Source of the DNA: Lutibacter sp.
Lineage (GTDB): Bacteria > Bacteroidota > Bacteroidia > Flavobacteriales > Flavobacteriaceae
Direction of reading: 5' to 3'
DNA length: 64,000 nt
Assembly: GCA_027449025.1 (NCBI GenBank)
Contig: DAIDMK010000007.1
Span: 1-64,000 of the forward strand
Positions 1 through 64,000 of this stretch are shown here, piece by piece (position 1 is the stretch's first letter; each line of letters opens with the position of its first letter). Below the pieces are notes generated by a model, which saw nothing but the letters and a program-made list of their open reading frames with translations, searched no databases and was not told the DNA's origin. The position numbers and the translations under genes were made by a program.

Positions 1-164
1 TTTTGATACATAGCAGAATGATTAATGGCGAACAGCATCTGTTACCGCTAAAAAATAAAGTTTTAACAGATGAAACGAGCCATAACAAATTTTGATACAT
101 AGCAGAATGATTAATGGCGAACAGCATCTGTTACCGCTAAAAAATAAAGTTTTAACAGATGAAA
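1..164 (+). repeat. Two tandem copies of the dispersed leader repeat (copies A and B)
   Basis: Two near-identical units with an 89-bp period; the ATGAAACG junctions lie at 70 and 159, and the first unit is cut by the window edge. Each unit holds GCGAACAGCATCTGTTACCG, where AACAG and CTGTT flank a CAT loop, and ends TTTTAACAGATGAAACG. The CATCTGTTA segment is a perfect 9-base complement of the terminal TAACAGATG. Related units occur at 15470, 28390, 47586 and 55409. Unlike those, the final ATG here is not the start of a long gene: the receptor gene begins 85 bases further on. The function is unknown; leader or attenuator activity is inference. Confidence 0.85.
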
Positions 165-246
165 CGCCTACAACAACACAATCTAACAGAAAAAGAAAGA
201 TGCTGGGCGTTCCATTTAACAAATAAAAATCAATAAAAAATAACAA

Positions 247-2049
247 ATGAAATTACGTTACTCCTTATTGATGGCGCTGTTAATTTTAAGCACTCCCACA
301 ATTGCACAAAAAGACACCATCAAATTAAAGGAAGTAGAAGTGTCCTCAAGCAGAATATCCTTACCTTTTTCTAAAAACTCACGTACCATATCTATTTTAA
401 CCCAAGATGACATCACTAAATTGGCGGTGACAAACTTAGCCGATTTGCTGCAAAATGTTGCTGGTGTTGACATTAGAAAAAGGGGTGTTGAGGGCATGCA
501 ATCGGATTTATATATCCGTGGCGGAAATTTTGACCAAACCTTGTTGTTGATTGATGGCGTTAAAATGGACGACGCGCAAACGGGACATCATACCATGAAT
601 GGTATTTTATCATTACAAAACATTGAAAGAATTGAAATTATTAAAGGGCCTGCGGCACGTATTTATGGTCAAAATGCTTTTACCGGTGCCATAAATATTG
701 TTACAAAGTCGGTAACCGAAAATAAGGCAATCGTAAATTTAAATTATGGTTCTTATCAAAATAAAAAAGGGGAAGTATCTTTGACTCAGAGATTTAATCA
801 AGGTGATGTTTTGGCTTCTCTGAGTTATCAACAATCTGATGGTTATCGTTTTAATACCGATTTTAAAAATAGTGCTGCATTTTTAAAGTCCAATTTCAAA
901 AATTATAGTTTAATCACTTCTTATAACGAACGCAAATTTGGTGCGAACGGATTTTATGCAAGTCCGGCTTATAAAGACCAATATGAAGAAACCCAAACAA
1001 GTTTGGTGGCACTTTCTTCCAATTATGCTGAAAGAAATGTGATATTTAAACCAAAAATTTATTGGAGAAGAAATCAGGATATGTACTTGTTTGTTAGGGA
1101 AAATCCATCCTATTACAGAAATTTACACATTTCAAATAAAATTGGCGCAGAAACGAATGCTGTTTTTAATTCAAGCGTAGGAAAAACTGGCGTTGGTATT
1201 GATGTATCAAGAATATTTTTGGTGAGTAACAATTTAGGAGATCATCAAAGAACTTCTATAACGGGTTTTATAGAACACCGGTTTGAACTTTTAGATGAAA
1301 AGTTGGATATTACACCAGGTGTTGCCATAGGTGCTTATTCAGATTTTGATACCAAAGCATTTCCTGGATTGGATGCGGGTTACCGCATTTCGGAAAAAGT
1401 AAAGGTGTACGGAAATATGGGCTATACTTATCGCGTCCCAACATTTACCGATTTGTATTATATAGGTCCAACAACCAAAGGAAATGCCGATTTGGAAGCG
1501 GAATCAGCTTTGGCAGAAGAGTTGGGATTCAAATATACAGCTGCCAATTTTCAAATGGATTTGGCTTTGTTTAGTCGAAAATCGGATAATTTAATTGACT
1601 GGACCAAAGACAATGAAGCAGATAAATGGGAAGCTAGAAACTTTAGTGAAGTGTTAGCCCAAGGTTTGGAAACAAGCATAGATTACCAGTTTAAATGGAG
1701 CAATTACCAGCAAAAATTCAATTTGGGTTACAGTTTTATTGATGACGATATAAAAGACAACAATGTTCAATTTACGCAATATTCCATCAATAGCATCAAA
1801 CATCAACTTAATTTAGGTATTTCAACAAAATTCTGCCCAATTTTTAGCCAGCATTTTTCATATCGATATGTTGAAAGAACTAACGGACAACATTATAATG
1901 TTGTGGATGCCAAAATAGGGGCGATACTCAAAAATAATATGGAGATTTTTATAGTAGCCAACAATATTTTTAATGCAGAATATACTGAAACCAATTTGGT
2001 ACCTATGCCAAAAGGAAATATGATGGCGGGATTCACCTACAAGTTATAA
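247..2049 (+). CDS. TonB-dependent receptor, BtuB/CirA-like
   Basis: A 600-residue outer-membrane receptor expected to import a scarce ligand using TonB energy. The first ~20 residues form a signal peptide ending near TIAQ. A plug domain follows at about 45-155, with typical plug features (LLQNVAGVDIRKRG, YIRGG, LLLIDGVKMDD, ERIEIIKGPAARIYG, GAINIVTK). The rest is a beta-barrel ending GNMMAGFTYKL, a normal outer-membrane C-terminus. There is no CarboxypepD_reg extension, unlike the island receptors, so it is a short BtuB-like type. The ATG at 247 directly precedes a good signal sequence. The two leader-repeat units lie just upstream. The substrate cannot be read from the sequence, and I saw no cobalamin riboswitch. 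Confidence 0.9.
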   Translation: MKLRYSLLMALLILSTPTIAQKDTIKLKEVEVSSSRISLPFSKNSRTISILTQDDITKLAVTNLADLLQNVAGVDIRKRGVEGMQSDLYIRGGNFDQTLLLIDGVKMDDAQTGHHTMNGILSLQNIERIEIIKGPAARIYGQNAFTGAINIVTKSVTENKAIVNLNYGSYQNKKGEVSLTQRFNQGDVLASLSYQQSDGYRFNTDFKNSAAFLKSNFKNYSLITSYNERKFGANGFYASPAYKDQYEETQTSLVALSSNYAERNVIFKPKIYWRRNQDMYLFVRENPSYYRNLHISNKIGAETNAVFNSSVGKTGVGIDVSRIFLVSNNLGDHQRTSITGFIEHRFELLDEKLDITPGVAIGAYSDFDTKAFPGLDAGYRISEKVKVYGNMGYTYRVPTFTDLYYIGPTTKGNADLEAESALAEELGFKYTAANFQMDLALFSRKSDNLIDWTKDNEADKWEARNFSEVLAQGLETSIDYQFKWSNYQQKFNLGYSFIDDDIKDNNVQFTQYSINSIKHQLNLGISTKFCPIFSQHFSYRYVERTNGQHYNVVDAKIGAILKNNMEIFIVANNIFNAEYTETNLVPMPKGNMMAGFTYKL

Positions 2050-2324
2050 CACCTACCTAACCGCCTAAAATACGGAGCGTTAAGACATTGTATAATATGC
2101 ATTTTTTTATCGATTGGGTCAGCTGGCGCGATTATTTAAAAAGATAAAAGGTTGGTAAGAAATTAGAGAATAGGGTAAAAAAGCACCAGACTTCCGTATT
2201 TTAAATCAAGAATCTACAGCATAGGAATATTTAGCATTCCAATAAATTTAAAATCTTCAAGTCCGCCCTAACCGCTTATCTATTAGAATTAGTATAAGTG
2301 TATTTTGTGTTTTTAGCAAACGCC
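2050..2324. other. Gene-free spacer
   Basis: AT-rich DNA downstream of the receptor with no open frame, repeat or clear hairpin that I can support. It runs into the transposase fossil that starts at 2325. Confidence 0.5.
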
Positions 2325-2562
2325 TTATCCTGTTTTTAACGTTGCAATACGCGAAAGATATTTGTTTATGATTTTGGATAATTCCTGGTGTTTTTTAGCA
2401 ACCTTGTTTTTATTTGTTTAGCATTTGGCGGTGTATAAGTTATGTTGTACATATTTTGGGTTTGGTCAGATGCTTTTTTGATTGAGGCTGTTTTATTACC
2501 CTTTCCAATTCTTTATAGACACAATATGCCATAAAAGAAATAATGACGCGAAAAGACTCCAG
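2325..2562 (-). pseudogene. Fossil of a transposase C-terminus (IS1634/IS4-like)
   Basis: On the minus strand, successive frames read SFRVIISFMAYCVYKELERV, then NMYNITYTPPNAKQIKTRLL, then ELSKIINKY, with frameshifts between them. From memory of the family this resembles the C-terminal end of Bacteroidota IS1634-type DDE transposases, which have a (F/A)xAYxxYKELER helix followed by an ITYTLP strand. No catalytic core, inverted repeats or intact frame remain, so it is a relic. The assignment comes from pattern recall, not a search; another degraded gene of unknown family is possible. Confidence 0.5.
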
Positions 2563-2630
2563 ATTTAAAACCTGAACTAATTTTAAGAAAGTCAATTAAT
2601 GATTAACTTAATGATGTGGTTCTTCGTGGG

Positions 2631-5351
2631 TTAGTACAAACGTTTATCTGGAACCTTCCTCTTATCATATTTAAGATCGCTAAGCATCGATGATTTTATA
2701 CCGATAAAAAAGTAATAGGTTTGTCTATCCCCAAAAGGAACCCAGTCAAAATTAAGTTTCCAACTATCTAAATCGCGTGAAAACCTTAATTGCGTATTAG
2801 TAAATCCTTGACCTTTCATGTCATATCCCGATGAAAAACCAACACCCCATTTAGGTGTCAATTCTATATCTCCCGAAAACATAAGCGAATTGGAAGAAAT
2901 TTCCTGCTCTCTGTTGTTATTGGTATAATTTAAAGAATACACTAATTTTAAAGTCCAAGGCATTTTAGATTGATAAAGTGCGGTTTCTATAACCTTATCT
3001 TTATCAGATTCGTTATTGTCTATTTGACTATTTGTAACTTTTAGATCTTCTCCAAAAATGCCGTCAGAGTTATTATCATGAGCCTTTTTTTCTTCAGAAG
3101 TTTCCTCACTTTTATTACCTTTGCTCGAAAGGGAATAATCCATAGATACTCCTGCGCTTGTAAGTCGGAATAAACTTCCACCGTTATTGATGTTAAAAGT
3201 ATTATATTTATTGCCGTTTGCGTCTATTGCATAAGGATCTAAGGTTCCCCTTGCATTTAGGCTTAGTTTGTCTTTAAAAAACTTGGTCCCCGCATTTACG
3301 CTAACAGGACTCCATTTTAATGAATCGGCAGCCATATTATAACTGGTGCTAAAATCTAAATTATTCAATAAAATAATTTTTCTAGCTTCTGTTTCAGTTG
3401 AATCTTTCTTTCTTAGTTTTGCTTCTATATTGTTATTTAAGGCAAAATTTAAACTATTTGAAATTCCGGTGCTAGGACTTCCATAAATACCGTTGGCAAA
3501 AGGAGAGTATTCCAGAATGTCATTTGGATCTGCGCTCTTTTGAACTTCTTCATTGTAATAGCTAAAATCGGGTTTGTAACTATAGGAAATACTAGGTCTA
3601 ACAACGTGACGTATAGTTTCAATATTGCCTCTTTTAAATTTGAACATACCATAAAAAGTAGTTGCCAATGATAGCGATCCGGAATATTCCCTGAATGTAT
3701 TAAAACCAGATACGGTATCCGTTACAATTTTATTGTTTTCGGCAACATAAGTTTTGTTAAGTTGTTCAAAATACCAAACTTCTTTATAACTCACATTAGG
3801 CGAAAGTGTAAAATATTTTAATGCTTTCATGTTTGTGCTTAAGGAAATGTTTTGTTGAATACCTGATTTGGCCTCGTCAAACATTTCCTTTTTGAAGAAA
3901 AATTCATCAGTGGTATTAATTCTATTGTCTCCTTTTAGTGAGTAACTCAACCCTGTTTTTTGAATGGCATTTTTTTTAGCGCCACCTTTCCCAGTAAATG
4001 GATAAATTCTATCCATATTAACCTGTAAAGAAGGGAGAGTCATTGTTATTTCTTCCGTATTCGTATTTTGGGAATGGGTTACGGATAGCGACATATTTAA
4101 AGGTGTTCCCACAAATTTTTTATAATAGGAAATTGATGAACTCAAAGTATTATTTAAAAATGAATTTGTATTGTATTCATTTATCGATTCTTTATAATAT
4201 TTGCTGCTTCCCGCATTTACAGAAGCTGAAAACGTTGAATTTGGGCTTGCCTTGGCATCTTGACTATGATTCCATCGAATATTATAACTGGTTGTTTTTG
4301 AATAATCGTCAAGACCTTTAAGGCTGTTTATTAAGTTTTCATATTTAAAATTAAAGTTTCCAGAAAATCTATAGCGTTTAGCATAACCTGATTCTGCCCT
4401 CATTCCCCAACTTCCATTGGTGTAAATATCACCCAATAAAGCCAAATCAAAATTGTCGCTTACCACAAAATAATAGCCTCCATTTTGTAAAAAATAACCT
4501 TGATTGTTATTTTCACCCCAAGCTGGCATTAAAACGCCAGAAGTTCTTCCCTTGGTTAAAGGCACATAAGCAAAAGGCATAACAAGTGGTGTTGGAACAT
4601 CTGCAATAACCAATTGACTTCTACCGGCTACCATTTTTTTGTCTTTGATAAATTTAGCTTTTTTGATATCGATATAATAATCCGGATGCTCTTTTTCTGA
4701 AGTAGTTATTTTTATATTTTCTATAAAAATAACGGAATCGTTGTGTTTTTTACTGACTTCCCCTCTAATAATAATGCCTTGTTGCTCGGTTCTCAACCCC
4801 CAAATTTTGGCCTTTTCTGTTTTAATATTATATTTAATGGTGTCTTGGGTAGATTCTTGCGACCCTTGCTTAAAAATGGGGCGCTGGGAGTAGCTTCCAA
4901 TGCTGTCTTTAATTCCCTTGGCGGTAATTATGTTGGTATTGTTGTCTATTTCAATAAAACCTGCAGTTAAGTCAATACCATTGTAATTTACGTGAGCATT
5001 ATCAAATAATAATATTTTTTTATTTTTCATGTCTTGCCGTATCAAACTATCGGCACTATGGATTATAATACTTTCAAGCAATTCTTTTGGTTTGGCAATG
5101 GTATCTTTTGGTTTTATACCTAAAGAATCTTTAGGCTTTACAGCCAAAGTATCTTTTAAGGGAGTTATTAGGGTGTCTTTAAGTTTAACAGGGAAATTTT
5201 CAGAAGATTTCTCTTTAATTTCTTGAGAATATGCTGTGTAATTGACAATGCTAAAAATCACTATCAACAAAAATAAAAAATGGTTATTTTTATGTGGCGT
5301 TTTAATGATGAAATTTTTATAAAAATGTCTTTTAAATTGGGTTGATAGCAT
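2631..5351 (-). CDS. lptD: LPS-assembly protein LptD/OstA-like outer-membrane protein
   Basis: A 906-residue protein. The N-terminus has a hydrophobic segment (FLFLLIVIFSIVNYTAYSQ) that serves as a signal peptide about 25 residues in, so a start further downstream is possible. Residues ~55-95 contain short repeats of the form LKDTLxxKPKDSLGIKPKDT. An OstA/LptA-like beta-jellyroll follows (about 95-260: IIHSADSLIRQDMKNKKILL, DLTAGFIEIDNNTNIITAKG), then a long LptD-type barrel starting near PLVMPFAYVPLTKGRTSGVLMP. The expected role is inserting lipopolysaccharide into the outer leaflet. It is divergent from the amidase gene, with a ~110-bp shared upstream region. Confidence 0.88.
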   Translation of the reverse strand: MLSTQFKRHFYKNFIIKTPHKNNHFLFLLIVIFSIVNYTAYSQEIKEKSSENFPVKLKDTLITPLKDTLAVKPKDSLGIKPKDTIAKPKELLESIIIHSADSLIRQDMKNKKILLFDNAHVNYNGIDLTAGFIEIDNNTNIITAKGIKDSIGSYSQRPIFKQGSQESTQDTIKYNIKTEKAKIWGLRTEQQGIIIRGEVSKKHNDSVIFIENIKITTSEKEHPDYYIDIKKAKFIKDKKMVAGRSQLVIADVPTPLVMPFAYVPLTKGRTSGVLMPAWGENNNQGYFLQNGGYYFVVSDNFDLALLGDIYTNGSWGMRAESGYAKRYRFSGNFNFKYENLINSLKGLDDYSKTTSYNIRWNHSQDAKASPNSTFSASVNAGSSKYYKESINEYNTNSFLNNTLSSSISYYKKFVGTPLNMSLSVTHSQNTNTEEITMTLPSLQVNMDRIYPFTGKGGAKKNAIQKTGLSYSLKGDNRINTTDEFFFKKEMFDEAKSGIQQNISLSTNMKALKYFTLSPNVSYKEVWYFEQLNKTYVAENNKIVTDTVSGFNTFREYSGSLSLATTFYGMFKFKRGNIETIRHVVRPSISYSYKPDFSYYNEEVQKSADPNDILEYSPFANGIYGSPSTGISNSLNFALNNNIEAKLRKKDSTETEARKIILLNNLDFSTSYNMAADSLKWSPVSVNAGTKFFKDKLSLNARGTLDPYAIDANGNKYNTFNINNGGSLFRLTSAGVSMDYSLSSKGNKSEETSEEKKAHDNNSDGIFGEDLKVTNSQIDNNESDKDKVIETALYQSKMPWTLKLVYSLNYTNNNREQEISSNSLMFSGDIELTPKWGVGFSSGYDMKGQGFTNTQLRFSRDLDSWKLNFDWVPFGDRQTYYFFIGIKSSMLSDLKYDKRKVPDKRLY

Positions 5352-5465
5352 AAGTTTTTTTACATTAGCTTCCTAAATAATCAACCACATTATTGATTGG
5401 TTGTAAATGTATGGCTTAATATTTGAAACACAAATAACAGTTGCCAAAAATAACTAAAATTATTG

Positions 5466-6617
5466 ATGAACACACAACTCCCAAATAAAAATATAATGAC
5501 AATGAAAAGTACTTTAATTTTTGTGTTTTTGATTGTGTTCCTATTTAATTTTCAGTCAATTTTTGCTCAAAAAAAGGAATTTATTGTAGTTTTAGATGCT
5601 GGTCATGGCGGAAAGGATCCAGGTAAAGTTGGTCATAATAATGCCAAAGAAAAGGATATTGCCTTAAAAATTGTTTTGCAGGTGGGAGAAATATTGGAAA
5701 GGGAAAAAGGCATTAGGGTTGTTTATACCAGAAAAACCGATGTTTTTGTTGATTTATGGGAGCGTGGAAGGATTGCCAATAAAGCAGATGCGGACTTGTT
5801 TGTTTCCATTCATTGCAATGCTCATAATTCACAAGCTGCCGGAGCTGAAACTTGGGTTTTAGGAATACATGTTAACCGCCAGAATTTTGAAGTTGCAAAG
5901 GCGGAAAACTCCGTTATTTTGCTAGAAGACAATTATGAAGTTAAATATAAGGGATTTAATCCTAATTCACCCGATTCTGTAATTGGCTTAACATTGATGC
6001 AAGAAGAATACTTAGACCAAAGCATTCAATTGGCGAGTATCATTCAGGAAGGATTTACAAACGACCTAAATAGGATTGATCGCGGGGTTAAACAGGCTGG
6101 TTTTGTTGTTTTGCATCAAACATATATGCCAAGTGTTTTAATTGAAACGGGGTTTTTAACAAATGTAGAGGAAGGTGCTTTTTTAAATTCCGATGCTGGC
6201 CAGGATAAATATTCTAAATCAATTTCCTCAGATATTTTAAAATATCTTCAGCAAATTACATTAAATACCGTTGTTGGCAACAATGTTGCAAAAAATGAAA
6301 ATATTTCGGTATCAAAAACAAATACAGCCATCGCCAAAAACACAAACAATATTTTCTCCAAAATTGAATTTAAGGTGCAAATTGCATCTGGAGCCAATAA
6401 AATAGAAACGAAACCCTATAATTTTAATGGGCTAACTGATGTTGAGCGCGTTCGAGTTGACGGTAGCTATAAATATTATTTGGGCAGCACTTCTGATTAT
6501 ACAGAAATAAAAAAAGTACAAGAATTGGCAAAGTCTAAGGGATATACCTCCGCCTTTATTGTGGCATTTGAAAATGGGAAAAAAATTCCGGTTGAGGATG
6601 TTATTAAAAAATCATAA
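5466..6617 (+). CDS. N-acetylmuramoyl-L-alanine amidase with C-terminal SPOR-like domain
   Basis: Zinc amidase (Amidase_3) that cleaves the bond between N-acetylmuramic acid and the peptide stem during cell separation. A signal peptide is followed by the catalytic domain: VVLDAGHGGKDPGKVG, with the zinc His and the EKDIALKIV helix, then SIHCNAHNSQAAGAETWVLG and SVLIETGFLTNVEEG with the catalytic Glu. The last ~80 residues (FKVQIASGANK ... FIVAFENGKKI) look like a SPOR domain that binds denuded glycan. Two starts are plausible: ATG 5466, or ATG 5496/5502, which gives a more usual signal peptide. The MCE protein gene lies 60 bp downstream on the same strand. Confidence 0.9.
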   Translation: MNTQLPNKNIMTMKSTLIFVFLIVFLFNFQSIFAQKKEFIVVLDAGHGGKDPGKVGHNNAKEKDIALKIVLQVGEILEREKGIRVVYTRKTDVFVDLWERGRIANKADADLFVSIHCNAHNSQAAGAETWVLGIHVNRQNFEVAKAENSVILLEDNYEVKYKGFNPNSPDSVIGLTLMQEEYLDQSIQLASIIQEGFTNDLNRIDRGVKQAGFVVLHQTYMPSVLIETGFLTNVEEGAFLNSDAGQDKYSKSISSDILKYLQQITLNTVVGNNVAKNENISVSKTNTAIAKNTNNIFSKIEFKVQIASGANKIETKPYNFNGLTDVERVRVDGSYKYYLGSTSDYTEIKKVQELAKSKGYTSAFIVAFENGKKIPVEDVIKKS

Positions 6618-6677
6618 AATGTTTTTTTAGTACTCACAAAAATAAATAGTAATTTAGCGTCATTAAATTGAATTGAT

Positions 6678-7646
6678 TTGAAAATTAGCAGAGAGTTAAA
6701 AACGGGTATTGTTGCAGTAGCTATAATTGCCTTATTTATTTGGGGATATAATTACCTAAAAGGTCTAAATTTATTTGATGCACCATCAAAAACTTATTTT
6801 ACAGAATTTAGTGATGTGCAGGGGTTAAACACAGCAAGTGTTGTTACGTTAAGCGGTGTTGAAGTTGGAAAAATTATTGCGGTTACTTTTAACAAGGATT
6901 CCAAAAAACGTGGCTGGTTGATTGTGGAATTTAGTGTGGAAACAGATTTAGAATTTTCAAAAAATAGCATTGCCAAAATTTACAGTACCAGCTTAATGGG
7001 CGGAAAATCTTTGGCGCTTGTACCTTCTTATGAAGGAGAAATTGCGAAACCCGGAGATTATTTACCTAGCGAGATAGAAGCTGATGTGATTGCTTCCGCT
7101 TCAGAAAACTTAAAACCACTTTTCGAAAAAGTTCAAAGTGCGGTTGTGAGCGCAGATTCCGTTCTGGTTGGCTTAAATGAATTTATGGACGCTAAAACCA
7201 GAGCCGATTTAAAATCGACTATTGAACAGTTAAACGCTACGATGTTAAATTTTAACACCATTTCTAAATCTATAAATGAAATGGTAGCAACCAATAAAGA
7301 TAAACTAGGAAATACCTTAACCAACACTGAATTAATGAGTAATAATTTGGCAAAACTTTCAGATTCTTTGGCAAATTCGAACTTGGGTACAACCATTAAA
7401 AATTTGGAAACCACAGTGAATAGTTTAAACGGTATTTTAGCAAATGCAGAATCGGGTAAAGGAACTTTGGGTAAATTGTTGAAAGATGAAGAAATGTACA
7501 ATAACCTCACGAGTGCTTCGAAAGAATTGGATGAGCTATTGCGAGAAATGAAATTAAATCCAAAACGTTTTGTACACTTTTCTTTATTCGGTAAAAAGGA
7601 CAAGGGTTACATTGAGCCTGAATCGAAAATTGAGATAGATAAATAA
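6678..7646 (+). CDS. mlaD: MCE/MlaD-family lipid-transport protein
   Basis: A 322-residue membrane-anchored MCE protein, the substrate-binding subunit of Mla-type phospholipid transport. One N-terminal helix (GIVAVAIIALFIWGYNYLKG) is followed by the MCE domain (YFTEFSDVQGLNTASVVTLSGVEVGKI ... SLMGGKSLALVPSYEGE, about 35-125). After that comes a long alpha-helical, probably coiled-coil tail rich in repeated Leu-Asn/Ser-Asn segments. The start is a TTG codon at 6678: the KISRELKTGI N-terminus typical of the family begins exactly there, and no in-frame ATG precedes it. No permease or ATPase gene of an Mla system is in the window. Confidence 0.88.
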   Translation: MKISRELKTGIVAVAIIALFIWGYNYLKGLNLFDAPSKTYFTEFSDVQGLNTASVVTLSGVEVGKIIAVTFNKDSKKRGWLIVEFSVETDLEFSKNSIAKIYSTSLMGGKSLALVPSYEGEIAKPGDYLPSEIEADVIASASENLKPLFEKVQSAVVSADSVLVGLNEFMDAKTRADLKSTIEQLNATMLNFNTISKSINEMVATNKDKLGNTLTNTELMSNNLAKLSDSLANSNLGTTIKNLETTVNSLNGILANAESGKGTLGKLLKDEEMYNNLTSASKELDELLREMKLNPKRFVHFSLFGKKDKGYIEPESKIEIDK

Positions 7647-7706
7647 AAAATTAGTGAACTAGGTACAAAAAGTTAAAATATTGAAAATGTCCATAAACTA
7701 AAATGT

Positions 7707-9005
7707 ATGAATTATATCGATAACATAGCATTTGCAATTCTTTTAATAATCGGAATTGGGTTTTTTGTAAAAAATAGCAAAAAAATTATCAGAAACATAA
7801 AACTTGGCAAAAATATTGACAGATCTGATTTGCCAAAAGAACGTTTTAAAAATATGCTCAAAATTGCTTTTGGGCAATCAAAAATGGTAAAACGACCGAT
7901 TGCAGGAATTTTGCATATTATCGTTTACGCAGGTTTTATCATTATCAATATTGAGGTACTGGAAATTATTATCGACGGACTTTTTGGAACGCATCGTGTT
8001 TTTTCTGTTTTGGGAGGTTTTTATAGTTTTTTGATTGGATCTTTTGAAATATTGGCAATTTTGGTATTGGTATCAGTTATCATATTTTGGATACGCAGAA
8101 TGGTATTGCAAATCCCGCGTTTCTGGAATAAGGAAATGAAAGGATGGCCAAAAAATGATGCCTTGAATATTTTATATTTCGAAATGGTTTTAATGTCGTT
8201 ATTCCTGTTAATGAACGCAACCGACAATCATTTTCAAAATTTAAATATAGGAAATCCAATAAGCCATTACATTGCTATTCTATTTCAGGAATCTAGTTTT
8301 ACTGTTGTAAATATTATTGAAAGAACTGCTTGGTGGTTGCATATTGTTGGTATTTTAATATTCTTAAATTATTTGTACTACTCAAAACACTTGCACATAT
8401 TATTGGCTTTCCCAAATACGTATTTTGCGAATCTAAAACTGAAAGGTCAGTTAAGCAACTTAGAAGCTGTTACCAATGAAGTTAAATTGATGATGGATCC
8501 AAGTGCAGACCCTTATGCGGCGCCTGATGAAAATGCAGCGCCACCTGAAAAATTTGGTGCAAGCGATGTAGCCGATTTAAATTGGGTGCAATTAATGAAT
8601 GCCTATACCTGTACTGAGTGCGGAAGGTGTACTGCTGTCTGTCCGGCCAATATAACTGGAAAAGAATTATCACCTCGTGCCATTATGATGAAAACAAGAG
8701 ATCGATTGGAAGAGGTTGGCGCAAACATTGATAAAAATGGCAAGTTTGTTGATGATGGCAAACAATTATTAAATGATTATATAAGCCCTGAGGAACTTTG
8801 GGCCTGCACAACTTGTAATGCCTGCGTGGAAGCATGCCCGGTAAATATTGATCCGCTTTCTATTATTATCGATTTGCGCCGTTACTTAGTGATGGAACAA
8901 TCAGCTGCACCTCAGCAATTGAACAGTATGATGACAAATATTGAAAATAACGGAGCTCCTTGGCAATACAACCAAATGGACAGACTTAACTGGAAAGATG
9001 AATAA
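7707..9005 (+). CDS. Membrane protein with two 4Fe-4S clusters (GlpC/HdrC-like electron-transfer subunit)
   Basis: A 432-residue protein. The N-terminal ~240 residues hold about five membrane helices resembling the nitrate-reductase gamma / HdrE-type cytochrome region. The C-terminal part carries two ferredoxin motifs: CTECGRCTAVCP from residue 302 and CTTCNACVEACP from residue 367. The likely role is passing electrons between the quinone pool and the CCG-domain partner encoded two genes later (9514-10293). The intervening HAD gene is on the same strand with short gaps, so the three are probably co-transcribed. The exact electron donor is unknown; in flavobacterial genomes this pair is normally annotated only as Fe-S oxidoreductase. 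Confidence 0.85.
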   Translation: MNYIDNIAFAILLIIGIGFFVKNSKKIIRNIKLGKNIDRSDLPKERFKNMLKIAFGQSKMVKRPIAGILHIIVYAGFIIINIEVLEIIIDGLFGTHRVFSVLGGFYSFLIGSFEILAILVLVSVIIFWIRRMVLQIPRFWNKEMKGWPKNDALNILYFEMVLMSLFLLMNATDNHFQNLNIGNPISHYIAILFQESSFTVVNIIERTAWWLHIVGILIFLNYLYYSKHLHILLAFPNTYFANLKLKGQLSNLEAVTNEVKLMMDPSADPYAAPDENAAPPEKFGASDVADLNWVQLMNAYTCTECGRCTAVCPANITGKELSPRAIMMKTRDRLEEVGANIDKNGKFVDDGKQLLNDYISPEELWACTTCNACVEACPVNIDPLSIIIDLRRYLVMEQSAAPQQLNSMMTNIENNGAPWQYNQMDRLNWKDE

Positions 9006-9045
9006 CTAAAACTATTAACCATAAAAATAATAAATAACATTTATA

Positions 9046-9489
9046 ATGGAAAAAGAAGATGTAGAAAAATTGTTACATGAAAAAGTCGAAGCTGGATTGC
9101 ATATAAGTCCAGTATTGCCAAAAGGCGTTAAAAATTATTTAATTGATATAGATGGCACTGTTGGAGAAGATATTCCCAATGAAGAACCAGAACGCATGGC
9201 AACCGCACAAGCTTACCCTGATGCGATTAAAACTTTGAATAAGTGGTATGATGAAGGACATATTATTTTCTTCTTTACGTCAAGAACTGAAGCGCATCGC
9301 GAAATTACAGAAACTTGGCTAAAAAAACATGGGTTCAAATATCACGGAATGTTAATGGGAAAACCAAGAGGCGGTAATTACCACTGGATTGACAATCACT
9401 TGGTGAAAGCAACACGCTATAGAGGTAAATTTACCGACCTAATTAATAAAGAAGTAACAATAGAGGTGTTTGATGATGGTCAGCACTAA
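9046..9489 (+). CDS. Small HAD-superfamily hydrolase
   Basis: A 147-residue soluble protein with the HAD motif I DIDGT (nucleophile Asp34, acid Asp36), motif II TSR (78-80), motif III Lys106 in GKPRGG and motif IV Asp116 in WIDNH. It is compact, with little room for a cap domain. It sits 40 bp after the membrane Fe-S gene and 24 bp before the CCG-domain gene, suggesting an operon role, but the substrate is not evident. Automatic annotation may call such proteins phosphoheptose isomerase; nothing here looks like an SIS isomerase. Confidence 0.8.
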   Translation: MEKEDVEKLLHEKVEAGLHISPVLPKGVKNYLIDIDGTVGEDIPNEEPERMATAQAYPDAIKTLNKWYDEGHIIFFFTSRTEAHREITETWLKKHGFKYHGMLMGKPRGGNYHWIDNHLVKATRYRGKFTDLINKEVTIEVFDDGQH

Positions 9490-9513
9490 TAAAAATATTT
9501 AAAAAATAATCTT

Positions 9514-10293
9514 ATGAATGTACCTACAATGGCTGAAATGACGGCTCAAGGAAAACAACCAGATGTTTTATTTTGGGTTGGATGTGCCGGAAGTTTTGAT
9601 GACAGAGCAAAAAAAATAACAAAAGCTTTTGTGAAAATTTTAAATAAGGCAAATGTAAATTTTGCCGTTTTGGGTGCAGAAGAAAGCTGTACTGGTGACC
9701 CTGCTAAAAGAGCCGGAAATGAATTTTTGTTTCAAATGCAGGCAATGGCAAATATTGAGGTTCTAAATGCCTATGATATCAAAAAAATAGTAACTGCTTG
9801 TCCACATGGCTTCAATACCATAAAAAATGAATACCCTGAACTGGGAGGAAAATATGAAGTATTGCATCACACTGAATTTTTAAAATCTTTGTTGGATGAA
9901 GGAAAAATCACCATTGAAGGAGGTAAATACAAAGGCAAACGCATTACTTTTCACGATCCTTGTTATTTAGGAAGAGGCAATGATGTATATGAAGCACCGC
10001 GATTGCTAATTGAAAAATTGGAGGCGGAATTGGTTGAAATGAAACATTGTAAAACCAACGGACTTTGTTGTGGTGCTGGTGGTGCCCAAATGTTTAAAGA
10101 TGCTGAAAAAGGAAATAAAGAGATTTACTTGGAACGCACAGAAGAAGCACTAGAAACAAAATCAAGTATTATTGCCACGGGTTGCCCTTTTTGCAATACG
10201 ATGATTACCGACGGCATAAAAGCAACCAATCAGGAAGAAAACGTTCAAGTGTTGGATATTGCCGAGTTAATAGCCAATGCTGAAGATTTATAA
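9514..10293 (+). CDS. CCG-domain Fe-S oxidoreductase subunit (HdrB/LutA/GlpC-like)
   Basis: A 259-residue soluble protein with two CCG-type cysteine regions: an early half (VGCAGSFDDRA, ESCTGDPAKR, ACPHGFNTI) and a late half (FHDPCYLGRGNDVYEAPR, CKTNGLCCGAGGAQMF, GCPFCNTMI). In HdrB-like proteins this motif holds a cubane-type cluster used for electron transfer or disulfide reduction. It most likely docks on the membrane Fe-S protein encoded at 7707-9005. The physiological substrate is unknown; lactate, glycerol-3-phosphate or heterodisulfide roles are only family possibilities. Confidence 0.87.
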   Translation: MNVPTMAEMTAQGKQPDVLFWVGCAGSFDDRAKKITKAFVKILNKANVNFAVLGAEESCTGDPAKRAGNEFLFQMQAMANIEVLNAYDIKKIVTACPHGFNTIKNEYPELGGKYEVLHHTEFLKSLLDEGKITIEGGKYKGKRITFHDPCYLGRGNDVYEAPRLLIEKLEAELVEMKHCKTNGLCCGAGGAQMFKDAEKGNKEIYLERTEEALETKSSIIATGCPFCNTMITDGIKATNQEENVQVLDIAELIANAEDL

Positions 10294-10329
10294 ATTTTGA
10301 AAAAAAGTGGCTATTGAAAAAATTGCACG

Positions 10330-11232
10330 ATGTTTAAAGTTTATGTGAAAGCTGCCCGTTTAAGGACGCTTCCTTTATCCGTTTCAGGAATAATTGTGGG
10401 AAGTTTTTTGGCGGCATCTCATGGGTATTTTAATTGGGTAATTTGTGGGCTTGCATTGATGACCACTGTTGGTTTTCAAATTATTTCTAACTTCGCCAAT
10501 GATTATGGCGATGGCATAAAAGGAACCGACAATACCGATAGAATTGGTCCTAAACGAGCCATTCAAAGTGGGGAAATTTCACCGAAACAATTATTAAAAA
10601 CCATTAAAATAACAAGTGCAATAACCTTCGTTATTGCCATCTTACTTATTTATACAGCTTTTGATAAAGATGATTTTTTTAACTTATTGGTGTTTTTTGT
10701 GTTGGGAATTGCAAGCATTGCAGCCGCAGTAAAATACACCATGGGTCATAAAGCTTATGGTTATAGTGGATTTGGAGATTTCTTCGTATTACTATTTTTT
10801 GGATTGCTAAGTGTTTGCGGTAGTTATTATTTATTCTCGAAGCAATTGAATTTTACCATTTTTATGCCTGCTTGTTCAATTGGATTTTTAAGTATTGGCG
10901 TGTTAAATTTAAACAATATGCGTGATAGCGTATCCGATGCAAAATCGGGCAAGAATACAATCGTGGTAAAAATAGGGCTGGAGTTTGCCAAATATTACCA
11001 TTATTGTTTATTGATTGCTTCATTTTTGTTTGCTTTACTCTACTCATTTATTTTTTATAAATCATGGCATCAACTATTATTTTTCCTGGCGTATATTCCA
11101 ATTGGTAAACATTTCTTGGTGGTATATCGAAATAAGAGACCCGTACTTTTGGATCCTGAATTAAAAAAATTGGCGCTAAGCACCTTCTTATTTGCATTAT
11201 TATTCGGTTTGGGAACATTTTTAGCTTCCTGA
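10330..11232 (+). CDS. menA: 1,4-dihydroxy-2-naphthoate polyprenyltransferase
   Basis: A 300-residue UbiA-fold membrane enzyme that attaches the isoprenoid tail to dihydroxynaphthoate in menaquinone synthesis. Eight or nine hydrophobic helices are visible. The first Asp-rich motif is NFANDYGDGIKGTDNTD (prenyl diphosphate/Mg binding, about residues 54-70) followed by GPKRAIQSGEIS; the second is NNMRDSVSDAKSGK near 195-210. MenC and MenE-like genes lie about 17-20 kb downstream on the same strand, with the accessory island in between, so this is probably the 5' end of a split menaquinone locus. Confidence 0.93.
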   Translation: MFKVYVKAARLRTLPLSVSGIIVGSFLAASHGYFNWVICGLALMTTVGFQIISNFANDYGDGIKGTDNTDRIGPKRAIQSGEISPKQLLKTIKITSAITFVIAILLIYTAFDKDDFFNLLVFFVLGIASIAAAVKYTMGHKAYGYSGFGDFFVLLFFGLLSVCGSYYLFSKQLNFTIFMPACSIGFLSIGVLNLNNMRDSVSDAKSGKNTIVVKIGLEFAKYYHYCLLIASFLFALLYSFIFYKSWHQLLFFLAYIPIGKHFLVVYRNKRPVLLDPELKKLALSTFLFALLFGLGTFLAS

Positions 11233-11295
11233 AATGACTTTTATCACTTTTTAAACAAGAAATAAAAGATACATTTATCAGGTATTTGTTTTCAC

Positions 11296-11673
11296 ATGAA
11301 AAATCAATTTTTTGGCATATTTTTTTATCTGCTTTATTTATTGGCTATGGTTCGCCCATTGGTTCCAATATTGGAGTATTATGCCAATTACGATTATATT
11401 GCCACTGTGCTTTGCGAAAACAGGGATAAACCTTATTTAGAGTGTAACGGAAAGTGTTATTTAGAAAAGCAACTGAATAAGGCAAATCATAACAATCACG
11501 ATCATAAATCAACCATTCCTCAAATTGATTTTGAAAAATATCCTGTTTCACCCTTAGATCAATTTTCCTACACACTTAAAAATTTTGAAGAAAACTATTC
11601 ACTTGTTTTTTTTGTTAATAAATACTCTTCACAAGATTTCTATAATTCTTTATTGAAACCGCCACAAGTATAA
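11296..11673 (+). CDS. 125-residue cysteine-motif membrane protein, copy 1
   Basis: A small protein of unknown function. Residues ~5-25 are a membrane helix or uncleaved signal (FFGIFFYLLYLLAMVRP). Then come Cys40, Cys50 and Cys54 in CENRDKPYLECNGKCYL, and a His-rich stretch (HNNHDH, 65-70) special to this copy. It differs from copy 2 (19312) at 15 of 125 positions by my count. Family members I recall sit beside TonB receptors in Bacteroidota, so a metal or periplasmic thiol role is likely but unproven. The upstream region matches those of copies 2 and 3, but the -7 box reads TACATTTA (11270-11277) instead of TATTTTTG. Confidence 0.85.
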   Translation: MKNQFFGIFFYLLYLLAMVRPLVPILEYYANYDYIATVLCENRDKPYLECNGKCYLEKQLNKANHNNHDHKSTIPQIDFEKYPVSPLDQFSYTLKNFEENYSLVFFVNKYSSQDFYNSLLKPPQV

Positions 11674-11934
11674 ATTTATTTTTTGCAATATTTTGGGGGT
11701 TTAAGTATGGTAATTATTACTGTACAAATACTTGCGATTCTATATGTTAGTAAACATACGAGAGAATATAGAAAAAAGACAAGGTTAATGTATAAAAAAC
11801 AATTGTTTATATCGGTTTCTTTTCCTTAAATGCTATCATCCATTTAATATATATAAAAAGATACAGGATTCGCTTTATTATCCAGAAACCCAATTAAGGC
11901 AATTGTATAATTTCACAATTCACTGATTTTATTT
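11674..11934. other. Spacer homologous to that of unit 2
   Basis: Conserved blocks (AAGTATGGTAATTATTACTG, ACAAATACTTG, GATTCTATATGTTA, CCCAATTAA, TTTAGTGCTT) also follow copy 2 at 19690-19872. This copy carries about 120 extra bases between the two conserved parts (around 11750-11885). It is non-coding, part of the duplicated unit framework, and leads straight into the receptor fossil. Confidence 0.75.
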
Positions 11935-12030
11935 AGTGCTTATTATAATATTTATAAGTGTTATGTTGGTATTGTTTACTGAATTCTCCTATACTCAAGA
12001 AATAATTGTTAAAGGAAATATGGTTGATTA
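11935..12030 (+). pseudogene. Fossil 5' end of a TonB-dependent receptor
   Basis: In the frame starting GTG CTT, the DNA reads ...FSYTQEIIVKGNMVD then TAG. The intact receptor at 19873 reads ...FSYAQELTIKGKVVD from the same relative position. The upstream spacer also matches. The ATG is changed to ATA and several signal-peptide codons are lost, so it is dead. Homology stops at about 12030, where the sequence turns into the leader of the unit-1 receptor. This marks the left scar of the inserted cassette. Confidence 0.8.
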
Positions 12031-12175
12031 GGAAATTATAAAACTGCACAGTTTAATTTTAAATAGCATGTTGTTATTTAAAAATTAAATAGATGTTTAT
12101 TAAACTTAAAAAAATTAGTACTTAAAAAATTAGTATTAGTTACTTAATAAAACAAATTTTTTAAACTTATAAAAA
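12031..12175. other. Leader of the unit-1 operon
   Basis: Very AT-rich DNA. It contains a direct repeat of CTTAAAAAA(A)TTAGTA around 12106-12137, just before the receptor. I see no clear TTG / TAnnTTTG promoter pair and no riboswitch-like fold. Confidence 0.4.
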
Positions 12176-14446
12176 ATGAAAAAAAACATAATTAGTTCAT
12201 ATTTTATGCTTTTTACATTTGTAGTATTTAGCCAAGAAATTGGAAGCATAAGCGGTACAGTAATCGATAAAGAAACAGGGAAAACGATTCCGAATGCTGA
12301 AATACTAATAGTGGAAATTACGCAAGGAACAGTTGTTTCCGAAAATGGAACTTTTGAAATAAGGAATGTCAAACCAGGGACATATACACTTAGTTCGCAT
12401 GCGCTAGGTTATATTACAAATACCAATAAAAATATTAGAGTCTATGCAGGAGAAAATAAAAATGTTCACTTTTCAATGGAACCTGAAAATATTGCATTGG
12501 AAGAAGTGACTGTATCGGTAACCAAAATTAATAAAACTATTGATAAAATAGGATCTCCAGTTTATGTTATAAGTAAAAAGGAAATTGAACGTACTGAAGG
12601 AAGAAATATAGAAGAGGTTCTAATTAGAGTTCCTGGAGTTTTTACAGAAGACAGGTATCATAATGAAACAAATTTGGTGAGTTTTAGAGGAGTTGGGCTT
12701 CATACACATGTTACCCGAGGAATTCTTGTTTTAGTAGATGGGGTTTCTTTAACTGAGGCAATGGGAAGAACTGATTTTGAAGGCGTTGATATGGAAAATG
12801 CTGAAAAAGTAGAAATTTTAAAAGGTCCTGTATCAGCGCTGTACGGTCCAAATGGTATCACAGGGGTAATAAATATAGTAGAAAAAACGCCTAAAGAAGG
12901 ATTTCATGGGAAAGCAAAAGCATCTTATGGTAGTTATAATTCTATGACATTATCTGGAGATGTTAATGGTGGGAAAGACGGGTTTCGATATTTAGTAAAG
13001 GGAAAATACTTTAACACAGATGGTTATTTAGATAGAAGTGGATCTAATTCTTCAAGACTTGGTGTAAAGCTTGTTCAAAAATTTAATAATGCTGGAAAAT
13101 TACAATTTACAACTGATTATATCAGTAGTGAAATGGATATACCTGGAACCTTAACGCAAGAGCAATTTGATGATAAATCAACTTTTTCCTCCAATTTATT
13201 TGCAGATTATAATAGAGATGTGCTAAGAACAAATTTAGTGTACACACAAAACCTAAATAATAAAATTGATTTGTATGGAAATCTCTATTATAGAAATAAC
13301 AACAGTGATGGATTTTATGCAGATTATAGTTATTCAGAAGACGATATAAACTCATTAGGAGGTGAATTAAGAAGTCAATTTAAGAATACCGTTTTTGGAA
13401 AAGAAAATTCAATAATTGTTGGTGTAAGTATGCTTAACGAAAAAGGCGTTAATGAAACATTTAGAAGAGATACTAAAACAGGCAGTATTGGAACGAAAAC
13501 TAATGATGGAGAAAGCATATACAATATGTTTGGAGTTTATATGGAAGATGAATTTATGTTAACTAGCAAATTAGGAATTACTCTTGGATTAAGATATGAT
13601 TTAGTTGATTATGATTGGACTGACAATTTACATCAAGGTGAAGAAAATACTTCTGCAACAACAAGTGTATCATCATTTAGCCCAAAATTTGGATTTGCGT
13701 ATAACCCAACAAAAAACGCGACTCTTTTTGGAAATATAGCACGTGGATTTAATCCTCCTCAAATTTCCCAATTATTTGTTGGAAGTTCTTACTCAGGTTT
13801 GCCAAACCCTGATTTGAACCCTGAATATATTACCAATTATGAATTAGGAATAAGAGGTAATATTAAACAAAAATTTATGGTTCAGGCATCATTTTTTATG
13901 ATGGATTTTACAGATCAAATTACTGCCGAAATTATTCCTGAAATTGACCCTAACAATCCTATTTATCAAAATGTTGGTAAAACAAAACATACAGGTTTAG
14001 AAACCTCTTTAGAATATCATTTTACTAATAAATTTAATATTTACACAAATTACTCATATTTAGATGCAAGATTTAATGATGATCCAGATTATGGAGACAA
14101 CACATTAAGAAAAACGCCTCATAATATGATGAATGCGGGATTAAGGTATGAGTTTAAATTTGGTTTAACAACAGCTTTAGATTACAAATTTGTAGATAAA
14201 TTTTATATGGACAATGAAGAGATTAATGAGTATGAGGGTTATTCTTTACTAAATATAAAACTAATGTATAATTGGAAAGATTTTATGATTTCAGCTGCAG
14301 TTAACAATGTTTTAGATACTAATTATGCTACGTATGCTTATTCTTCTGAATCATACAATCCAATAACTCATCAAACTGCTTGGGAAACTAAATATATTCC
14401 AGGTTGGCCAGTAAATATAAATGCCGCTATTTCATATCGTTTTTAA
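12176..14446 (+). CDS. TonB-dependent receptor of the double-cubane cassette
   Basis: A 756-residue outer-membrane receptor. After the signal peptide (to ~20) comes a CarboxypepD_reg-like domain (23-105: ISGTVIDKETGKTIPNAEIL ... ALGYI), then the plug (~120-235: VISKKEIERTEGRNIEEVL, VSFRGVG, LVLVDGVSL, VEILKGPVSALYGPNGITG) and a barrel ending AAISYRF. Residues 174-182 (GLHTHVTRG) put two histidines in the plug near the ligand-facing region. First gene of a five-gene same-strand run (gaps 27, 44, -8 and 2 bp) ending with the ATP-dependent reductase pair. A metal or metal-complex substrate is inference from the DUF4198-like neighbour and the adjacent copper-type units. Confidence 0.92.
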   Translation: MKKNIISSYFMLFTFVVFSQEIGSISGTVIDKETGKTIPNAEILIVEITQGTVVSENGTFEIRNVKPGTYTLSSHALGYITNTNKNIRVYAGENKNVHFSMEPENIALEEVTVSVTKINKTIDKIGSPVYVISKKEIERTEGRNIEEVLIRVPGVFTEDRYHNETNLVSFRGVGLHTHVTRGILVLVDGVSLTEAMGRTDFEGVDMENAEKVEILKGPVSALYGPNGITGVINIVEKTPKEGFHGKAKASYGSYNSMTLSGDVNGGKDGFRYLVKGKYFNTDGYLDRSGSNSSRLGVKLVQKFNNAGKLQFTTDYISSEMDIPGTLTQEQFDDKSTFSSNLFADYNRDVLRTNLVYTQNLNNKIDLYGNLYYRNNNSDGFYADYSYSEDDINSLGGELRSQFKNTVFGKENSIIVGVSMLNEKGVNETFRRDTKTGSIGTKTNDGESIYNMFGVYMEDEFMLTSKLGITLGLRYDLVDYDWTDNLHQGEENTSATTSVSSFSPKFGFAYNPTKNATLFGNIARGFNPPQISQLFVGSSYSGLPNPDLNPEYITNYELGIRGNIKQKFMVQASFFMMDFTDQITAEIIPEIDPNNPIYQNVGKTKHTGLETSLEYHFTNKFNIYTNYSYLDARFNDDPDYGDNTLRKTPHNMMNAGLRYEFKFGLTTALDYKFVDKFYMDNEEINEYEGYSLLNIKLMYNWKDFMISAAVNNVLDTNYATYAYSSESYNPITHQTAWETKYIPGWPVNINAAISYRF

Positions 14447-14473
14447 CTTGTTTAGAAATAAAAATATTGGATT

Positions 14474-15517
14474 ATGATAATCATAAAAAACATAAAAAAA
14501 CCGGAGTATACTTTTATTAGTATACTCTTGGTTTGTTTCTTTTTAATTCAACCTGTGGTTGCACAAGAAATTAGTTGGTTCTCAAATATGCCGCCAAAAG
14601 AAGAAAAGAAAATTGTTGAAAATGGCATGCATCGACTTTCTTCAATAAAAGGCAAAAGAGGACAATCATCAATTATTCAATGGTTAAGAAAAGGTACAAA
14701 TCCTGAAAATGCAGCTTATGTACAAATTCCAGATTCATTAGGGTTTAATTTTTGGTTATTTTCGCCTTCAAAAAAGCAAATTGAAGGAAAATTAATTACT
14801 AAAGGAGGAAAGTCTTTCTTTACATATGCGAGTAAAGAGGAAGGATATTATAATGCATACCTTACTCACAAAGAAGTACTTGGAGACACTTTGAATGTAA
14901 CTGTTGCTAAAAGTGAAATGTTAAATCACAGTTGTAGGAATGGTCATAAGCTTGTTCGGGGAATTGTAGGACCACATATATATCCAGAAATAATTCCTGT
15001 TGAAATTAAACGAAAAAGAATTTTTGCTGAAGACTTACATTATTTTACAACTTCTAGTGATAAGGTTGAATACCAGTTTCTTGTAAATGGAGAACCAGTT
15101 GAAGGGGCAAGTTTAACCTTGGTAACTCAAAAAAATTGGAATAAGACACAAAAAACCAATAAAGAGGGTAAGAGTACTTTCCAGTTTATTCAAGATTATT
15201 TTTCTTCATGGCAAGAGTTAAATAATCGTGAAATTTATTATTACTTATTGTATGGTGAAATAATAGTGCCAGAGCAGGGGATTTATAAAGGCTCAGCATA
15301 TTCGTATGTTCATTATACCACAAGCCTTTCCGATGGTTATAGACCTGCAAAAACAATGTATATGTCAATGTTTTGGGCATTTGTTGTATTTATTTTAGCA
15401 ACTGTAATTATTGTTACTGGGATTTTTATTTACCGATTAAGACGACAAAAAATTTATAAAGAAATTAAGTTAGATGAAAGTAACGTAACAAATTTTGATA
15501 CAAAAAGGAATGATTAA
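14474..15517 (+). CDS. Periplasmic DUF4198-like protein with C-terminal membrane anchor
   Basis: 347 residues: an N-terminal signal or helix (ISILLVCFFLIQPVVAQ, to ~31), a periplasmic beta-rich domain, and a C-terminal helix at about 298-320 followed by a short basic tail. The fragment VEYQFLVNGEPVEGASLTLV ... NKEGKSTFQF resembles DUF4198 / NikK-type proteins associated with nickel and cobalt uptake. Candidate ligands are His152, Cys154 and His158 (NHSCRNGH) and His168. The last ~13 codons (SNVTNFDTKRND) are encoded inside leader-repeat copy C, so the native C-terminus may have been replaced by the repeat. Metal binding is inference. Confidence 0.75.
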   Translation: MIIIKNIKKPEYTFISILLVCFFLIQPVVAQEISWFSNMPPKEEKKIVENGMHRLSSIKGKRGQSSIIQWLRKGTNPENAAYVQIPDSLGFNFWLFSPSKKQIEGKLITKGGKSFFTYASKEEGYYNAYLTHKEVLGDTLNVTVAKSEMLNHSCRNGHKLVRGIVGPHIYPEIIPVEIKRKRIFAEDLHYFTTSSDKVEYQFLVNGEPVEGASLTLVTQKNWNKTQKTNKEGKSTFQFIQDYFSSWQELNNREIYYYLLYGEIIVPEQGIYKGSAYSYVHYTTSLSDGYRPAKTMYMSMFWAFVVFILATVIIVTGIFIYRLRRQKIYKEIKLDESNVTNFDTKRND

Positions 15518-15566
15518 TGGCAAACAGCGACTGTTACCCCTAAAAAATAAATTTTTAACAGATGAA
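15470..15566 (+). repeat. Leader repeat copy C, joining two genes
   Basis: The unit begins TAGATGAAA (ATG at 15474) and ends TTTTTAACAGATGAAAA, where the ATG at 15562 is the start of the NapH-like gene; the period is 88 bp. The hairpin arms AACAG and CTGTT are kept but the loop is CGA instead of CAT, so the stem is preserved while the loop changes. The CTGTTA arm can alternatively pair with TAACAG before the start codon. The left part overlaps the last codons and stop of the DUF4198-like gene. Confidence 0.85.
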
Positions 15567-16575
15567 AAAAATTAAAATTATACAGTATATAAATAATTCA
15601 AACGTTTCTAGGTTTCGAACTATAATACAAATAGCCTTTTTTGTACTATTTGTATATGGAGGCTATTTCTTTATTAATATAGGTCAAAATTTACCAACAT
15701 TTGCCTGCCCATATAATCCTGGAAGTTCTGGAACTTGTTATTTAATCTCAGCACAGCACAATTTACATATTACTTGGGAGCAATTAGTTAGTTTTCGTGG
15801 CTTAGGATTTATAACTGGTTTGGGTTCTTTTGTACTATTCTTTATAATATTTAATAAAGCATGGTGTGGCTATGCTTGTCCGCTAGGAACTATTCAAGAT
15901 TGGATTACCAGACTTCGAAAATTAACTTTAACTAGGTTTTCTCACTATGATGAAGTGAGTTTTAAAAGACTTAGTAAAGTAAAATATGTGTTTTTAGTTT
16001 TATTGATACTAATTCCTTTAGGAATGAGTAATTCCTTTTTTGGACTTCCAGAAATATCAGACGATATGGGAGCTCCTTTTTGTCAAATTTGTCCAGGAAG
16101 AACAATATTACCGCTTTTTTCAGGTGATACGTCTCAATTATTTATTGATTTTACTACCAAAACTACTATGGTAATGTCTAGTCTGGGAATTTTATTTATG
16201 GCACTGTTTTTTGTGGGTTCATTTTTCAAAAAAAGATTTTTCTGTTTCTTTTGTCCAATGAGCGCTTTACAGTATTTATTTTCAAAAATTGGAGTTTTAC
16301 GCTTGGTAAAAGACGGTTCTAAATGTACGCGTTGTGGAAATTGTTCGCGTGTTTGTGATGTTGGAATTACCGCAATTGCAGATGATATTACAAGTAAAAA
16401 TATTGTAAAAGACGATTGTATGATGTGTTTTAAATGTGTAGAAGCCTGTCCTGAAAAGGGAGCGTTAGACGTGAAGGTTTTTAATTTTAAAATATTTTCA
16501 TCTACCGAAGAAGGCTTTTTTAAACGATATGGTCAAGGTGATTCATTAACCTCAAAAAAAAAGAAAGATGATTAA
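15562..16575 (+). CDS. NapH/CcoG-like membrane ferredoxin
   Basis: A 337-residue membrane electron carrier. Membrane helices lie near 20-40, 78-98, 140-156 and 203-222. Polyferredoxin-type membrane motifs are present: CGYACP (102-107), FCQICPGR (173-180) and CFFCP (228-232). Two C-terminal 4Fe-4S motifs follow, CTRCGNCSRVC (255-265) and CMMCFKCVEACP (286-297). It overlaps the double-cubane gene by 8 bp, so the two are translationally coupled. The probable role is feeding low-potential electrons to the activase/reductase pair. That is inference: other double-cubane systems are generally supplied by soluble ferredoxin or flavodoxin. Confidence 0.87.
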   Translation: MKKIKIIQYINNSNVSRFRTIIQIAFFVLFVYGGYFFINIGQNLPTFACPYNPGSSGTCYLISAQHNLHITWEQLVSFRGLGFITGLGSFVLFFIIFNKAWCGYACPLGTIQDWITRLRKLTLTRFSHYDEVSFKRLSKVKYVFLVLLILIPLGMSNSFFGLPEISDDMGAPFCQICPGRTILPLFSGDTSQLFIDFTTKTTMVMSSLGILFMALFFVGSFFKKRFFCFFCPMSALQYLFSKIGVLRLVKDGSKCTRCGNCSRVCDVGITAIADDITSKNIVKDDCMMCFKCVEACPEKGALDVKVFNFKIFSSTEEGFFKRYGQGDSLTSKKKKDD

Positions 16576-17848
16576 TGCCACCAATCAAGATAGATACAAT
16601 AGGTTGAAGAAAACATCAACCATCCATTATAATATGGAGGTAAATCAAGTGCTTTCAGAAATTATGGATGATTTTCCAGATAAAATTTCTGGGATGGAGT
16701 ATTTTTATAACAAGTTTAAACCTCTAGAAATAGGAGAATCATTATACCCAAAAGACAAAAAACTAATTGCTTCAATGTGTATTCACGTACCAATTGAAAT
16801 TATTCATGCGTTGGATGCAACGGCTGTTAGAATATGTTCTGGAGCTTATTCGGCAGATACTGCTGGCTCTGATTTTTTACCCGCAAAAACTTGTCCAATG
16901 GTCAAATCAACTTTAGGTGCACTTTATTTAGATATGCTTCCGGGGAATGCAATTCCTGACTTGGTTATAAATCCTACAACGTGTGATCAAAAAAAGAAAA
17001 TGGGTGAAATGGGTGATGAAATTGACAAAGAGTTTTATGTTTTAGAAGTTCCGCCAAGTAAAGACTCAGAAGAAGCAAGACAATATTGGCAACGAACTAT
17101 AAAAAAATTGGTTAAGAAACTCGAAAAATGTACGGGCAATAGGCTTACTAGAGGAAAATTAAAAAAATCTATAAAAACAATTGCTCAAGCACAGTCTGAA
17201 TATAGACGCTTTATGAGACTTAGAAAAGAAGCTCCTGTTATTTTTGGAAAAGACGCTTTATTAATAGCGAATGCTTATTTTTTTGATGATATAACTTGTT
17301 GGACACAAAATTTAGCAATTCTTAATGATGAGCTAGAAGAAAGAATAGAAAATAATTTAATGGTAATAAAGTCGCGAACACCAAGAATTTTGTTGACAGG
17401 ATCGCCTTCAATTTTTCCAAATATGAGAACGCCTATTTTAATAGAAAAACTAGGAGGAATAGTTGTTTACGAAGAGTTCTGTTCAAGCAGTAGGATGTTA
17501 AGCGATACTGTTGCAGTTGATGAGTGGTTTTTATATGATATGGTGCCTGCAATTGCTGATAGATATTTAAAACCAAGCACTTGCCCAAATTTCACACCTA
17601 ATGATGATAGAATACGGAAAATTTTATTAGCAATGGATGATTATAAAGTGGATGGTGTAGTTTATCAAACCTTTACTGGCTGCCAGCTTTATGATATGGA
17701 AGCAAGAAAAATAGGAAAGGCATTAGAAGAGGCTGGGTATCCTGTATTGAATGTTGAATTAGATTATAATCCTAAGGATTCAGGACAATTAACAACAAGA
17801 TTAGAAGCATTTTTAGAATCAATTAAAGATAATAAAAGAAACACATAG
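16568..17848 (+). CDS. Double-cubane-cluster protein, HgdB/BcrB-like (2-hydroxyacyl-CoA dehydratase family)
   Basis: 426 residues of the HgdB/FldBC/BcrBC family. Cysteines fit two three-Cys cluster sites: Cys71 (MCIHVP), Cys109 (KTCPMVK) and Cys139 (PTTCDQKKK) in the N-lobe, and Cys305 (EEFCSS), Cys339 (STCPNF) and Cys372 (TGCQLYDME) in the C-lobe. The closing GYPVLNVELDY is typical of the family. True dehydratases need two different subunits; here only one such gene sits beside one activase gene. That matches the single-subunit DCCP type, which in Carboxydothermus carries an [Fe8S9] double cubane and reduces small molecules at ATP cost. The substrate here is unknown; a dehydratase or benzoyl-CoA reductase role is less likely. 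Confidence 0.88.
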   Translation: MINATNQDRYNRLKKTSTIHYNMEVNQVLSEIMDDFPDKISGMEYFYNKFKPLEIGESLYPKDKKLIASMCIHVPIEIIHALDATAVRICSGAYSADTAGSDFLPAKTCPMVKSTLGALYLDMLPGNAIPDLVINPTTCDQKKKMGEMGDEIDKEFYVLEVPPSKDSEEARQYWQRTIKKLVKKLEKCTGNRLTRGKLKKSIKTIAQAQSEYRRFMRLRKEAPVIFGKDALLIANAYFFDDITCWTQNLAILNDELEERIENNLMVIKSRTPRILLTGSPSIFPNMRTPILIEKLGGIVVYEEFCSSSRMLSDTVAVDEWFLYDMVPAIADRYLKPSTCPNFTPNDDRIRKILLAMDDYKVDGVVYQTFTGCQLYDMEARKIGKALEEAGYPVLNVELDYNPKDSGQLTTRLEAFLESIKDNKRNT

Positions 17849-17850
17849 CT

Positions 17851-18660
17851 ATGGGTTATTATTTAGGAGTGGATATCGGTTCAACAACAATTAAAATTGT
17901 GTTAATTAATGAATCAGGAGAAATTGTTGATAAAATTGGGTCTCCTACAGGAAGTATGTTTAATCAAAACGCATTAGATAGTTTAGATAGATTATTAAAT
18001 TCAAATAATTTAACTAGAGACGATTTAAAATACATTGTATCTACAGGTTATGGTAGAAAGTTATTTAAAATTAGTAATGAAAATGTGAATGAGCTTACCG
18101 CAAATGCAAAAGGAGCAAGAAATAGTTTGGGCAAAGATTTAAAAGTGAAAACTATTATTAATGTAGGAGGTCAGGATACAAAAGTTATTTTATTGGATGA
18201 TGATGGTAAAATGACTAATTTTTTTATGAATGATAAATGTGCAGCGGGTACAGGTAAATTTTTAGATATTTCGGCTAGAAATCTTGAAGTAGATGTACAG
18301 GAATTAGAAGTTTTACATTTTAAGGCAAAAGACACCCCATTGCCAATAAACAGTATATGTGCTGTATTTGCAGAATCAGAAATAATATCATTGTTAGCAG
18401 CAGGTCATCAAACACCAGAAATAGCATCGGGTATTCATTATTCAATTGCAAAGCGAATTACTAGATTAGCAAGTAGGGGGAGAATTGAAGATGCCGTATT
18501 GTTTGATGGTGGTACAGCTTTAAATAAAGGAATGGTTGATGCACTTGAAAATGAGTTAATGCGACCGGTTTATGTTAATTCTTTTCCACAATTTACCACT
18601 TCTTTTGGTGCCGCATTAATTGCAAAAGAAAGGTATTTAGAAAATGACGGAATAGAATGA
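17851..18660 (+). CDS. BadF/BadG/HgdC-type ATPase activator of the double-cubane protein
   Basis: A 269-residue ASKHA-fold ATPase that binds one [4Fe-4S] cluster between two subunits and injects electrons into its partner with ATP hydrolysis. Features: phosphate-1 loop GVDIGSTTIK (6-15), STGYGR (64-69), INVGGQDTK (103-111), cluster ligands Cys130 (NDKCAAGTGKFLD) and Cys170 (SICAVFAESEIIS), and the adenosine loop FDGGTALNKG. The gene starts 2 bp after the preceding stop codon. Length and Cys spacing match HgdC/DCCP-R proteins closely, so the reductase pair is complete. Confidence 0.92.
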   Translation: MGYYLGVDIGSTTIKIVLINESGEIVDKIGSPTGSMFNQNALDSLDRLLNSNNLTRDDLKYIVSTGYGRKLFKISNENVNELTANAKGARNSLGKDLKVKTIINVGGQDTKVILLDDDGKMTNFFMNDKCAAGTGKFLDISARNLEVDVQELEVLHFKAKDTPLPINSICAVFAESEIISLLAAGHQTPEIASGIHYSIAKRITRLASRGRIEDAVLFDGGTALNKGMVDALENELMRPVYVNSFPQFTTSFGAALIAKERYLENDGIE

Positions 18661-18692
18661 TTATTTCAATATGTTTAATTTATCATACTCCA

Positions 18693-18948
18693 GATTGAAA
18701 AGCCAAAAGTAGGATTTATCTGTTAATGTTGTAAAAAACAGAAATGTTTGTTGAACCAAAGACGACAATTAGTGCTGGGTTTTTGAAGACAAAATTATAA
18801 CTAGTTCAACAAGAAAGCATCCACAGAAATTGATCATCCTGTCATTAGAAAAATTAATGACAATCAACTTTTAATGGCCTGGCTTAATAAAGTGAATGGC
18901 AAATCAAAAATTAATTACGTAAAAATTGATGCGGAAAAATTAAAATAG
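18693..18948 (+). pseudogene. Fossil 3' end of the BNR-fold lipoprotein
   Basis: The DNA from 18693 aligns by eye with 22792 onward in the intact lipoprotein gene (GAAAAGCCA, AGGAT, AATGTTGTA, GAAAT, TTTGTTGA), then with 23116 onward (TAGTTCAACA, GCATCCACAGA). After a further deletion of about 150 bp it aligns with the gene's last ~115 bp, including the final AAATTAAAATAG. An in-frame TAA falls in the CQCC motif and internal deletions are evident, so it is dead. It marks the right scar of the unit-1 cassette and lies directly upstream of 125-residue copy 2, as the intact gene lies upstream of copy 3. Confidence 0.85.
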
Positions 18949-19267
18949 CGGAGAAAAATTATTAAACTTAAAGCCCTCTTTTATTTAAGGAAATTTCTTT
19001 TTAGAATCTTATTAATTTACTGTAAAATGGAATCTAAGAAATCAGTAATTGTATAAAATATAAAACAATTAAAAGCTTAATAGTTACCAAATAACTACTT
19101 ATGGCTCAAAATGTGAAATTTTCTGTTTAGATAGTAGGTGGCAAAAGGGGGCGGATTGGTGTTTGAGCACCTCAATTAGTTAATAATTTAATTGGAAATA
19201 AGTAATTCTTGTTTATATTTTTGCAAGGTTTAAATATGATTTAAATTTTTTAATGATATTTGTCATA

Positions 19268-19296
19268 TTGTAAACAAAAAATAAAAGATATTTTTG
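19268..19296 (+). promoter_or_regulatory. Bacteroidota-type promoter of 125-residue copy 2
   Basis: A -33 TTG at 19268-19270 and a -7 TATTTTTG at 19289-19296 with an 18-bp spacer match the TTG / TAnnTTTG consensus of this phylum. The start codon follows 15 bases after the -7 box, so the mRNA leader is very short. The same arrangement is conserved upstream of copy 3. Confidence 0.6.
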
Positions 19297-19311
19297 TCTT
19301 TTATTTAATTA

Positions 19312-19689
19312 ATGAAAAATCAATTTTTCGGTATATTTTTTTATTTGCTTTATTTATTGGCCATGGTTAGGCCAATAGTTCCAATAATGGAGTATTATGC
19401 CAATTATGATTACATTGCCACTGTGCTTTGTGAAAATAGGGATAAACCTTATTTAGAGTGTAATGGAAAGTGTTATTTAGAGAAGCAGCTGAATAAATCA
19501 AACAATCCAGGTAACGATCATAAATCTACCATTCCTCAAATTGATTTTGAAAAATATCCTGTTTCTCCATTAGATCAATTTTCATACACGCTTAAAAATT
19601 TCGAGGATAACTACACACATAGATTTTTTGTTAATAAATACACTTCACAAAATTTCTATAATTCTTTATTGAAACCACCTCGGTTGTAA
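19312..19689 (+). CDS. 125-residue cysteine-motif membrane protein, copy 2
   Basis: Paralogue of the genes at 11296 and 23792, differing from copy 3 at 8 of 125 residues by my count. It has the same N-terminal helix and the same Cys40, Cys50 and Cys54 motif (LCENRDKPYLECNGKCYL). The variable part is 63-68, where the His-rich stretch of copy 1 is NNPGND here. A short conserved spacer separates it from the receptor at 19873, so it opens unit 2. Biochemical function is unknown; the invariance of the Cys segment against the drift in 63-68 and the C-terminus suggests selection on the cysteines. Confidence 0.87.
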   Translation: MKNQFFGIFFYLLYLLAMVRPIVPIMEYYANYDYIATVLCENRDKPYLECNGKCYLEKQLNKSNNPGNDHKSTIPQIDFEKYPVSPLDQFSYTLKNFEDNYTHRFFVNKYTSQNFYNSLLKPPRL

Positions 19690-19872
19690 TTTTATTTTTT
19701 GTAACATTTTTTGGAATTTAAGTATGGTAATTATTACTGTACAAATACTTGTGATTCTATATGTTATTTATAAAAACATAAAAGACTGTAGCAATATTTT
19801 CCTAAAACCCAATTAAGACAATTATATAATTTCAAAATTCACTAATTTAATTTAGTGCTTAAAATAATATTT

Positions 19873-22182
19873 ATGAATAAATCAATATTTGCCAGTATTG
19901 TACTGGCATTGTTAACGGTATTTTCCTATGCCCAAGAATTAACTATTAAAGGAAAAGTTGTTGATAGTGAGACAAAAGAGCCATTAATGGGTGTTAATTT
20001 AATATTAGAAAACACAAAAAGTGGGACTATAACCGATAATCATGGAGAATTTCAACTAAAAAATATCACTAAAACTGATAAATTACTGGTTTCGTACATA
20101 GGCTATATTACAAGAAGTGCAACTTTTGGCGACAACAATAACCTTGTTATTTCTTTAGAGAGAGATGAGAATAAATTGGCAGAAATAGTAATAAGCGCTT
20201 CCAGAACACAACAATCCAGAGAAGAAGTTCCTGTTGCAATTTCAACAATATCGGCTAAAACTTTAGAGGAGATAAAACCAACAACTATTGACCAAGTGTT
20301 AAATCAAGCTGCTGGTGTTTTAATGATAGATTTAGGGAATGAACAGCATATGATGGCTATTCGCCAGCCAATTTCAACCAAAAGTTTATACTTATATCTT
20401 GAAGACGGAATTCCAATTAGGCCAACAGGAGTTTATAATCATAATGCCTTGTTAGAAATGAATATGGCAGCAACAAAAAATATTGAAATTATTCGAGGTC
20501 CTTTTTCATCACTCTATGGAAGCGAGGCAATAGGAGGTGCTATTAATTTTTTTACGGCAAATCCAACATCAACGCCAACAGGAAGTTTTTCTGTTAGAGG
20601 AAATGGGGATGGTTACTTGCGTATGGATGCCAAAATATCATCAACTTTTAACAAAACTGGTATTTATATAAGTGGTTATAAATCACAAATTAAAGACGGT
20701 ATTAGGGAATATGGGGATTATGACAAGGAAGCAATAACCTTAAAATTAACACATAGTTTTAATGATAGAACTTCTTTGAGCAACACTTTAACCTATGTAG
20801 ATTATTATAGTGATATGAGTGGTAGTATAGATGAAACTAAATTTAATAATAAAGATTATACCTCATATCACACATTTACTTATAGAGATTCAGAATCATT
20901 GCGTTTCAATTCAACCTTAAAATATTTTTGGAATGAAATGAATAATACTTCATTAAGCTTGATTTATAGAGACAATACGATGAAACAGAATCCTTCATAC
21001 CGCATTAGTAGCAGAGCTAGCTTTGATAGTTATACGAGTGGAGAAATAAATGACAATAGCTTTAATAGCTATGGTTTTGTTGCGCAACATAATTTGAAAT
21101 TTAATAAGGCAAAAATTAGTTTGGGCACAAGTTTAGATTATAGCCCAAACACCTATGAAGCACTGGGAACAAGTGTGTATAGAAATGCACAAGGAATGTA
21201 TGAGAGTTATACCTTAACAGGGCAATACCTTTCTAACTATGCTGTAGATTTGTTCAATATAGGAGGATATATCTCAGGAGAATATAATGTTTCTGATCAT
21301 TTGAAATTAAATGCCGCACTTAGAATTGATCAATTTAATTATGATTTTACAAACAGACTAGGTGTGGATGCCTCAGATTATAAAGCTCCTAATACCGAAA
21401 ATTCTTATAATGCGTTCACGCCTCGTCTCGGTGCAATTTATAAAATTAATAAGGGAATTGGTGCATATGCAAATTACAGTAACGGATTTTTGCCGCCTAG
21501 CGTTGGCGAATTATACAAAGCAAGCGATGTCCCTTTATTAGACCCTTCTAAATTTAACAATTATGAAATAGGAAGTTGGATAAGTTTGTTTAACAATAAG
21601 CTGTATATCGATGTTGCTGCCTATTATTTAAGGGGGAAAGATGAAATAGTGTCAGTTTCCGTAAAAGAAGGAAATGTAACACTTAACGAAAATAGAAATG
21701 CAGGTGAAACTGAACATTTCGGATTTGAGTACTTATTTAAAATAAAGCCTGTTGAAGATTTAAGTTTTCGTTTTAGTGGTTCTATTTCAAAACATAATTA
21801 CATAGATTTTGCAACAAAATTAGTTGATGGTGAAGAAACTACAAATTATAGCGGAAATGAAATGAAAGGGGCTCCAAGCTGGGTAAATAATGCAGAACTT
21901 AAATATACTCCAAGTTTTGTAAAAGGCCTCCGTTTTGGATTGGAATGGCAACATGTTGGGAAATACTTTACCGATGATGTAAATGATAATGTTTATGGAG
22001 GTTACGATATCTTTAATGCTCGAGTAGGTTATAAGAAAGGACATTGGCATATTTGGGCCGATTTATTAAATGTTTCAGATAAGCTCTATGCAAATAATGC
22101 CTCGACTGATTGGGGGAGTACTACATATACACCTGGAACACCAAGAACTTTTAATATTGGATTAGAATTAAACTTTTTTTAA
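19873..22182 (+). CDS. TonB-dependent receptor of unit 2
   Basis: A 769-residue receptor. The start is placed at ATG 19873 because it gives a clean signal peptide (MNKSIFASIVLALLTVFSYA). A CarboxypepD_reg-like domain (ELTIKGKVVDSETKEPLMGV ... VSYIGYI, ~22-90), plug (VISASRTQQSREEVPVAIST, LEDGIPIRPTG, IEIIRGPFSSLYGSEAIGG, ~100-220) and barrel ending FNIGLELNFF follow. Its N-terminus and spacer have a fossil counterpart at 11935-12030. The gene ends 3 bp before the BNR lipoprotein, so the two are surely co-transcribed. The substrate is not evident; a metal chelate is inference from context. Confidence 0.92.
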   Translation: MNKSIFASIVLALLTVFSYAQELTIKGKVVDSETKEPLMGVNLILENTKSGTITDNHGEFQLKNITKTDKLLVSYIGYITRSATFGDNNNLVISLERDENKLAEIVISASRTQQSREEVPVAISTISAKTLEEIKPTTIDQVLNQAAGVLMIDLGNEQHMMAIRQPISTKSLYLYLEDGIPIRPTGVYNHNALLEMNMAATKNIEIIRGPFSSLYGSEAIGGAINFFTANPTSTPTGSFSVRGNGDGYLRMDAKISSTFNKTGIYISGYKSQIKDGIREYGDYDKEAITLKLTHSFNDRTSLSNTLTYVDYYSDMSGSIDETKFNNKDYTSYHTFTYRDSESLRFNSTLKYFWNEMNNTSLSLIYRDNTMKQNPSYRISSRASFDSYTSGEINDNSFNSYGFVAQHNLKFNKAKISLGTSLDYSPNTYEALGTSVYRNAQGMYESYTLTGQYLSNYAVDLFNIGGYISGEYNVSDHLKLNAALRIDQFNYDFTNRLGVDASDYKAPNTENSYNAFTPRLGAIYKINKGIGAYANYSNGFLPPSVGELYKASDVPLLDPSKFNNYEIGSWISLFNNKLYIDVAAYYLRGKDEIVSVSVKEGNVTLNENRNAGETEHFGFEYLFKIKPVEDLSFRFSGSISKHNYIDFATKLVDGEETTNYSGNEMKGAPSWVNNAELKYTPSFVKGLRFGLEWQHVGKYFTDDVNDNVYGGYDIFNARVGYKKGHWHIWADLLNVSDKLYANNASTDWGSTTYTPGTPRTFNIGLELNFF

Positions 22183-22185
22183 ATA

Positions 22186-23424
22186 ATGAAAACATATATA
22201 TTTTTATTCAGTTTACTGCTTATTATTTCTTGTTCGGAAGATAAAAAGCTGTCAGAAAAATCAGCTTCAGAAAAAACAATTGTGATAAGTGATACAACAT
22301 ACAATGCCTCTGGTGCATATTTCAGTATAAACAGCGCAAATAGTATTATTTTAAATTGGTCAGAAGAAATTGATACAAGTAAAACAAATATCTTAAAATT
22401 TAAAATTTATAATACCAAATCTAAAGATTTTGGAAAGACAATTACTGTTAATCCTTCAAAAGGCATGCAAGCTCATGCCGAAAGCATGGCTAAAATAGGA
22501 AGAAATGCCAAAGGAGTTTTATATGCTGTTTTTAGATTTCACGAACCTACGCCAAAAAACAAACATTCTGGAAGTATTTTTTATGCTACCTCAATAGATG
22601 AAGGTCAAACTTGGTCTGAAAAAAGAAAACTTGTAAATGATGAAACCTCACAAAGTCAAGCTTTTTTTGATATGGCATTTTTGCCAGACGGGGAGCTGGG
22701 GTTAAGTTGGTTAGATAACCGAAAACTAGATAAAGACAAAGATGGTAGCTCTTTATATTTCGCAAAATCTAAGGGTGATTTAGGGTTTTTTGATGAAAAG
22801 CCAATTGCAGGATCTACCTGTCAATGTTGTAGAACCGAAATTTTTGTTGATCCCAATAACACAATTAATGTTGCGTTTAGGAATATAGCAGAAGGCTCAA
22901 TTAGAGACATGTACCGAACAACATCAGTAGATAATGGTAATATATTTAGCATTCCTGTTCCTATGGGAAAAGATAACTGGAAAATCGATGGATGCCCACA
23001 TACAGGTCCATCAATTGCCCATAATTCAAAAGATTTGGCAGTTACTTGGTTCACGGGAGCCGATAGCGGCACTGGAATATTCTTTAAAAAACTTTCTGAT
23101 GAAATCACCTTTTATGAAAACAAACTTTTAATTAGTTCAACAGGAATGCATCCACAGATGATGGGGCTAGAAAATGATAATTATTATATAGTTTATGATG
23201 AGATATATAAGGTTGATAATACTAATTTTAGCCAAATTGTTTTACACACCTTAGCGCCTGATGGAACAAAATTAACAAGAAAATTATCTAAACCAAATTC
23301 GATGAACGACCATCCTGTCATTAGTAAAATTAATAACAATCAACTGTTAATTGCATGGGTGAATAAAGAGAATGGCAAGTCAAAAATTAATTACTTGAAA
23401 ATAGATGCGGAAAAATTAAAATAG
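22186..23424 (+). CDS. BNR/sialidase-fold lipoprotein with CxCC and CPH motifs
   Basis: 412 residues. The lipobox LIIS-C (Cys16) marks an outer-membrane or periplasmic lipoprotein. Asp-box-like repeats (SIDEGQTWSE, SVDNGNIFS) indicate a BNR beta-propeller, for which automatic annotation would say exo-alpha-sialidase. I see no reason to assume sugar cleavage: the striking features are TCQCCRT (Cys212, 214, 215) and DGCPHTGPS (Cys270, His272), which could form a metal site. A degraded copy at 18693-18948 carries a stop in the CxCC motif. It is coupled to the unit-2 receptor and may hand a metal or cofactor to it. Confidence 0.8.
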   Translation: MKTYIFLFSLLLIISCSEDKKLSEKSASEKTIVISDTTYNASGAYFSINSANSIILNWSEEIDTSKTNILKFKIYNTKSKDFGKTITVNPSKGMQAHAESMAKIGRNAKGVLYAVFRFHEPTPKNKHSGSIFYATSIDEGQTWSEKRKLVNDETSQSQAFFDMAFLPDGELGLSWLDNRKLDKDKDGSSLYFAKSKGDLGFFDEKPIAGSTCQCCRTEIFVDPNNTINVAFRNIAEGSIRDMYRTTSVDNGNIFSIPVPMGKDNWKIDGCPHTGPSIAHNSKDLAVTWFTGADSGTGIFFKKLSDEITFYENKLLISSTGMHPQMMGLENDNYYIVYDEIYKVDNTNFSQIVLHTLAPDGTKLTRKLSKPNSMNDHPVISKINNNQLLIAWVNKENGKSKINYLKIDAEKLK

Positions 23425-23445
23425 GTGAGAAAAGGTATTGAATTT

Positions 23446-23476
23446 AATTGCCCTTCTTTTAGGGCAATTTCTTATT
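23446..23476. terminator. Hairpin terminator after unit 2
   Basis: AATTGCCCT (23446-23454) and AGGGCAATT (23461-23469) form a perfect 9-bp stem with a 6-base loop, followed by a T-rich stretch. The equivalent position after the fossil (around 18975-19005) has lost the pairing. Confidence 0.7.
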
Positions 23477-23743
23477 TGAACTTTATTGATATACTATAAA
23501 ATGGAACCTAAGAAATATGTAATGGCATAAAATAAGTAACAATTTTTAAGCTTAATAATAACCAAATAACTTTTGCTTGCGCAATATGTGGAATTTTCTG
23601 TTCAGACAGAAGAGGGTAACGAGATTTTGGATTAGTATATGCGCACCTCAATTAGTTAATAATTTAATTGGAAATAAATAATTTTTGTTTGTATTTTTAC
23701 AAAGTTTAAACATGGTTTGAATTTTTTAATGATATTTATCATA

Positions 23744-23772
23744 TTGTAAACAAAAAATAAAAGATATTTTTG
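23744..23772 (+). promoter_or_regulatory. Promoter of 125-residue copy 3
   Basis: TTG at 23744-23746 and TATTTTTG at 23765-23772 with an 18-bp spacer, the same as copy 2. The start codon is 19 bases after the -7 box. Confidence 0.6.
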
Positions 23773-23791
23773 TCTTGTATATAATTTGTAA

Positions 23792-24169
23792 ATGAAAAAT
23801 CAATTTTTCGGCATATTTTTTTACCTGCTTTATTTATTGGCCATGGTTCGTCCATTGGTTCCAATAATGGAGTATTATGCCAATTATGATTATATTGCAA
23901 CCGTGCTTTGTGAAAATAGGGATAAACCTTATTTAGAGTGTAACGGAAAGTGTTATTTAGAGAAGCAGCTGAATAAATCAAATAATACAGGTCACGATCA
24001 TAAATCAACCATTCCTCAAATTGATTTTGACAAATATCCTATTTCGCCATTAGATCAATTTTCATACACGCTTAAAAATTTCGAAGATAACTACACACAT
24101 AGATTTTTTGTTAATAAATACACTTCACAAAATTTCTATAATTCTTTATTTAAACCACCACAGGCATAA
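23792..24169 (+). CDS. 125-residue cysteine-motif membrane protein, copy 3
   Basis: Third paralogue, with the same helix and the same C-x9-C-x3-C motif; 63-70 reads SNNTGHDH. It opens unit 3, which encodes the Met/His-rich lipoprotein and the copper-type receptor. The spacer after it (24170-24455) is not homologous to those after copies 1 and 2, so the duplicated block ends with this gene. Because the copper link of unit 3 is strong, this copy gives the best clue that the family works in copper (or related metal) handling in the envelope. Confidence 0.87.
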   Translation: MKNQFFGIFFYLLYLLAMVRPLVPIMEYYANYDYIATVLCENRDKPYLECNGKCYLEKQLNKSNNTGHDHKSTIPQIDFDKYPISPLDQFSYTLKNFEDNYTHRFFVNKYTSQNFYNSLFKPPQA

Positions 24170-24455
24170 ATTCAATGCTATTTTTTACGGTAAATATCTA
24201 ATTTATAGATTCAAAACCTATCAGGTCATCTATTGATTTATTGCTTTACCCAAAATTAAGATTCAACTTCATTTTTTAATTAAAAATGGGCATGTTGTTT
24301 AGTAAAAAAAATAGCTAAAATACTACTTTGCCATAAGCCAAATTGTAAAATTACGGCGGGCTTTCACAGTACTCAAATTAAAAAATCATAAGTATTAGAT
24401 CGTTGATAACTAAGTGTTTATTAATGAGTTAGTTTAAATTAAAAAAATCAAAAAC
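24170..24455. other. Gene-free spacer between copy 3 and the lipoprotein gene
   Basis: About 285 bp of AT-rich DNA. I see no open frame, strong hairpin or clear TAnnTTTG box; only short similarity (GCATGTTGTT) to the leader before 12176. Confidence 0.4.
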
Positions 24456-25301
24456 ATGAAACTTCTTAAATATTTTTTACCAGTAATTTTAGCTCTCGTC
24501 ATTATCTCTTGTTCTGATGATGATGACGATGTTGCGCCAGTTAATGAAATAGGAGATTTGATTAAAGTCCAAGACATTTCTAATGATGAGCATACCATTG
24601 AAGTTTATACAAAAAGCGGAAAATTGGTTCAAGGGTATAATGATATTACTGTTAGAATTAAAGACAATTTAACACAAGATTTTGTCGAAAATGCTACAAT
24701 ATCCTGGAAGCCAGTAATGCACATGATTGAAAAAACGCATTCTTGCCCTAAATCTGACCTTGTAAAAGTTACAGATAAACAAACTGTTTACAACGGCTAT
24801 ATTATTTTTACAATGGCAGAGAACGAAACAGAAAAATGGGATTTAACTTTCAATTATACTATTGACGGAACCGCCTATGAAGTGGTTGATTTTATTGCCG
24901 TGCCTGCATCAAGCAAGCAAACAATCACTTCTGTAATGGGTGTTGATGGAGTTAAATATGTTTTAGCTCTTATTGAACCGCAAAAGCCAGAGGTTAAAAT
25001 AAACGACATCACCATTGGCCTATTCAAAATGGAAAGCATGATGAGCTTCCCTGTGGTTGAAAATTATAAAATAAATTTGGATCCACGTATGCCAAGTATG
25101 GGAAATCATTCTTCTCCAAATAACCAAGATTTGTTTTTTAATGCAACTTCAAATATGTACGATGGCAAACTGTCATTAACGATGACTGGCTATTGGAAAC
25201 TCAATTTAATTTTGCGAAATCAAAATAACGAAATACTGAAAGGAGAAGCAGTAACCGATGAAAATGAAGCCAGCACTTTGTATTTGGAAATAGAATTTTA
25301 A
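24456..25301 (+). CDS. Met/His-rich lipoprotein with YtkA/FixH-like domains, probable copper binding
   Basis: 281 residues. Lipobox VIIS-C19 is followed by an acidic linker DDDDD. Two beta-sandwich repeats each hold a metal-ligand cluster: Met88-His89-Met90 with His95 and Cys97 (VMHMIEKTHSCP), and Met212, Met215 and His218 (RMPSMGNHSSPN). A further MESMMSF segment lies at 192-197. Such YtkA/FixH-type MxM/HSSPN patterns are typical of periplasmic copper carriers. It sits 60 bp before the OprC-like receptor gene and likely takes copper from it or senses it. The specific metal is inferred. Confidence 0.75.
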   Translation: MKLLKYFLPVILALVIISCSDDDDDVAPVNEIGDLIKVQDISNDEHTIEVYTKSGKLVQGYNDITVRIKDNLTQDFVENATISWKPVMHMIEKTHSCPKSDLVKVTDKQTVYNGYIIFTMAENETEKWDLTFNYTIDGTAYEVVDFIAVPASSKQTITSVMGVDGVKYVLALIEPQKPEVKINDITIGLFKMESMMSFPVVENYKINLDPRMPSMGNHSSPNNQDLFFNATSNMYDGKLSLTMTGYWKLNLILRNQNNEILKGEAVTDENEASTLYLEIEF

Positions 25302-25317
25302 ACAATTAATATTTAAC

Positions 25318-25346
25318 AGGTCGCCTTTATTAAACTAAGGCGACCT
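25318..25346 (+). promoter_or_regulatory. Intercistronic hairpin before the copper receptor gene
   Basis: AGGTCGCCTT (25318-25327) and AAGGCGACCT (25337-25346) form a perfect 10-bp GC-rich stem with a 9-base loop. No T-run follows, and the receptor ATG is 16 bases downstream. This suggests an RNA processing, stability or translation-control element within the operon; a weak terminator/attenuator is the alternative. Confidence 0.6.
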
Positions 25347-25361
25347 TAATTAAGCCTTCTT

Positions 25362-27365
25362 ATGGTAAGCAAATTTTATATTGGTTTATTAGTTTCGTTA
25401 TTATTTACTGTAATAATTTCGGCTCAGGAAAAGAGCCTGGACACTGTTAAAATTGAACAACTAAAAGAAATAATTATAGTAAACAGAAAATCATTAAACA
25501 ATAAAAACCAAGTAAAACCGCTCGCGTCTATTGATGAATATCTAGAGAAATCAAATAAGATCACAATGATTAAGCGCGGTAATTATGCTTGGGAGCCAGC
25601 CATTAATAATATGGTGAGTGACAGAATTTCCGTTACCATTGACGGAATGCAAATATTTGGTGCCTGCACCGATAAAATGGATCCAATAACCTCGTATGTA
25701 GATATTTCAAATTTATCTGAAGTCCATGTAAAATCCGGACAGCAGGGTGCGGAAAATGGCTCAACCATTGGTGGTGGAATTGATTTGAAATTGCAAAAAG
25801 GCAACTTTAATGATGAAGCGCTGTATGTTGGATTTGACACAGGTTTTGAAACGAATGGAAATGCAAGAATTGGAAGTTCAGAATTAAATTTTTCAAATAG
25901 CAAATTTTTTGTAAATGCCGATGCTATCTATAGAAAATCTGACAATTATACCGCAGGAGGTGATGTGGAAATTAAATATTCTCAATATGAGAAATACAAT
26001 GTTTCAACTATCGCAGGTTTAAAAATCAATAAAAATGGCGCTATTATTGGCTCAGTTATCTTCGATAATGCCACAAATATTGGATATCCGGCATTAACAA
26101 TGGACGTTTCATCAGCAAAAGCATTGATAACTTCTGTTAGTTATCTTCAAAAAAATAGCAATTCTAGAGTGACCGAATGGGAAACGAAATTTTATATGAA
26201 TACCATTACGCATGTGATGGATGACACAAAAAGACCAGATGTTCCTATTCATATGGATATGCCTGGCTGGAGCGATACCTATGGTTTTTATTCAAAAATA
26301 AAGTTGGCTAAAACCAGACATTCGCTACTTTTTAATGCAAATGCCTATTATAATAAAGCCTTGGCTGAAATGACGATGTATCCAAGCGATCCAAATGAAA
26401 ATGAGATGTTTATGTTAACTTGGCCAGATGTAAGAACTCTGTATTCTGGTATTTATGGTGAAGATGATTTTAGTTTGAATAAAAACAGTAACCTAAAAAT
26501 GACAGCCAGAATTGGTTTTCAAGATGAAACAATCGCTGATGATTTCGGATTGAATAGTTTGCAAATATTTTACCCCAATTTGAATGACAATCAACAAAGA
26601 TTTTTAATAAACTTATCCACTCAGTATCAATTCCAAAGAGATAGATTCCAATTTTCGGGAAGCGTAGGTTACGGAGAAAGAGCCCCATCTGTTACTGAAG
26701 CATACGGATTTTATTTATTTAACAGTTTTGATAACTATGATTATATTGGAAATCCATATTTAAATAATGAAAAATCTTTGGAGTTTAACGCAGCTGTAAA
26801 TTATACAAGTAAAAAGATTAAAATGGGTATTGAGGCATCTTATTTTTATATTTCAGATTATATTATTGGAAAATTGAATCCTGATTATGATAGAATGACA
26901 ATTGGCGCTGATGGCGTGAAAGTTTATACTGCTTTAGATTACGCAACTATTTTTACTACAAATTTAACCGCTGAATATTCAATTTCTAATGCAATTAAGT
27001 TAGACGGTATGTTAGGTTATAGTTTGGGGGAAGATAATGATAAAGAAAATTTACCATTGATTAGCCCGCTAAATTATAAATTAATGTTACGTTATAAAAA
27101 GGCTTTTCTTGATGCGGAATTAGGAATGTCTGGAGCCGATAAACAATACAATTACAGTAGCAGTTATGGTGAAGACAAAACCAATGCCTACACGGTTTTT
27201 AATGCAAATGCATCTTATGCTTTTTATAAAGGAAAAAATAAAATTTTTGTAAAAGCAGGTATGGATAATATTTTCGACAGGTATTATTCCACCTTTGCAG
27301 ATTGGAAAAACATACCCAGAATGGGAAGAAATACCTTTATTAATATTTCATATGTAATAAAGTAA
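25362..27365 (+). CDS. oprC: OprC/NosA-type TonB-dependent copper receptor
   Basis: A 667-residue outer-membrane receptor. Signal peptide to ~21; plug ~50-145 with GMQIFGACTDKMDPITSYVD. Cys102-x3-Met106 in that segment and His284-x-Met286 (THVMDD) in the barrel match the Cys143/Met147 and His323/Met325 copper ligands reported for Pseudomonas OprC. The spacing between the two pairs is also almost equal (178 against 176 residues). An additional Met/His cluster is at 297-300 (HMDM). It has no CarboxypepD_reg domain. The barrel ends NTFINISYVIK. It probably imports copper for cuproenzymes; none of those is encoded in this window. Confidence 0.88.
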   Translation: MVSKFYIGLLVSLLFTVIISAQEKSLDTVKIEQLKEIIIVNRKSLNNKNQVKPLASIDEYLEKSNKITMIKRGNYAWEPAINNMVSDRISVTIDGMQIFGACTDKMDPITSYVDISNLSEVHVKSGQQGAENGSTIGGGIDLKLQKGNFNDEALYVGFDTGFETNGNARIGSSELNFSNSKFFVNADAIYRKSDNYTAGGDVEIKYSQYEKYNVSTIAGLKINKNGAIIGSVIFDNATNIGYPALTMDVSSAKALITSVSYLQKNSNSRVTEWETKFYMNTITHVMDDTKRPDVPIHMDMPGWSDTYGFYSKIKLAKTRHSLLFNANAYYNKALAEMTMYPSDPNENEMFMLTWPDVRTLYSGIYGEDDFSLNKNSNLKMTARIGFQDETIADDFGLNSLQIFYPNLNDNQQRFLINLSTQYQFQRDRFQFSGSVGYGERAPSVTEAYGFYLFNSFDNYDYIGNPYLNNEKSLEFNAAVNYTSKKIKMGIEASYFYISDYIIGKLNPDYDRMTIGADGVKVYTALDYATIFTTNLTAEYSISNAIKLDGMLGYSLGEDNDKENLPLISPLNYKLMLRYKKAFLDAELGMSGADKQYNYSSSYGEDKTNAYTVFNANASYAFYKGKNKIFVKAGMDNIFDRYYSTFADWKNIPRMGRNTFINISYVIK

Positions 27366-27436
27366 GTTTAAAATTTTTAGCACATAATAAGTATGGTTTA
27401 TCGTTAATAAATACAATTACTTATTTGTTTGTTTGG

Positions 27437-27470
27437 AACCACGGAAAATTAGTTTTTCGTGGTTTTTTTT
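27437..27470 (+). terminator. Rho-independent terminator at the end of the island
   Basis: AACCACGGAAAA (27437-27448) pairs with TTTTTCGTGGTT (27453-27464) over 12 bp with one G-U and a TTAG loop, followed by a T-run. It ends transcription of unit 3. Confidence 0.85.
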
Positions 27471-27520
27471 ATAGATTTATTTTGTTAAATTGCAGGGTAT
27501 CATCTAACACACTTCCCATC

Positions 27521-28201
27521 ATGAAAATCACTTATTTAGGCCACTCAAGTTTGAGTATTGAGACAAAAGACAAAACATTGTTAATCGATCCCTTTATTTC
27601 AGGCAATGAATTGGCCAAAGACATCGACATTAATAAATTACAGGCTGATTATATTTTAATCACCCATGCACATCAAGATCACATTTTAGATGTAGAAGCG
27701 ATTGCAAAACGTACAGAAGCCACCGTAATTTCCAATTTTGAAATTGTCACTTATTTTGGAAACAAAGGAATAAAAGGACATCCCATGAATCATGGTGGAA
27801 AATGGGAATTCGATTTTGGAACAGTGCATTATACAAATGCCATTCATTCCAGTTCTTTTCCCGATGGAAGTTATGGAGGCCAAGCAGGCGGTTTTGTCAT
27901 TGAAACAAGTCATCATAGGTTGTACATTGCTGGAGATACCGCTTTAACGTATGACATGAAATTGATTCCAAAAGTTTATGGACTGCTTGATTTAGCTATT
28001 TTACCAATAGGGGATACTTTTACCATGGGAATAAATGAAGCTATTAAAGCAAGCAAGTTTTTAGAATGCAATAAAATTTTAGGCTATCATTTTGATACTT
28101 TTGGCGAAATAAAAATTGACCATAAAAAAGCTATCAATAAATTTGCAAAAGTTAAAAAAGAACTAATCCTATTGCCTATTGGCGACAATATAAAATTATA
28201 A
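27521..28201 (+). CDS. UPF0173-type metallo-beta-lactamase-fold hydrolase
   Basis: A 226-residue metal-dependent hydrolase. ATG 27521 is chosen because MKITYLGHSS is the usual family start; the open frame upstream runs through the terminator. Motifs: LLIDPFISGN, THAHQDHILD (HxHxDH metal site), HGGKWEF, YIAGDTAL, DLAILPIGDTFTMG and GYHFDTFG. The substrate is unknown. Its position next to menC on the same strand is, as I recall, common in flavobacteria, which supports it being the gene that originally followed menA. Confidence 0.88.
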   Translation: MKITYLGHSSLSIETKDKTLLIDPFISGNELAKDIDINKLQADYILITHAHQDHILDVEAIAKRTEATVISNFEIVTYFGNKGIKGHPMNHGGKWEFDFGTVHYTNAIHSSSFPDGSYGGQAGGFVIETSHHRLYIAGDTALTYDMKLIPKVYGLLDLAILPIGDTFTMGINEAIKASKFLECNKILGYHFDTFGEIKIDHKKAINKFAKVKKELILLPIGDNIKL

Positions 28202-28389
28202 TAAATCTATAGGAGTTTCCATCAAATTTTTAAAGGATAAAATTTGCAAAAATTGTCAAAGGTAAACGACTAAAAGTAGGTTGGGATAATCAATATCTGA
28301 AAAACCAATCAAATTATGATGCGTTTGCCCTGATAAATATTTGCCAATATGAAATAAATTTTCAAATAATCGTATCTTTCGCTTTTATA

Positions 28390-28490
28390 AAATAATGAAC
28401 CGAGCATAACAAATTTTGATACTTAAAGAAATGATTAATAGCGAACAGCATCTGTTACCGCCAAAAGAATAAAATGTAAACAGATGAAAG
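28390..28490 (+). repeat. Leader repeat copy D, fused to the menC start
   Basis: It begins AATAATGAACCGAGC (ATG at 28394) and ends ATGTAAACAGATGAAA, where the ATG at 28484 starts menC; the period is 90 bp. AACAG-CAT-CTGTT is intact. CATCTGTT is an 8-base complement of AACAGATG, which includes the menC start codon. The reading frame QILI-x2-EMIN shared with other copies is interrupted by TAA near the left end. Confidence 0.85.
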
Positions 28491-29518
28491 CTTTCTATCA
28501 AAAATATCTTCTAAATTTTAAACAGGCAAGTGGTACCTCAAGAGGTATTTTACGCACCAAGGAAACCTATTTCTTAAAAGTTATGGATGGCGATAAGATT
28601 GGTTATGGTGAATGTGCTGTTTTTAGGGGATTAAGTGCTGACGATAGGCTGGATTATGAAGAAAAATTATTTTGGCTTTGCGAAAATATCGATAGCAATA
28701 AAGAAGAATTATTGGGTGAACTCATCCAATTTCCTTCTATTCAATTTGGGTTGGAACAGGCACTTTTGTCGGTTCAAAAAAATAATCCATTTGAATTGTT
28801 TCCTTCAAAATTCACCCAATCAAAAGATTCCATAAAAATTAATGGCTTAATTTGGATGGGAACTGAGGTATTTATGCACCAACAAATCAAAGAAAAACTT
28901 GCTGCAGGTTTCTCAACCCTTAAATTGAAAATTGGTGCCATTGATTTTGATTCGGAAATTTCTTTGCTGAAAAGCATCCGAAAAGAATTTTCATCCGAAG
29001 AAATTGAAATTAGGGTTGATGCAAACGGTGGTTTTCATCCGTCAGAAGCATTGGAAAAATTAAAGAGATTGGCGGATTTTGACCTTCATTCTATTGAACA
29101 GCCAATAAAGCAAGGGCAAATTGCTGAAATGGCTGAATTATGCTTAAAAACACCGATTCCAATTGCTCTGGATGAAGAATTAATAGGCGTTTTTGATGTA
29201 ACAAACCAACAGAAAATACTACAAACAATACACCCGCAATATATTATTTTGAAACCCAGTTTGGTTGGCGGATTTAAGGGCAGTGCCAAATGGATTGAAA
29301 TGGCAGAAAAACAACAAATCGGCTGGTGGATTACCTCAGCACTGGAAAGCAATATTGGGTTAAATGCCATTGCACAATGGACTTACACCTTGAAAAATAA
29401 AATGCCGCAAGGTTTAGGAACCGGCGGCTTATTTACCAATAATTTTGAAAGTCCGCTAGTGGTAAATGGCGAAAATTTGCAGTACAACAATAAAATAAAA
29501 TGGAACGTTAAATTATAA
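28484..29518 (+). CDS. menC: o-Succinylbenzoate synthase
   Basis: A 344-residue enolase-superfamily enzyme that dehydrates SHCHC to o-succinylbenzoate in menaquinone synthesis. N-terminal capping domain followed by the barrel with catalytic KxK (LKLKIG, ~149-151), metal ligands Asp (RVDANGG), Glu (IEQPI) and Asp (ALDEEL), and the second catalytic Lys (ILKPSLVGG). An epimerase of the same superfamily is the main alternative, but menA and a menE-like gene nearby favour MenC. The start lies inside leader-repeat copy D (ACAGATGAAA), a possible point of translational control. Confidence 0.88.
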   Translation: MKAFYQKYLLNFKQASGTSRGILRTKETYFLKVMDGDKIGYGECAVFRGLSADDRLDYEEKLFWLCENIDSNKEELLGELIQFPSIQFGLEQALLSVQKNNPFELFPSKFTQSKDSIKINGLIWMGTEVFMHQQIKEKLAAGFSTLKLKIGAIDFDSEISLLKSIRKEFSSEEIEIRVDANGGFHPSEALEKLKRLADFDLHSIEQPIKQGQIAEMAELCLKTPIPIALDEELIGVFDVTNQQKILQTIHPQYIILKPSLVGGFKGSAKWIEMAEKQQIGWWITSALESNIGLNAIAQWTYTLKNKMPQGLGTGGLFTNNFESPLVVNGENLQYNNKIKWNVKL

Positions 29519-29605
29519 AAATGAAATGATTATTAAGGAACACAATGAAAATGTTGCAATTATACTCGAATTTCATATGACCGTTCACGAAAATAATATT
29601 TATAT

Positions 29606-30565
29606 ATGAAATTTATACAGCAAGCATACAAGGGAGACAATGAGTGGACTGCTTATCTGGTCACAATGATGTTATTGATTTTTGGTTGGCAAATTATAGG
29701 AATCATTCCTTTAACGTTAGTGGCTTACCTGTATGCGGGAGATTTGGAGACTTTAATGATGGCTGCAAGTAGCAATTTTATGGATTTAGGAATTAATGCA
29801 AACTTGTATCTTTTATTGGTCATCACAACTTTTTTATTCGGATTGTTGTTCTTGTTTTTAGGCATAAAATTTATTCATAAAAGAAAAATAGTAACCCTAA
29901 TTACCAGCAGGGAAAAAGTTGATTGGGAACGATTTTTTTATGCGTTTTCAGTTTGGGCAATTGTTGGGCTTTTTATGGTGACTATTGGCTATTTTATGGC
30001 ACCCGAAGATTATGTCTGGAATTTTAAACCCATCCCGTTTTTCACCTTATTACTCATATCGTTCTTGTTTTTGCCCATACAAACCAGTATGGAAGAACTC
30101 TTGTTCAGGGGTTATTTGATGCAGGGATTTGGAACTTGGTTTAAAAACTCATTCGTGGCGCTCATTTTAACTTCTGCAATCTTTGGTTTGTTGCATGGTT
30201 TAAATCCGGAAGTTGAAAAATTGGGTTGGTTTATAATGATTTATTATATTGGAACAGGCTTGGTGCTGGGAATTTTAACTTTAATGGATGAGGGCACAGA
30301 ATTGGCTTTGGGCTTTCATGCGGCAAACAATATTGTTGCAGCTGTGTTGGTTACGGCAAAGTGGACGGTATTTCAAACAGATGCTTTGTTGGTGGATATT
30401 TCTGAACCTTCCATTGATTGGGAAATGTTTGTGCCGGTATTCATATTGTATCCGCTGATTTTGCTCTTGTTTTCAAACAAATATGGATGGACTAATTGGA
30501 AAGAAAAATTGTTTGGACGCGTATTTAAACCCATAGAATTCAAGGAAGAAGAGTTTATTGCCTAA
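29606..30565 (+). CDS. CPBP-family intramembrane metalloprotease
   Basis: A 319-residue polytopic protein of the CAAX protease / bacteriocin-processing (ABI) family. Motif 1 EELLFRGYLMQG (Glu-Glu-x3-Arg), motif 2 FGLLHGLNPE and motif 3 GFHAANN supply the metal site and catalytic Glu. About seven or eight membrane helices. It lies between menC and menE, an arrangement I recall from other flavobacteria; a direct role in menaquinone synthesis is not known. Confidence 0.88.
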   Translation: MKFIQQAYKGDNEWTAYLVTMMLLIFGWQIIGIIPLTLVAYLYAGDLETLMMAASSNFMDLGINANLYLLLVITTFLFGLLFLFLGIKFIHKRKIVTLITSREKVDWERFFYAFSVWAIVGLFMVTIGYFMAPEDYVWNFKPIPFFTLLLISFLFLPIQTSMEELLFRGYLMQGFGTWFKNSFVALILTSAIFGLLHGLNPEVEKLGWFIMIYYIGTGLVLGILTLMDEGTELALGFHAANNIVAAVLVTAKWTVFQTDALLVDISEPSIDWEMFVPVFILYPLILLLFSNKYGWTNWKEKLFGRVFKPIEFKEEEFIA

Positions 30566-30571
30566 TGTAGT

Positions 30572-30634
30572 GACAGGTCGCGACCTGTCCGTTCTAATGG
30601 TTTTGGTAGGTTTCGACCTGTCCATTCTGAAAGT
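30572..30634. repeat. GC-rich palindromic repeat, one perfect and one degenerate unit
   Basis: GACAGGTCGCGACCTGTC (30572-30589) is a perfect 18-bp palindrome, followed by CGTTCT. About 30 bp later a related unit, TAGGTTTCGACCTGTCC, is followed by CATTCT. Such GC-rich palindromes stand out in this AT-rich genome and resemble REP-like intergenic repeats. They lie between the CPBP gene and menE and could act as a terminator or an mRNA stabiliser. Confidence 0.75.
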
Positions 30635-30723
30635 GGAGTTGAAAATTGATGGATGCCAAATAGTTAATTTTGCAATTACACGAATAAACAGTTAAACGAT
30701 TAAACAAATACACAATTAAACCA

Positions 30724-31821
30724 TTGATAAAAAGTCCATCTCATAGCGCATTTAAATTACAGGGAAAATCTTTTAATTCCAATGATGAATTAATCGATTT
30801 TTCCAAAAAAATTTCTTCTGATATAGCTGATTTTTTAATCGATTGGTTTGATACGAAAGCTTTTGTTGAGGTAAAAACTTCAGGATCCACTGGAAATCCG
30901 AAAATAATTCAGCTTCAAAAAATCCATATGATACATAGCGCCAAAGCAACAGGCGTCTATTTTAATTTGCCAGAAAACACCACTGCTTTGTTGTGCATGT
31001 CGCCCAATTATATCGCCGGGAAAATGATGTTGGTGCGCGCAATAACTTTGGGCTGGCATTTAGATGTGGCTGAACCAGCTTCAAATCCGATAAAAAATAG
31101 CAATAAAAATTACGATTTTTCGGCAATGGTTCCCTTGCAATTGCACAATTCTTTGGGCGAGATTTATAAAATTAAAAAACTGATAGTTGGAGGCGGAGTG
31201 ATTTCAGAAGAGTTGTTAGGCAAAATTCAAAATTTGAAAACAGAAATTTTTGCCACATATGGAATGACAGAAACCATTACCCACATTGCTGTAAAAAAAT
31301 TAAATCATTTTAAGAAAGTCATTGCGAGTGAAACGAAGCTATCTTATTATACGATATTACCAAACATTAAAATTTCTATTGATAAAAGAGGTTGTCTGGT
31401 AATCGACGCTCCAAAAATTTCAGAGCAAAGGGTGATTACCAATGATTTGGTTGAACTCATTTCTCCAACCGAATTTAAATGGCTTGGCAGAATAGATAAC
31501 GTAATTAATTCTGGCGGCATAAAATTAATTCCGGAGCAGATTGAAGAAAAATTAGCTGAAATTTTAAAAAGTAGGTTTTTCGTTGCGGCAAAAAAGGATA
31601 AAATTCTTGGTGAAAAACTAATCCTTGTTATAGAAGATTTAAACATTGAAAATTTAAATAATTCAAGAAAACTTATAATTCTTGAAGAAATTAAAAAATC
31701 CAAATTGTTTTCAACCTATGAAATTCCCAAGGAAATCTATTTTTTAAAATATTTTATAGAAACGGAAACAAATAAAATCGACAGAACAAAAACGTTGGGG
31801 TTTTTAAAAGAAGGCTATTAA
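30724..31821 (+). CDS. menE: O-succinylbenzoate-CoA ligase-like AMP-binding enzyme
   Basis: A 365-residue short acyl-adenylating enzyme. The P-loop is VKTSGSTGNPKII (~51-63). Adenine-binding motifs are FATYGMTETITHIA, the hinge Asp is in WLGRIDNVINSGGIKLIPEQIEE, and the C-terminal Lys is in TNKIDRTKTL. It activates o-succinylbenzoate with ATP and CoA. The start is TTG at 30724; there is no suitable ATG upstream. Shorter than E. coli MenE (~450), as is usual for the flavobacterial form. Confidence 0.82.
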   Translation: MIKSPSHSAFKLQGKSFNSNDELIDFSKKISSDIADFLIDWFDTKAFVEVKTSGSTGNPKIIQLQKIHMIHSAKATGVYFNLPENTTALLCMSPNYIAGKMMLVRAITLGWHLDVAEPASNPIKNSNKNYDFSAMVPLQLHNSLGEIYKIKKLIVGGGVISEELLGKIQNLKTEIFATYGMTETITHIAVKKLNHFKKVIASETKLSYYTILPNIKISIDKRGCLVIDAPKISEQRVITNDLVELISPTEFKWLGRIDNVINSGGIKLIPEQIEEKLAEILKSRFFVAAKKDKILGEKLILVIEDLNIENLNNSRKLIILEEIKKSKLFSTYEIPKEIYFLKYFIETETNKIDRTKTLGFLKEGY

Positions 31822-31857
31822 ACTTTTGTCTTTATTGGCTAAAATTTCCAACTGATT

Positions 31858-32193
31858 TTAAAAATACTTGCTAAATATTTTAAACAAAACCAGCACTTTA
31901 ATGCTTATCAAGCCGGTATAGAACCAAATAGGTGTTTTTGTGGTTTCCTTCAATTCATAATACGCCAATTTTATAGCCATTGGCATAGAATTTAATTCAA
32001 TAGTATGATTACAATTAGTGCAATTGGAAGTCCCATATTTCCCTCCAGATAAAAACGGAATGTGTAACAAATGTTTGTAAACGCCTATAACATAGATTTT
32101 TGTGGAGTTTTTTGAATTGCATTTCGGACAAATAATTTCCTTGGATGTTGCTTGTTTTAATTCCGAGGATTTTTTGCCAAATAAATTCATCAT
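31858..32193 (-). CDS. Zinc-ribbon protein with C-terminal membrane helix
   Basis: 111 residues of unknown function. Two CxxC pairs (CPKC at ~23-26, CTNC at ~58-61) form a zinc ribbon, followed by a hydrophobic C-terminal segment (FYTGLISIKVLVLFKIF). Its ATG overlaps the yebC stop codon (TAATG), so it is translationally coupled to yebC. Confidence 0.75.
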   Translation of the reverse strand: MMNLFGKKSSELKQATSKEIICPKCNSKNSTKIYVIGVYKHLLHIPFLSGGKYGTSNCTNCNHTIELNSMPMAIKLAYYELKETTKTPIWFYTGLISIKVLVLFKIFSKYF

Positions 32194-32912
32194 TAATTCA
32201 TTTCCATCGAGTGATAAACGTTTTGCACATCATCATCATCTTCCAAACGTTCCAATAATTTTTCAACATCTGCTTGCTCTTCTTCAGAAAGTTTGGTTGT
32301 GGTTGTTGGGATTCTCTCAAAACCTGAAGACAGAATCTCAATGTTATTTTCTTCCAAATATTTTTGAATGGCGCCAAATTGATCGAAAGGTGCGTAAATA
32401 AGAATTCCATCTTCATCCTCAAAGACTTCTTCAACATTATAGTCGATCAGTTCCAATTCAAATTCTTCCAAATCCATTTTAAGATCATCAGCTTTTATCA
32501 AGAAATTACATGTGTGGTCAAACATAAAAACAACAGATCCCGATGTTCCAAAGTTTCCGTTGCATTTATTAAAAGCCGCTCTCACGTTGGCAACAGTTCT
32601 GTTATTATTGTCGGTGGCCGTTTCAATTATCAAAGCAATTCCGTGCGGGGCGTAACCTTCAAACAATACTTCTTTGTAGTTTTCAGTATCTTTATCGGTG
32701 GCTTTTTTGATGGCACGCTCAACATTTTCTTTAGGCATATTGGCTGCCTTAGCGTTTTGGATAACTGCTCTTAAACGTGAATTACTTTCCGGATTTGGTC
32801 CACCTTCTTTGACTGCCATCACAATATCTTTACCAATTCTGGTAAATGTTTTTGCCATAGCCGACCAGCGTTTCATTTTTCTTCCTTTTCTAAATTCGAA
32901 GGCTCTTCCCAT
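32193..32912 (-). CDS. yebC: YebC/PmpR-family protein
   Basis: A 239-residue member of the YebC/TACO1 family, described as transcription regulators and, more recently, as translation factors helping ribosomes through difficult stretches. The N-terminus is MGRAFEFRKGRKMKRWSAMAKTF without the usual SKWANIKHRK, as in the Bacteroidota variant. Other features: GGPNPESNSRLR, NMPKENVERAIKKA, YEGYAPHG-type FEGYAPHGIALIIE and TATDNNNRTVANVR. An acidic C-terminus ends DDDDVQNVYHSMEMN. The first gene of a two-gene unit with the zinc-ribbon protein. Confidence 0.92.
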   Translation of the reverse strand: MGRAFEFRKGRKMKRWSAMAKTFTRIGKDIVMAVKEGGPNPESNSRLRAVIQNAKAANMPKENVERAIKKATDKDTENYKEVLFEGYAPHGIALIIETATDNNNRTVANVRAAFNKCNGNFGTSGSVVFMFDHTCNFLIKADDLKMDLEEFELELIDYNVEEVFEDEDGILIYAPFDQFGAIQKYLEENNIEILSSGFERIPTTTTKLSEEEQADVEKLLERLEDDDDVQNVYHSMEMN

Positions 32913-32975
32913 ACTGTTTTCTATATTTTTATGTGCTGCAAATGTAATTATTACTTAAGGTATTTACAATTTTTT

Positions 32976-34604
32976 TTAAACCTGAATTATTCCTAAATTA
33001 AATTGTTTTTCTATGGGAGCATGATTTGCGGCTTCAATACCCATACCAATCCATTTTCTGGTATCTAACGGATTGATCACACCATCTGTCCATAAACGTG
33101 CAGCGGCGTAATAGGGTGATGTTTGCATGTCATATTTCTGTTGAATGGATTCCAATATTTTATCTTCTTTTTCTTTGGTAATCTCTTCTCCTTTCTTTTT
33201 TAAGGAAGCCGTTTCAATTTGCAACAACACTTTTGAAGCCTGCTCGCCACCCATCACTGCGAGTCGGGCAGAAGGCCAGGCAAAAATAAGTCGAGGATCA
33301 TAAGCTTTGCCGCACATGGCGTAATTTCCAGCGCCGTATGAATTTCCTATCACCACTGTAAACTTTGGAACTACAGAATTGCTTACCGCATTTACCATTT
33401 TTGCACCGTCTTTTATAATGCCGCCGTGCTCGCTTTTGCTGCCTACCATAAATCCGGTAACATCTTGCAAAAACACCAACGGAATTTTTTTCTGATTGCA
33501 ATTGGCAATAAATCTGGTTGCTTTATCTGCAGAATCGGAATAGATAACGCCGCCAAATTGCATTTCTTTATTGCCGTTTTTAACTACTTTTCTTTGATTT
33601 GCCACAATACCCACTGCCCAGCCTTCAATGCGTGCATAGCCACAGATGATGGTTTTGCCATATTCCTTTTTATATTCCTCAATTTCCGAATTATCGACCA
33701 AACGTTTTATGATTTCCATCATATCGTATTGATCTGTTCTTGTTTCGGGTAAAATTCCAAATATTTCTTCAGGATTTTCAATTGGATTTACCGTTTTTAT
33801 CCTGTTAAAACCAGCTTTGTTATAATCGCCAATTTTATCAATAATATTTTTAATTTTATCCAAAGCGTCATGGTCATCGGTGGCTTTATAATCGGTCACA
33901 CCACTTATTTCACTGTGTGCTGTTGCGCCACCCAACGTTTCGTTATCCACATTTTCACCAATCGCTGCTTTTACCAAATAACTTCCGGCTAAAAATATAC
34001 TTCCTGTTTTATCAACAATAATGGCTTCATCGCTCATAATAGGCAAATAAGCGCCACCGGCAACACAACTGCCCATAACAGCGGCAATTTGGGTGATGCC
34101 CATACTGCTCATTACAGCATTATTCCTAAAAATTCTTCCGAAGTGTTCTTTATCTGGAAAAATTTCATCCTGCATGGGTAAATAAACCCCAGCACTATCT
34201 ACCAAATAAATGATGGGCAATTTATTTTCCATGGAAATTTCTTGTGCGCGCAAATTCTTTTTTCCTGTGATGGGAAACCAGGCTCCAGCTTTTACCGTTG
34301 CGTCATTGGCTACCACAATGCATTGTTTTCCTTTGATATAACCAATTTTTACGATAACGCCGCCCGACGGACAGCCGCCGTGTTCTTCGTACATTCCATC
34401 ACCAACCAAAGCACCAATTTCTATGGAATCGCTTTTGGCATCAAAAAGATAGTCGATGCGTTCTCTTGCAGTTAACTTTCCGTTGTCTTTGAGCTTTTCT
34501 AATCTTTTTTCGCCGCCACCTTTATAAACTTTTAGGAGTTTTTTATGAAGTGCCGCTATTTGAAGTTTGTTGAAATCTTCATTTTTATTGAAGTTGATGT
34601 CCAT
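32976..34604 (-). CDS. Acyl-CoA carboxylase beta subunit (methylcrotonyl/propionyl type)
   Basis: A 542-residue carboxyltransferase that moves CO2 from biotin to an acyl-CoA. Crotonase-like double domain: DGKLTARERIDYLFD, HGGCPSGGVIVKIG, IYLVDSAGVYLPMQDEIFPD, CVAGGAYLPIMSDEA, VFLQDVTGFMVGSKSEHGG and GNSYGAGNYAMCGKAYDPRLIFAWPSAR. Length and motifs fit methylcrotonyl-CoA carboxylase beta best (leucine breakdown); propionyl-CoA is the alternative. The biotin-bearing alpha subunit is not adjacent. Confidence 0.88.
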   Translation of the reverse strand: MDINFNKNEDFNKLQIAALHKKLLKVYKGGGEKRLEKLKDNGKLTARERIDYLFDAKSDSIEIGALVGDGMYEEHGGCPSGGVIVKIGYIKGKQCIVVANDATVKAGAWFPITGKKNLRAQEISMENKLPIIYLVDSAGVYLPMQDEIFPDKEHFGRIFRNNAVMSSMGITQIAAVMGSCVAGGAYLPIMSDEAIIVDKTGSIFLAGSYLVKAAIGENVDNETLGGATAHSEISGVTDYKATDDHDALDKIKNIIDKIGDYNKAGFNRIKTVNPIENPEEIFGILPETRTDQYDMMEIIKRLVDNSEIEEYKKEYGKTIICGYARIEGWAVGIVANQRKVVKNGNKEMQFGGVIYSDSADKATRFIANCNQKKIPLVFLQDVTGFMVGSKSEHGGIIKDGAKMVNAVSNSVVPKFTVVIGNSYGAGNYAMCGKAYDPRLIFAWPSARLAVMGGEQASKVLLQIETASLKKKGEEITKEKEDKILESIQQKYDMQTSPYYAAARLWTDGVINPLDTRKWIGMGIEAANHAPIEKQFNLGIIQV

Positions 34605-34681
34605 GTTATTTTAACTTTTCAAGATGCGCTAAAGTACAAAATGTATGTGAAACCGCCTTAATTAAATACCGTGATAATAAA

Positions 34682-34716
34682 TACCTAGGTAAATTAATAT
34701 AATTATTGTAATTTTG
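34682..34716 (+). promoter_or_regulatory. Promoter and palindrome upstream of the FMN reductase-MarR operon
   Basis: A perfect -7 box TAATTTTG at 34709-34716 lies 30 bases before the start codon. The -33 region has no TTG but holds the 10-bp palindrome TACCTAGGTA (34682-34691), a plausible operator for the MarR protein encoded in the operon. Assignment is by position only. Confidence 0.45.
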
Positions 34717-34745
34717 CATCATTAATTAAATTTATGACATAAAAT

Positions 34746-35279
34746 ATGACCAAAAATATTGTAACCATTGGAGGCAGTTCAAGTAAAAATTCAATCAATA
34801 AAAGGTTGGCAGAATATGCAGGGAGATTGTTAAAAAATGCAACATTGACGAAAGTCGATTTAAATGATTATGGAATGCCGCTGTTTTCGGTTGATTTGGA
34901 ACAGGAAATAGGGTTTCCAAAAGGTGCTTTGGAGTTGAATGAGCTTATTGAAAATGCTGACGGATTTATAATCTCGTTAGCCGAACACAATGGCGCCTAT
35001 TCCGCAGCTTTTAAAAACACTTTTGATTGGTTATCGAGAATCAATGGAAAGGTATGGCGAAATAAGCCTATGTTGTTGTTGAGTACTTCGCCAGGAACTC
35101 GTGGCGGACAATCGGTTTTAAATATTGCTTTAGTTAGATTTCCATTCAATGGCGGTAATATTGTTGGAAGTATGCCTTTTCCTTCATTTAATGAAAATTT
35201 TAAAGATGGTAAAATCGTAAATACTGACTTAAAAACCAATCTTCAAATTCTTGTGGATGAATTAGATAAATCATTATAG
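34746..35279 (+). CDS. NADPH-dependent FMN reductase
   Basis: A 177-residue flavodoxin-fold reductase. It has GGSSSKNSINKRLAEYAG (FMN phosphate loop), ADGFIISLAEHNGAYSAAFKNTFDWLSR and LLLSTSPGTRGGQSVL. It probably reduces flavins or quinone-like compounds using NADPH. The stop overlaps the start region of the MarR gene, indicating coupled expression and MarR-type control by reactive or aromatic compounds. Confidence 0.88.
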   Translation: MTKNIVTIGGSSSKNSINKRLAEYAGRLLKNATLTKVDLNDYGMPLFSVDLEQEIGFPKGALELNELIENADGFIISLAEHNGAYSAAFKNTFDWLSRINGKVWRNKPMLLLSTSPGTRGGQSVLNIALVRFPFNGGNIVGSMPFPSFNENFKDGKIVNTDLKTNLQILVDELDKSL

Positions 35280-35281
35280 TG

Positions 35282-35719
35282 ATGGGAGATATTTCAAAAG
35301 ACATCAATTCTAAGTTTCCAAATGAACGTGTAAAAGCACTCTTAAACCTAAAATATACAGCAAATTGGCTAAATACAGTAGGGAATGAATTTTTAAAACC
35401 TTTCAAAATTTCCATTCAACAGTACAATATTTTAAGAATTTTGAAAGGCGCTAATGAAGCGGTAACGGTAAATAAGGTGAGGGAAAGAATGGTAGAAAAA
35501 TCACCAAATGCCACCCGTCTTATGGATAAATTATGTGTTAAGGGTTTGATTGAGAGAACACGATGTGAGAATGACAGAAGGGTTGTGTTTGTGAAAATTT
35601 CGGAAAGGGGATTAAAATTATTGGATAAAATTAAAATTGAGGAGTTTGACAGCCATATGAATTCAATTTCTGAAGAGGATGCAAAAATTTTGAATGCGAT
35701 TTTAGATAAAATCAGATAA
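35282..35719 (+). CDS. MarR-family transcription regulator
   Basis: 145 residues from ATG 35282 (a GTG immediately before it at 35279 is the alternative). Winged helix: QQYNILRILKGANEAVTVNKVRERM, MVEKSPNATRLMDKLCVKGLIERTRCENDRRVVFVKISERGLKLLDKI. The Asp-Arg-Arg wing is typical. Likely autoregulates the reductase-MarR-pirin operon, derepressing on ligand binding or oxidation (one Cys each in the recognition helix and wing regions). Confidence 0.88.
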   Translation: MGDISKDINSKFPNERVKALLNLKYTANWLNTVGNEFLKPFKISIQQYNILRILKGANEAVTVNKVRERMVEKSPNATRLMDKLCVKGLIERTRCENDRRVVFVKISERGLKLLDKIKIEEFDSHMNSISEEDAKILNAILDKIR

Positions 35720-35809
35720 GATGAAATGTGCATATCCCAAACATGATACAATCACCTATGAAAATATGCGCATTACATATGTCCAATAAAAAACAATAAA
35801 TATTTACAT

Positions 35810-36532
35810 ATGAATAAAATAATATATAAAGCAGCGGATAGAGGTACAGCCAATTATGGATGGCTAGAGGCGAATTATTCCTTTAGTTTTGCAAATTATT
35901 ACGACCCTGAAAAAGTAAATTTCGGAGCTTTACGCGTTTTAAACAACGATATCATTCAAGGTGGAATGGGTTTTGGAACGCATCCGCACGACAATATGGA
36001 AATAATTACCATTCCTTTAAAAGGCTCTTTGAAACATAAAGATTCTATGGGAAATAAATGGATTGCCATTGAAACGGGCGAGGTGCAAGTGATGTCTGCC
36101 GGAAGTGGTTTACAGCATGCTGAAATGAACAATTCCCCAAGCGAAGAAATAAATTTATTTCAAATTTGGATTTTCCCTGATAAAAATGGTGTGGAACCAA
36201 GATATGACCAACAGAAATTTAATTCTTCAGAAAGAAAAAACAAGCTCCAAGTGCTAGTTTCTTCTATTGATGATGATATAAAAAATACGTTAAAGATTCA
36301 TCAGGACGCTTTGATTTCACGAATTGATTTGGATGAAAATACGGATTTTAACTATACGTTAAAATCAGAAAATCATGGACTTTATCTTATGGTTATTGAG
36401 GGAGAAATCAGCATTGACAGTGAAATTTTGGCAAAACGTGACGCTATCGGAATTTCCGATGTGAAAAGCATTCATATAAAGTCCAAAATCACTTCCGAAT
36501 TGCTTTTTATTGAAGTTCCAATACAGTTTTAG
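35810..36532 (+). CDS. Pirin-family protein (YhhW-like)
   Basis: A 240-residue bicupin. The N-terminal cupin has the metal ligands in GFGTHPHDNMEIITIPLKG and SAGSGLQHAEMN; NLFQIWIFPDKNGVEPRYDQ is also typical. Pirins of the YhhW type have quercetinase activity, so a role in detoxifying aromatic compounds with the adjacent reductase is plausible. The gene overlaps the 3' end of the convergent regulator gene by 4 bp. Confidence 0.9.
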   Translation: MNKIIYKAADRGTANYGWLEANYSFSFANYYDPEKVNFGALRVLNNDIIQGGMGFGTHPHDNMEIITIPLKGSLKHKDSMGNKWIAIETGEVQVMSAGSGLQHAEMNNSPSEEINLFQIWIFPDKNGVEPRYDQQKFNSSERKNKLQVLVSSIDDDIKNTLKIHQDALISRIDLDENTDFNYTLKSENHGLYLMVIEGEISIDSEILAKRDAIGISDVKSIHIKSKITSELLFIEVPIQF

Positions 36533-38004
36533 GAATAATCTTTTATTAGTTGTTGAACAGTTTTGGCAGTCTCTTCATTTTTAGCTATTTTTTGAAGTTC
36601 GATAGGCTCACAAAGGCGGACCTCACAATCAGTTATTGGGCATCGTTCACAAGTAACGCCAACTTTCTTGGACTTAATTTTTGGATCGTTTATAAAATTA
36701 ATTTTACTTGTTAATAATGGTGAAATCAGCAATCCAATGCTGATGCTGCGATTGTAATTTTCTTTAAAAGGATCTTTGGTGGCACTTGAAATCACCAAAT
36801 AATTTAATTCATTTTCTGGATAATTTGAAATTTGAATGTCGGAAATAATGTCATTTTCAACAACCCTATTTAAAATATCAATTGAAACCCATCTTCGGCA
36901 ATAACGTTCATGCGTTTCGTTAGCGGTAGGTGGCTGTTGTTGCGTAATGTGAAGTTCTTTTGAAAGTTTGTACCTATTTTCGCCTGTTTTATTGGTGAAA
37001 CGTAAAAAGAACAGATTTTTGAAATGAAATAATTTAGGTAATATATTTGTCAACCGCTGATAATAGGTTTCGGGAGAATCTGTAAAATGCAAAATCATTT
37101 TATTGAAATTAGCGCTATTCCATTTTTCTTGCTCAAAAAATGTTTTTAGCTGATTTTCAACTGATTTTTTTGGAATGATGAGCGCCCCAGCAAAATAAGA
37201 TGCAATAAAATTATTTAAAACTTGGTCGAAAGTTTCAAATTTTATCCAAGAAAATGTATAGAGTCTTTCTTTTAGATTCAGGTAATTGTAGGCCAGTTCT
37301 TTTGCAAAAATAAATGTTTTTTGAGATTCGTCTATGGTGTCGCTTAACAATAATGTGTTTGTTTTTGGAATAAACACACATCTTAGCTCCGTTAAATTTG
37401 TATAAGAGGAAAGCGCATTGTTTACTATTTTATAATCAAACTCTTCCACCAAAATTTCTTCTAAATCACCCGATTTTATTCTTTTCTCTAAATTTATTTG
37501 GTAGGCTTTTGCAAAATTCTCAACACTCAGCTCAATATCTTCAAAATAGTTGTTATGAGCTTCCTGATAAGAACGCAAAGCCGCCAAAAAGAAACTTTCG
37601 CGAGAAAGGTTATAGTTTTGGGCAATCTTAATTAAGGTGCTAATAAACGCATTTACCTTGGCTGGTGCATTTGAAATAATGTCAATCAAGTCGGCTTCCT
37701 GAATGCCAAATAAATCCAACGGAATTTCTTTTAAGATTTTGGATTTCAATATTTCTCCAAGCGGCGCTAGGTTTTTGTCGAGTTTTAAGGAAACCATATT
37801 GTCGTAAGGAACATCCAATACTTGCGATAATAGCGCAATTTTATCTGTTTTTGGATATTTTTTCCCCTTTTCAATTTCGTTTAGGTATGATTTTGAGATG
37901 TTTGTAAGTTTTGAAAGTCCAAATAAGGACAAATTTTTCTCTGTTCTAATTTGCTTCAATTTTAATCCAAAGATTAAACGGATGTATTCTTCTTCGATAT
38001 TCAT
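36529..38004 (-). CDS. XRE regulator of RamB/ScfR type (glyoxylate-shunt regulator)
   Basis: 491 residues. N-terminal helix-turn-helix (LKQIRTEKNLSLFGLSKLTNISKSYLNEIEKGKKYPKTDK, ~15-55), a middle region like the ImmA/IrrE-related domain of RamB/ScfR regulators (FIFAKELAYNYLNLKERL), and a C-terminal cysteine patch CERCPITDCEVRLCEP that may bind a metal or sense redox. RamB-type proteins control acetate and glyoxylate genes; this one is divergent from aceB-aceA with a palindromic operator between, which fits that role. Confidence 0.87.
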   Translation of the reverse strand: MNIEEEYIRLIFGLKLKQIRTEKNLSLFGLSKLTNISKSYLNEIEKGKKYPKTDKIALLSQVLDVPYDNMVSLKLDKNLAPLGEILKSKILKEIPLDLFGIQEADLIDIISNAPAKVNAFISTLIKIAQNYNLSRESFFLAALRSYQEAHNNYFEDIELSVENFAKAYQINLEKRIKSGDLEEILVEEFDYKIVNNALSSYTNLTELRCVFIPKTNTLLLSDTIDESQKTFIFAKELAYNYLNLKERLYTFSWIKFETFDQVLNNFIASYFAGALIIPKKSVENQLKTFFEQEKWNSANFNKMILHFTDSPETYYQRLTNILPKLFHFKNLFFLRFTNKTGENRYKLSKELHITQQQPPTANETHERYCRRWVSIDILNRVVENDIISDIQISNYPENELNYLVISSATKDPFKENYNRSISIGLLISPLLTSKINFINDPKIKSKKVGVTCERCPITDCEVRLCEPIELQKIAKNEETAKTVQQLIKDYS

Positions 38005-38020
38005 AAAACAAAGGTATGTT

Positions 38021-38104
38021 TTTTAGCGAAATAATAAAAATTTATCTAAAATCAATATTTAGCGAACGTTCGCTTGTTTTGCGAAAAACTTTTTTTTATG
38101 TTTG
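38021..38104 (+). promoter_or_regulatory. aceB promoter with a repeated TTTnGCGAA operator
   Basis: Three related sites lie between the divergent genes: TTTTAGCGAA (38021-38030), the perfect 14-bp palindrome AGCGAACGTTCGCT (38061-38074), and TTTTGCGAAAA (38077-38087). A promoter with TTG at 38074-38076 and TATGTTTG at 38097-38104 (20-bp spacer) overlaps the palindrome edge; aceB starts at 38126. The sites are good candidates for the RamB/ScfR-type regulator. Confidence 0.65.
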
Positions 38105-38125
38105 TTCTCATAAAAATAAACCAGT

Positions 38126-39724
38126 ATGAAAAAATTTAACGAAACAACAATTCACCCAGTGTCTTTTTCAGAAGATGTTAAAAATTCTTACAAAGATATT
38201 TTAACGAATGAAGCTATGGATTTTTTAGTGCAGTTACATGAGAAATTTAACAGCCAACGTTTGGGATTGTTGGAAAGAAGGGTTTTGCAGCAAGCTCATT
38301 TTGATAAAGGGAATTTTCCTGAATTTCCGAGAGAAACCGTTGCGGTAAGAAAAGGAGACTGGACTGCAGCGCCATTGCCAAAAGATTTGTTAGATAGAAG
38401 GGTCGAAATTACGGGGCCAGTTGATAGGAAAATGATTATCAATGCATTAAATTCTGGTGCAAAAGTTTTTATGGCCGATTTTGAAGATAGCAATTCCCCA
38501 ACCTGGAGCAATTTAATGGAGGGACAACAAAACTTGAAAGATGCCATTAATAAAACCATTTCTTTTTTTAATGAAAACGGTAAGGAATATAACTTAAATT
38601 CAACTGTTGCCACGCTTTTGGTAAGACCAAGAGGCTTGCATTTGAATGAGAAACATTTGCTGATCAATGAAGAACAAATGTCTGGTTCTTTGGTTGATTT
38701 TGGTTTGTATTTTTTTCACAATGTGAAACAATTATTGCTAAATGGATCTGGTCCTTATTTCTATTTGCCAAAGCTGGAACATTATTTAGAAGCACGTTGG
38801 TGGAATGAAGTATTTGTTTTTTCACAAGACTATTTCGGGATAAAACAAGGAACCATAAAGTCCACTGTTTTAATTGAAACAATTACCGCAAGTTTTCAAA
38901 TTGATGAGATTATTTATGAGTTGAAAGATCATATGGCTGGATTGAATTGTGGTAGATGGGATTACATCTTTTCTTATATCAAAAAATTCAGAAATCACAA
39001 AAACTTTACGGTACCCGATAGAAGTCAAGTAACCATGGCAACACCTTTTATGGAAGCTTATTCATTGCTGGTTATTCAGCGTTGTCACAAGCGAAATGTT
39101 CATGCAATTGGCGGAATGGCTGCGCAAATTCCGGTAAAAAATGATGAAGAGGCAAACAGAATCGCCTATGAAAAAGTGAGAATGGATAAAGAACGCGAGG
39201 CAAAAAATGGTCACGATGGTACTTGGGTGGCGCACCCTGGATTGGTTCCTGTAGCTATAGAGGTTTTTAATAAATTTATGCCACAGCCCAATCAGATTGA
39301 TAAAAAGCGAAACGATTTAAAGATTACCGAATCCCAATTGCTGGAGCAACCAAAAGGAACAATTACTGAAGATGGAATTCGTAAGAACATTAATGTTGGT
39401 ATTTTATACCTAGAATCCTGGCTGTCTGGAAATGGCGCTGCTGCCTTGTATAATTTAATGGAAGATGCTGCAACCGCCGAAATTTCAAGAACACAATTGT
39501 GGCAATGGCTTCATAACCAATCGGCTATGGAGGATGGAAGAGAATTTACTATTGAGCTGTATGTTGAATTATTGAAATCAGAAATCTATCAAATAAAAGG
39601 TCTGGTTGGAGAAGATGCCTTCAAAAACGGAAAGTTTAAATTGGCGATAGAATTATTTGATTCTCTGGTCATTTCAGAAAAATTTGAAGAATTCTTGACC
39701 TTAAAAGCTTATAAATACCTATAA
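38126..39724 (+). CDS. aceB: Malate synthase A
   Basis: A 532-residue glyoxylate-shunt enzyme that condenses glyoxylate with acetyl-CoA to malate. Motifs: VEITGPVDRKMIINALNSGAK, FMADFEDSNSPTW, LLVRPRGLHLNEKHL, FYLPKLEHYLEARWW, LIETITASFQIDEIIYEL, LNCGRWDYIFSYIK and MATPFMEAYSLLVIQRCHKR. The length matches MSA-type enzymes. It is followed by aceA 72 bp downstream with a hairpin between. Confidence 0.95.
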   Translation: MKKFNETTIHPVSFSEDVKNSYKDILTNEAMDFLVQLHEKFNSQRLGLLERRVLQQAHFDKGNFPEFPRETVAVRKGDWTAAPLPKDLLDRRVEITGPVDRKMIINALNSGAKVFMADFEDSNSPTWSNLMEGQQNLKDAINKTISFFNENGKEYNLNSTVATLLVRPRGLHLNEKHLLINEEQMSGSLVDFGLYFFHNVKQLLLNGSGPYFYLPKLEHYLEARWWNEVFVFSQDYFGIKQGTIKSTVLIETITASFQIDEIIYELKDHMAGLNCGRWDYIFSYIKKFRNHKNFTVPDRSQVTMATPFMEAYSLLVIQRCHKRNVHAIGGMAAQIPVKNDEEANRIAYEKVRMDKEREAKNGHDGTWVAHPGLVPVAIEVFNKFMPQPNQIDKKRNDLKITESQLLEQPKGTITEDGIRKNINVGILYLESWLSGNGAAALYNLMEDAATAEISRTQLWQWLHNQSAMEDGREFTIELYVELLKSEIYQIKGLVGEDAFKNGKFKLAIELFDSLVISEKFEEFLTLKAYKYL

Positions 39725-39726
39725 AA

Positions 39727-39762
39727 AAATCACCCAAAAACCGCGAAATTAAAGGGTGATTT
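39727..39762 (+). terminator. Intercistronic hairpin between aceB and aceA
   Basis: AATCACCC (39728-39735) pairs with GGGTGATT (39754-39761) around an 18-base AT-rich loop. There is no T-run, so it is better read as an RNA processing or partial attenuation point allowing different aceB and aceA levels. Confidence 0.5.
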
Positions 39763-39795
39763 AAATTAATAACTATAAAAATTATAAACAAAATT

Positions 39796-41427
39796 ATGAA
39801 AAATTTAGCACAAAGTAATTATAGTTCTGCTTTACAAACTGTAAGAGATCTAAAAGCCAAGTATGGAAATACTTGGAATGCAATAAATCCTGAAATTGCA
39901 GCCAGAATGGTTGCTCAAAATCGTTTTAAAACAGGTTTAGATATCGCTAAATATACGGCTGCCATTATGAGAAAGGATATGGCAGAATATGATGCGGATG
40001 CTTCAAATTACACGCAATCATTAGGTTGCTGGCATGGTTTTGTTGCGCAACAAAATATGATAGCTGTTAAAAAGCATCATAAAACAACAAGTAAAAGATA
40101 TTTATATCTATCTGGTTGGATGGTAGCTGCATTACGCTCAGAATTTGGACCATTGCCAGATCAATCAATGCATGAAAAAACAGCTGTACCGTTATTAATT
40201 AAAGAAATTTATGATTTCTTACGACAGGCAGATGCAATCGAGTTAAATGATTTATTTAGAAGACTTGAAAATGGTGAAGATGTGCAAAATCAAATTGATA
40301 ATTTTGAAACACATATAGTTCCTATTATTGCTGATATCGATGCAGGTTTTGGGAACGAAGAAGCAACATATTTGTTAACAAAGAAAATGATTGAAGCTGG
40401 CGCTTGTGCAATTCAAATTGAAAATCAGGTTTCTGATGCTAAACAATGTGGTCATCAAGATGGAAAAGTTACCGTGCCTCATGAAGATTATATTGCTAAA
40501 CTGAATGCTATTAGGTATGCATTTATAGAATTAGGAGTAGAAGACGGAATTATTGTTGCAAGAACAGATTCTGAAGGTGCTAGTTTAACGCAGAAATTAC
40601 CAGTGAGCAATGAACCAGGAGATTTGGCTTCTCAATATTTAGCCTTTGTAGAAGCGGAAGAAATTGACATAAATGATGCCAAAGAAGATGATGTGTTTCT
40701 TAAAAGAGATGGTAAATTGGTGCGTCCTGTAAGATTGCCAAACGGATTGTATCAATTTAAAGATGGTTCAAATATAGATCGCGTTGTGTTAGATTGTGTT
40801 ACGAGTCTTCAAAATGGAGCAGATTTACTATGGATTGAAACGCCAACACCAAATGTGAAGCAAATTGCAACTATGGTAAACAGAATTAAAGAAGTTGTGC
40901 CAAATGCTAAATTGGTTTACAATAACTCACCATCTTTTAATTGGACATTAAATTTCCGTAATCAGGTATATGATGAAATGCTTTCTGAAGGTGAAAATAT
41001 GACTGACTATGATAGAAATAATTTAATGGATGCACAATATGATGATTCGCCATTGTGCTATCGTGCTGATGAGAAAATTAGAACGTTCCAAATAGATGGC
41101 GCTAGAGATGCAGGTATTTTTCATCACTTAATTACCTTACCAACTTATCATACAACAGCACTTCATATGAATGATTTAACGGAAGGTTATTTTGGTGAGG
41201 AAGGTATGTTGGCTTATGTAAAAGGTGTTCAAAGACTGGAAATTCGTAAGGGCGTTTCTTGTGTAAAACATCAAAGAATGGCAGGATCAAATCTTGGTGA
41301 TGACCATAAAACATTTTTTGCAGGAGACAAAGCTTTAAAAGCAGGAGGTAAAAACAACACCTCTAATCAATTTGAAGTTATTTCTAAAAACAATAAAATT
41401 GAAGAAAAATTAAGTAAAGTTGTATAA
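39796..41427 (+). CDS. aceA: Isocitrate lyase
   Basis: 543 residues; splits isocitrate into succinate and glyoxylate. The active-site signature is KQCGHQDGK (Lys216, Cys218, His220) with PIIADIDAGFGNEEATYLL, IEIEDQ-type AIQIENQVSDA, IIVARTDSEGA and LVYNNSPSFNW. It is longer than the E. coli form (~434), as in the larger ICL group. Co-directional with aceB, so the window has the complete glyoxylate shunt for growth on acetate or fatty acids. Confidence 0.95.
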   Translation: MKNLAQSNYSSALQTVRDLKAKYGNTWNAINPEIAARMVAQNRFKTGLDIAKYTAAIMRKDMAEYDADASNYTQSLGCWHGFVAQQNMIAVKKHHKTTSKRYLYLSGWMVAALRSEFGPLPDQSMHEKTAVPLLIKEIYDFLRQADAIELNDLFRRLENGEDVQNQIDNFETHIVPIIADIDAGFGNEEATYLLTKKMIEAGACAIQIENQVSDAKQCGHQDGKVTVPHEDYIAKLNAIRYAFIELGVEDGIIVARTDSEGASLTQKLPVSNEPGDLASQYLAFVEAEEIDINDAKEDDVFLKRDGKLVRPVRLPNGLYQFKDGSNIDRVVLDCVTSLQNGADLLWIETPTPNVKQIATMVNRIKEVVPNAKLVYNNSPSFNWTLNFRNQVYDEMLSEGENMTDYDRNNLMDAQYDDSPLCYRADEKIRTFQIDGARDAGIFHHLITLPTYHTTALHMNDLTEGYFGEEGMLAYVKGVQRLEIRKGVSCVKHQRMAGSNLGDDHKTFFAGDKALKAGGKNNTSNQFEVISKNNKIEEKLSKVV

Positions 41428-41495
41428 ATAATTTCATCAAAATAAACTGAGTCAGCCCAGTGTAAAATAGTTGTTTTAACAATTATTTAAATCCG

Positions 41496-41524
41496 ACGCC
41501 TTCCTAAAGAGGGCGTTTTTTTTT
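41496..41524 (+). terminator. Terminator after aceA
   Basis: ACGCC (41496-41500) and GGCGT (41512-41516) form a short GC-rich stem, followed by TTTTTTTT. Confidence 0.8.
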
Positions 41525-41603
41525 GTATTTTTGTGGTTTAAAATTACGATATTTACAAATTGTAATTTTTTCATAAACCTAATTTAAAAAATAACCAAAC
41601 AAA

Positions 41604-41780
41604 ATGAATAAAAATACGGTATTGGCTTGGGCAACATTTATTATGCTTGTAGTTGGCGTAGGGCTTATCGCGCTCGGAGCATTTAGATATAATGATATTG
41701 CGGGCTGGGGCTTTGCTTCAGTAGGTATTGGATTTTTCGCTATTGCCTGGGTGTTTAACGCTTTAAAAGGAAGGGTATAG
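41604..41780 (+). CDS. Small two-helix membrane protein (CAL67264 type)
   Basis: 58 residues, beginning MNKNTVLAWATFIMLVVG and ending FNALKGRV, with two hydrophobic helices (7-27 and 34-52) around a FRYNDIAGWGF loop. I recall this small conserved flavobacterial protein next to ettA, which is exactly its place here. The function is unknown; high conservation and the fixed neighbour suggest a real gene. Confidence 0.85.
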   Translation: MNKNTVLAWATFIMLVVGVGLIALGAFRYNDIAGWGFASVGIGFFAIAWVFNALKGRV

Positions 41781-41873
41781 CAATTAATAATTAACAATTA
41801 ACAATTGATATTTAATTAAAGTTGAAAAGTTAATTACTCGAAAATTTACAACTAAAAACTAACAACTAATAAA

Positions 41874-43565
41874 ATGGCAGACGATAAGAAAGTAATCTTT
41901 TCAATGGCAGGTTTAACCAAAACCTATCAGGGTGCAAACAAGCCCGTTTTAAAAAATATATATCTAAGTTTCTTTTACGGGGCTAAAATCGGAATTTTAG
42001 GTTTAAATGGTTCCGGTAAATCAACGCTGCTTAAAATTATAGCCGGAATTGAAAAAAATTATCAGGGAGATGTGGTTTTTGCACCGGGCTATTCTGTCGG
42101 ATTTTTATCACAGGAACCGCAATTGGACGATAGCAAAACTGTATTGGATATTGTAAAAGAAGGCGTTGCAGCAACCGTTGCTATTTTAGAGGAATACAAT
42201 AAAATAAATGACATGTTTGGCTTGGAAGAAGTGTATTCCGATGCTGACAAAATGGATAAATTGATGGCCCAACAAGCAGTGCTTCAAGATAAGATTGATG
42301 CTTCCAATGCTTGGGAATTAGACACCAAACTTGAAATTGCCATGGATGCTTTGGGAACGCCGGATGGCGATACGCCAATTAAAAACCTTTCAGGTGGAGA
42401 GCGAAGAAGAGTTGCATTGTGTAGATTGTTATTACAAGAACCTGATATTTTATTGTTGGATGAGCCTACCAACCATTTAGATGCCGAGTCTGTTCAGTGG
42501 TTAGAGCAATACTTACAACAATATAAAGGTACTGTAATTGCGGTTACTCACGACCGTTATTTTCTTGATAATGTGGCTGGCTGGATTTTGGAGCTAGACA
42601 GAGGTGAAGGCATTCCTTGGAAAGGAAATTATTCTACATGGTTAGATCAAAAAGCAAAAAAATTAGCACAAGAATCAAAGCAGGCGTCTAAACACCAAAA
42701 AACATTGGAACGTGAGTTGGAATGGGTGAGAATGGCACCAAAAGGCCGTCATGCAAAATCAAAAGCCCGTTTATCAAATTATGATAAGCTAATGAGCCAA
42801 GATCAAAATCAATTGGATGAAAAATTGGAAATTTACATTCCAAACGGACCTCGTTTAGGAACCAATGTTATTGATGCGAAAGGTGTTTCTAAAGCATTTG
42901 GAGATAAACTATTGTATGATAATTTGAATTTTAATTTACCTCAAGCCGGAATAGTAGGTATTATTGGTCCAAATGGCGCTGGTAAAACCACCATTTTTAA
43001 AATGATTATGGGAGAAGAAAAGCCCGATAAAGGCGAATTTATTGTAGGGGAAACAGCTAAAATCGCTTATGTAGACCAAAGTCATGCTAACATTGATGCT
43101 GAAAAAACGATTTGGCAAAACTTTTCAGATGAGCAGGAACTTATTTTAATGGGGGGCAGACAAGTAAATTCTAGGGCTTATTTAAGCAGATTTAATTTTT
43201 CGGGGAGTGACCAAAATAAAAAAGTGAGCACACTTTCAGGTGGAGAAAGAAACCGGTTGCATTTGGCAATGACCCTAAGAGAAGAAGGAAACGTGCTGTT
43301 ATTGGATGAGCCAACAAACGATTTGGATATCAATACCTTGCGTGCTTTGGAAGAAGGTTTGGAAAACTTTGCGGGTTGTGCAGTAATCATTAGTCACGAC
43401 CGTTGGTTTTTAGACAGGGTCTGTACCCATATTTTGGCTTTTGAAGGAAATTCTGAAGTTTATTACTTTGAAGGTTCTTTTACCGATTATGAAGAAAATA
43501 AGAAAAAACGTTTGGGTGGTGATTTAACGCCAAAACGAATTAAGTTTAAAAAATTGATAAGATAA
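41874..43565 (+). CDS. ettA: Energy-dependent translational throttle ABC-F protein
   Basis: 563 residues, two ABC cassettes without membrane domains. Walker A: GLNGSGKST and GPNGAGKTT; signature: LSGGERRRVALCRLL and LSGGERNRLHLAM; Walker B: LLLDEPTNHLD and LLLDEPTNDLD. The linker arm between them (WVRMAPKGRHAKSKARLSNYD) is the EttA-type P-site tRNA-interaction motif. It gates translation elongation according to ATP/ADP ratio on the ribosome. Confidence 0.94.
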   Translation: MADDKKVIFSMAGLTKTYQGANKPVLKNIYLSFFYGAKIGILGLNGSGKSTLLKIIAGIEKNYQGDVVFAPGYSVGFLSQEPQLDDSKTVLDIVKEGVAATVAILEEYNKINDMFGLEEVYSDADKMDKLMAQQAVLQDKIDASNAWELDTKLEIAMDALGTPDGDTPIKNLSGGERRRVALCRLLLQEPDILLLDEPTNHLDAESVQWLEQYLQQYKGTVIAVTHDRYFLDNVAGWILELDRGEGIPWKGNYSTWLDQKAKKLAQESKQASKHQKTLERELEWVRMAPKGRHAKSKARLSNYDKLMSQDQNQLDEKLEIYIPNGPRLGTNVIDAKGVSKAFGDKLLYDNLNFNLPQAGIVGIIGPNGAGKTTIFKMIMGEEKPDKGEFIVGETAKIAYVDQSHANIDAEKTIWQNFSDEQELILMGGRQVNSRAYLSRFNFSGSDQNKKVSTLSGGERNRLHLAMTLREEGNVLLLDEPTNDLDINTLRALEEGLENFAGCAVIISHDRWFLDRVCTHILAFEGNSEVYYFEGSFTDYEENKKKRLGGDLTPKRIKFKKLIR

Positions 43566-43583
43566 ACGAGATTTAATGTCTAT

Positions 43584-43627
43584 AAAAAAAAGGCTGTTTG
43601 AATAAATATTCAAGCAGCCTTTTTTAT
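43584..43627. terminator. Bidirectional terminator between ettA and ric
   Basis: AGGCTGTTTGAATA and TATTCAAGCAGCCT form a long stem with one G-U pair, flanked by A-run and T-run, between two convergent genes. Confidence 0.88.
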
Positions 43628-43643
43628 TTTTCAAGGGGTTTTG

Positions 43644-44324
43644 TTATAGGTTTTTTACTTTTGGAAATAAAATATTATTTTCTAAATGTATATGTTGGTA
43701 TAAATCGTTGGTAAATTCTTCGAGCTTAAAATAAAGTGCTTTAAACGTATTGCAAGCCCATTCTGGAGGCGTAAAATCAGCGCTTAATTCTTGTATTTTT
43801 TTAATAATGATACCAACTTCCTCATGTTCATCTTTTACTAGTGCAAGGGTTTTTTCGTCAAATTCAAAATGAGGGTTATCAGTTTTTGCCTTAATGGCAG
43901 GAAATAAAATGAATTCTTCTTTTATCATATGAGAAGTCAACTCACTTGAAATTGAAGAAAATAATTGCGCGATTTCTATAGTTTTTGGTTCGTGTTGACC
44001 GTGAACTTTGGCAACCTTATCTGCAAATTCACTGATAATAGACAGATTTTGTCTTATATAGGTGTGGTGTACATAAACAATATAGTCTGCTAAAAATTCT
44101 GCGCTCCAATCTTTGAAATTTAAATTAGGCGCTTCTTGTTTTGAAGTATTATTCAGCAAATCATTAACTACATCACCCACATTTATGTTTGCTTTTTTGC
44201 AGGCATTTTCTATCGTTGTCCCTCCGCCACCGCAAAAATCCAATTTGTATTTTTTAAATACCGAAGCGGTACTGATGTCATCACTTACAATTTCAGCGAT
44301 TGTTTTGTTTTTTAATTCTGACAT
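43644..44324 (-). CDS. ric: Iron-sulfur cluster repair di-iron protein (ScdA/YtfE)
   Basis: 226 residues; the N-terminal ScdA_N domain (FKKYKLDFCGGGGTTIENACKK) carries the conserved Cys, followed by a hemerythrin-like four-helix bundle with His ligands in HHTYIRQNL, HGQHEP, SHMIKEEFILFP, KDEHEEVG and HIHLENNILFP. Repairs Fe-S clusters damaged by nitric oxide or oxidants, which suits a genome rich in Fe-S proteins. Confidence 0.93.
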   Translation of the reverse strand: MSELKNKTIAEIVSDDISTASVFKKYKLDFCGGGGTTIENACKKANINVGDVVNDLLNNTSKQEAPNLNFKDWSAEFLADYIVYVHHTYIRQNLSIISEFADKVAKVHGQHEPKTIEIAQLFSSISSELTSHMIKEEFILFPAIKAKTDNPHFEFDEKTLALVKDEHEEVGIIIKKIQELSADFTPPEWACNTFKALYFKLEEFTNDLYQHIHLENNILFPKVKNL

Positions 44325-44386
44325 TTTTTATATTTTTATGGCACGAAGGTATTAAAAAAATTAATAAAAGATAATACAACCTTTTA

Positions 44387-44704
44387 TTAATTTATCCAAA
44401 AACAATCAACAGCATCCGTTAACATATGGAGCAATAAACCGATGGCTATAATTCTTGTTTTATTAAAGAAAAGTGCTGCAAAATAAATTACAATGGCAAA
44501 GTAGGAGTGAAGGATGTGAAAATTGATACTGCATCTTGTTGGACTAAAAATCGGTGTTGCCAACAGATGATCTAAATCTACCAACATCGTTAAAATAAAG
44601 ATAAACCAAACTTTTTTCCAGTTTTCTCTAAAGAAATAAAAGGCGATTGCACCTGGAAGTAAAAAGTGCATTCCGTAATGTGTGATAAATCGAGAAATTT
44701 CCAA
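44387..44704 (-). CDS. DUF6122-type membrane protein
   Basis: 105 residues with three or four hydrophobic helices and the conserved-looking polar residues HYGMHFLLPG, DLDHLL, CSINFHILHS and HMLTDAVDCFW. The Asp/His pattern DxDH with a late HMxxD recalls membrane-embedded metal-dependent hydrolases of the YdjM type, but the function is unknown. Confidence 0.75.
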   Translation of the reverse strand: MEISRFITHYGMHFLLPGAIAFYFFRENWKKVWFIFILTMLVDLDHLLATPIFSPTRCSINFHILHSYFAIVIYFAALFFNKTRIIAIGLLLHMLTDAVDCFWIN

Positions 44705-44706
44705 AA

Positions 44707-45321
44707 CTAAAAAATATATTTTTGACTTTCCAAATAATTAAGCGCATTTGGACCTTCCATAAAAAGGAGGTCTAAGATGCTTAAATTTGGTATAAATCCA
44801 TGATTTTCAGAAAAAACCTGGGCATAAGGTTCTAGATTGTAAGTTGTTTTTGGCTTGTCTTCGGCCAAGATTCTTAAATCCAACAACTTTGGTTCTCTCT
44901 CATATTCCGTAGTTTTTTTCATCGCAATTTCTAGCTGTAAAGCATCCATGATAATTTCGTGCGCCAAAAAATTCAAATCCAATAAGAAATGCTTTTTTTT
45001 CTCAAAAACTGGCAATAAATCATCGATATAAAATTCGTAAAAAGGTGATGAACTGTAAGCAGTTTTCAAAGTTTTTAATTGTTGCTTATGCCAATCATCT
45101 TTATAGTCAATTTTTACATCTTTCGTTTTTTGTTTATTTTCTTTTGAATGTTGGACAGGCACATTTAGTAATTGTTTTCCTTGAGAGGTATAAATATAGC
45201 ACCTGTTTCTATAGGTTTGTTTCTGAAAATTATCCTCTGTTTCAAAAATAATTTCATCTGCATTTGCGATGGCAATATATTGCAGAATCGAAAAAAAATA
45301 GGTCGGTTGTAATAAAATCAT
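44707..45321 (-). CDS. WbqC-family protein
   Basis: 204 residues from ATG 45321, which yields the family-typical MILLQPTYF start; the frame upstream overlaps lepB and is ignored. WbqC proteins occur in polysaccharide clusters and are thought to be involved in sugar or nucleotide modification; motifs include QKQTYRNRCYI, LLNVPVQHSKENKQKTKDVKID and LQTAYSSSPFYEFY-like KTAYSSSPFYEFY. It starts 4 bp after the lepB stop, so the two are co-transcribed. Confidence 0.85.
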   Translation of the reverse strand: MILLQPTYFFSILQYIAIANADEIIFETEDNFQKQTYRNRCYIYTSQGKQLLNVPVQHSKENKQKTKDVKIDYKDDWHKQQLKTLKTAYSSSPFYEFYIDDLLPVFEKKKHFLLDLNFLAHEIIMDALQLEIAMKKTTEYEREPKLLDLRILAEDKPKTTYNLEPYAQVFSENHGFIPNLSILDLLFMEGPNALNYLESQKYIF

Positions 45322-45325
45322 ACAT

Positions 45326-46864
45326 TTACTCGGTTTTTTTACGCTTTCTAAAAAAGCTAAAAGCATACCATAACGCAATTACACCGAGGAAATAGTACAG
45401 GTATGAAACTGGTTTTCCGCTACCGTGAACTGTAGTGAAAATACGTTCCCATCTAATTTTTTCAGCGATTCCTTGACCATTAGTATCCCAGCTAAACCAA
45501 ATAAATACGGGTTTACCAACCACATGGTCAAAAGGAACATACCCCCAATAACGAGCATCTTCGGAATTATGTCGGTTATCACCCATCATCCAATAATAAT
45601 CTTGTTTAAAGGTATAGGTGGTTGCCAATTTTCCATTGATGAAAATTTCGTTTCCGTTGATTGTTAAATTGTTGTTTTCGTAAACTTCAATAATCCTTTT
45701 GTAGAAAGGCAACGATTTGGCGTTTAATTCAACGGTTTTTCCTGCTTCAGGAATATAAATTGGTCCGTAATTATCTATTGACCAAGCATATTGGCTGTTA
45801 TGTGGGAACACAGATTCTGTATATTCTCCTTTGGGTGAAAGTAACTTTGTAACCCTTTTTACCAAAGGATTTGATTTTAACTTAGCCGCATTTTCATCCG
45901 TTAGATTCAGCATGTAGTAATCGCCATAAAAACCGCCTTCCGTAACATTGTACCTTTTTAAGGCAGCCGCAGAAAGTTGTTGTCCGTCAGTTTCCACTTT
46001 GTGCATATATTGCGGAAACGCCCGGTCGGGAAGCAGCGTTCTTTCTCCATTGATGTAAATATAGCCTTCTCTTACTTCCAAAGAATCACCAGGAATACCA
46101 ACACATCTTTTTACATAATTTGATTTTTTGTCAATTGGTTTGTCGACATGAATATCTGAATGATCCCTGAAAAACCGAACCGTATCAACAGGCCAGTTAA
46201 AAACCACAATTTCATTGCGTTTAATCTTTTCAAAACCAGGCAACCTAAAATAAGGCAAATGTGGTGTTTTTAAATAGGATTTCGCTTTCATTAACGGTAA
46301 AGAATCATGCACCATTGGAGCCGCAATGACGGTCATTGGTGTTCTTGCACCGTAATGAAATTTACTCACAAATAAGAAATCGCCAACCAATAAAGACTTT
46401 TCCAATGAGGAAGTTGGTATGGTGTAAGGCTGCATAAAATAAGTGTGCACCAAAGTTGCAGCAACAATGGCGAATACAATAGAACTTACCCATTCTCCCG
46501 CTTCAGTTCTTGATTTTAAACTGCGGTCTGTTACATAATTTACATCAGCAATATAATTTAAATAATAAATGTAAAAGCCAAGGGTAATTACAGCCAATAC
46601 TGAATCTAAGGTTTTGTATTTTCCAAAACTTCTGACAGTTTCAACCCAGATTACGGGGAACATCAATAAATTAATGATGGGAATAAACAATAAAATCACC
46701 CACCAAGTTGGTCTTTTTAATATTTTAAGTAGCACGATGGCATTATACACCGGAATTATTGCTTCCCAAGACTTTCTGCCAGCTTTTATGTATAGTTTCC
46801 AAGTTCCCGCAAAGTGAATTACTTGAACGATTAAGAATAATATAAACCATTGTATCATTGTCAT
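45326..46864 (-). CDS. lepB: Signal peptidase I
   Basis: 512 residues. The N-terminal ~110 residues form several membrane helices with a DUF5684-like stretch (KSWEAIIPVYNAIVLLKI). The catalytic domain has Ser153 (IPTSSLEKSLLVGD), general-base Lys252 (NYVKRCVGIPGD) and the box MGDNRHNSEDARYWGYVP. A Bacteroidota-type long insertion lies between the Lys and the last box. Cleaves signal peptides at the outer face of the inner membrane. It follows dapB 20 bp downstream. Confidence 0.93.
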   Translation of the reverse strand: MTMIQWFILFLIVQVIHFAGTWKLYIKAGRKSWEAIIPVYNAIVLLKILKRPTWWVILLFIPIINLLMFPVIWVETVRSFGKYKTLDSVLAVITLGFYIYYLNYIADVNYVTDRSLKSRTEAGEWVSSIVFAIVAATLVHTYFMQPYTIPTSSLEKSLLVGDFLFVSKFHYGARTPMTVIAAPMVHDSLPLMKAKSYLKTPHLPYFRLPGFEKIKRNEIVVFNWPVDTVRFFRDHSDIHVDKPIDKKSNYVKRCVGIPGDSLEVREGYIYINGERTLLPDRAFPQYMHKVETDGQQLSAAALKRYNVTEGGFYGDYYMLNLTDENAAKLKSNPLVKRVTKLLSPKGEYTESVFPHNSQYAWSIDNYGPIYIPEAGKTVELNAKSLPFYKRIIEVYENNNLTINGNEIFINGKLATTYTFKQDYYWMMGDNRHNSEDARYWGYVPFDHVVGKPVFIWFSWDTNGQGIAEKIRWERIFTTVHGSGKPVSYLYYFLGVIALWYAFSFFRKRKKTE

Positions 46865-46883
46865 AATTAATTTTTTTTTAATG

Positions 46884-47588
46884 TTATTTAAGTCCCAAAA
46901 CGTCTTTCATGGTAAAAACACCTGTTTTTCCTACCAGCCATTCCGCAGCGATTACAGCGCCTTGAGCAAAGCCGTCTCTGCTGTGTGCGGTATGTTTAAT
47001 TTCTAAAGTATCAATATCCGATTTATAGGAAATGGTGTGTGTTCCCGGAACTTCATCAATGCGTTTTGCTGTTATTGGTATTTCTGTTTCCTTGTTTGTT
47101 ACATTTAAAGTCCAACTTTCTTTGTTGGTATTGTCAATAATTCCTTCAGCCAGGGTAATTGCCGTACCGCTTGGGGTATCTAATTTTTTGGTATGATGGA
47201 TTTCTTCTATTGAAATGGCATACTGTTCTAAATTACGCATCATTTTTGCCAAATGCGTATTTAATTCAAAAAAAATATTTACGCCGAGACTGAAATTAGA
47301 GGCGGAAATAAATGCGCCATTATTTTGTTTACAAAGTTCGACTGCTTCAGGCAATCTAGTCAACCAACCTGTTGTGCCACTAATTACGGGAACTCGATTG
47401 TTTATACAAGTTGAAATATTGTTGAAAGCAGCAGCAGGAATGCTAAAATCAATGGCCACATCGGCTAAAGTAATATCGTAATCCGAACTGTTATCATCAA
47501 TTTTCAATACGATTTCATGACCTCTTTGTAATGCAATTTGCTCAATTGCTTTGCCCATTTTTCCATAACCCAATAAAGCTATTTTCAT
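46884..47588 (-). CDS. dapB: 4-Hydroxy-tetrahydrodipicolinate reductase
   Basis: 234 residues; reduces the dapA product in lysine and diaminopimelate synthesis. Rossmann motif LLGYGKMGKAIEQIA (4-18), VAIDFSIPAAAFNNI, SGTTGW, ASNFSLGVNIF, EEIHHTKKLDTPSGTAITLAEGI (catalytic His/Lys). Shorter than the E. coli protein (273), as usual in Bacteroidota. The start codon lies within a divergent leader repeat (ACAGATGAAA), and a 26-codon frame upstream ends in ATGA overlap with it. Confidence 0.93.
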   Translation of the reverse strand: MKIALLGYGKMGKAIEQIALQRGHEIVLKIDDNSSDYDITLADVAIDFSIPAAAFNNISTCINNRVPVISGTTGWLTRLPEAVELCKQNNGAFISASNFSLGVNIFFELNTHLAKMMRNLEQYAISIEEIHHTKKLDTPSGTAITLAEGIIDNTNKESWTLNVTNKETEIPITAKRIDEVPGTHTISYKSDIDTLEIKHTAHSRDGFAQGAVIAAEWLVGKTGVFTMKDVLGLK

Positions 47589-47701
47589 CTGTTTGCATTT
47601 TGTTTTTTAACGGTAACAGTTACTACCTGCTTGCCGGCCATCAGGTGTAATTCGTATATTTTCATTTGTTTTTGCATCAAGTTTCAATTTGCTCATTTCA
47701 T
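47585..47701 (-). repeat. Divergent leader repeat copy F upstream of dapB
   Basis: It shares the 3' half of the element (CTGTTACCGTTAAAAAA, then GCAAACAGATGAAA including the dapB start) but has a different 5' half with a GC-rich patch (GATGGCCGGCAAGCAGG). CTGTT can pair with AACAG just before the start. A frame starting MKIYELHLMAGKQVV (47665 to 47585) ends in TGA overlapping the dapB ATG. The spacing between flanking ATGAAA motifs is 113 bp rather than 87-90. Confidence 0.65.
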
Positions 47702-47703
47702 AA

Positions 47704-48282
47704 TTAAAAATTAAAATTAATTGATGCGCCTACAATTGATTTGTTATTGATGTCGCTGCGAATTATTTGCGGAGAAACAGAAAGATTGTTGTCAACATTA
47801 TGTTGCAATAAATGTGCATTGACACTTGCTTCAACAATTTGTAATAAATAAAAACCGACAGTAACAAGAAGTGATAGATCTCGGTCTTTCTTATATGATT
47901 TTTGTGCAGAAATTAAAGCATCGTTTGATAAATAAATATTTCCGTCTAATCCGTCAAATTCATCAGGTTTTTCATTAATTCTTAATTTGTAGGCTGTTCT
48001 GGCTCTGTTATAGTTGTCGTTATTTGTATGATAAAAATAAACACCGGAACCCAAAGCTCCATAAATAATAGGGATTTTCCAGTATTTTTTGTTGAAAGCT
48101 TGTCCGAGTCCAGGTAAAACAGCTGAATAAAAGGCGGCTCTGGCAGGTGAAAGAGGCTTAAAATTGTCGCTGGATGGTTTTATTGTATCCTGAATTTTTA
48201 CTTGAACCTCTGTTTGCGCATAACCAGTAAACACAGTTAAAACTGCAATTATTAAATAGTTATATAGCTTTTTTTTGAGCAC
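47704..48282 (-). CDS. DUF5683-family envelope protein
   Basis: 192 residues with a signal peptide (IIAVLTVFTGYAQ) and the family core SPARAAFYSAVLPGLGQAFNKKYWKIPIIYGALGSGVYFY, then a second hydrophobic stretch. Unknown function, common downstream of parB in Bacteroidota. The ATG directly abuts the parB stop, so it belongs to the parA-parB unit. Confidence 0.85.
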   Translation of the reverse strand: MLKKKLYNYLIIAVLTVFTGYAQTEVQVKIQDTIKPSSDNFKPLSPARAAFYSAVLPGLGQAFNKKYWKIPIIYGALGSGVYFYHTNNDNYNRARTAYKLRINEKPDEFDGLDGNIYLSNDALISAQKSYKKDRDLSLLVTVGFYLLQIVEASVNAHLLQHNVDNNLSVSPQIIRSDINNKSIVGASINFNF

Positions 48283-49176
48283 TTATTCCAATAATTTTTT
48301 TAATCGGTTAAAATCTTCTTCAGAATGAAATGGGATGCTGATTTTTCCTTTGTCTTTTCCCGATAATTTTATGTCAATTTTATGTCCGAAATAATTGCTG
48401 AAAGTTTTTAATCCATCATTCACAAATGCTGGAAGTTTGGCTTCTTTAACTGGTTTCTTTGGTTTTACAACGATTTCTTCTTTTAAATCTTTAACCAGAT
48501 TTTCGGTTTGCCTTACCGATAATTTTTGTTTAATTATTTTTTCATAAATGCTTAATTGGTCTTCGGTATTTTCAACATTTATTAACGCTCGACCGTGTCC
48601 CATAGATAAAAATCCGTCGCGCATTCCTGTTTGGATTATTGGATCCAATTTTAGCAATCGTAAATAGTTACTGATTGTAGAACGCTTTTTCCCAACTCGT
48701 TTGCTCATTTCTTCCTGTGTCAAATCAATTTCGTCAATCAATCTTTGGTAGGTTAGCGCAACTTCTATTGGATCTAAATCTTTTCGCTGTATATTTTCAA
48801 CCAATGCCATTTCAAGCATTTCTTGGTCGTTGGCAAGTCTAATATAAGCTGGGATTGTGGTATTTCCGATTAATTTTGAAGCCCTATATCTTCTTTCACC
48901 CGATACCAGCTGAAATTTATTTCCCTCTAATTTTCTGATGGTAATAGGTTGAATTACGCCCAATTCTTTAATGGAGCTTCCCAATTCGCGCAAGGATTCT
49001 TCGTTAAAATAACTTCTTGGCTGAAAAGGGTTAACTTCAATTAGATTCAAATCAATTTCCAAAATACTGCCAACAAGTTTATCGGCATTTTTATCGTTTG
49101 CGGAGGTAATATCGGAATTGTTCAATAAGGCGGACAATCCCCTTCCCATTGCTTGTTTTTTAATTGCTTTTGCCAT
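48283..49176 (-). CDS. parB: Chromosome partitioning protein ParB
   Basis: 297 residues: MGRGLSALL, then the ParB/CTPase box (NPFQPRSYFNEESLRELGSSIKELGVIQPITIRK and GERRYRASKLIG), the enzyme motif MALVENIQRKDLDPIEVALTYQRL, the HTH (TQEEMSKRVGKKRSTISNYLRLLKL) and a C-terminal dimerisation part. Its start overlaps the end of parA by 17 bp. I did not find a parS palindrome in the window by eye. Confidence 0.94.
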   Translation of the reverse strand: MAKAIKKQAMGRGLSALLNNSDITSANDKNADKLVGSILEIDLNLIEVNPFQPRSYFNEESLRELGSSIKELGVIQPITIRKLEGNKFQLVSGERRYRASKLIGNTTIPAYIRLANDQEMLEMALVENIQRKDLDPIEVALTYQRLIDEIDLTQEEMSKRVGKKRSTISNYLRLLKLDPIIQTGMRDGFLSMGHGRALINVENTEDQLSIYEKIIKQKLSVRQTENLVKDLKEEIVVKPKKPVKEAKLPAFVNDGLKTFSNYFGHKIDIKLSGKDKGKISIPFHSEEDFNRLKKLLE

Positions 49177-49942
49177 CCTTGCTATGCAGTTTTAAAATTT
49201 CATTGGCTAAGTTAATATAATTTACTGCACCAGTGCTAGTTGCATCATAGGCGATAATGCTTTCGCCATAACTTGGTGCTTCACTCAATCGTACGTTTCG
49301 TTGAATAATGGTTTTGAAAACCATACTTTGGAAATGTTTTTTAACTTCTTCCACCACTTGATTTGAAAGACGTAAACGGGAATCATACATCGTTAATAAC
49401 AATCCCTCAATATCTAAAGTGGTATTGTGTATTTTTTGGACACTTTTTATGGTGTTTAATAATTTTCCCAAACCTTCTAGTGCAAAATATTCGCATTGAA
49501 TAGGGATAATTACTGAATCGGCGGCCACAAGCGAATTAAGGGTAATCAATCCCAATGAAGGTGCACAATCTATTAAAATATAATCGTAATCATTTTTAAT
49601 TTCTTCTAGCGCTTCCTTCAACATATATTCCCGGTTTTGTTTATCAACCAATTCTATTTCAATGGCCACTAAATCAATATGCGCAGGAATAATGTCAACA
49701 TTTGGGGAATTTGACCCAACAATAGCCTCCTTTGCCGAAATGGAATGCTCAAACAATTGATATGTTCCAAGTTCAACTTCCTCTATTGAAATGCCAAGCC
49801 CCGATGAAGCATTTGCTTGTGGGTCGGCATCAATTAATAAAACTTTTTTTTCTAAAACCCCCAAAGCGGCGGCTAAATTAATTGTCGTTGTAGTTTTGCC
49901 AACACCACCCTTTTGATTGGCGATTGCAATAATTTTTCCCAT
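49160..49942 (-). CDS. parA: Chromosome partitioning ATPase ParA/Soj
   Basis: 260 residues with the deviant Walker A KGGVGKTTTTINLAAAL (11-27), LLIDADPQANASSGLG, YILIDCAPSLGLITLNSLVAAD and QCEYFALEGLGKL. Drives segregation of the ParB-bound origin region. The chromosomal parAB genes suggest, by general knowledge, that the window may lie not too far from the replication origin, but no dnaA or gid gene is present. Confidence 0.94.
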   Translation of the reverse strand: MGKIIAIANQKGGVGKTTTTINLAAALGVLEKKVLLIDADPQANASSGLGISIEEVELGTYQLFEHSISAKEAIVGSNSPNVDIIPAHIDLVAIEIELVDKQNREYMLKEALEEIKNDYDYILIDCAPSLGLITLNSLVAADSVIIPIQCEYFALEGLGKLLNTIKSVQKIHNTTLDIEGLLLTMYDSRLRLSNQVVEEVKKHFQSMVFKTIIQRNVRLSEAPSYGESIIAYDATSTGAVNYINLANEILKLHSKDGKSN

Positions 49943-50030
49943 AAAAGTATGTCGAATTATTTTAAGCCGTAAAAATACAATTATTTATGGTTTTTAAAAG
50001 TTTATATTGTTAACAAAGAGCTAAAAAAAC

Positions 50031-50057
50031 AAAAGGGCTGAACTGATCAACCCTTTT
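50031..50057 (-). terminator. Terminator after pepD
   Basis: AAAAGGGCTGA (50031-50041) and TCAACCCTTTT (50047-50057) pair with one mismatch; on the minus strand the stem is followed by TTGTTTTTTT. It separates pepD from the parA unit. Confidence 0.75.
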
Positions 50058-50063
50058 CCATTT

Positions 50064-51521
50064 TTAATTTTTAACTGGAATATTTTCTAGGATAGTCAAT
50101 AAAAACTTCCAGAATTTTTGAGCGGATTTGATATTTGCTTTTTCATCGGGTGAATGTGCTCCTTGTATGGTTGGTCCAAATGAAATCATATCCATAGTAG
50201 GGTAATTGGTGCCTAAAATACCACATTCAAGCCCAGCATGGCAAGCCACAACGTTTGCCTTTCCGTCAAACAATTTTTCGTAAGTTTCTGATAGGAGCTT
50301 TAAAATTGGTGAGTTTACGTTCGGTTTCCAGCCTGGATAAGAGCCTGACAATGTTACATCATATCCTGCCATTTCGAAAGTGGCTTTTAGTGTATTTGCC
50401 AGATCAAATTTTGAAGATTCAACAGATGATCTTGTTAAACACAAGATTTTTACATTCTCATCTTTTACAATTACACGTGCAACATTATTTGAAGTTTCTA
50501 CCAAATCTTTCATATCGTTGCTCATTCTATAAACACCGTTATGCGCTGCATAAATCATATTGAGTAAGGTATTTTGGCTTATGGTTGTCATCACTCTTTC
50601 AGGAGTTACCACTACAGAAACTTTAATTTCTAAATTGGGGTCAATAGTTGAAAGTTCAGCTTTAATTTCTCTTATGGTTTTGTTTATTTTTTTTATAAAA
50701 GCCTCTTTTCGGGAGTCAGCAACTGAAATGGTTGCAAAACTTTCCCTTGGAATGGCATTGCGCAAACTTCCTCCGTTAATTTCTGAAATTCTTATAAATT
50801 CTTTTGATTCGTATAATAAACGGTTCATAATCTTATTGGCATTCCCCAATCCTTTATGAATGTCCATTCCAGAGTGACCGCCTTTTAAACCTGTTATGGA
50901 TATTGAATATCCAGTGCTGTTTACGGGAGTTCCAACTTCATTATAAGTATTATCAGCAGTGACATCAATGCCACCAGCACAGCCGATATCAATTTCATCG
51001 TCTTCTTCGGTATCTAGATTAAGTAATATTTCACCATTTAAATAATTTGCCTGCAATCCCATTGCACCTGTCATTCCTGTTTCTTCATCAATAGTGAACA
51101 GGGCTTCAATTGCAGGATGTTTAATAGTTTTTGAAGCCAAAATACTCATAATTGCAGCAACGCCTAATCCATTATCAGCCCCAAGCGTTGTGCCATCTGC
51201 ACGAACCCAATCGCCATCAACTAGCATTTTAATTCCTTCTGTGTCAAAATTAAAATTGGTGTCCGAATTTTTTTGATGCACCATATCTAAGTGCGATTGC
51301 AAAACAACAGTTTTGCGATTTTCCATGCCTTTTGACGCGATTTTTTTGATAATTACGTTTCCAACAGGATCGACGATGGTATCTAGGTTTAATTTTTTTC
51401 CAAAATCAACCATAAATTGTATTACACGTTCTTCTTTTTTAGATCCTCTAGGAACCGCATTTAAATCAGCAAAATTATTCCAAAGTTCTTTTGGTTCAAG
51501 AGTTCTTATATCTTTTGTCAT
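50064..51521 (-). CDS. pepD: Aminoacyl-histidine dipeptidase (M20 family)
   Basis: A 485-residue zinc dipeptidase (carnosinase/PepD type). Metal and catalytic motifs: LQSHLDMVHQ, GADNGLGVAAIM, FTIDEETGMTGAMGL (general base Glu), NLDTEEDDEIDIGCAGG, GLKGGHSGMDIHKGLGNA and ACHAGLECGIL. Cleaves His-containing dipeptides and related substrates in the cytoplasm. Terminated by the hairpin at 50031-50057. Confidence 0.92.
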   Translation of the reverse strand: MTKDIRTLEPKELWNNFADLNAVPRGSKKEERVIQFMVDFGKKLNLDTIVDPVGNVIIKKIASKGMENRKTVVLQSHLDMVHQKNSDTNFNFDTEGIKMLVDGDWVRADGTTLGADNGLGVAAIMSILASKTIKHPAIEALFTIDEETGMTGAMGLQANYLNGEILLNLDTEEDDEIDIGCAGGIDVTADNTYNEVGTPVNSTGYSISITGLKGGHSGMDIHKGLGNANKIMNRLLYESKEFIRISEINGGSLRNAIPRESFATISVADSRKEAFIKKINKTIREIKAELSTIDPNLEIKVSVVVTPERVMTTISQNTLLNMIYAAHNGVYRMSNDMKDLVETSNNVARVIVKDENVKILCLTRSSVESSKFDLANTLKATFEMAGYDVTLSGSYPGWKPNVNSPILKLLSETYEKLFDGKANVVACHAGLECGILGTNYPTMDMISFGPTIQGAHSPDEKANIKSAQKFWKFLLTILENIPVKN

Positions 51522-51539
51522 TTTTTGTTGTTTAAGTTT

Positions 51540-52172
51540 TTATAATATTTCTAGGACAGTTTCATTTAAAGGTTTTCTTACTTTTTTCATAGTGCTCATA
51601 AAATCATCATCAGCCCTAAAACCAACAGGCATCAATAATACGGATTTTAAATTTTGTGACGGTAAATTTAACAATTCATCAATTTTTTCAGGCATAAAAC
51701 CTTCCATCGGGCAAGCGTCAATCTTTTCAATGGCGCAAACGGTCATTAAATTCCCTAAGGCAATATAGGCTTGGTTTGTTGCCGATATTTGTTTTTCTTC
51801 TATAGATTTGTTTTGGAAGTTACCAATTAATTGATTCCTATATTTAGAAATAATTTCTTCTGAGGTACCTCTAATTTCTTTTTCCATATCGAAATAAGCA
51901 TTGATAGCTTCAGGAGTGGTGTCCTTTTCGATGCAAAAAACCAATAGGTGTGAAGCGTCTGCAACTTGGCGTTGATAATAACAATATTTTACAAATTCTT
52001 CTTTAAGTTTATTGTTCTTAATAATAATTAATTTTAAAGGTTGCAAGCCAAATGAAGTCGCCATTAAATTAAACGCTTTTTTAAGGATGTCAATTTGTTG
52101 GGTCGATAATTTTTTTGAAGGATCAAATTTTTTGGTAGCATACCTCCATTTTAAACTTTCGATGATGTTCAT
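51540..52172 (-). CDS. Nitroreductase-family NAD(P)H oxidoreductase
   Basis: 210 residues: MNIIESLKWRYATKKFDPSKKLS (FMN-binding N-terminus), SFGLQPLKLIIIKNNKLK, CYYQRQVADASHLLVFC, ALGNLMTVCAIEKIDACPMEGF and SVLLMPVGFRADDD. An NfsB/dihydropteridine-reductase-like flavoprotein reducing nitroaromatics or quinones. 18 bp upstream of pepD on the same strand. Confidence 0.9.
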   Translation of the reverse strand: MNIIESLKWRYATKKFDPSKKLSTQQIDILKKAFNLMATSFGLQPLKLIIIKNNKLKEEFVKYCYYQRQVADASHLLVFCIEKDTTPEAINAYFDMEKEIRGTSEEIISKYRNQLIGNFQNKSIEEKQISATNQAYIALGNLMTVCAIEKIDACPMEGFMPEKIDELLNLPSQNLKSVLLMPVGFRADDDFMSTMKKVRKPLNETVLEIL

Positions 52173-52288
52173 TTACTTAAATTTTATAAGATACAAAAAT
52201 AATTTAAAAATACCGAAATCTGGTTAAATTCTGATTCAATTTTTTTTACTTAAAGGAAATGCATACTTTTATTTGTTATTAAATTGCT

Positions 52289-53575
52289 ATGAAGGAAAAT
52301 CTACTACATTTTGTGTGGAAACTTAAATTGTTTTCAACTGTTCAATTAAAATCTACCAATGGTGATATTATTGAAATTATCTCCGCAGGAACTGCAAACT
52401 TAAATTCTGGTCCCGATTTTTTGAATGCCAAATTGGTGATAAACAATCAACTTTGGGTAGGAAATGTTGAAATTCATGTAAATTCATCCGATTGGTATTT
52501 ACACAACCATGAAATTGATGCAAATTATGATTCGGTGATTTTGCATGTTGTTTGGGAACATACTGTTGATGTTTTTAGAAAAACAAATGAGCCCATCGCC
52601 ACTTTGGAATTGAAAAATTATATTTCAAAGGAATTATTGAACAATTATGAGCAGCTTTTTAGCAAAAATAGGAACTGGATTAACTGTGAAAAAGATATTG
52701 CCAGCATTGATTCCTTTATTTTTAGCAATTGGCTTGAACGGCTTTATGTTGAAAGGCTGGAAAATAAGGCCTTACAAATTCAAAATGTTGTAGCAAGTTT
52801 AAATAACAATTGGGAAGTGGTATTATTTGTTTTATTGGCAAGGAATTTTGGGTTGAAAATAAATGCAGAGGCTTTTATGAATTTTGCGAATTCTTTTAAT
52901 TTTTCAATTGCAAGAAAAGTTTCTAATAATTTAAAACAGTTAGAAGCCTTGTTTTTTGGACAGGCAGGAATGCTTTCAGCTGATGATGAATCGGAATATT
53001 ATAAGGAACTAAAAAAGGAATATAATTTTTTGAAGGTGAAGTTTCAACTTACACCCATTTCAAGTGGCCAGATTCATTTTTTTAGGTTGCGGCCAAATAA
53101 TTTTCCTACAATTCGATTGTCGCAATTGGCTATGGTATATCATCACCATCAAAATTTATTTTCTAAAATTATTGAAACGGACGACATTCTGGAAATTTAT
53201 GAGTTGTTTGATTTGGCGACTTCCAACTATTGGGAAACGCATTATACTTTTGAAAATTCCTCGAAAAAAAGCATTAAAAAAATTACGAAACCATTTATTG
53301 ATTTGCTGTTGATAAATACCATTATTCCTTTGAAATTTATGTATTTAAAGAGTCTGGGCAAAAATGATTTAAGTGCTGTGCTTACTATAATAGCCAAAAT
53401 TAAGCCAGAAAAAAACGAAATTATTTCAAAATTTAACGAACTTAACATTAAAAGTAACTCCGCTTTTGAAACTCAGGCTTTGCTTCAACTTAAAAATGAA
53501 TATTGCAGCAAGCAATTATGCCTGAGTTGTGCAATTGGCAAAGAATTGCTAAAAGGGCAACTATTTTACCATTAA
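52289..53575 (+). CDS. DUF2851-family protein
   Basis: 428 residues, unknown function, typical of Bacteroidota. Diagnostic parts: LLHFVWKLKLFSTVQLKSTNGD, GTANLNSGPDFLNAKLVI, VGNVEIHVNSSDWYLHNH, DSVILHVVWEHT, RLRPNNFPTIRLSQLA and a C-terminal Cys pair CSKQLCLSCAIG. The N-terminal half has a nuclease-like look (GPDFxxAxL ... GxVEIH) that fits a PD-(D/E)XK fold, but this is a guess. Confidence 0.87.
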   Translation: MKENLLHFVWKLKLFSTVQLKSTNGDIIEIISAGTANLNSGPDFLNAKLVINNQLWVGNVEIHVNSSDWYLHNHEIDANYDSVILHVVWEHTVDVFRKTNEPIATLELKNYISKELLNNYEQLFSKNRNWINCEKDIASIDSFIFSNWLERLYVERLENKALQIQNVVASLNNNWEVVLFVLLARNFGLKINAEAFMNFANSFNFSIARKVSNNLKQLEALFFGQAGMLSADDESEYYKELKKEYNFLKVKFQLTPISSGQIHFFRLRPNNFPTIRLSQLAMVYHHHQNLFSKIIETDDILEIYELFDLATSNYWETHYTFENSSKKSIKKITKPFIDLLLINTIIPLKFMYLKSLGKNDLSAVLTIIAKIKPEKNEIISKFNELNIKSNSAFETQALLQLKNEYCSKQLCLSCAIGKELLKGQLFYH

Positions 53576-53637
53576 ATTTTTAAGAATAATCTTGAATTCA
53601 GATTTTTCATTCCATATAGGAATAGTAGTCTCATTTG

Positions 53638-53785
53638 CTAATTTATAACAAATTTTAAAGAAAGTTTGGCATCTTCAACACAACCCGACAAATCAGTAGT
53701 TTTTGGAATGTATTCATCTATAGGTGCATAATAAACAAGGCATTCATCGGCATGTTTTAATTCTGTGGTTTTGTTGTTGCTTTAA
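53638..53785 (-). pseudogene. Possible remnant of a gene 3' end
   Basis: The minus strand has an open frame of about 48 codons without a start codon: ...ELKHADECLVYYAPIDEYIP...DAKLSLKFVIN then TAG. It has protein-like composition and is preceded in frame by TAA. It lies between DUF2851 and the epimerase gene. I cannot name the family; chance open frame is possible. Confidence 0.3.
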
Positions 53786-53793
53786 AAACCAAC

Positions 53794-54714
53794 TCATAAC
53801 CCGCAATCCAAGATTACTTGCCATTCAAATTTTTCATCGGGTTCTATAACCTGCAACCCGTTTTTGTTGTTAAAACAATTTGGCGCACAAGTCATAGGTT
53901 CAATAGCAACAGAATCTCTTGTTGAGGGTGTATAAACTTGCAAGTAGCTTTTTTTAGTTTTTGAAGAAAAATTTAAGTCAATTTTATATGTTTCACATTT
54001 AAAAGTAACTTGAGGCTTGTTCGTTATAAAACAATCGTCTAAAAAAGTAGTTTTAATTAACAAGGGCGTTTTAAATTTCAACGGAATTTCATGCTGTGGA
54101 ATCATTTTGTTGTCTAAATCATACTGGGTTTCAGCCTCAAAATTTAGGGAACTTGTGTTTAAATTATTTGTTTTAAAATATGGATGCCATCCAATTCCGA
54201 AGGGAAAAGAATTTTTGCCATGATTAACAACTTGAAAATTAATGGTCATTTTTTCTTTTGAAAACATATAAATAACTTTTATTTGGTAGGGAAAAGGAAA
54301 GCCTTTTGTTTTTCCTTCATCAGTATAATAAAGTGTCACAATTGCGCTGTTTTCTGATGTTTCTATATTTTTAATTGAAAACTGCTTGTCGTAAATATGG
54401 CCGTGAAGCGCATTGTTTAATGCAGTTTCATTACAATCCAATTCGTATTTCGTTTGGTTGAATTCATATCTTCCTTGTGAAATTCTGTTTGGAAAAGGAA
54501 ATAAGAAAGCAGATTTAAAAGTATTTTTATAATCATTTAAACCTTTAGCGGCATTTGAAATTCCATTGATAATATCAGTGTTATTCAATGATAATTTTTG
54601 CAGTGAAGCACCTAAATTTGGATATATGGTGCTGTGAAATTTCAAAGTTTCATTTTTAATGACAATTTGATTTAACAGCGGATTTTGATTTTTTAAAATT
54701 TCAACGGTATACAT
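53794..54714 (-). CDS. Aldose 1-epimerase-family protein
   Basis: 306 residues of the GalM/YeaD fold: LGASLQKLSLNNTDIINGI, FLFPFPNRISQGRYEFNQTKYEL, NALHGHIYDKQF (catalytic His region), FGIGWHPYFK and SVAIEPMTCAPNCFNN (catalytic Glu). Interconverts anomers of an aldose or sugar phosphate. It begins 4 bp after the small Arc-like gene, in an operon with it and the PH-like protein. Confidence 0.88.
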   Translation of the reverse strand: MYTVEILKNQNPLLNQIVIKNETLKFHSTIYPNLGASLQKLSLNNTDIINGISNAAKGLNDYKNTFKSAFLFPFPNRISQGRYEFNQTKYELDCNETALNNALHGHIYDKQFSIKNIETSENSAIVTLYYTDEGKTKGFPFPYQIKVIYMFSKEKMTINFQVVNHGKNSFPFGIGWHPYFKTNNLNTSSLNFEAETQYDLDNKMIPQHEIPLKFKTPLLIKTTFLDDCFITNKPQVTFKCETYKIDLNFSSKTKKSYLQVYTPSTRDSVAIEPMTCAPNCFNNKNGLQVIEPDEKFEWQVILDCGL

Positions 54715-54718
54715 TTAT

Positions 54719-54886
54719 TTATGTTTTCGGATTTTGATTTTTAGGCAATCGTTTTGCATCTTTCAGGCTTTTGTTGAGCATCCATTCCAATTGTCCGTTA
54801 GTAGAACGGAACTCATCTGCAGCCCATTTTTCAATAGCTTTTAGCATATCTTCATCTATTCTTAATGCAAATGCTTTTTTTGACAT
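54719..54886 (-). CDS. Small Arc/ribbon-helix-helix-like protein
   Basis: 55 residues, MSKKAFALRIDEDMLKAIEK then WAADEFRSTNGQLEWMLNKS and a basic tail. The pattern of a strand (KAFALRID) plus two helices fits an Arc-type DNA-binding domain. It lies with 3-4 bp gaps between the PH-like and epimerase genes, so it is clearly part of that operon and might regulate it. Confidence 0.8.
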   Translation of the reverse strand: MSKKAFALRIDEDMLKAIEKWAADEFRSTNGQLEWMLNKSLKDAKRLPKNQNPKT

Positions 54887-54889
54887 ATT

Positions 54890-55411
54890 TTATTTCTTTT
54901 GAGAATTTATCATTTCATTTTTGTCCCGATAGGTTTCAAGAGTTCTTTGGATTTCTTCCTTTTTTTGTGTTCCAATTAAAATTTTCTTTCCGTTCAGCAA
55001 TTCCAACTGAAGTCCTATGGCTCCTTTTACAGTAAATGATTTTCCCTTACTTTTTCTAAAACTGAATTTTAAACCCCAACCACCATATTCAAAAATGGCG
55101 TTATAATTTCGAACATAGCATTTTGAAATTGAATCCCAAGGCAAAAACCGATAAGAGAAATGAAAGGGTAAATACTGATAATAAACACCTTTTTCATCTA
55201 TTCTGGTTTTTAGTTTGAAAAAATTGAACAGCACAAATATGAATATAAGAATAAAAACGCCTCCTGTATTGCTAAGTATTTCTAAAAAGCTTCCTTGTGA
55301 AATAGCTTCCCAATCTTTTACTATGGGTATGGTAACCATAATAAAAGTAATTGCAATAACAATATATAGCCAAGATTGTGTGAACTTTTGTTCTTCAATA
55401 AATATTTTCAT
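54890..55411 (-). CDS. Membrane protein with PH-like domain
   Basis: 173 residues: two N-terminal membrane helices (SWLYIVIAITFIMVTIPIV and GGVFILIFIFVLFNFF), then a domain like bacterial PH (TRIDEKGVYYQYLPFHFSYRFLPWDSISKCYVRNYNAIFEYGGWGLKFS ... LQLELLNGKKILIGTQKKEEI). Unknown function. The start codon is the terminal ATG of a tandem leader repeat, each unit of which also carries a short open frame. Confidence 0.82.
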   Translation of the reverse strand: MKIFIEEQKFTQSWLYIVIAITFIMVTIPIVKDWEAISQGSFLEILSNTGGVFILIFIFVLFNFFKLKTRIDEKGVYYQYLPFHFSYRFLPWDSISKCYVRNYNAIFEYGGWGLKFSFRKSKGKSFTVKGAIGLQLELLNGKKILIGTQKKEEIQRTLETYRDKNEMINSQKK

Positions 55412-55585
55412 CTGTTTACATTTTATTTTTTATTGGTACAGCTGCAGTTCGCCATTAATCATTCCTCTTTGTATCAAAATTTGCAATGCTCGTTTCATCT
55501 GTTTACATTTTATTTTTTATTGGTACAGCTGCAGTTCGCCATTAATCATTCCTCTTTGTATCAAAATTTGTAACGCTCGTTTCAT
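55409..55585 (-). repeat. Two tandem leader-repeat units (copies E1, E2)
   Basis: The ATGs at 55585, 55498 and 55411 (minus strand) are 87 bp apart. Each unit begins ATGAAACGAGC and contains a 22-codon frame (MKRALQILIQRG ... ending LYQ, TAA), 18 bases before the next ATG. The units differ only at GCA TTG against GCG TTA, both synonymous (Ala, Leu). The third ATG starts the PH-like gene. CTGT/ACAG pairing is kept but the hairpin is altered (AACTGCAGCTGTAC). Confidence 0.85.
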
Positions 55586-55649
55586 TTTAGCATATTTTAA
55601 GTTGGTTTTTTTGAACTGGGTAATTGCTATTTAGTTTAAAAACTGGTCA

Positions 55650-55817
55650 TCAATATTTGTTTTTATCCCGCTCAAATATCACTTTTGAAAAATCGCCGTG
55701 GCCGTTGCTTAAAGCGCTAACAACTTTCCAACCTTCTCTAGCGTATTGGTTAAGTGTGTCTTCAAAAAAGACATCTTTTTTCCAAAATCCTTTTGATATA
55801 ATTTTATATTCCTTCAT
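55650..55817 (-). CDS. DUF4177-like small protein
   Basis: 55 residues, beginning MKEYKIISKGFWKKDVFFED, with LNQYAREGWKVVSALSN, the typical DUF4177 helix and strand. Unknown function. It lies upstream of the tandem leader repeats on the same strand. Confidence 0.78.
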   Translation of the reverse strand: MKEYKIISKGFWKKDVFFEDTLNQYAREGWKVVSALSNGHGDFSKVIFERDKNKY

Positions 55818-55902
55818 CGTTGTAAAATTAATTACTAAAAAATTATTTTCGAAACTGCCATATAAACTATGATAGTGACATAAACTAAAATGGAAATCAT
55901 TA

Positions 55903-56760
55903 TCAATGGTTTAAAGTTCCTGTGTTTACTATAGGTGTAGCATCTTTATCGGAACAAAGCACCACCATTAAATTACTCACCATCGCTGCTTTTCGCTCTT
56001 CATCCAAGTCAACAATATTATTTTTGCTAAGTTTTAGAATCGCCATTTCCACCATACTTACGGCGCCTTCCACTATTTTATGGCGTGCTGCAATAATTGC
56101 TGTTGCTTGCTGGCGTTTTAACATGGCGCTTGCAATTTCCTGGGCGTAGGCCAAATAGCCAATTCGTGCTTCCAGAACCTCAATGCCGGCCATATCCAAA
56201 CGTTCAGACAACTCTTTTTCTAAAGCCACACTCACTTCATTTACGCTGGCTCTCAACGTAATTTCTTCTTCTTTATCATCATCTTCAAAATTGTCGTAAG
56301 GATACAAACTCGCCAATTTACGAACAGCAGCATCCGATTGCACACGAACAAAATTTTCGTAATTATCTACATCAAAAGCGGCTTTGTAGGTGTCTTTTAC
56401 TTTCCAAACCAAAATAGTGCTAATCATAATCGGATTTCCTAATTTGTCATTAACCTTTACGCGCTCGCTGTCGAAATTGCAAGCCCTTAATGAAACTCCT
56501 TTTTTAAGATACAAAGGATTTCCCCAATAAAATCCGTTTTCTTTTACTGTTCCAATATATTTTCCGAAAAGCAGAATCACTTTCGAAGTGTTCGGATTTA
56601 CCAAAAAGAATCCTGGAAGAATGATAATTGCCATAAAAATGGCTAAGGCAAACCAATCAGAAATATTGGCAATGCCGTAAATGCCCGCAGTGCCAAAGGC
56701 AAGAAACAGGAATAGCATAATGTATCCATTTGATACTGTAATAATTTTTTCTAGTGTCAT
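55903..56760 (-). CDS. SPFH/band-7 domain protein
   Basis: 285 residues from ATG 56760 (MTLEKIITVSNGY). Two hydrophobic segments (YIMLFLFLAFGTAGIYGI and LAIFMAIIILPGFFLV), then the SPFH domain (NTSKVILLFGKYIGTVKENGFYWGNPL, LVWKVKDTYKAAFDVDNYENFVRVQSDAAVRKLAS) and a helical oligomerisation part (LEARIGYLAYAQEIASAMLKRQQATAIIAARHKIVEGAVSMVE). Forms membrane microdomain scaffolds; the partner is unknown. Confidence 0.88.
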   Translation of the reverse strand: MTLEKIITVSNGYIMLFLFLAFGTAGIYGIANISDWFALAIFMAIIILPGFFLVNPNTSKVILLFGKYIGTVKENGFYWGNPLYLKKGVSLRACNFDSERVKVNDKLGNPIMISTILVWKVKDTYKAAFDVDNYENFVRVQSDAAVRKLASLYPYDNFEDDDKEEEITLRASVNEVSVALEKELSERLDMAGIEVLEARIGYLAYAQEIASAMLKRQQATAIIAARHKIVEGAVSMVEMAILKLSKNNIVDLDEERKAAMVSNLMVVLCSDKDATPIVNTGTLNH

Positions 56761-56872
56761 GATTGTAGTTTTAGTTGATATTAAAATGATATCATAAAGA
56801 TATAAAATATTTTTTAATCTTTCCAAATTTTTTACCCGCTTTATTTTTTATCTTAGCCAAAAATTAAATAAG

Positions 56873-57667
56873 ATGAAATTTATAAGATTAAGCTTTATTT
56901 TAACGCTATTTTTGGTGATTACTGCACAATTATTTGCCCACAATACTAATCCAGATTGGGGAAAAACCGGTCATAGAACCATTGGCGAAATCGCTGATGA
57001 TTACACAAAGAGCAAAACAAAACGTAAAATTGCCGAAATTTTGGACGGACAAAGTTTGGCCTTGGTTTCAACTTTTGGAGACGACATAAAATCCGACAAG
57101 CGTTATAGAAATTTTAGTGTGATGCATTATGTAAATATGCCTTTCGGTGTAAAATATGAAGATTCTGAAAAAAATAGTGAAGGTGATTTGGTTACAGGAA
57201 TTGAAAAATGCAAAGCTGTTATTTTGGATAAAAATGTCACCAAAGAAGATAAGGCCTTCTATTTGAAATTATTGGTTCATTTTATAGGTGATTTACACCA
57301 GCCGATGCACGTGGGAAGGGCAGAAGACAAAGGCGGAAACGACATCCAGTTGCAGTGGTTTGGGAGTGGTACCAATTTACATTCAGTTTGGGATTCAAAA
57401 ATGATTGATGGTTTTGAGATGACTTATACCGAACTGGCAAACAATTCGAATAAAATTTCTAAAGAACAAGTGAAATTTTTACAAAAAGGCACTATTGTGG
57501 ATTGGGTTAATGAAACACAAACTTACGCAGTGAAAGCATATGCCTCCGTTGAAGTTGGCGATAAATTAAGTTATAACTATTCTTATGAAAATTTTGAAAT
57601 TGTTCGTTCACAACTTCAAAAGGGAGGAATTCGTTTGGCAAAAGTATTGGATGATTTGTTTTTATAA
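56873..57667 (+). CDS. S1/P1-type nuclease
   Basis: 264 residues with a signal peptide to ~22. Mature N-terminus HNTNPDWGKTGHRTIGEIAD supplies the tri-zinc ligands Trp29 and His34; further ligands are in NFSVMHYVN, LVHFIGDLHQPMHVGRAEDKGGNDI and LHSVWDSKMI. A secreted zinc endonuclease of single-stranded nucleic acids, probably for phosphate or nucleotide scavenging. Confidence 0.92.
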   Translation: MKFIRLSFILTLFLVITAQLFAHNTNPDWGKTGHRTIGEIADDYTKSKTKRKIAEILDGQSLALVSTFGDDIKSDKRYRNFSVMHYVNMPFGVKYEDSEKNSEGDLVTGIEKCKAVILDKNVTKEDKAFYLKLLVHFIGDLHQPMHVGRAEDKGGNDIQLQWFGSGTNLHSVWDSKMIDGFEMTYTELANNSNKISKEQVKFLQKGTIVDWVNETQTYAVKAYASVEVGDKLSYNYSYENFEIVRSQLQKGGIRLAKVLDDLFL

Positions 57668-57751
57668 GAACCCTGAAAGGGAGGTTGATTTGTTATAATA
57701 GAATATTTTTTACGGATTGAACTTCCGACTTCGGACTTGAACTTTTTCCTT

Positions 57752-58651
57752 TCAACTGCTATAGTTCCACCAGCGTCTTTGCTCCCTTAAAAGCAAAGAT
57801 TCAAATTTGTGTGGAATGGCTATTTTTAAGTTGATTTCTTCTGAAGTTTTTGGATGCAGAAATAAATTTTCTTGGGCGCATAAAAATAGTCCTTTGCCTT
57901 TATGAAGCATTTTTTCATCTACATATAATTTATCTCCAAAAATAGGATGGCCAATACTTGCTAAATGAATCCGTATTTGATGCGTCCTTCCAGTTTTTGG
58001 GGATACGTTTAAAAGACTTAGATGTTTGTATTTTAAGGAATTTACGACAGTGACAACTTTAAAATCAGTTTCTGCAATTTTGTCTTCAATCGGCGTGTTT
58101 ATTTTTCCGTTTGTAGGTATTTCGCCAATCACAATTGCGCAATATTTTTTTTGAATGGTATGATTTTTAAACTGGTTTCCCAATGCAATTTGTGCCGTTT
58201 TCGTTTTGGCAATCAACAATATACCCGAAGTCTGGTTATCCAATCTGTGCACTGGTGTTGGCCAAGGAAGCGCATCGGACTCTGAACTTTTTTCTAAATT
58301 AAAGGGCAAAGCATTGTAAATTGTTTTGTAGGCGTTTCCGCTTACTGAAAATCCGGCAGGTTTATGAATCGCTGCCATATGGTTATCTTCAAACAATACT
58401 TTTAAATGAAGTTCAAATACTTTTGGTTGTGATTGTGGCGTTTCCAATAAATCGATTACCTGACCAAATTGCACATAGGTTCCTGTTTGGGCAATTTCGC
58501 CGTTGATTAGCACTTGTCCGCGTTTGATGGCTTTTTTTATGCCGGCGTTTGATGGAATAAAATCGTAAAAAATTGCTGGCGCATAATTTTGCAGTCGAAT
58601 ATTTTCAATACCATTTGGGACAATATGTGAATGAAGCGTATCGATGATTTT
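57752..58651 (-). CDS. RluA-family pseudouridine synthase without an evident start codon
   Basis: The catalytic domain is clear: LEDNHMAAIHKPAGFSVSGN-type FEDNHMAAIHKPAGFSV, VHRLDNQTSGILLIAKT (catalytic Asp), KKYCAIVIGEIP, SPKTGRTHQIRIHLASIGHPIFGDKLY. The frame extends in register through an S4-like region (GIKKAIKRGQVLINGEIAQ) up to KIIDTLHSHIVPNG, where homologues as I recall start with MKII; here the codon before AAA is TCC and the next upstream codons lead to TAA. GTG 58513 would give a 253-residue protein lacking most of the S4 part. Either a non-AUG start, a shorter protein, or early decay. Confidence 0.75.
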   Translation of the reverse strand, partial: KIIDTLHSHIVPNGIENIRLQNYAPAIFYDFIPSNAGIKKAIKRGQVLINGEIAQTGTYVQFGQVIDLLETPQSQPKVFELHLKVLFEDNHMAAIHKPAGFSVSGNAYKTIYNALPFNLEKSSESDALPWPTPVHRLDNQTSGILLIAKTKTAQIALGNQFKNHTIQKKYCAIVIGEIPTNGKINTPIEDKIAETDFKVVTVVNSLKYKHLSLLNVSPKTGRTHQIRIHLASIGHPIFGDKLYVDEKMLHKGKGLFLCAQENLFLHPKTSEEINLKIAIPHKFESLLLREQRRWWNYSS

Positions 58652-58690
58652 GGATTTACGATTTAGGATTTACGATTTTTGGGTCGGATT
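58651..58690. repeat. Low-complexity tandem repeat at the RluA-like 5' end
   Basis: Two and a half copies of a GGATTTACGATTTA-type unit (14 bp), directly where the start codon of the RluA-family gene should be. A similar low-complexity stretch (ACTTCCGACTTCGGACTTG) lies beyond the gene's 3' end at about 57722-57742. Confidence 0.7.
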
Positions 58691-58725
58691 ATTTAGGATG
58701 GAAACTTTCAAGCTTACAACTTTGT

Positions 58726-59109
58726 TTATAACAATTGTTTATTCTTAAGAAGTTGCATAATTTCACGATAATCGAAAGCCAAATTTAATTTTGATGCTTC
58801 ATCAAACGAAAACCAGTTGTAATTTAATACTTCAAGTTCCTGAATTTTTATTTCACCAGTCCAATTTCCCAAAAACCGATAATATTTCCTGTCTTGCCAA
58901 ATGCCGGTTTTAATAATTTTAGTTGGCGTAAAATCTAAGTTGCATTCTTCTTTAACTTCCCGAATCACATTTTGCTCTGCGGTTTCGCCAACTTCAGCTC
59001 TTCCTCCAGGGCAACCCCAAAATTCTGGATAATTTTCTGTGTAATGCGAGCGTTGCAACAACAATATTTTTTTGTCTTGTAAAATAATGCCAGATGCTGC
59101 TAAAATCAT
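58726..59109 (-). CDS. Nudix hydrolase
   Basis: 127 residues from ATG 59109 (MILAASGIILQDKKILLLQR). Nudix box GGRAEVGETAEQNVIREVKEE is complete, with the REVKEE metal-binding core; the protein ends LLKNKQLL. MutT-like in size; substrate not evident. It begins 8 bp after the stop of the secreted protein gene, so the two are co-transcribed. Confidence 0.88.
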   Translation of the reverse strand: MILAASGIILQDKKILLLQRSHYTENYPEFWGCPGGRAEVGETAEQNVIREVKEECNLDFTPTKIIKTGIWQDRKYYRFLGNWTGEIKIQELEVLNYNWFSFDEASKLNLAFDYREIMQLLKNKQLL

Positions 59110-59116
59110 AAAATAT

Positions 59117-59818
59117 TTATTTTTTAATGATGCCAAGTGTTGCAATTTCTCCGGTTGCTAAATTCCATTCTTTAGATGAAATTATATTTCCCAGAGCGTC
59201 GTAAACAATCATTTCGGCAGTGTTAGGACCAGAATATCCTTGATTTAAGGCTTGGAAATCTATTCTGTTATACCCTTCTTCTAAATTGAGATACACCACA
59301 AAATAATTTCTTTTCAATCCGATGTTTGCGCTCACAATTGTATTGTTTAAGAAAATCTGAATTCGGTCTCCATCAACCAAACCAAAGTCCCTACACTCAA
59401 TTTTAACTGATTTTGTGCTGCTTCTAACGGTACCCAAACTAAAATTACTTTCCAGCTTTTTATGGGTTACATCTTGACCTTTCCAATATTTTAAACCTAC
59501 AATGTCTTTGTCTTCAGGCAAGGTTTCCATCAAGAAATTGTAATTTTTTGAATTGGATTTGTTTTGTTCCAAATTTTTATCAATGGCACTTGTGTTTAAT
59601 TTTTCATCAATTTTAAAATTAAAATTGGGAACAGTTGGCGCTGTTTTTGTATTTTCGAAAGTGGCTTTTATGGGCGTTTTACTTTTAAGGGCGCCGGCTT
59701 GATTGTCCATTTTTGTTGGAGGAATCACGGCTTTTCCAGAATCAGTTTGTGAAAATAAACTTATCGAGAAACAACTAATGAAAAGTGATAAGATTGTTAT
59801 TTTTATTGAGTTGTTCAT
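59117..59818 (-). CDS. Secreted protein of unknown function
   Basis: 233 residues from ATG 59818 (MNNSIKITILSLFISCFSIS, signal peptide ending LFSQ). A low-complexity, lysine/asparagine-rich region (~25-90) is followed by a beta-rich C-terminal domain (SVKIECRDFGLVDGDRIQIF ... GYNRIDFQALNQGYSGPNTAEMIVYD) resembling a secreted beta-sandwich module. I do not recognise a named family. Confidence 0.75.
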   Translation of the reverse strand: MNNSIKITILSLFISCFSISLFSQTDSGKAVIPPTKMDNQAGALKSKTPIKATFENTKTAPTVPNFNFKIDEKLNTSAIDKNLEQNKSNSKNYNFLMETLPEDKDIVGLKYWKGQDVTHKKLESNFSLGTVRSSTKSVKIECRDFGLVDGDRIQIFLNNTIVSANIGLKRNYFVVYLNLEEGYNRIDFQALNQGYSGPNTAEMIVYDALGNIISSKEWNLATGEIATLGIIKK

Positions 59819-59894
59819 TTTCAGTTTTAATTTCATAGATAGCTGCAAAAAAAATGCCATGTATTACGGCGTCTTAATTTGCCGATAAAAGTAA

Positions 59895-59924
59895 TAAAAA
59901 ATGCCCCAATAACTATTGAGGCAT
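59895..59924 (-). terminator. Terminator after htpG
   Basis: ATGCCCCAATA (59901-59911) and TATTGAGGCAT (59914-59924) pair with one mismatch around a two-base loop; on the minus strand the stem is followed by TTTTTTATTAC. Confidence 0.75.
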
Positions 59925-59957
59925 GCTACTAATTGTTTGTTAAACTATTTTTGACTG

Positions 59958-61847
59958 CTATTTAATCAGCTCAAAACTTCGTTTGATAAAATTGGTCAAA
60001 TCTTCGCCGTGCAATAAGTTTTGAGAAAGTTTTGCCAAGTCAAATGCTTGTTTAATTAACGCTTCCTGTTTCTTTTTGGTTTTGGTAGCCAAAATTTTGC
60101 CAACCAAATCGTTATTGGTATTCACCACCAAATTGAACATATCAGGGAAATTTCCCATTCCCATAAATCCGCCTCCGCCGGTTGCCTGCATTTCTTTCAT
60201 ACGGCGCATAAATTCGGGTTGGGTAATAATAAAAGGATTTGCTGATGAATCCATTGCTTCTAACTGAACCGAATAGGTTTTTGTCGGAATTATTTCTTCA
60301 ATTATCGGTTTTAATTCGGCTATTTCCTCATCAGAAAGTTTGCTAATTTTCGCCTCGTCTTTTTTAATTAAATTGTCAATTTGATCAGCATCAACACGTG
60401 CAAATTGGATATTTTCTTTTGAACCTTCCAATTTTTGAATCAAATGAGAAACAATAGGAGAATCTAACAACAAAACTTCATAGCCTTTTTCTTTAGCGGC
60501 ATCAATATAACTGTGTTGCGCTTTTACGTTAGAGGCATAAAGAATAACCAGTTTGTTGTCTTTATCGGTTTGGAGTGGTTTAATTTTTTCCTCTAACTCT
60601 TCAAAAGTAAGATAAGTATCGTCAACCGTTGGATATAGTGCAAATTTGTCAGATTTTTCAAAGAATTTTTCTTCGGAAAGCATTCCGTACTCAATAATTA
60701 TTTTGATGTCGTTCCATTTTTCTTCGAAAGCCTTGCGGTCATTTTTAAACAAACTAATTAGTTTATCAGCCACTTTTCGAGTGATATAGCTCGATATTTT
60801 CTTAACAGCGGCATCACTTTGCAAATAGGAACGAGAAACGTTTAAGGGAATATCTGGAGAATCAATTACACCGCGAAGCATTTGTAAAAAGTCGGGCACA
60901 ATTCCTTCTACATTGTCTGTTACAAATACCTGATTTTGATATAATTGTATTTTATCTTTCGCTTGATCTATGTTTTTAGTCAGCTTTGGAAAATATAAAA
61001 TTCCTGTTAAGTTAAACGGATAATCAACATTTAAATGAATGTTAAATAACGGTTCTTCAAATTGCATTGGATACAACTCTCTGTAAAATTCCGCGTAATC
61101 TTCCTCTTTTAATTCGGTCGGATTTTTTGTCCAAGCCGGATTTGGGTTATTTACAATATTGTCAACCGTAATTTTTTCTGGTTTTGCATCTTTAGGCGCA
61201 TTATCAGCCAATGGCAACGTTTCTTCACGCGTTCCAAATTTGATTGGAATTGGCATAAACTTGTTGTATTTGCTTAACAATTGCGTAATTTTGTGTTCTT
61301 CCAAAAACTCTGTTGAATCATCTGCAATATGCAGCACTATTTCTGTTCCACGCTCGGTTCTTTCAATTTCTTCTAAGGTATATTTCGGACTTCCATCACA
61401 TTCCCACCGAACTGCTTTTGCATCTTCCAAAAATGATTTGGTAAAAATTTCCACTTTTTCGGCAACCATAAAAGAAGAGTAGAATCCCAATCCGAAATGA
61501 CCGATAATTCCAGTATCTTCAACTTTGTCTTTGTATTTTTCCACAAATTCTTCAGCGCCTGAAAAAGCAATCTGGTTGATGTATTTTTTAACTTCATCAC
61601 CCGTCATTCCAACACCTTGGTCAATAATTCTGATTTCCTTTTTTTCTTTATCAACTTTTATTTCGATAATAGGATTTCCAATATCACCTTTGATTTCACC
61701 CAATGTTGATAAATGATTTAATTTTAAAGTAGCATCTGTTGCATTTGAAATCAACTCACGCAAAAATATTTCGTGATCAGAATACAAGAATTTTTTAATA
61801 ATGGGAAAAATATTTTCAGCCGTTACTTTAATACTTCCTTTTGCCAT
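59958..61847 (-). CDS. htpG: Hsp90-family chaperone HtpG
   Basis: 629 residues: N-terminal GHKL ATPase with ELISNATDATLKL, IDQGVGMTGDEV, IGHFGLGFYSSFMVAEKVEI and ERGTEIVLHI, then the middle domain (GVIDSPDIPLNVSRSYLQSD) and the C-terminal dimerisation domain. An insertion near 200-245 (ADNAPKDAKPEKITVDNIV) is in the charged linker position. A stand-alone gene with its own terminator; no heat-shock operator was identified by eye. Confidence 0.95.
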   Translation of the reverse strand: MAKGSIKVTAENIFPIIKKFLYSDHEIFLRELISNATDATLKLNHLSTLGEIKGDIGNPIIEIKVDKEKKEIRIIDQGVGMTGDEVKKYINQIAFSGAEEFVEKYKDKVEDTGIIGHFGLGFYSSFMVAEKVEIFTKSFLEDAKAVRWECDGSPKYTLEEIERTERGTEIVLHIADDSTEFLEEHKITQLLSKYNKFMPIPIKFGTREETLPLADNAPKDAKPEKITVDNIVNNPNPAWTKNPTELKEEDYAEFYRELYPMQFEEPLFNIHLNVDYPFNLTGILYFPKLTKNIDQAKDKIQLYQNQVFVTDNVEGIVPDFLQMLRGVIDSPDIPLNVSRSYLQSDAAVKKISSYITRKVADKLISLFKNDRKAFEEKWNDIKIIIEYGMLSEEKFFEKSDKFALYPTVDDTYLTFEELEEKIKPLQTDKDNKLVILYASNVKAQHSYIDAAKEKGYEVLLLDSPIVSHLIQKLEGSKENIQFARVDADQIDNLIKKDEAKISKLSDEEIAELKPIIEEIIPTKTYSVQLEAMDSSANPFIITQPEFMRRMKEMQATGGGGFMGMGNFPDMFNLVVNTNNDLVGKILATKTKKKQEALIKQAFDLAKLSQNLLHGEDLTNFIKRSFELIK

Positions 61848-61998
61848 ATTTTTTAGTTTTTTGATTTATTATTTACCTTGTGTTACAGTCAAAAAAAATA
61901 CCAAAGTGTGAAAGGTGACAAATTGGCAATGTTATAGCAATTATAAATTGAGATAATTATGTATCTTCGTTTATCAATTTTATAGATTAATAAAATAA

Positions 61999-63573
61999 AT
62001 GGCACAACTAGATTTTGATTATGTAATTATTGGTAGCGGATTTGGCGGGTCTGTAAGTGCATTACGTTTGTCAGAAAAAGGCTACAAAGTTTTGGTTATT
62101 GAAAAAGGTAAGTGGTTTACCGGAAAGGATTTTCCCAAAACCAATTGGAATTTAAAAAAATGGTTGTGGCAGCCAAATATAAAATTATTTGGGTTTTTTA
62201 AAATGACTTTTCTAAACCATGTCACTGTTTTATCGGGCGTTGGTGTTGGTGGTGGTTCATTGACTTATGCGAATACACTGCCAATTCCAAAAACAGATTT
62301 TTTCACATCGGGCAGTTGGGCAGCCTTGAACAATTGGGAAGAGGAACTGAAGCTGCATTACAAAACAGCTTATAAAATGTTGGGAGCAGAAACCAATCCT
62401 AAATTACATGCCGCAGATTTAGCACTTAAAGATTTGGCTGAAGGTATTGGGAAAGTTAGCGATTTTGAAGCTGCAAAAGTGGATGTTTATTTTGGGGAAG
62501 CCGGGCGCACTGTTGAAGACCCTTATTTTGGAGGAAAAGGACCCGACAGAACTGGTTGCACGCATTGTGGCGCTTGTATGACTGGTTGTAGGTACAATGC
62601 AAAAAACACCTTAGACAAGAACTATTTGCATTTGGCGCAACAATTGGGCGCTAAAATTTTCGCAGAAAAGGAAGTTGTTGATGTTGTGGTTTTAGGTGCC
62701 GAAGACGGTTCTGACGGCTATAAAATTGAATTTGAATCGAGTATTGGAAAAAAGGAAATAGCCAGCGTAACCGCGAAAGGAGTCATTTTTTCAGGAGGCG
62801 TTGTTGGTACGGTGCCCTTGCTTTTAAAATTGAAGAAGAAATCGTTGCCCAATTTATCCGATATGGTTGGTTGTGCCATAAGAACCAATAATGAATCTCT
62901 AATACTGGTTACCTCAACCAATAAAAATTTTAAGGATTTTTCTAAAGGGATTGCTATTGGCTCCATTTTGCATACCGATGAAAACAGTCATTTAGAACCT
63001 GTTCGTTACGGGGAAGGATCTGCGTTTTTCAGAATGCTTACAATTCCTGTTATTTTTAGTAAATATGTGCTGTTGCGATTTTTAGGCGTGTTGTTTTTAT
63101 TTGTAAAGTTTCCATTGAAATTACTGAAAACAATTTTCACCAAAAATTATGCGAAACGCACTACTGTTTTATTATTTATGCAAACGGTTGACAGCACCAT
63201 CAGATTAAAATTAGGCAGATTTACAAAAATGAAAACAGTACCTGAAAACGGACCAATACCGTCAGGAATTATTCCCGAGGCATTTGATTTAAGCAAAAAA
63301 TATGGTAAAATAGTAAATGGAATTCCCTTTGGAAATTTTGTTGATGTTTTGCTGGGAACGCCTACCACTGCACATATTTTAGGCGGGGCTGTAATGGGGG
63401 AAGATTCTTTAAAAGGTGTTATAAACAAACACAATCAAGTTTTTGGCTATCAAAATATGTTGGTTTGCGATGGTTCAATGATTTCTGCAAACCCCGGTGT
63501 AAATCCATCCTTAACCATCACCGCAATTACAGAGTGTGCAATGGGTGAAATTCCTGCCAAGGCAGCTAATTAA
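61999..63573 (+). CDS. GMC-type FAD oxidoreductase with a four-Cys motif
   Basis: 524 residues related to bacterial cholesterol oxidase-like GMC proteins. FAD motif DYVIIGSGFGGSVSALRLSEKG (7-28), SGVGVGGGSLTYANT, the ferredoxin-like CTHCGACMTGCRYNAKNTL, HILGGAVMGEDSL (active-site His) and the C-terminal CDGSMISANPGVNPSLTITAI. The Cys motif recalls the Fe-S-containing subgroup. No signal peptide; substrate may be a sterol or other polycyclic alcohol, but this is not determined. Confidence 0.87.
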   Translation: MAQLDFDYVIIGSGFGGSVSALRLSEKGYKVLVIEKGKWFTGKDFPKTNWNLKKWLWQPNIKLFGFFKMTFLNHVTVLSGVGVGGGSLTYANTLPIPKTDFFTSGSWAALNNWEEELKLHYKTAYKMLGAETNPKLHAADLALKDLAEGIGKVSDFEAAKVDVYFGEAGRTVEDPYFGGKGPDRTGCTHCGACMTGCRYNAKNTLDKNYLHLAQQLGAKIFAEKEVVDVVVLGAEDGSDGYKIEFESSIGKKEIASVTAKGVIFSGGVVGTVPLLLKLKKKSLPNLSDMVGCAIRTNNESLILVTSTNKNFKDFSKGIAIGSILHTDENSHLEPVRYGEGSAFFRMLTIPVIFSKYVLLRFLGVLFLFVKFPLKLLKTIFTKNYAKRTTVLLFMQTVDSTIRLKLGRFTKMKTVPENGPIPSGIIPEAFDLSKKYGKIVNGIPFGNFVDVLLGTPTTAHILGGAVMGEDSLKGVINKHNQVFGYQNMLVCDGSMISANPGVNPSLTITAITECAMGEIPAKAAN

Positions 63574-64000
63574 ATTTTATAAATTATAAAAATAGATGAT
63601 TAAATGTTTATTTGATTATTTATAGGAATTAGGCTTGGTATTTTTTGAATGGATTTCTTAATATCTATATTATTTTTAACTAACTTTTTAAACAAATTTA
63701 ACTACAAAATCATTTAATCTTAAATTAAGCAAATTGTTTAATTTGATGAGGGGTACTTTTAAATTTGGTGTTTATAGTGGCGTTGTTTTGTTATCTTTTG
63801 GTTTGGTCATTTTTATTTTTAGTTGAACATCGTACTTTGAACAATATAAGTATAATAGTTATGTTATTGATAATATAACAGTTATATTTAATGTTTTATT
63901 TAAAAATGGTGTTAAAATAGTTATGAACATCGTATAATTAATGTTGTAATTAATTTTTGATTTTAGTAAGTTTGAAAAAATATAATAATAAAAATAAGTT
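63574..64000. other. Gene-free right edge of the window
   Basis: Very AT-rich. It holds a 26-codon hydrophobic open frame at 63746-63826 (VVLLSFGLVIFIF), two copies of GAACATCGTA (63825 and 63924), and a TAAGTTTG box at 63967-63974 that could be the -7 element of a gene beyond the window. None is strong enough to call a gene. Confidence 0.35.

Follow-up and report, generated by a model that had tools for sequence, protein, structure and literature searches.

Five consecutive genes of Lutibacter sp. form a unit kept across phyla, which we tentatively read as a conserved envelope cassette for the ATP-powered reductive uptake of a metal, with copper as the likely one. They occupy positions 12176-18660 of the window (the whole 64,000-nucleotide stretch of contig DAIDMK010000007.1 that was analysed) and encode a TonB receptor, a DUF4198-fold protein, a NapH-like polyferredoxin, a single double-cubane-cluster protein (DCCP) and its activase. 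The first-pass annotation had noted these five genes; we could confirm them, assign their families and recover the unit in other phyla. The genes concerned, including those of a neighbouring receptor and its partner, are:

12176..14446, + strand: TonB-dependent outer-membrane receptor of the cassette (PF00593, PF07715; TIGR01783 siderophore-receptor subfamily; nearest structures YncD/PqqU)
14474..15517, + strand: DUF4198-fold protein with a C-terminal membrane helix, a predicted periplasmic transition-metal binder
15562..16575, + strand: NapH-like membrane polyferredoxin (two CxxxCP sites, two C-terminal [4Fe-4S] motifs, extra invariant residues)
16568..17848, + strand: double-cubane-cluster protein, DCCP/HgdB-like (NF040772; 6eno/7yyl; six invariant cluster cysteines)
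17851..18660, + strand: BadF/HgdC-type ATPase activase with C130 and C170 (TIGR00241; solved activators)
24456..25301, + strand: lipoprotein-like protein paired with the copper-type receptor (weak PF13115 YtkA)
25362..27365, + strand: neighbouring OprC/NosA-like receptor, likely for copper, with the CxxxM plug motif ACTDKMDP (TIGR01778, motif)

Distribution of the gene unit and of its modules

All five genes were found in the same order in 14 of 25 relatives, spread over Bacteroidota, Calditrichota, Pseudomonadota and Campylobacterota, the other 11 being cut by contig ends. Homologues of all five are also present in 13 of 13 further Campylobacterales loci (L097-L109), with a short receptor in L098 and a split one in L107. 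Genes were called as the longest ORF with BLAST, or with tblastn, against the cassette's own proteins, and many of the loci lie on short contigs from metagenome bins. These counts bear out the earlier claim of a unit tied to its receptor, for which a co-occurrence survey had been proposed. The receptor is nonetheless not obligatory, since none was detected in the 7 kb upstream of the gammaproteobacterial cassette L139 or, for L140, in the 2 kb up to the contig end.

The genome samples called here Flavobacteriaceae, Campylobacterales and Gammaproteobacteria were labelled from named relatives. Among 199 Campylobacterales genomes, 18 have a strong cassette DCCP (13 fetched as L097-L109 and 5 in the first set), and the cassette-type NapH occurs in 17, all within those 18; the 18th is cut by a contig end. 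With kinship ignored, this association has a Fisher value of 1e-23. The cassette DCCP was found in 1 of 199 Flavobacteriaceae and NapH (E <= 1e-30) in 1 of 395 Bacteroidota, both times the genome of the window, and one other genome of the genus (n=1) lacks the DCCP. Since the cassette is this rare in Bacteroidota, the DCCP-less modules described below were not seen in that sample. Distant DCCP/activase pairs (31-34% identical; L110-L114) are free-standing, with receptor, DUF4198 protein and NapH absent from 5 of 5 fetched stretches, and a 100/100 branch of the tree separates these five from the cassette DCCPs.

NapH proteins of a sister group occur with DUF4198 and DsbD_2, without DCCP or activase, in 15 loci (5 Campylobacterales, 10 Gammaproteobacteria). 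More precisely, 350 gammaproteobacterial genomes gave 5 loci with the cassette-type NapH, all five with DCCP and activase, and the 10 sister loci without them. Four of the 5 Campylobacterales sister modules come with a receptor, L115 being cut at that point, and so do 9 of the 10 gammaproteobacterial ones (none detected in L142). In a NapH tree of 14 chosen sequences with DCCP and all 15 without, the two groups part at a 99/96 branch. Finally, each of the operons L099, L100 and L101 has two NapH/DUF4198 modules and one DCCP pair. The core of the cassette is thus the receptor, the DUF4198 protein and NapH, and both the 15 DCCP-less loci and the operons with two modules for one pair make the DCCP pair look like an ATP-powered electron source for NapH. 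That the pair feeds NapH fits better than the reverse direction, proposed by the first-pass annotation, which finds no support in these arrangements.

Proteins of the cassette

The double-cubane protein scores 353.4 bits against NF040772, a narrow margin over the cutoff of 350, and matches 6eno and 7yyl, as the suggested comparison with DCCP had anticipated. Its cluster-ligand cysteines (C71, C109, C139, C305, C339, C372) are invariant in 16 aligned sequences and line up with those of the two structures. The activase gene starts 2 bases downstream, scores 227 bits against TIGR00241 and matches solved activators, including the DCCP partner 7yyl_E. Judged by family score, six cysteines and a single subunit with an adjacent activase, the protein is a DCCP, and an [8Fe-9S] cluster and ATP-driven reduction are predicted by homology. 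HadBC dehydratases and class I benzoyl-CoA reductases share the PF06050 family and the ATP-driven activase family but have two PF06050 subunits, whereas the genome of the window, scored 100% complete, has only one PF06050 gene. A two-subunit 2-hydroxyacyl-CoA dehydratase or benzoyl-CoA reductase is thereby ruled out, and the earlier claim of a single-subunit pair held when a second subunit was sought genome-wide; scores against the HadC, BzdN and BcrC models are far under their cutoffs. Invariance extends to residues surrounding the cluster (TGSPxIFPN among them), as could be expected of a substrate pocket no less than of an electron relay.

The known DCCP pair is soluble and reduces small molecules. 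The DCCP and reductase of Carboxydothermus hydrogenoformans (6eno, 7yyl) likewise have a single PF06050 subunit, six cluster cysteines and their own BadF/HgdC-type activase; in contrast to them, the cassette pair is tied to a metal-fold protein and a membrane polyferredoxin and, in nearly all cases, to a receptor. As late as 2025, a passage of PMC11971306 still termed the specific catalytic function of the [8Fe-9S] cluster unclear.

The NapH-like protein matches Fer4_5 and Fer4_10, and its CxxxCP and [4Fe-4S] cysteines are invariant in 20 sequences. It scores 68.6 bits against TIGR02163 (NapH), under the cutoff of 213, and no CcoG model is among the 22 NCBIfam families matching it at E <= 0.001. 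Five further residues (C49, C59, H66, C174, C177) are invariant in the same 20 sequences, have equivalents in the 5 sister-group proteins checked and are absent from NosH. They may form a periplasmic cysteine/histidine site, although confidence in the structure model is low (60.6), and that model has no PDB match at E <= 0.001.

The DUF4198-fold protein resembles Zcp, whose PDB entries are Cu-, Zn- and Co-bound according to their titles, and also shares its fold with a Ni-bound DUF4198 protein. The relation is visible by fold only, since a profile of the protein has no match among PDB sequences. The window protein has no match to PF10670 at the Pfam gathering score, and of ten relatives scanned only L013 passes (35.9 bits, cutoff 34), the rest scoring under it. 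By eye, no histidine stands at the likely signal-peptide cleavage point, where an N-terminal histidine brace would need one. Other methionine, histidine and cysteine residues are conserved, and M52, H53, H152, C154 and H158 are candidate metal ligands.

Copper, nitrous oxide reductase and receptors

Several neighbours point to copper. A domain of the copper(I) chaperone NosL (PF05573, 49-73 bits, cutoff 24) is fused into four cassettes (L015, L016, L018, L098), and a CxxxM receptor akin to NosA/OprC adjoins 9 of 26 loci: 7 by a fixed motif plus L026 and L027, added after sequence inspection, with L025 and L027 coming from one genome and possibly being one cassette. TIGR01778 is the best model of all six such receptors tested, and none adjoins the 13 loci L097-L109. 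In the window, the copper-type receptor has TIGR01778 (TonB-copper) as best model with 123 bits, under the cutoff of 472, and is the only one of its genome at E <= 1e-15. The lipoprotein-like protein, whose PF13115 match is under cutoff, is kept beside it in L003 and L004. Genes nosF/L/Y lie in the stretches of L008, L015 and L026; on the L021 contig, a complete nos cluster stands some 18 kb from the cassette. Of the broad substrate class first proposed (a metal, metalloid or cofactor), these links and the DUF4198 metal folds support the metal, and the links favour copper, a narrower range than was claimed.

A system dedicated to nosZ, the N2O reductase gene, was suggested by the 21 of 25 cassette genomes that have it with at least 472 bits, of which 18 pass the family cutoff. 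This suggestion is weakened by the high background in Flavobacteriaceae (90 of 199) and by the weak excess in Campylobacterales (11 of 18 cassette genomes vs 68 of 181 others, p 0.046, kinship ignored). As nosZ was not found in 7 of 18 cassette Campylobacterales, where absence from bins may reflect incompleteness, N2O reductase does not seem required for the cassette. Known NosL serves that enzyme, in a passage of PMC6530538, whereas several cassette genomes lack nosZ, including G317 with its NosL fusion.

The receptor of the cassette scores 238.3 bits against TIGR01783, above the siderophore-subfamily cutoff of 223.5; the module receptors of L061, L010, L099 and L117 are under it. Its nearest solved structures are YncD/PqqU (E 1e-38), and its score for the PqqU family is 160 bits (cutoff 1200). 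With consensus patterns, no consistent Fur, FNR or CRP-type box was found upstream of 29 receptor genes, the best Fur-like matches being in L011 and L026 and one-mismatch FNR-like ones in L104 and L105. Positions 10000-28000 of the window have no Rfam riboswitch match at gathering score.

Electron path and alternative explanations

In the mechanism we propose, the TonB receptor would carry the metal into the periplasm as a tightly chelated complex. The activase would hydrolyse ATP and, by homology to the solved pair, charge the double-cubane protein with very low-potential electrons, which would pass through the cytoplasmic [4Fe-4S] domain of NapH and its membrane part to the periplasmic Cys/His site. 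There the metal, in the favoured case Cu(II) becoming Cu(I), would be reduced and freed from its chelator, and the DUF4198-fold protein, NosL-fused in some genomes, would catch the ion. The DsbD_2 membrane protein adjoining the cassette in Campylobacterota and Gammaproteobacteria may take part, and RND pumps, encoded in 11 of 25 stretches of the first set and 6 of 13 of the second, might recycle the chelator. So strong a reductant would be needed for tightly chelated Cu(II) only, not for the aqueous ion. Taken one step further, and with still more reserve, the nitrogenase-like, ATP-driven double-cubane protein could be an electron pump for nutrient capture instead of a metabolic catalyst, delivering about -1 V through the polyferredoxin and stripping copper from otherwise unopenable chelates in bacteria of low-oxygen boundaries.

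Iron remains a serious rival to copper because the cassette receptor is of siderophore type, and ferric siderophores are the textbook example of complexes that only a very low potential can reduce. The same machine might take up a ferric siderophore, or Ni or Co, which we hold to be rather unlikely overall. The RND genes would resemble siderophore recycling, and the solved IsDUF4198 prefers Ni over Cu, with its gene near NikR (in part of PMC12537917). In passages of PMC3751524 and PMC11870441, Caulobacter DUF4198 operons are Fur-regulated and one is proposed for periplasmic ferric reduction. There, CCNA_03155-03159 (flavin reductase, PepSY membrane protein, DUF2271, DUF4198) join DUF4198 to a membrane reductase, as in the cassette; unlike it, they use flavin/PepSY chemistry, are iron-regulated and, as described in part of PMC11870441, have no Fe-S polyferredoxin or double-cubane enzyme. 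Against iron stand the lack of a consistent Fur box, the adjoining NosL fusions, copper-type receptors and nos genes, and the absence, by eye, of feoB and siderophore-synthesis genes among the neighbours listed.

In a form of the reading given by the first-pass annotation, the double-cubane enzyme would take electrons from NapH and reduce the imported molecule, or its chelator, inside the cytoplasm. The small-molecule chemistry of the known DCCP and the invariant cluster-side residues would suit this, and some genomes may have a permease in DsbD_2. We nevertheless find it unlikely, as the five genes include no inner-membrane permease, NapH and DUF4198 occur without DCCP in 15 loci, and three operons combine two NapH modules with a single pair. 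Improbable, too, is that the cassette serves not uptake but the ATP-driven reactivation or assembly of a copper enzyme in the periplasm (N2O reductase at its CuZ site, or cbb3 oxidase): the nosZ counts, the nos genes near L008, L015, L021 and L026, the NosL fusions and the receptor-less L139 speak for it, but a TonB receptor makes little sense for such a task, and the cassette Campylobacterales without nosZ, G317 included, count against it. A pair that has an unrelated small molecule as its substrate, and shares only regulation with a metal-uptake operon, would agree with the free-standing pairs elsewhere, but is highly improbable given that the NapH group tracks the presence of the pair in two broad samples.

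By linking one DCCP lineage with a receptor, a metal-fold protein and a membrane electron wire, the cassette suggests a concrete, testable role. If true, the electron-pump reading would provide a first physiological role for the double-cubane family. It would also connect ATP-driven low-potential chemistry with the supply of copper, in bacteria that in many cases have N2O reductase. Because copper supply limits N2O removal, the cassette may bear on greenhouse-gas turnover. In the open-licence literature, without this being proof of novelty, nothing was found linking a double-cubane protein or dehydratase/activase with N2O reductase (nosZ), nor 2-hydroxyglutaryl- or 2-hydroxyacyl-CoA dehydratase with TonB in Bacteroidetes or with copper and a TonB-dependent receptor.

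The pump would also supply the dedicated donor missing for membrane cupric reductases. CcoG, described in passages of PMC7558416 as a membrane cupric reductase with two [4Fe-4S] clusters and an electron donor given as unknown, has CxxxCP motifs like the window protein. Those passages mention neither a receptor nor an ATP-driven donor, whereas the cassette has both, the latter role being a putative one. The polyferredoxin is fused to DUF4198 in cassettes of Campylobacterota, an arrangement to which the periplasmic Ig-like domain of CcoG, as described there, is comparable.

A conserved five-gene cassette

Five genes, all on the same strand, occupy positions 12176-18660 of the window:

within 12176-18660, TonB-dependent receptor of the siderophore type, with YncD/PqqU as nearest solved structures
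within 12176-18660, DUF4198-like protein
within 12176-18660, NapH-like membrane polyferredoxin
within 12176-18660, double-cubane protein (DCCP; NF040772, 353.4 bits, cutoff 350)
within 12176-18660, activase of the double-cubane protein (TIGR00241)

The closest match of the double-cubane protein is the solved DCCP 7yyl/6eno (E 5e-68), and all six cluster cysteines are invariant in an alignment of 16 sequences. Sulfurimonas sp. CVO is among the bacteria with a related DCCP. We found no second PF06050 gene across the window's genome.

A scan of genome contigs recovered 25 cassette loci in Flavobacteriaceae, Bacteroidales, other Bacteroidota, Calditrichota, Methylococcaceae, Gallionella, another gammaproteobacterium, and Campylobacterota. 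The cassette is complete, with identical gene order, in 14 of them; the remaining 11 are truncated by a contig end, and each gene for which there was room is present. DCCPs of the cassette type (E <= 1e-169) occur in 18 of 199 sampled Campylobacterales genomes and distant ones (E about 1e-60) in 5; a fully supported branch of the tree separates the two kinds. Homologues of all five genes were present in the 13 strong loci that we fetched (13/13), and the distant loci have DCCP and activase only (5/5). Seventeen of the 199 genomes encode a NapH of the cassette type, the best match in each being 60-79% identical to the query; these are the cassette genomes minus one, whose contig stops inside the DCCP gene. 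The cassette is thus a genuine unit.

The cassette receptor is short in one Campylobacterales locus (L098). In another (L107 13962-16143, genome G298) it is divided between two ORFs and may therefore be broken. TusA-like genes, identified by eye, adjoin three of the distant receptor-free pairs (L110-L112), with a SelD-like gene in L112 as well, a gene context hinting at a role of these DCCPs in selenium or sulfur metabolism.

The NapH module with and without the double-cubane pair

Sister modules, which lack the pair of DCCP and activase, have a NapH of their own group. A further 5 of the 199 Campylobacterales genomes encode a NapH at 35-37% identity and have no DCCP match at E <= 1e-60; there, NapH clusters with a DsbD_2 protein and the DUF4198-like protein, and with a receptor in four cases and a contig end cutting the fifth. 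In a sample of 350 genomes of the gammaproteobacterial class, DCCP and activase accompany NapH in all 5 loci where its identity is at least 60%. Neither was found in the stretches fetched for the 10 loci with a NapH of 31-38%, where DUF4198 and DsbD_2 are present and a receptor occurs in 9. In the NapH tree, a 99/96 branch divides 14 with-DCCP rows, a chosen subset, from 15 without, and NosH falls outside. Two genomes (G881 and G1005) carry both types, a DCCP cassette (L139 and L140) plus a sister module elsewhere; these two cassettes have NapH, DCCP, and activase, and no receptor was found in the 7 kb and 2 kb upstream, respectively.

Since sister modules without the pair occur, the NapH module appears to function with or without it. 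Moreover, the operons of L099, L100, and L101 hold two NapH-DUF4198 modules and a single DCCP pair, so that two modules can share one pair. Read most simply, these gene arrangements would make DCCP and activase an ATP-powered electron source for NapH. Calculated potentials of such ATP-driven enzymes may go down to -1 V, according to a passage on benzoyl-CoA reductase (PMC11971306). For CcoG, a passage of PMC7558416 describes Cu(II) reduction by a membrane [4Fe-4S] protein and gives the donor as unknown. Our search of open-licence papers retrieved none combining ATP-driven low-potential enzymes with CcoG-like membrane Cu(II) reduction. The parts are of known kinds, combined in a new way; if the electron-pump reading is true, they would make up a new kind of nutrient-uptake machine.

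Copper or ferric siderophore

Several cassettes have links to copper. In four loci (L015, L016, L018, and L098) a fused cassette protein carries a NosL domain (49-73 bits against a cutoff of 24) along with linkers rich in His/Met, and the two fusions printed in full (L015 and L018) have a CxxCxM motif. Passages of PMC6530538 describe NosL as a Cu(I) chaperone and place its likely copper site at CxM, inside CxxCxM in clade II. A separate receptor gene with a CxxxM plug, the motif reported for OprC in part of PMC7558416, adjoins the cassette in the window and in 8 of the 25 loci, and was found beside none of the 13 loci of the second set (L097-L109). The best model for the six copper-type receptors tested is TIGR01778 (copper receptor), with scores below cutoff; the window's genome has a single gene of this type. 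In L008, L015, and L026, genes of the nos system adjoin the cassette or lie close to it, as they do on the contig of L021. A sister module without DCCP adjoins nosZ and nosB/nosC/nosD-like genes in the gammaproteobacterial class (L141 1-12333).

At the genome level, the copper links are weaker. Copper-type receptors occur in 15/18 cassette versus 92/181 other Campylobacterales genomes (p 0.007) and nosZ in 11/18 versus 68/181 (p 0.046), while the nosZ comparison in Bacteroidota gives 8/9 versus 89/198 (p 0.011), all three p values being uncorrected for kinship. NosZ is not required, since only these 11 of the 18 cassette Campylobacterales have it and the genome of L098 (G317) has a NosL fusion yet no nosZ match at E <= 1e-100.

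The chief rival is the same machine with a ferric siderophore in place of copper. The window's cassette receptor is itself of the siderophore type, and the receptor of a Campylobacterota cassette is also nearest to YncD/PqqU among solved structures. Caulobacter DUF4198 genes are described as iron-regulated in passages of PMC3751524 and PMC11870441, the latter proposing periplasmic ferric reduction for one such operon, and the nickel preference given for IsDUF4198 in part of PMC12537917 counts against copper. However, the NosL fusions, the CxxxM receptors, and the nos genes near cassettes favour copper over this rival. Taking the copper and ferric-siderophore readings jointly, we hold with moderate confidence that the cassette performs ATP-powered reductive metal uptake.

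Other genes near the cassettes

Four Bacteroidota cassette genomes have tandem nosZ-like genes of unequal length (L064 in G222, L065 in G204, L069 in G203, and L073 in G201), one over or near the NosZ cutoff and the other under it, an unusual arrangement for N2O reductase.

An ECNGKC motif is shared by three ORFs of 125 aa that are nearly identical (window 11296-11673, 19312-19689, and 23792-24169), each lying immediately upstream of a receptor operon. The two that were scanned (11296-11673 and 19312-19689) had no Pfam or NCBIfam match, and copies adjoin the cassette in L003, L004, L005, L008, and L025. Window 19855-23424 encodes another TonB receptor together with a lipoprotein-like protein that has BNR repeats and a CQCCR motif; in L005 the same pair immediately precedes the cassette receptor, and in L006 its BNR gene does. 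Finally, window 7707-10293, some 2 kb upstream of the cassette, encodes a membrane Fe-S protein and, by eye, a CCG-domain-like protein; these genes are found in L004 too.
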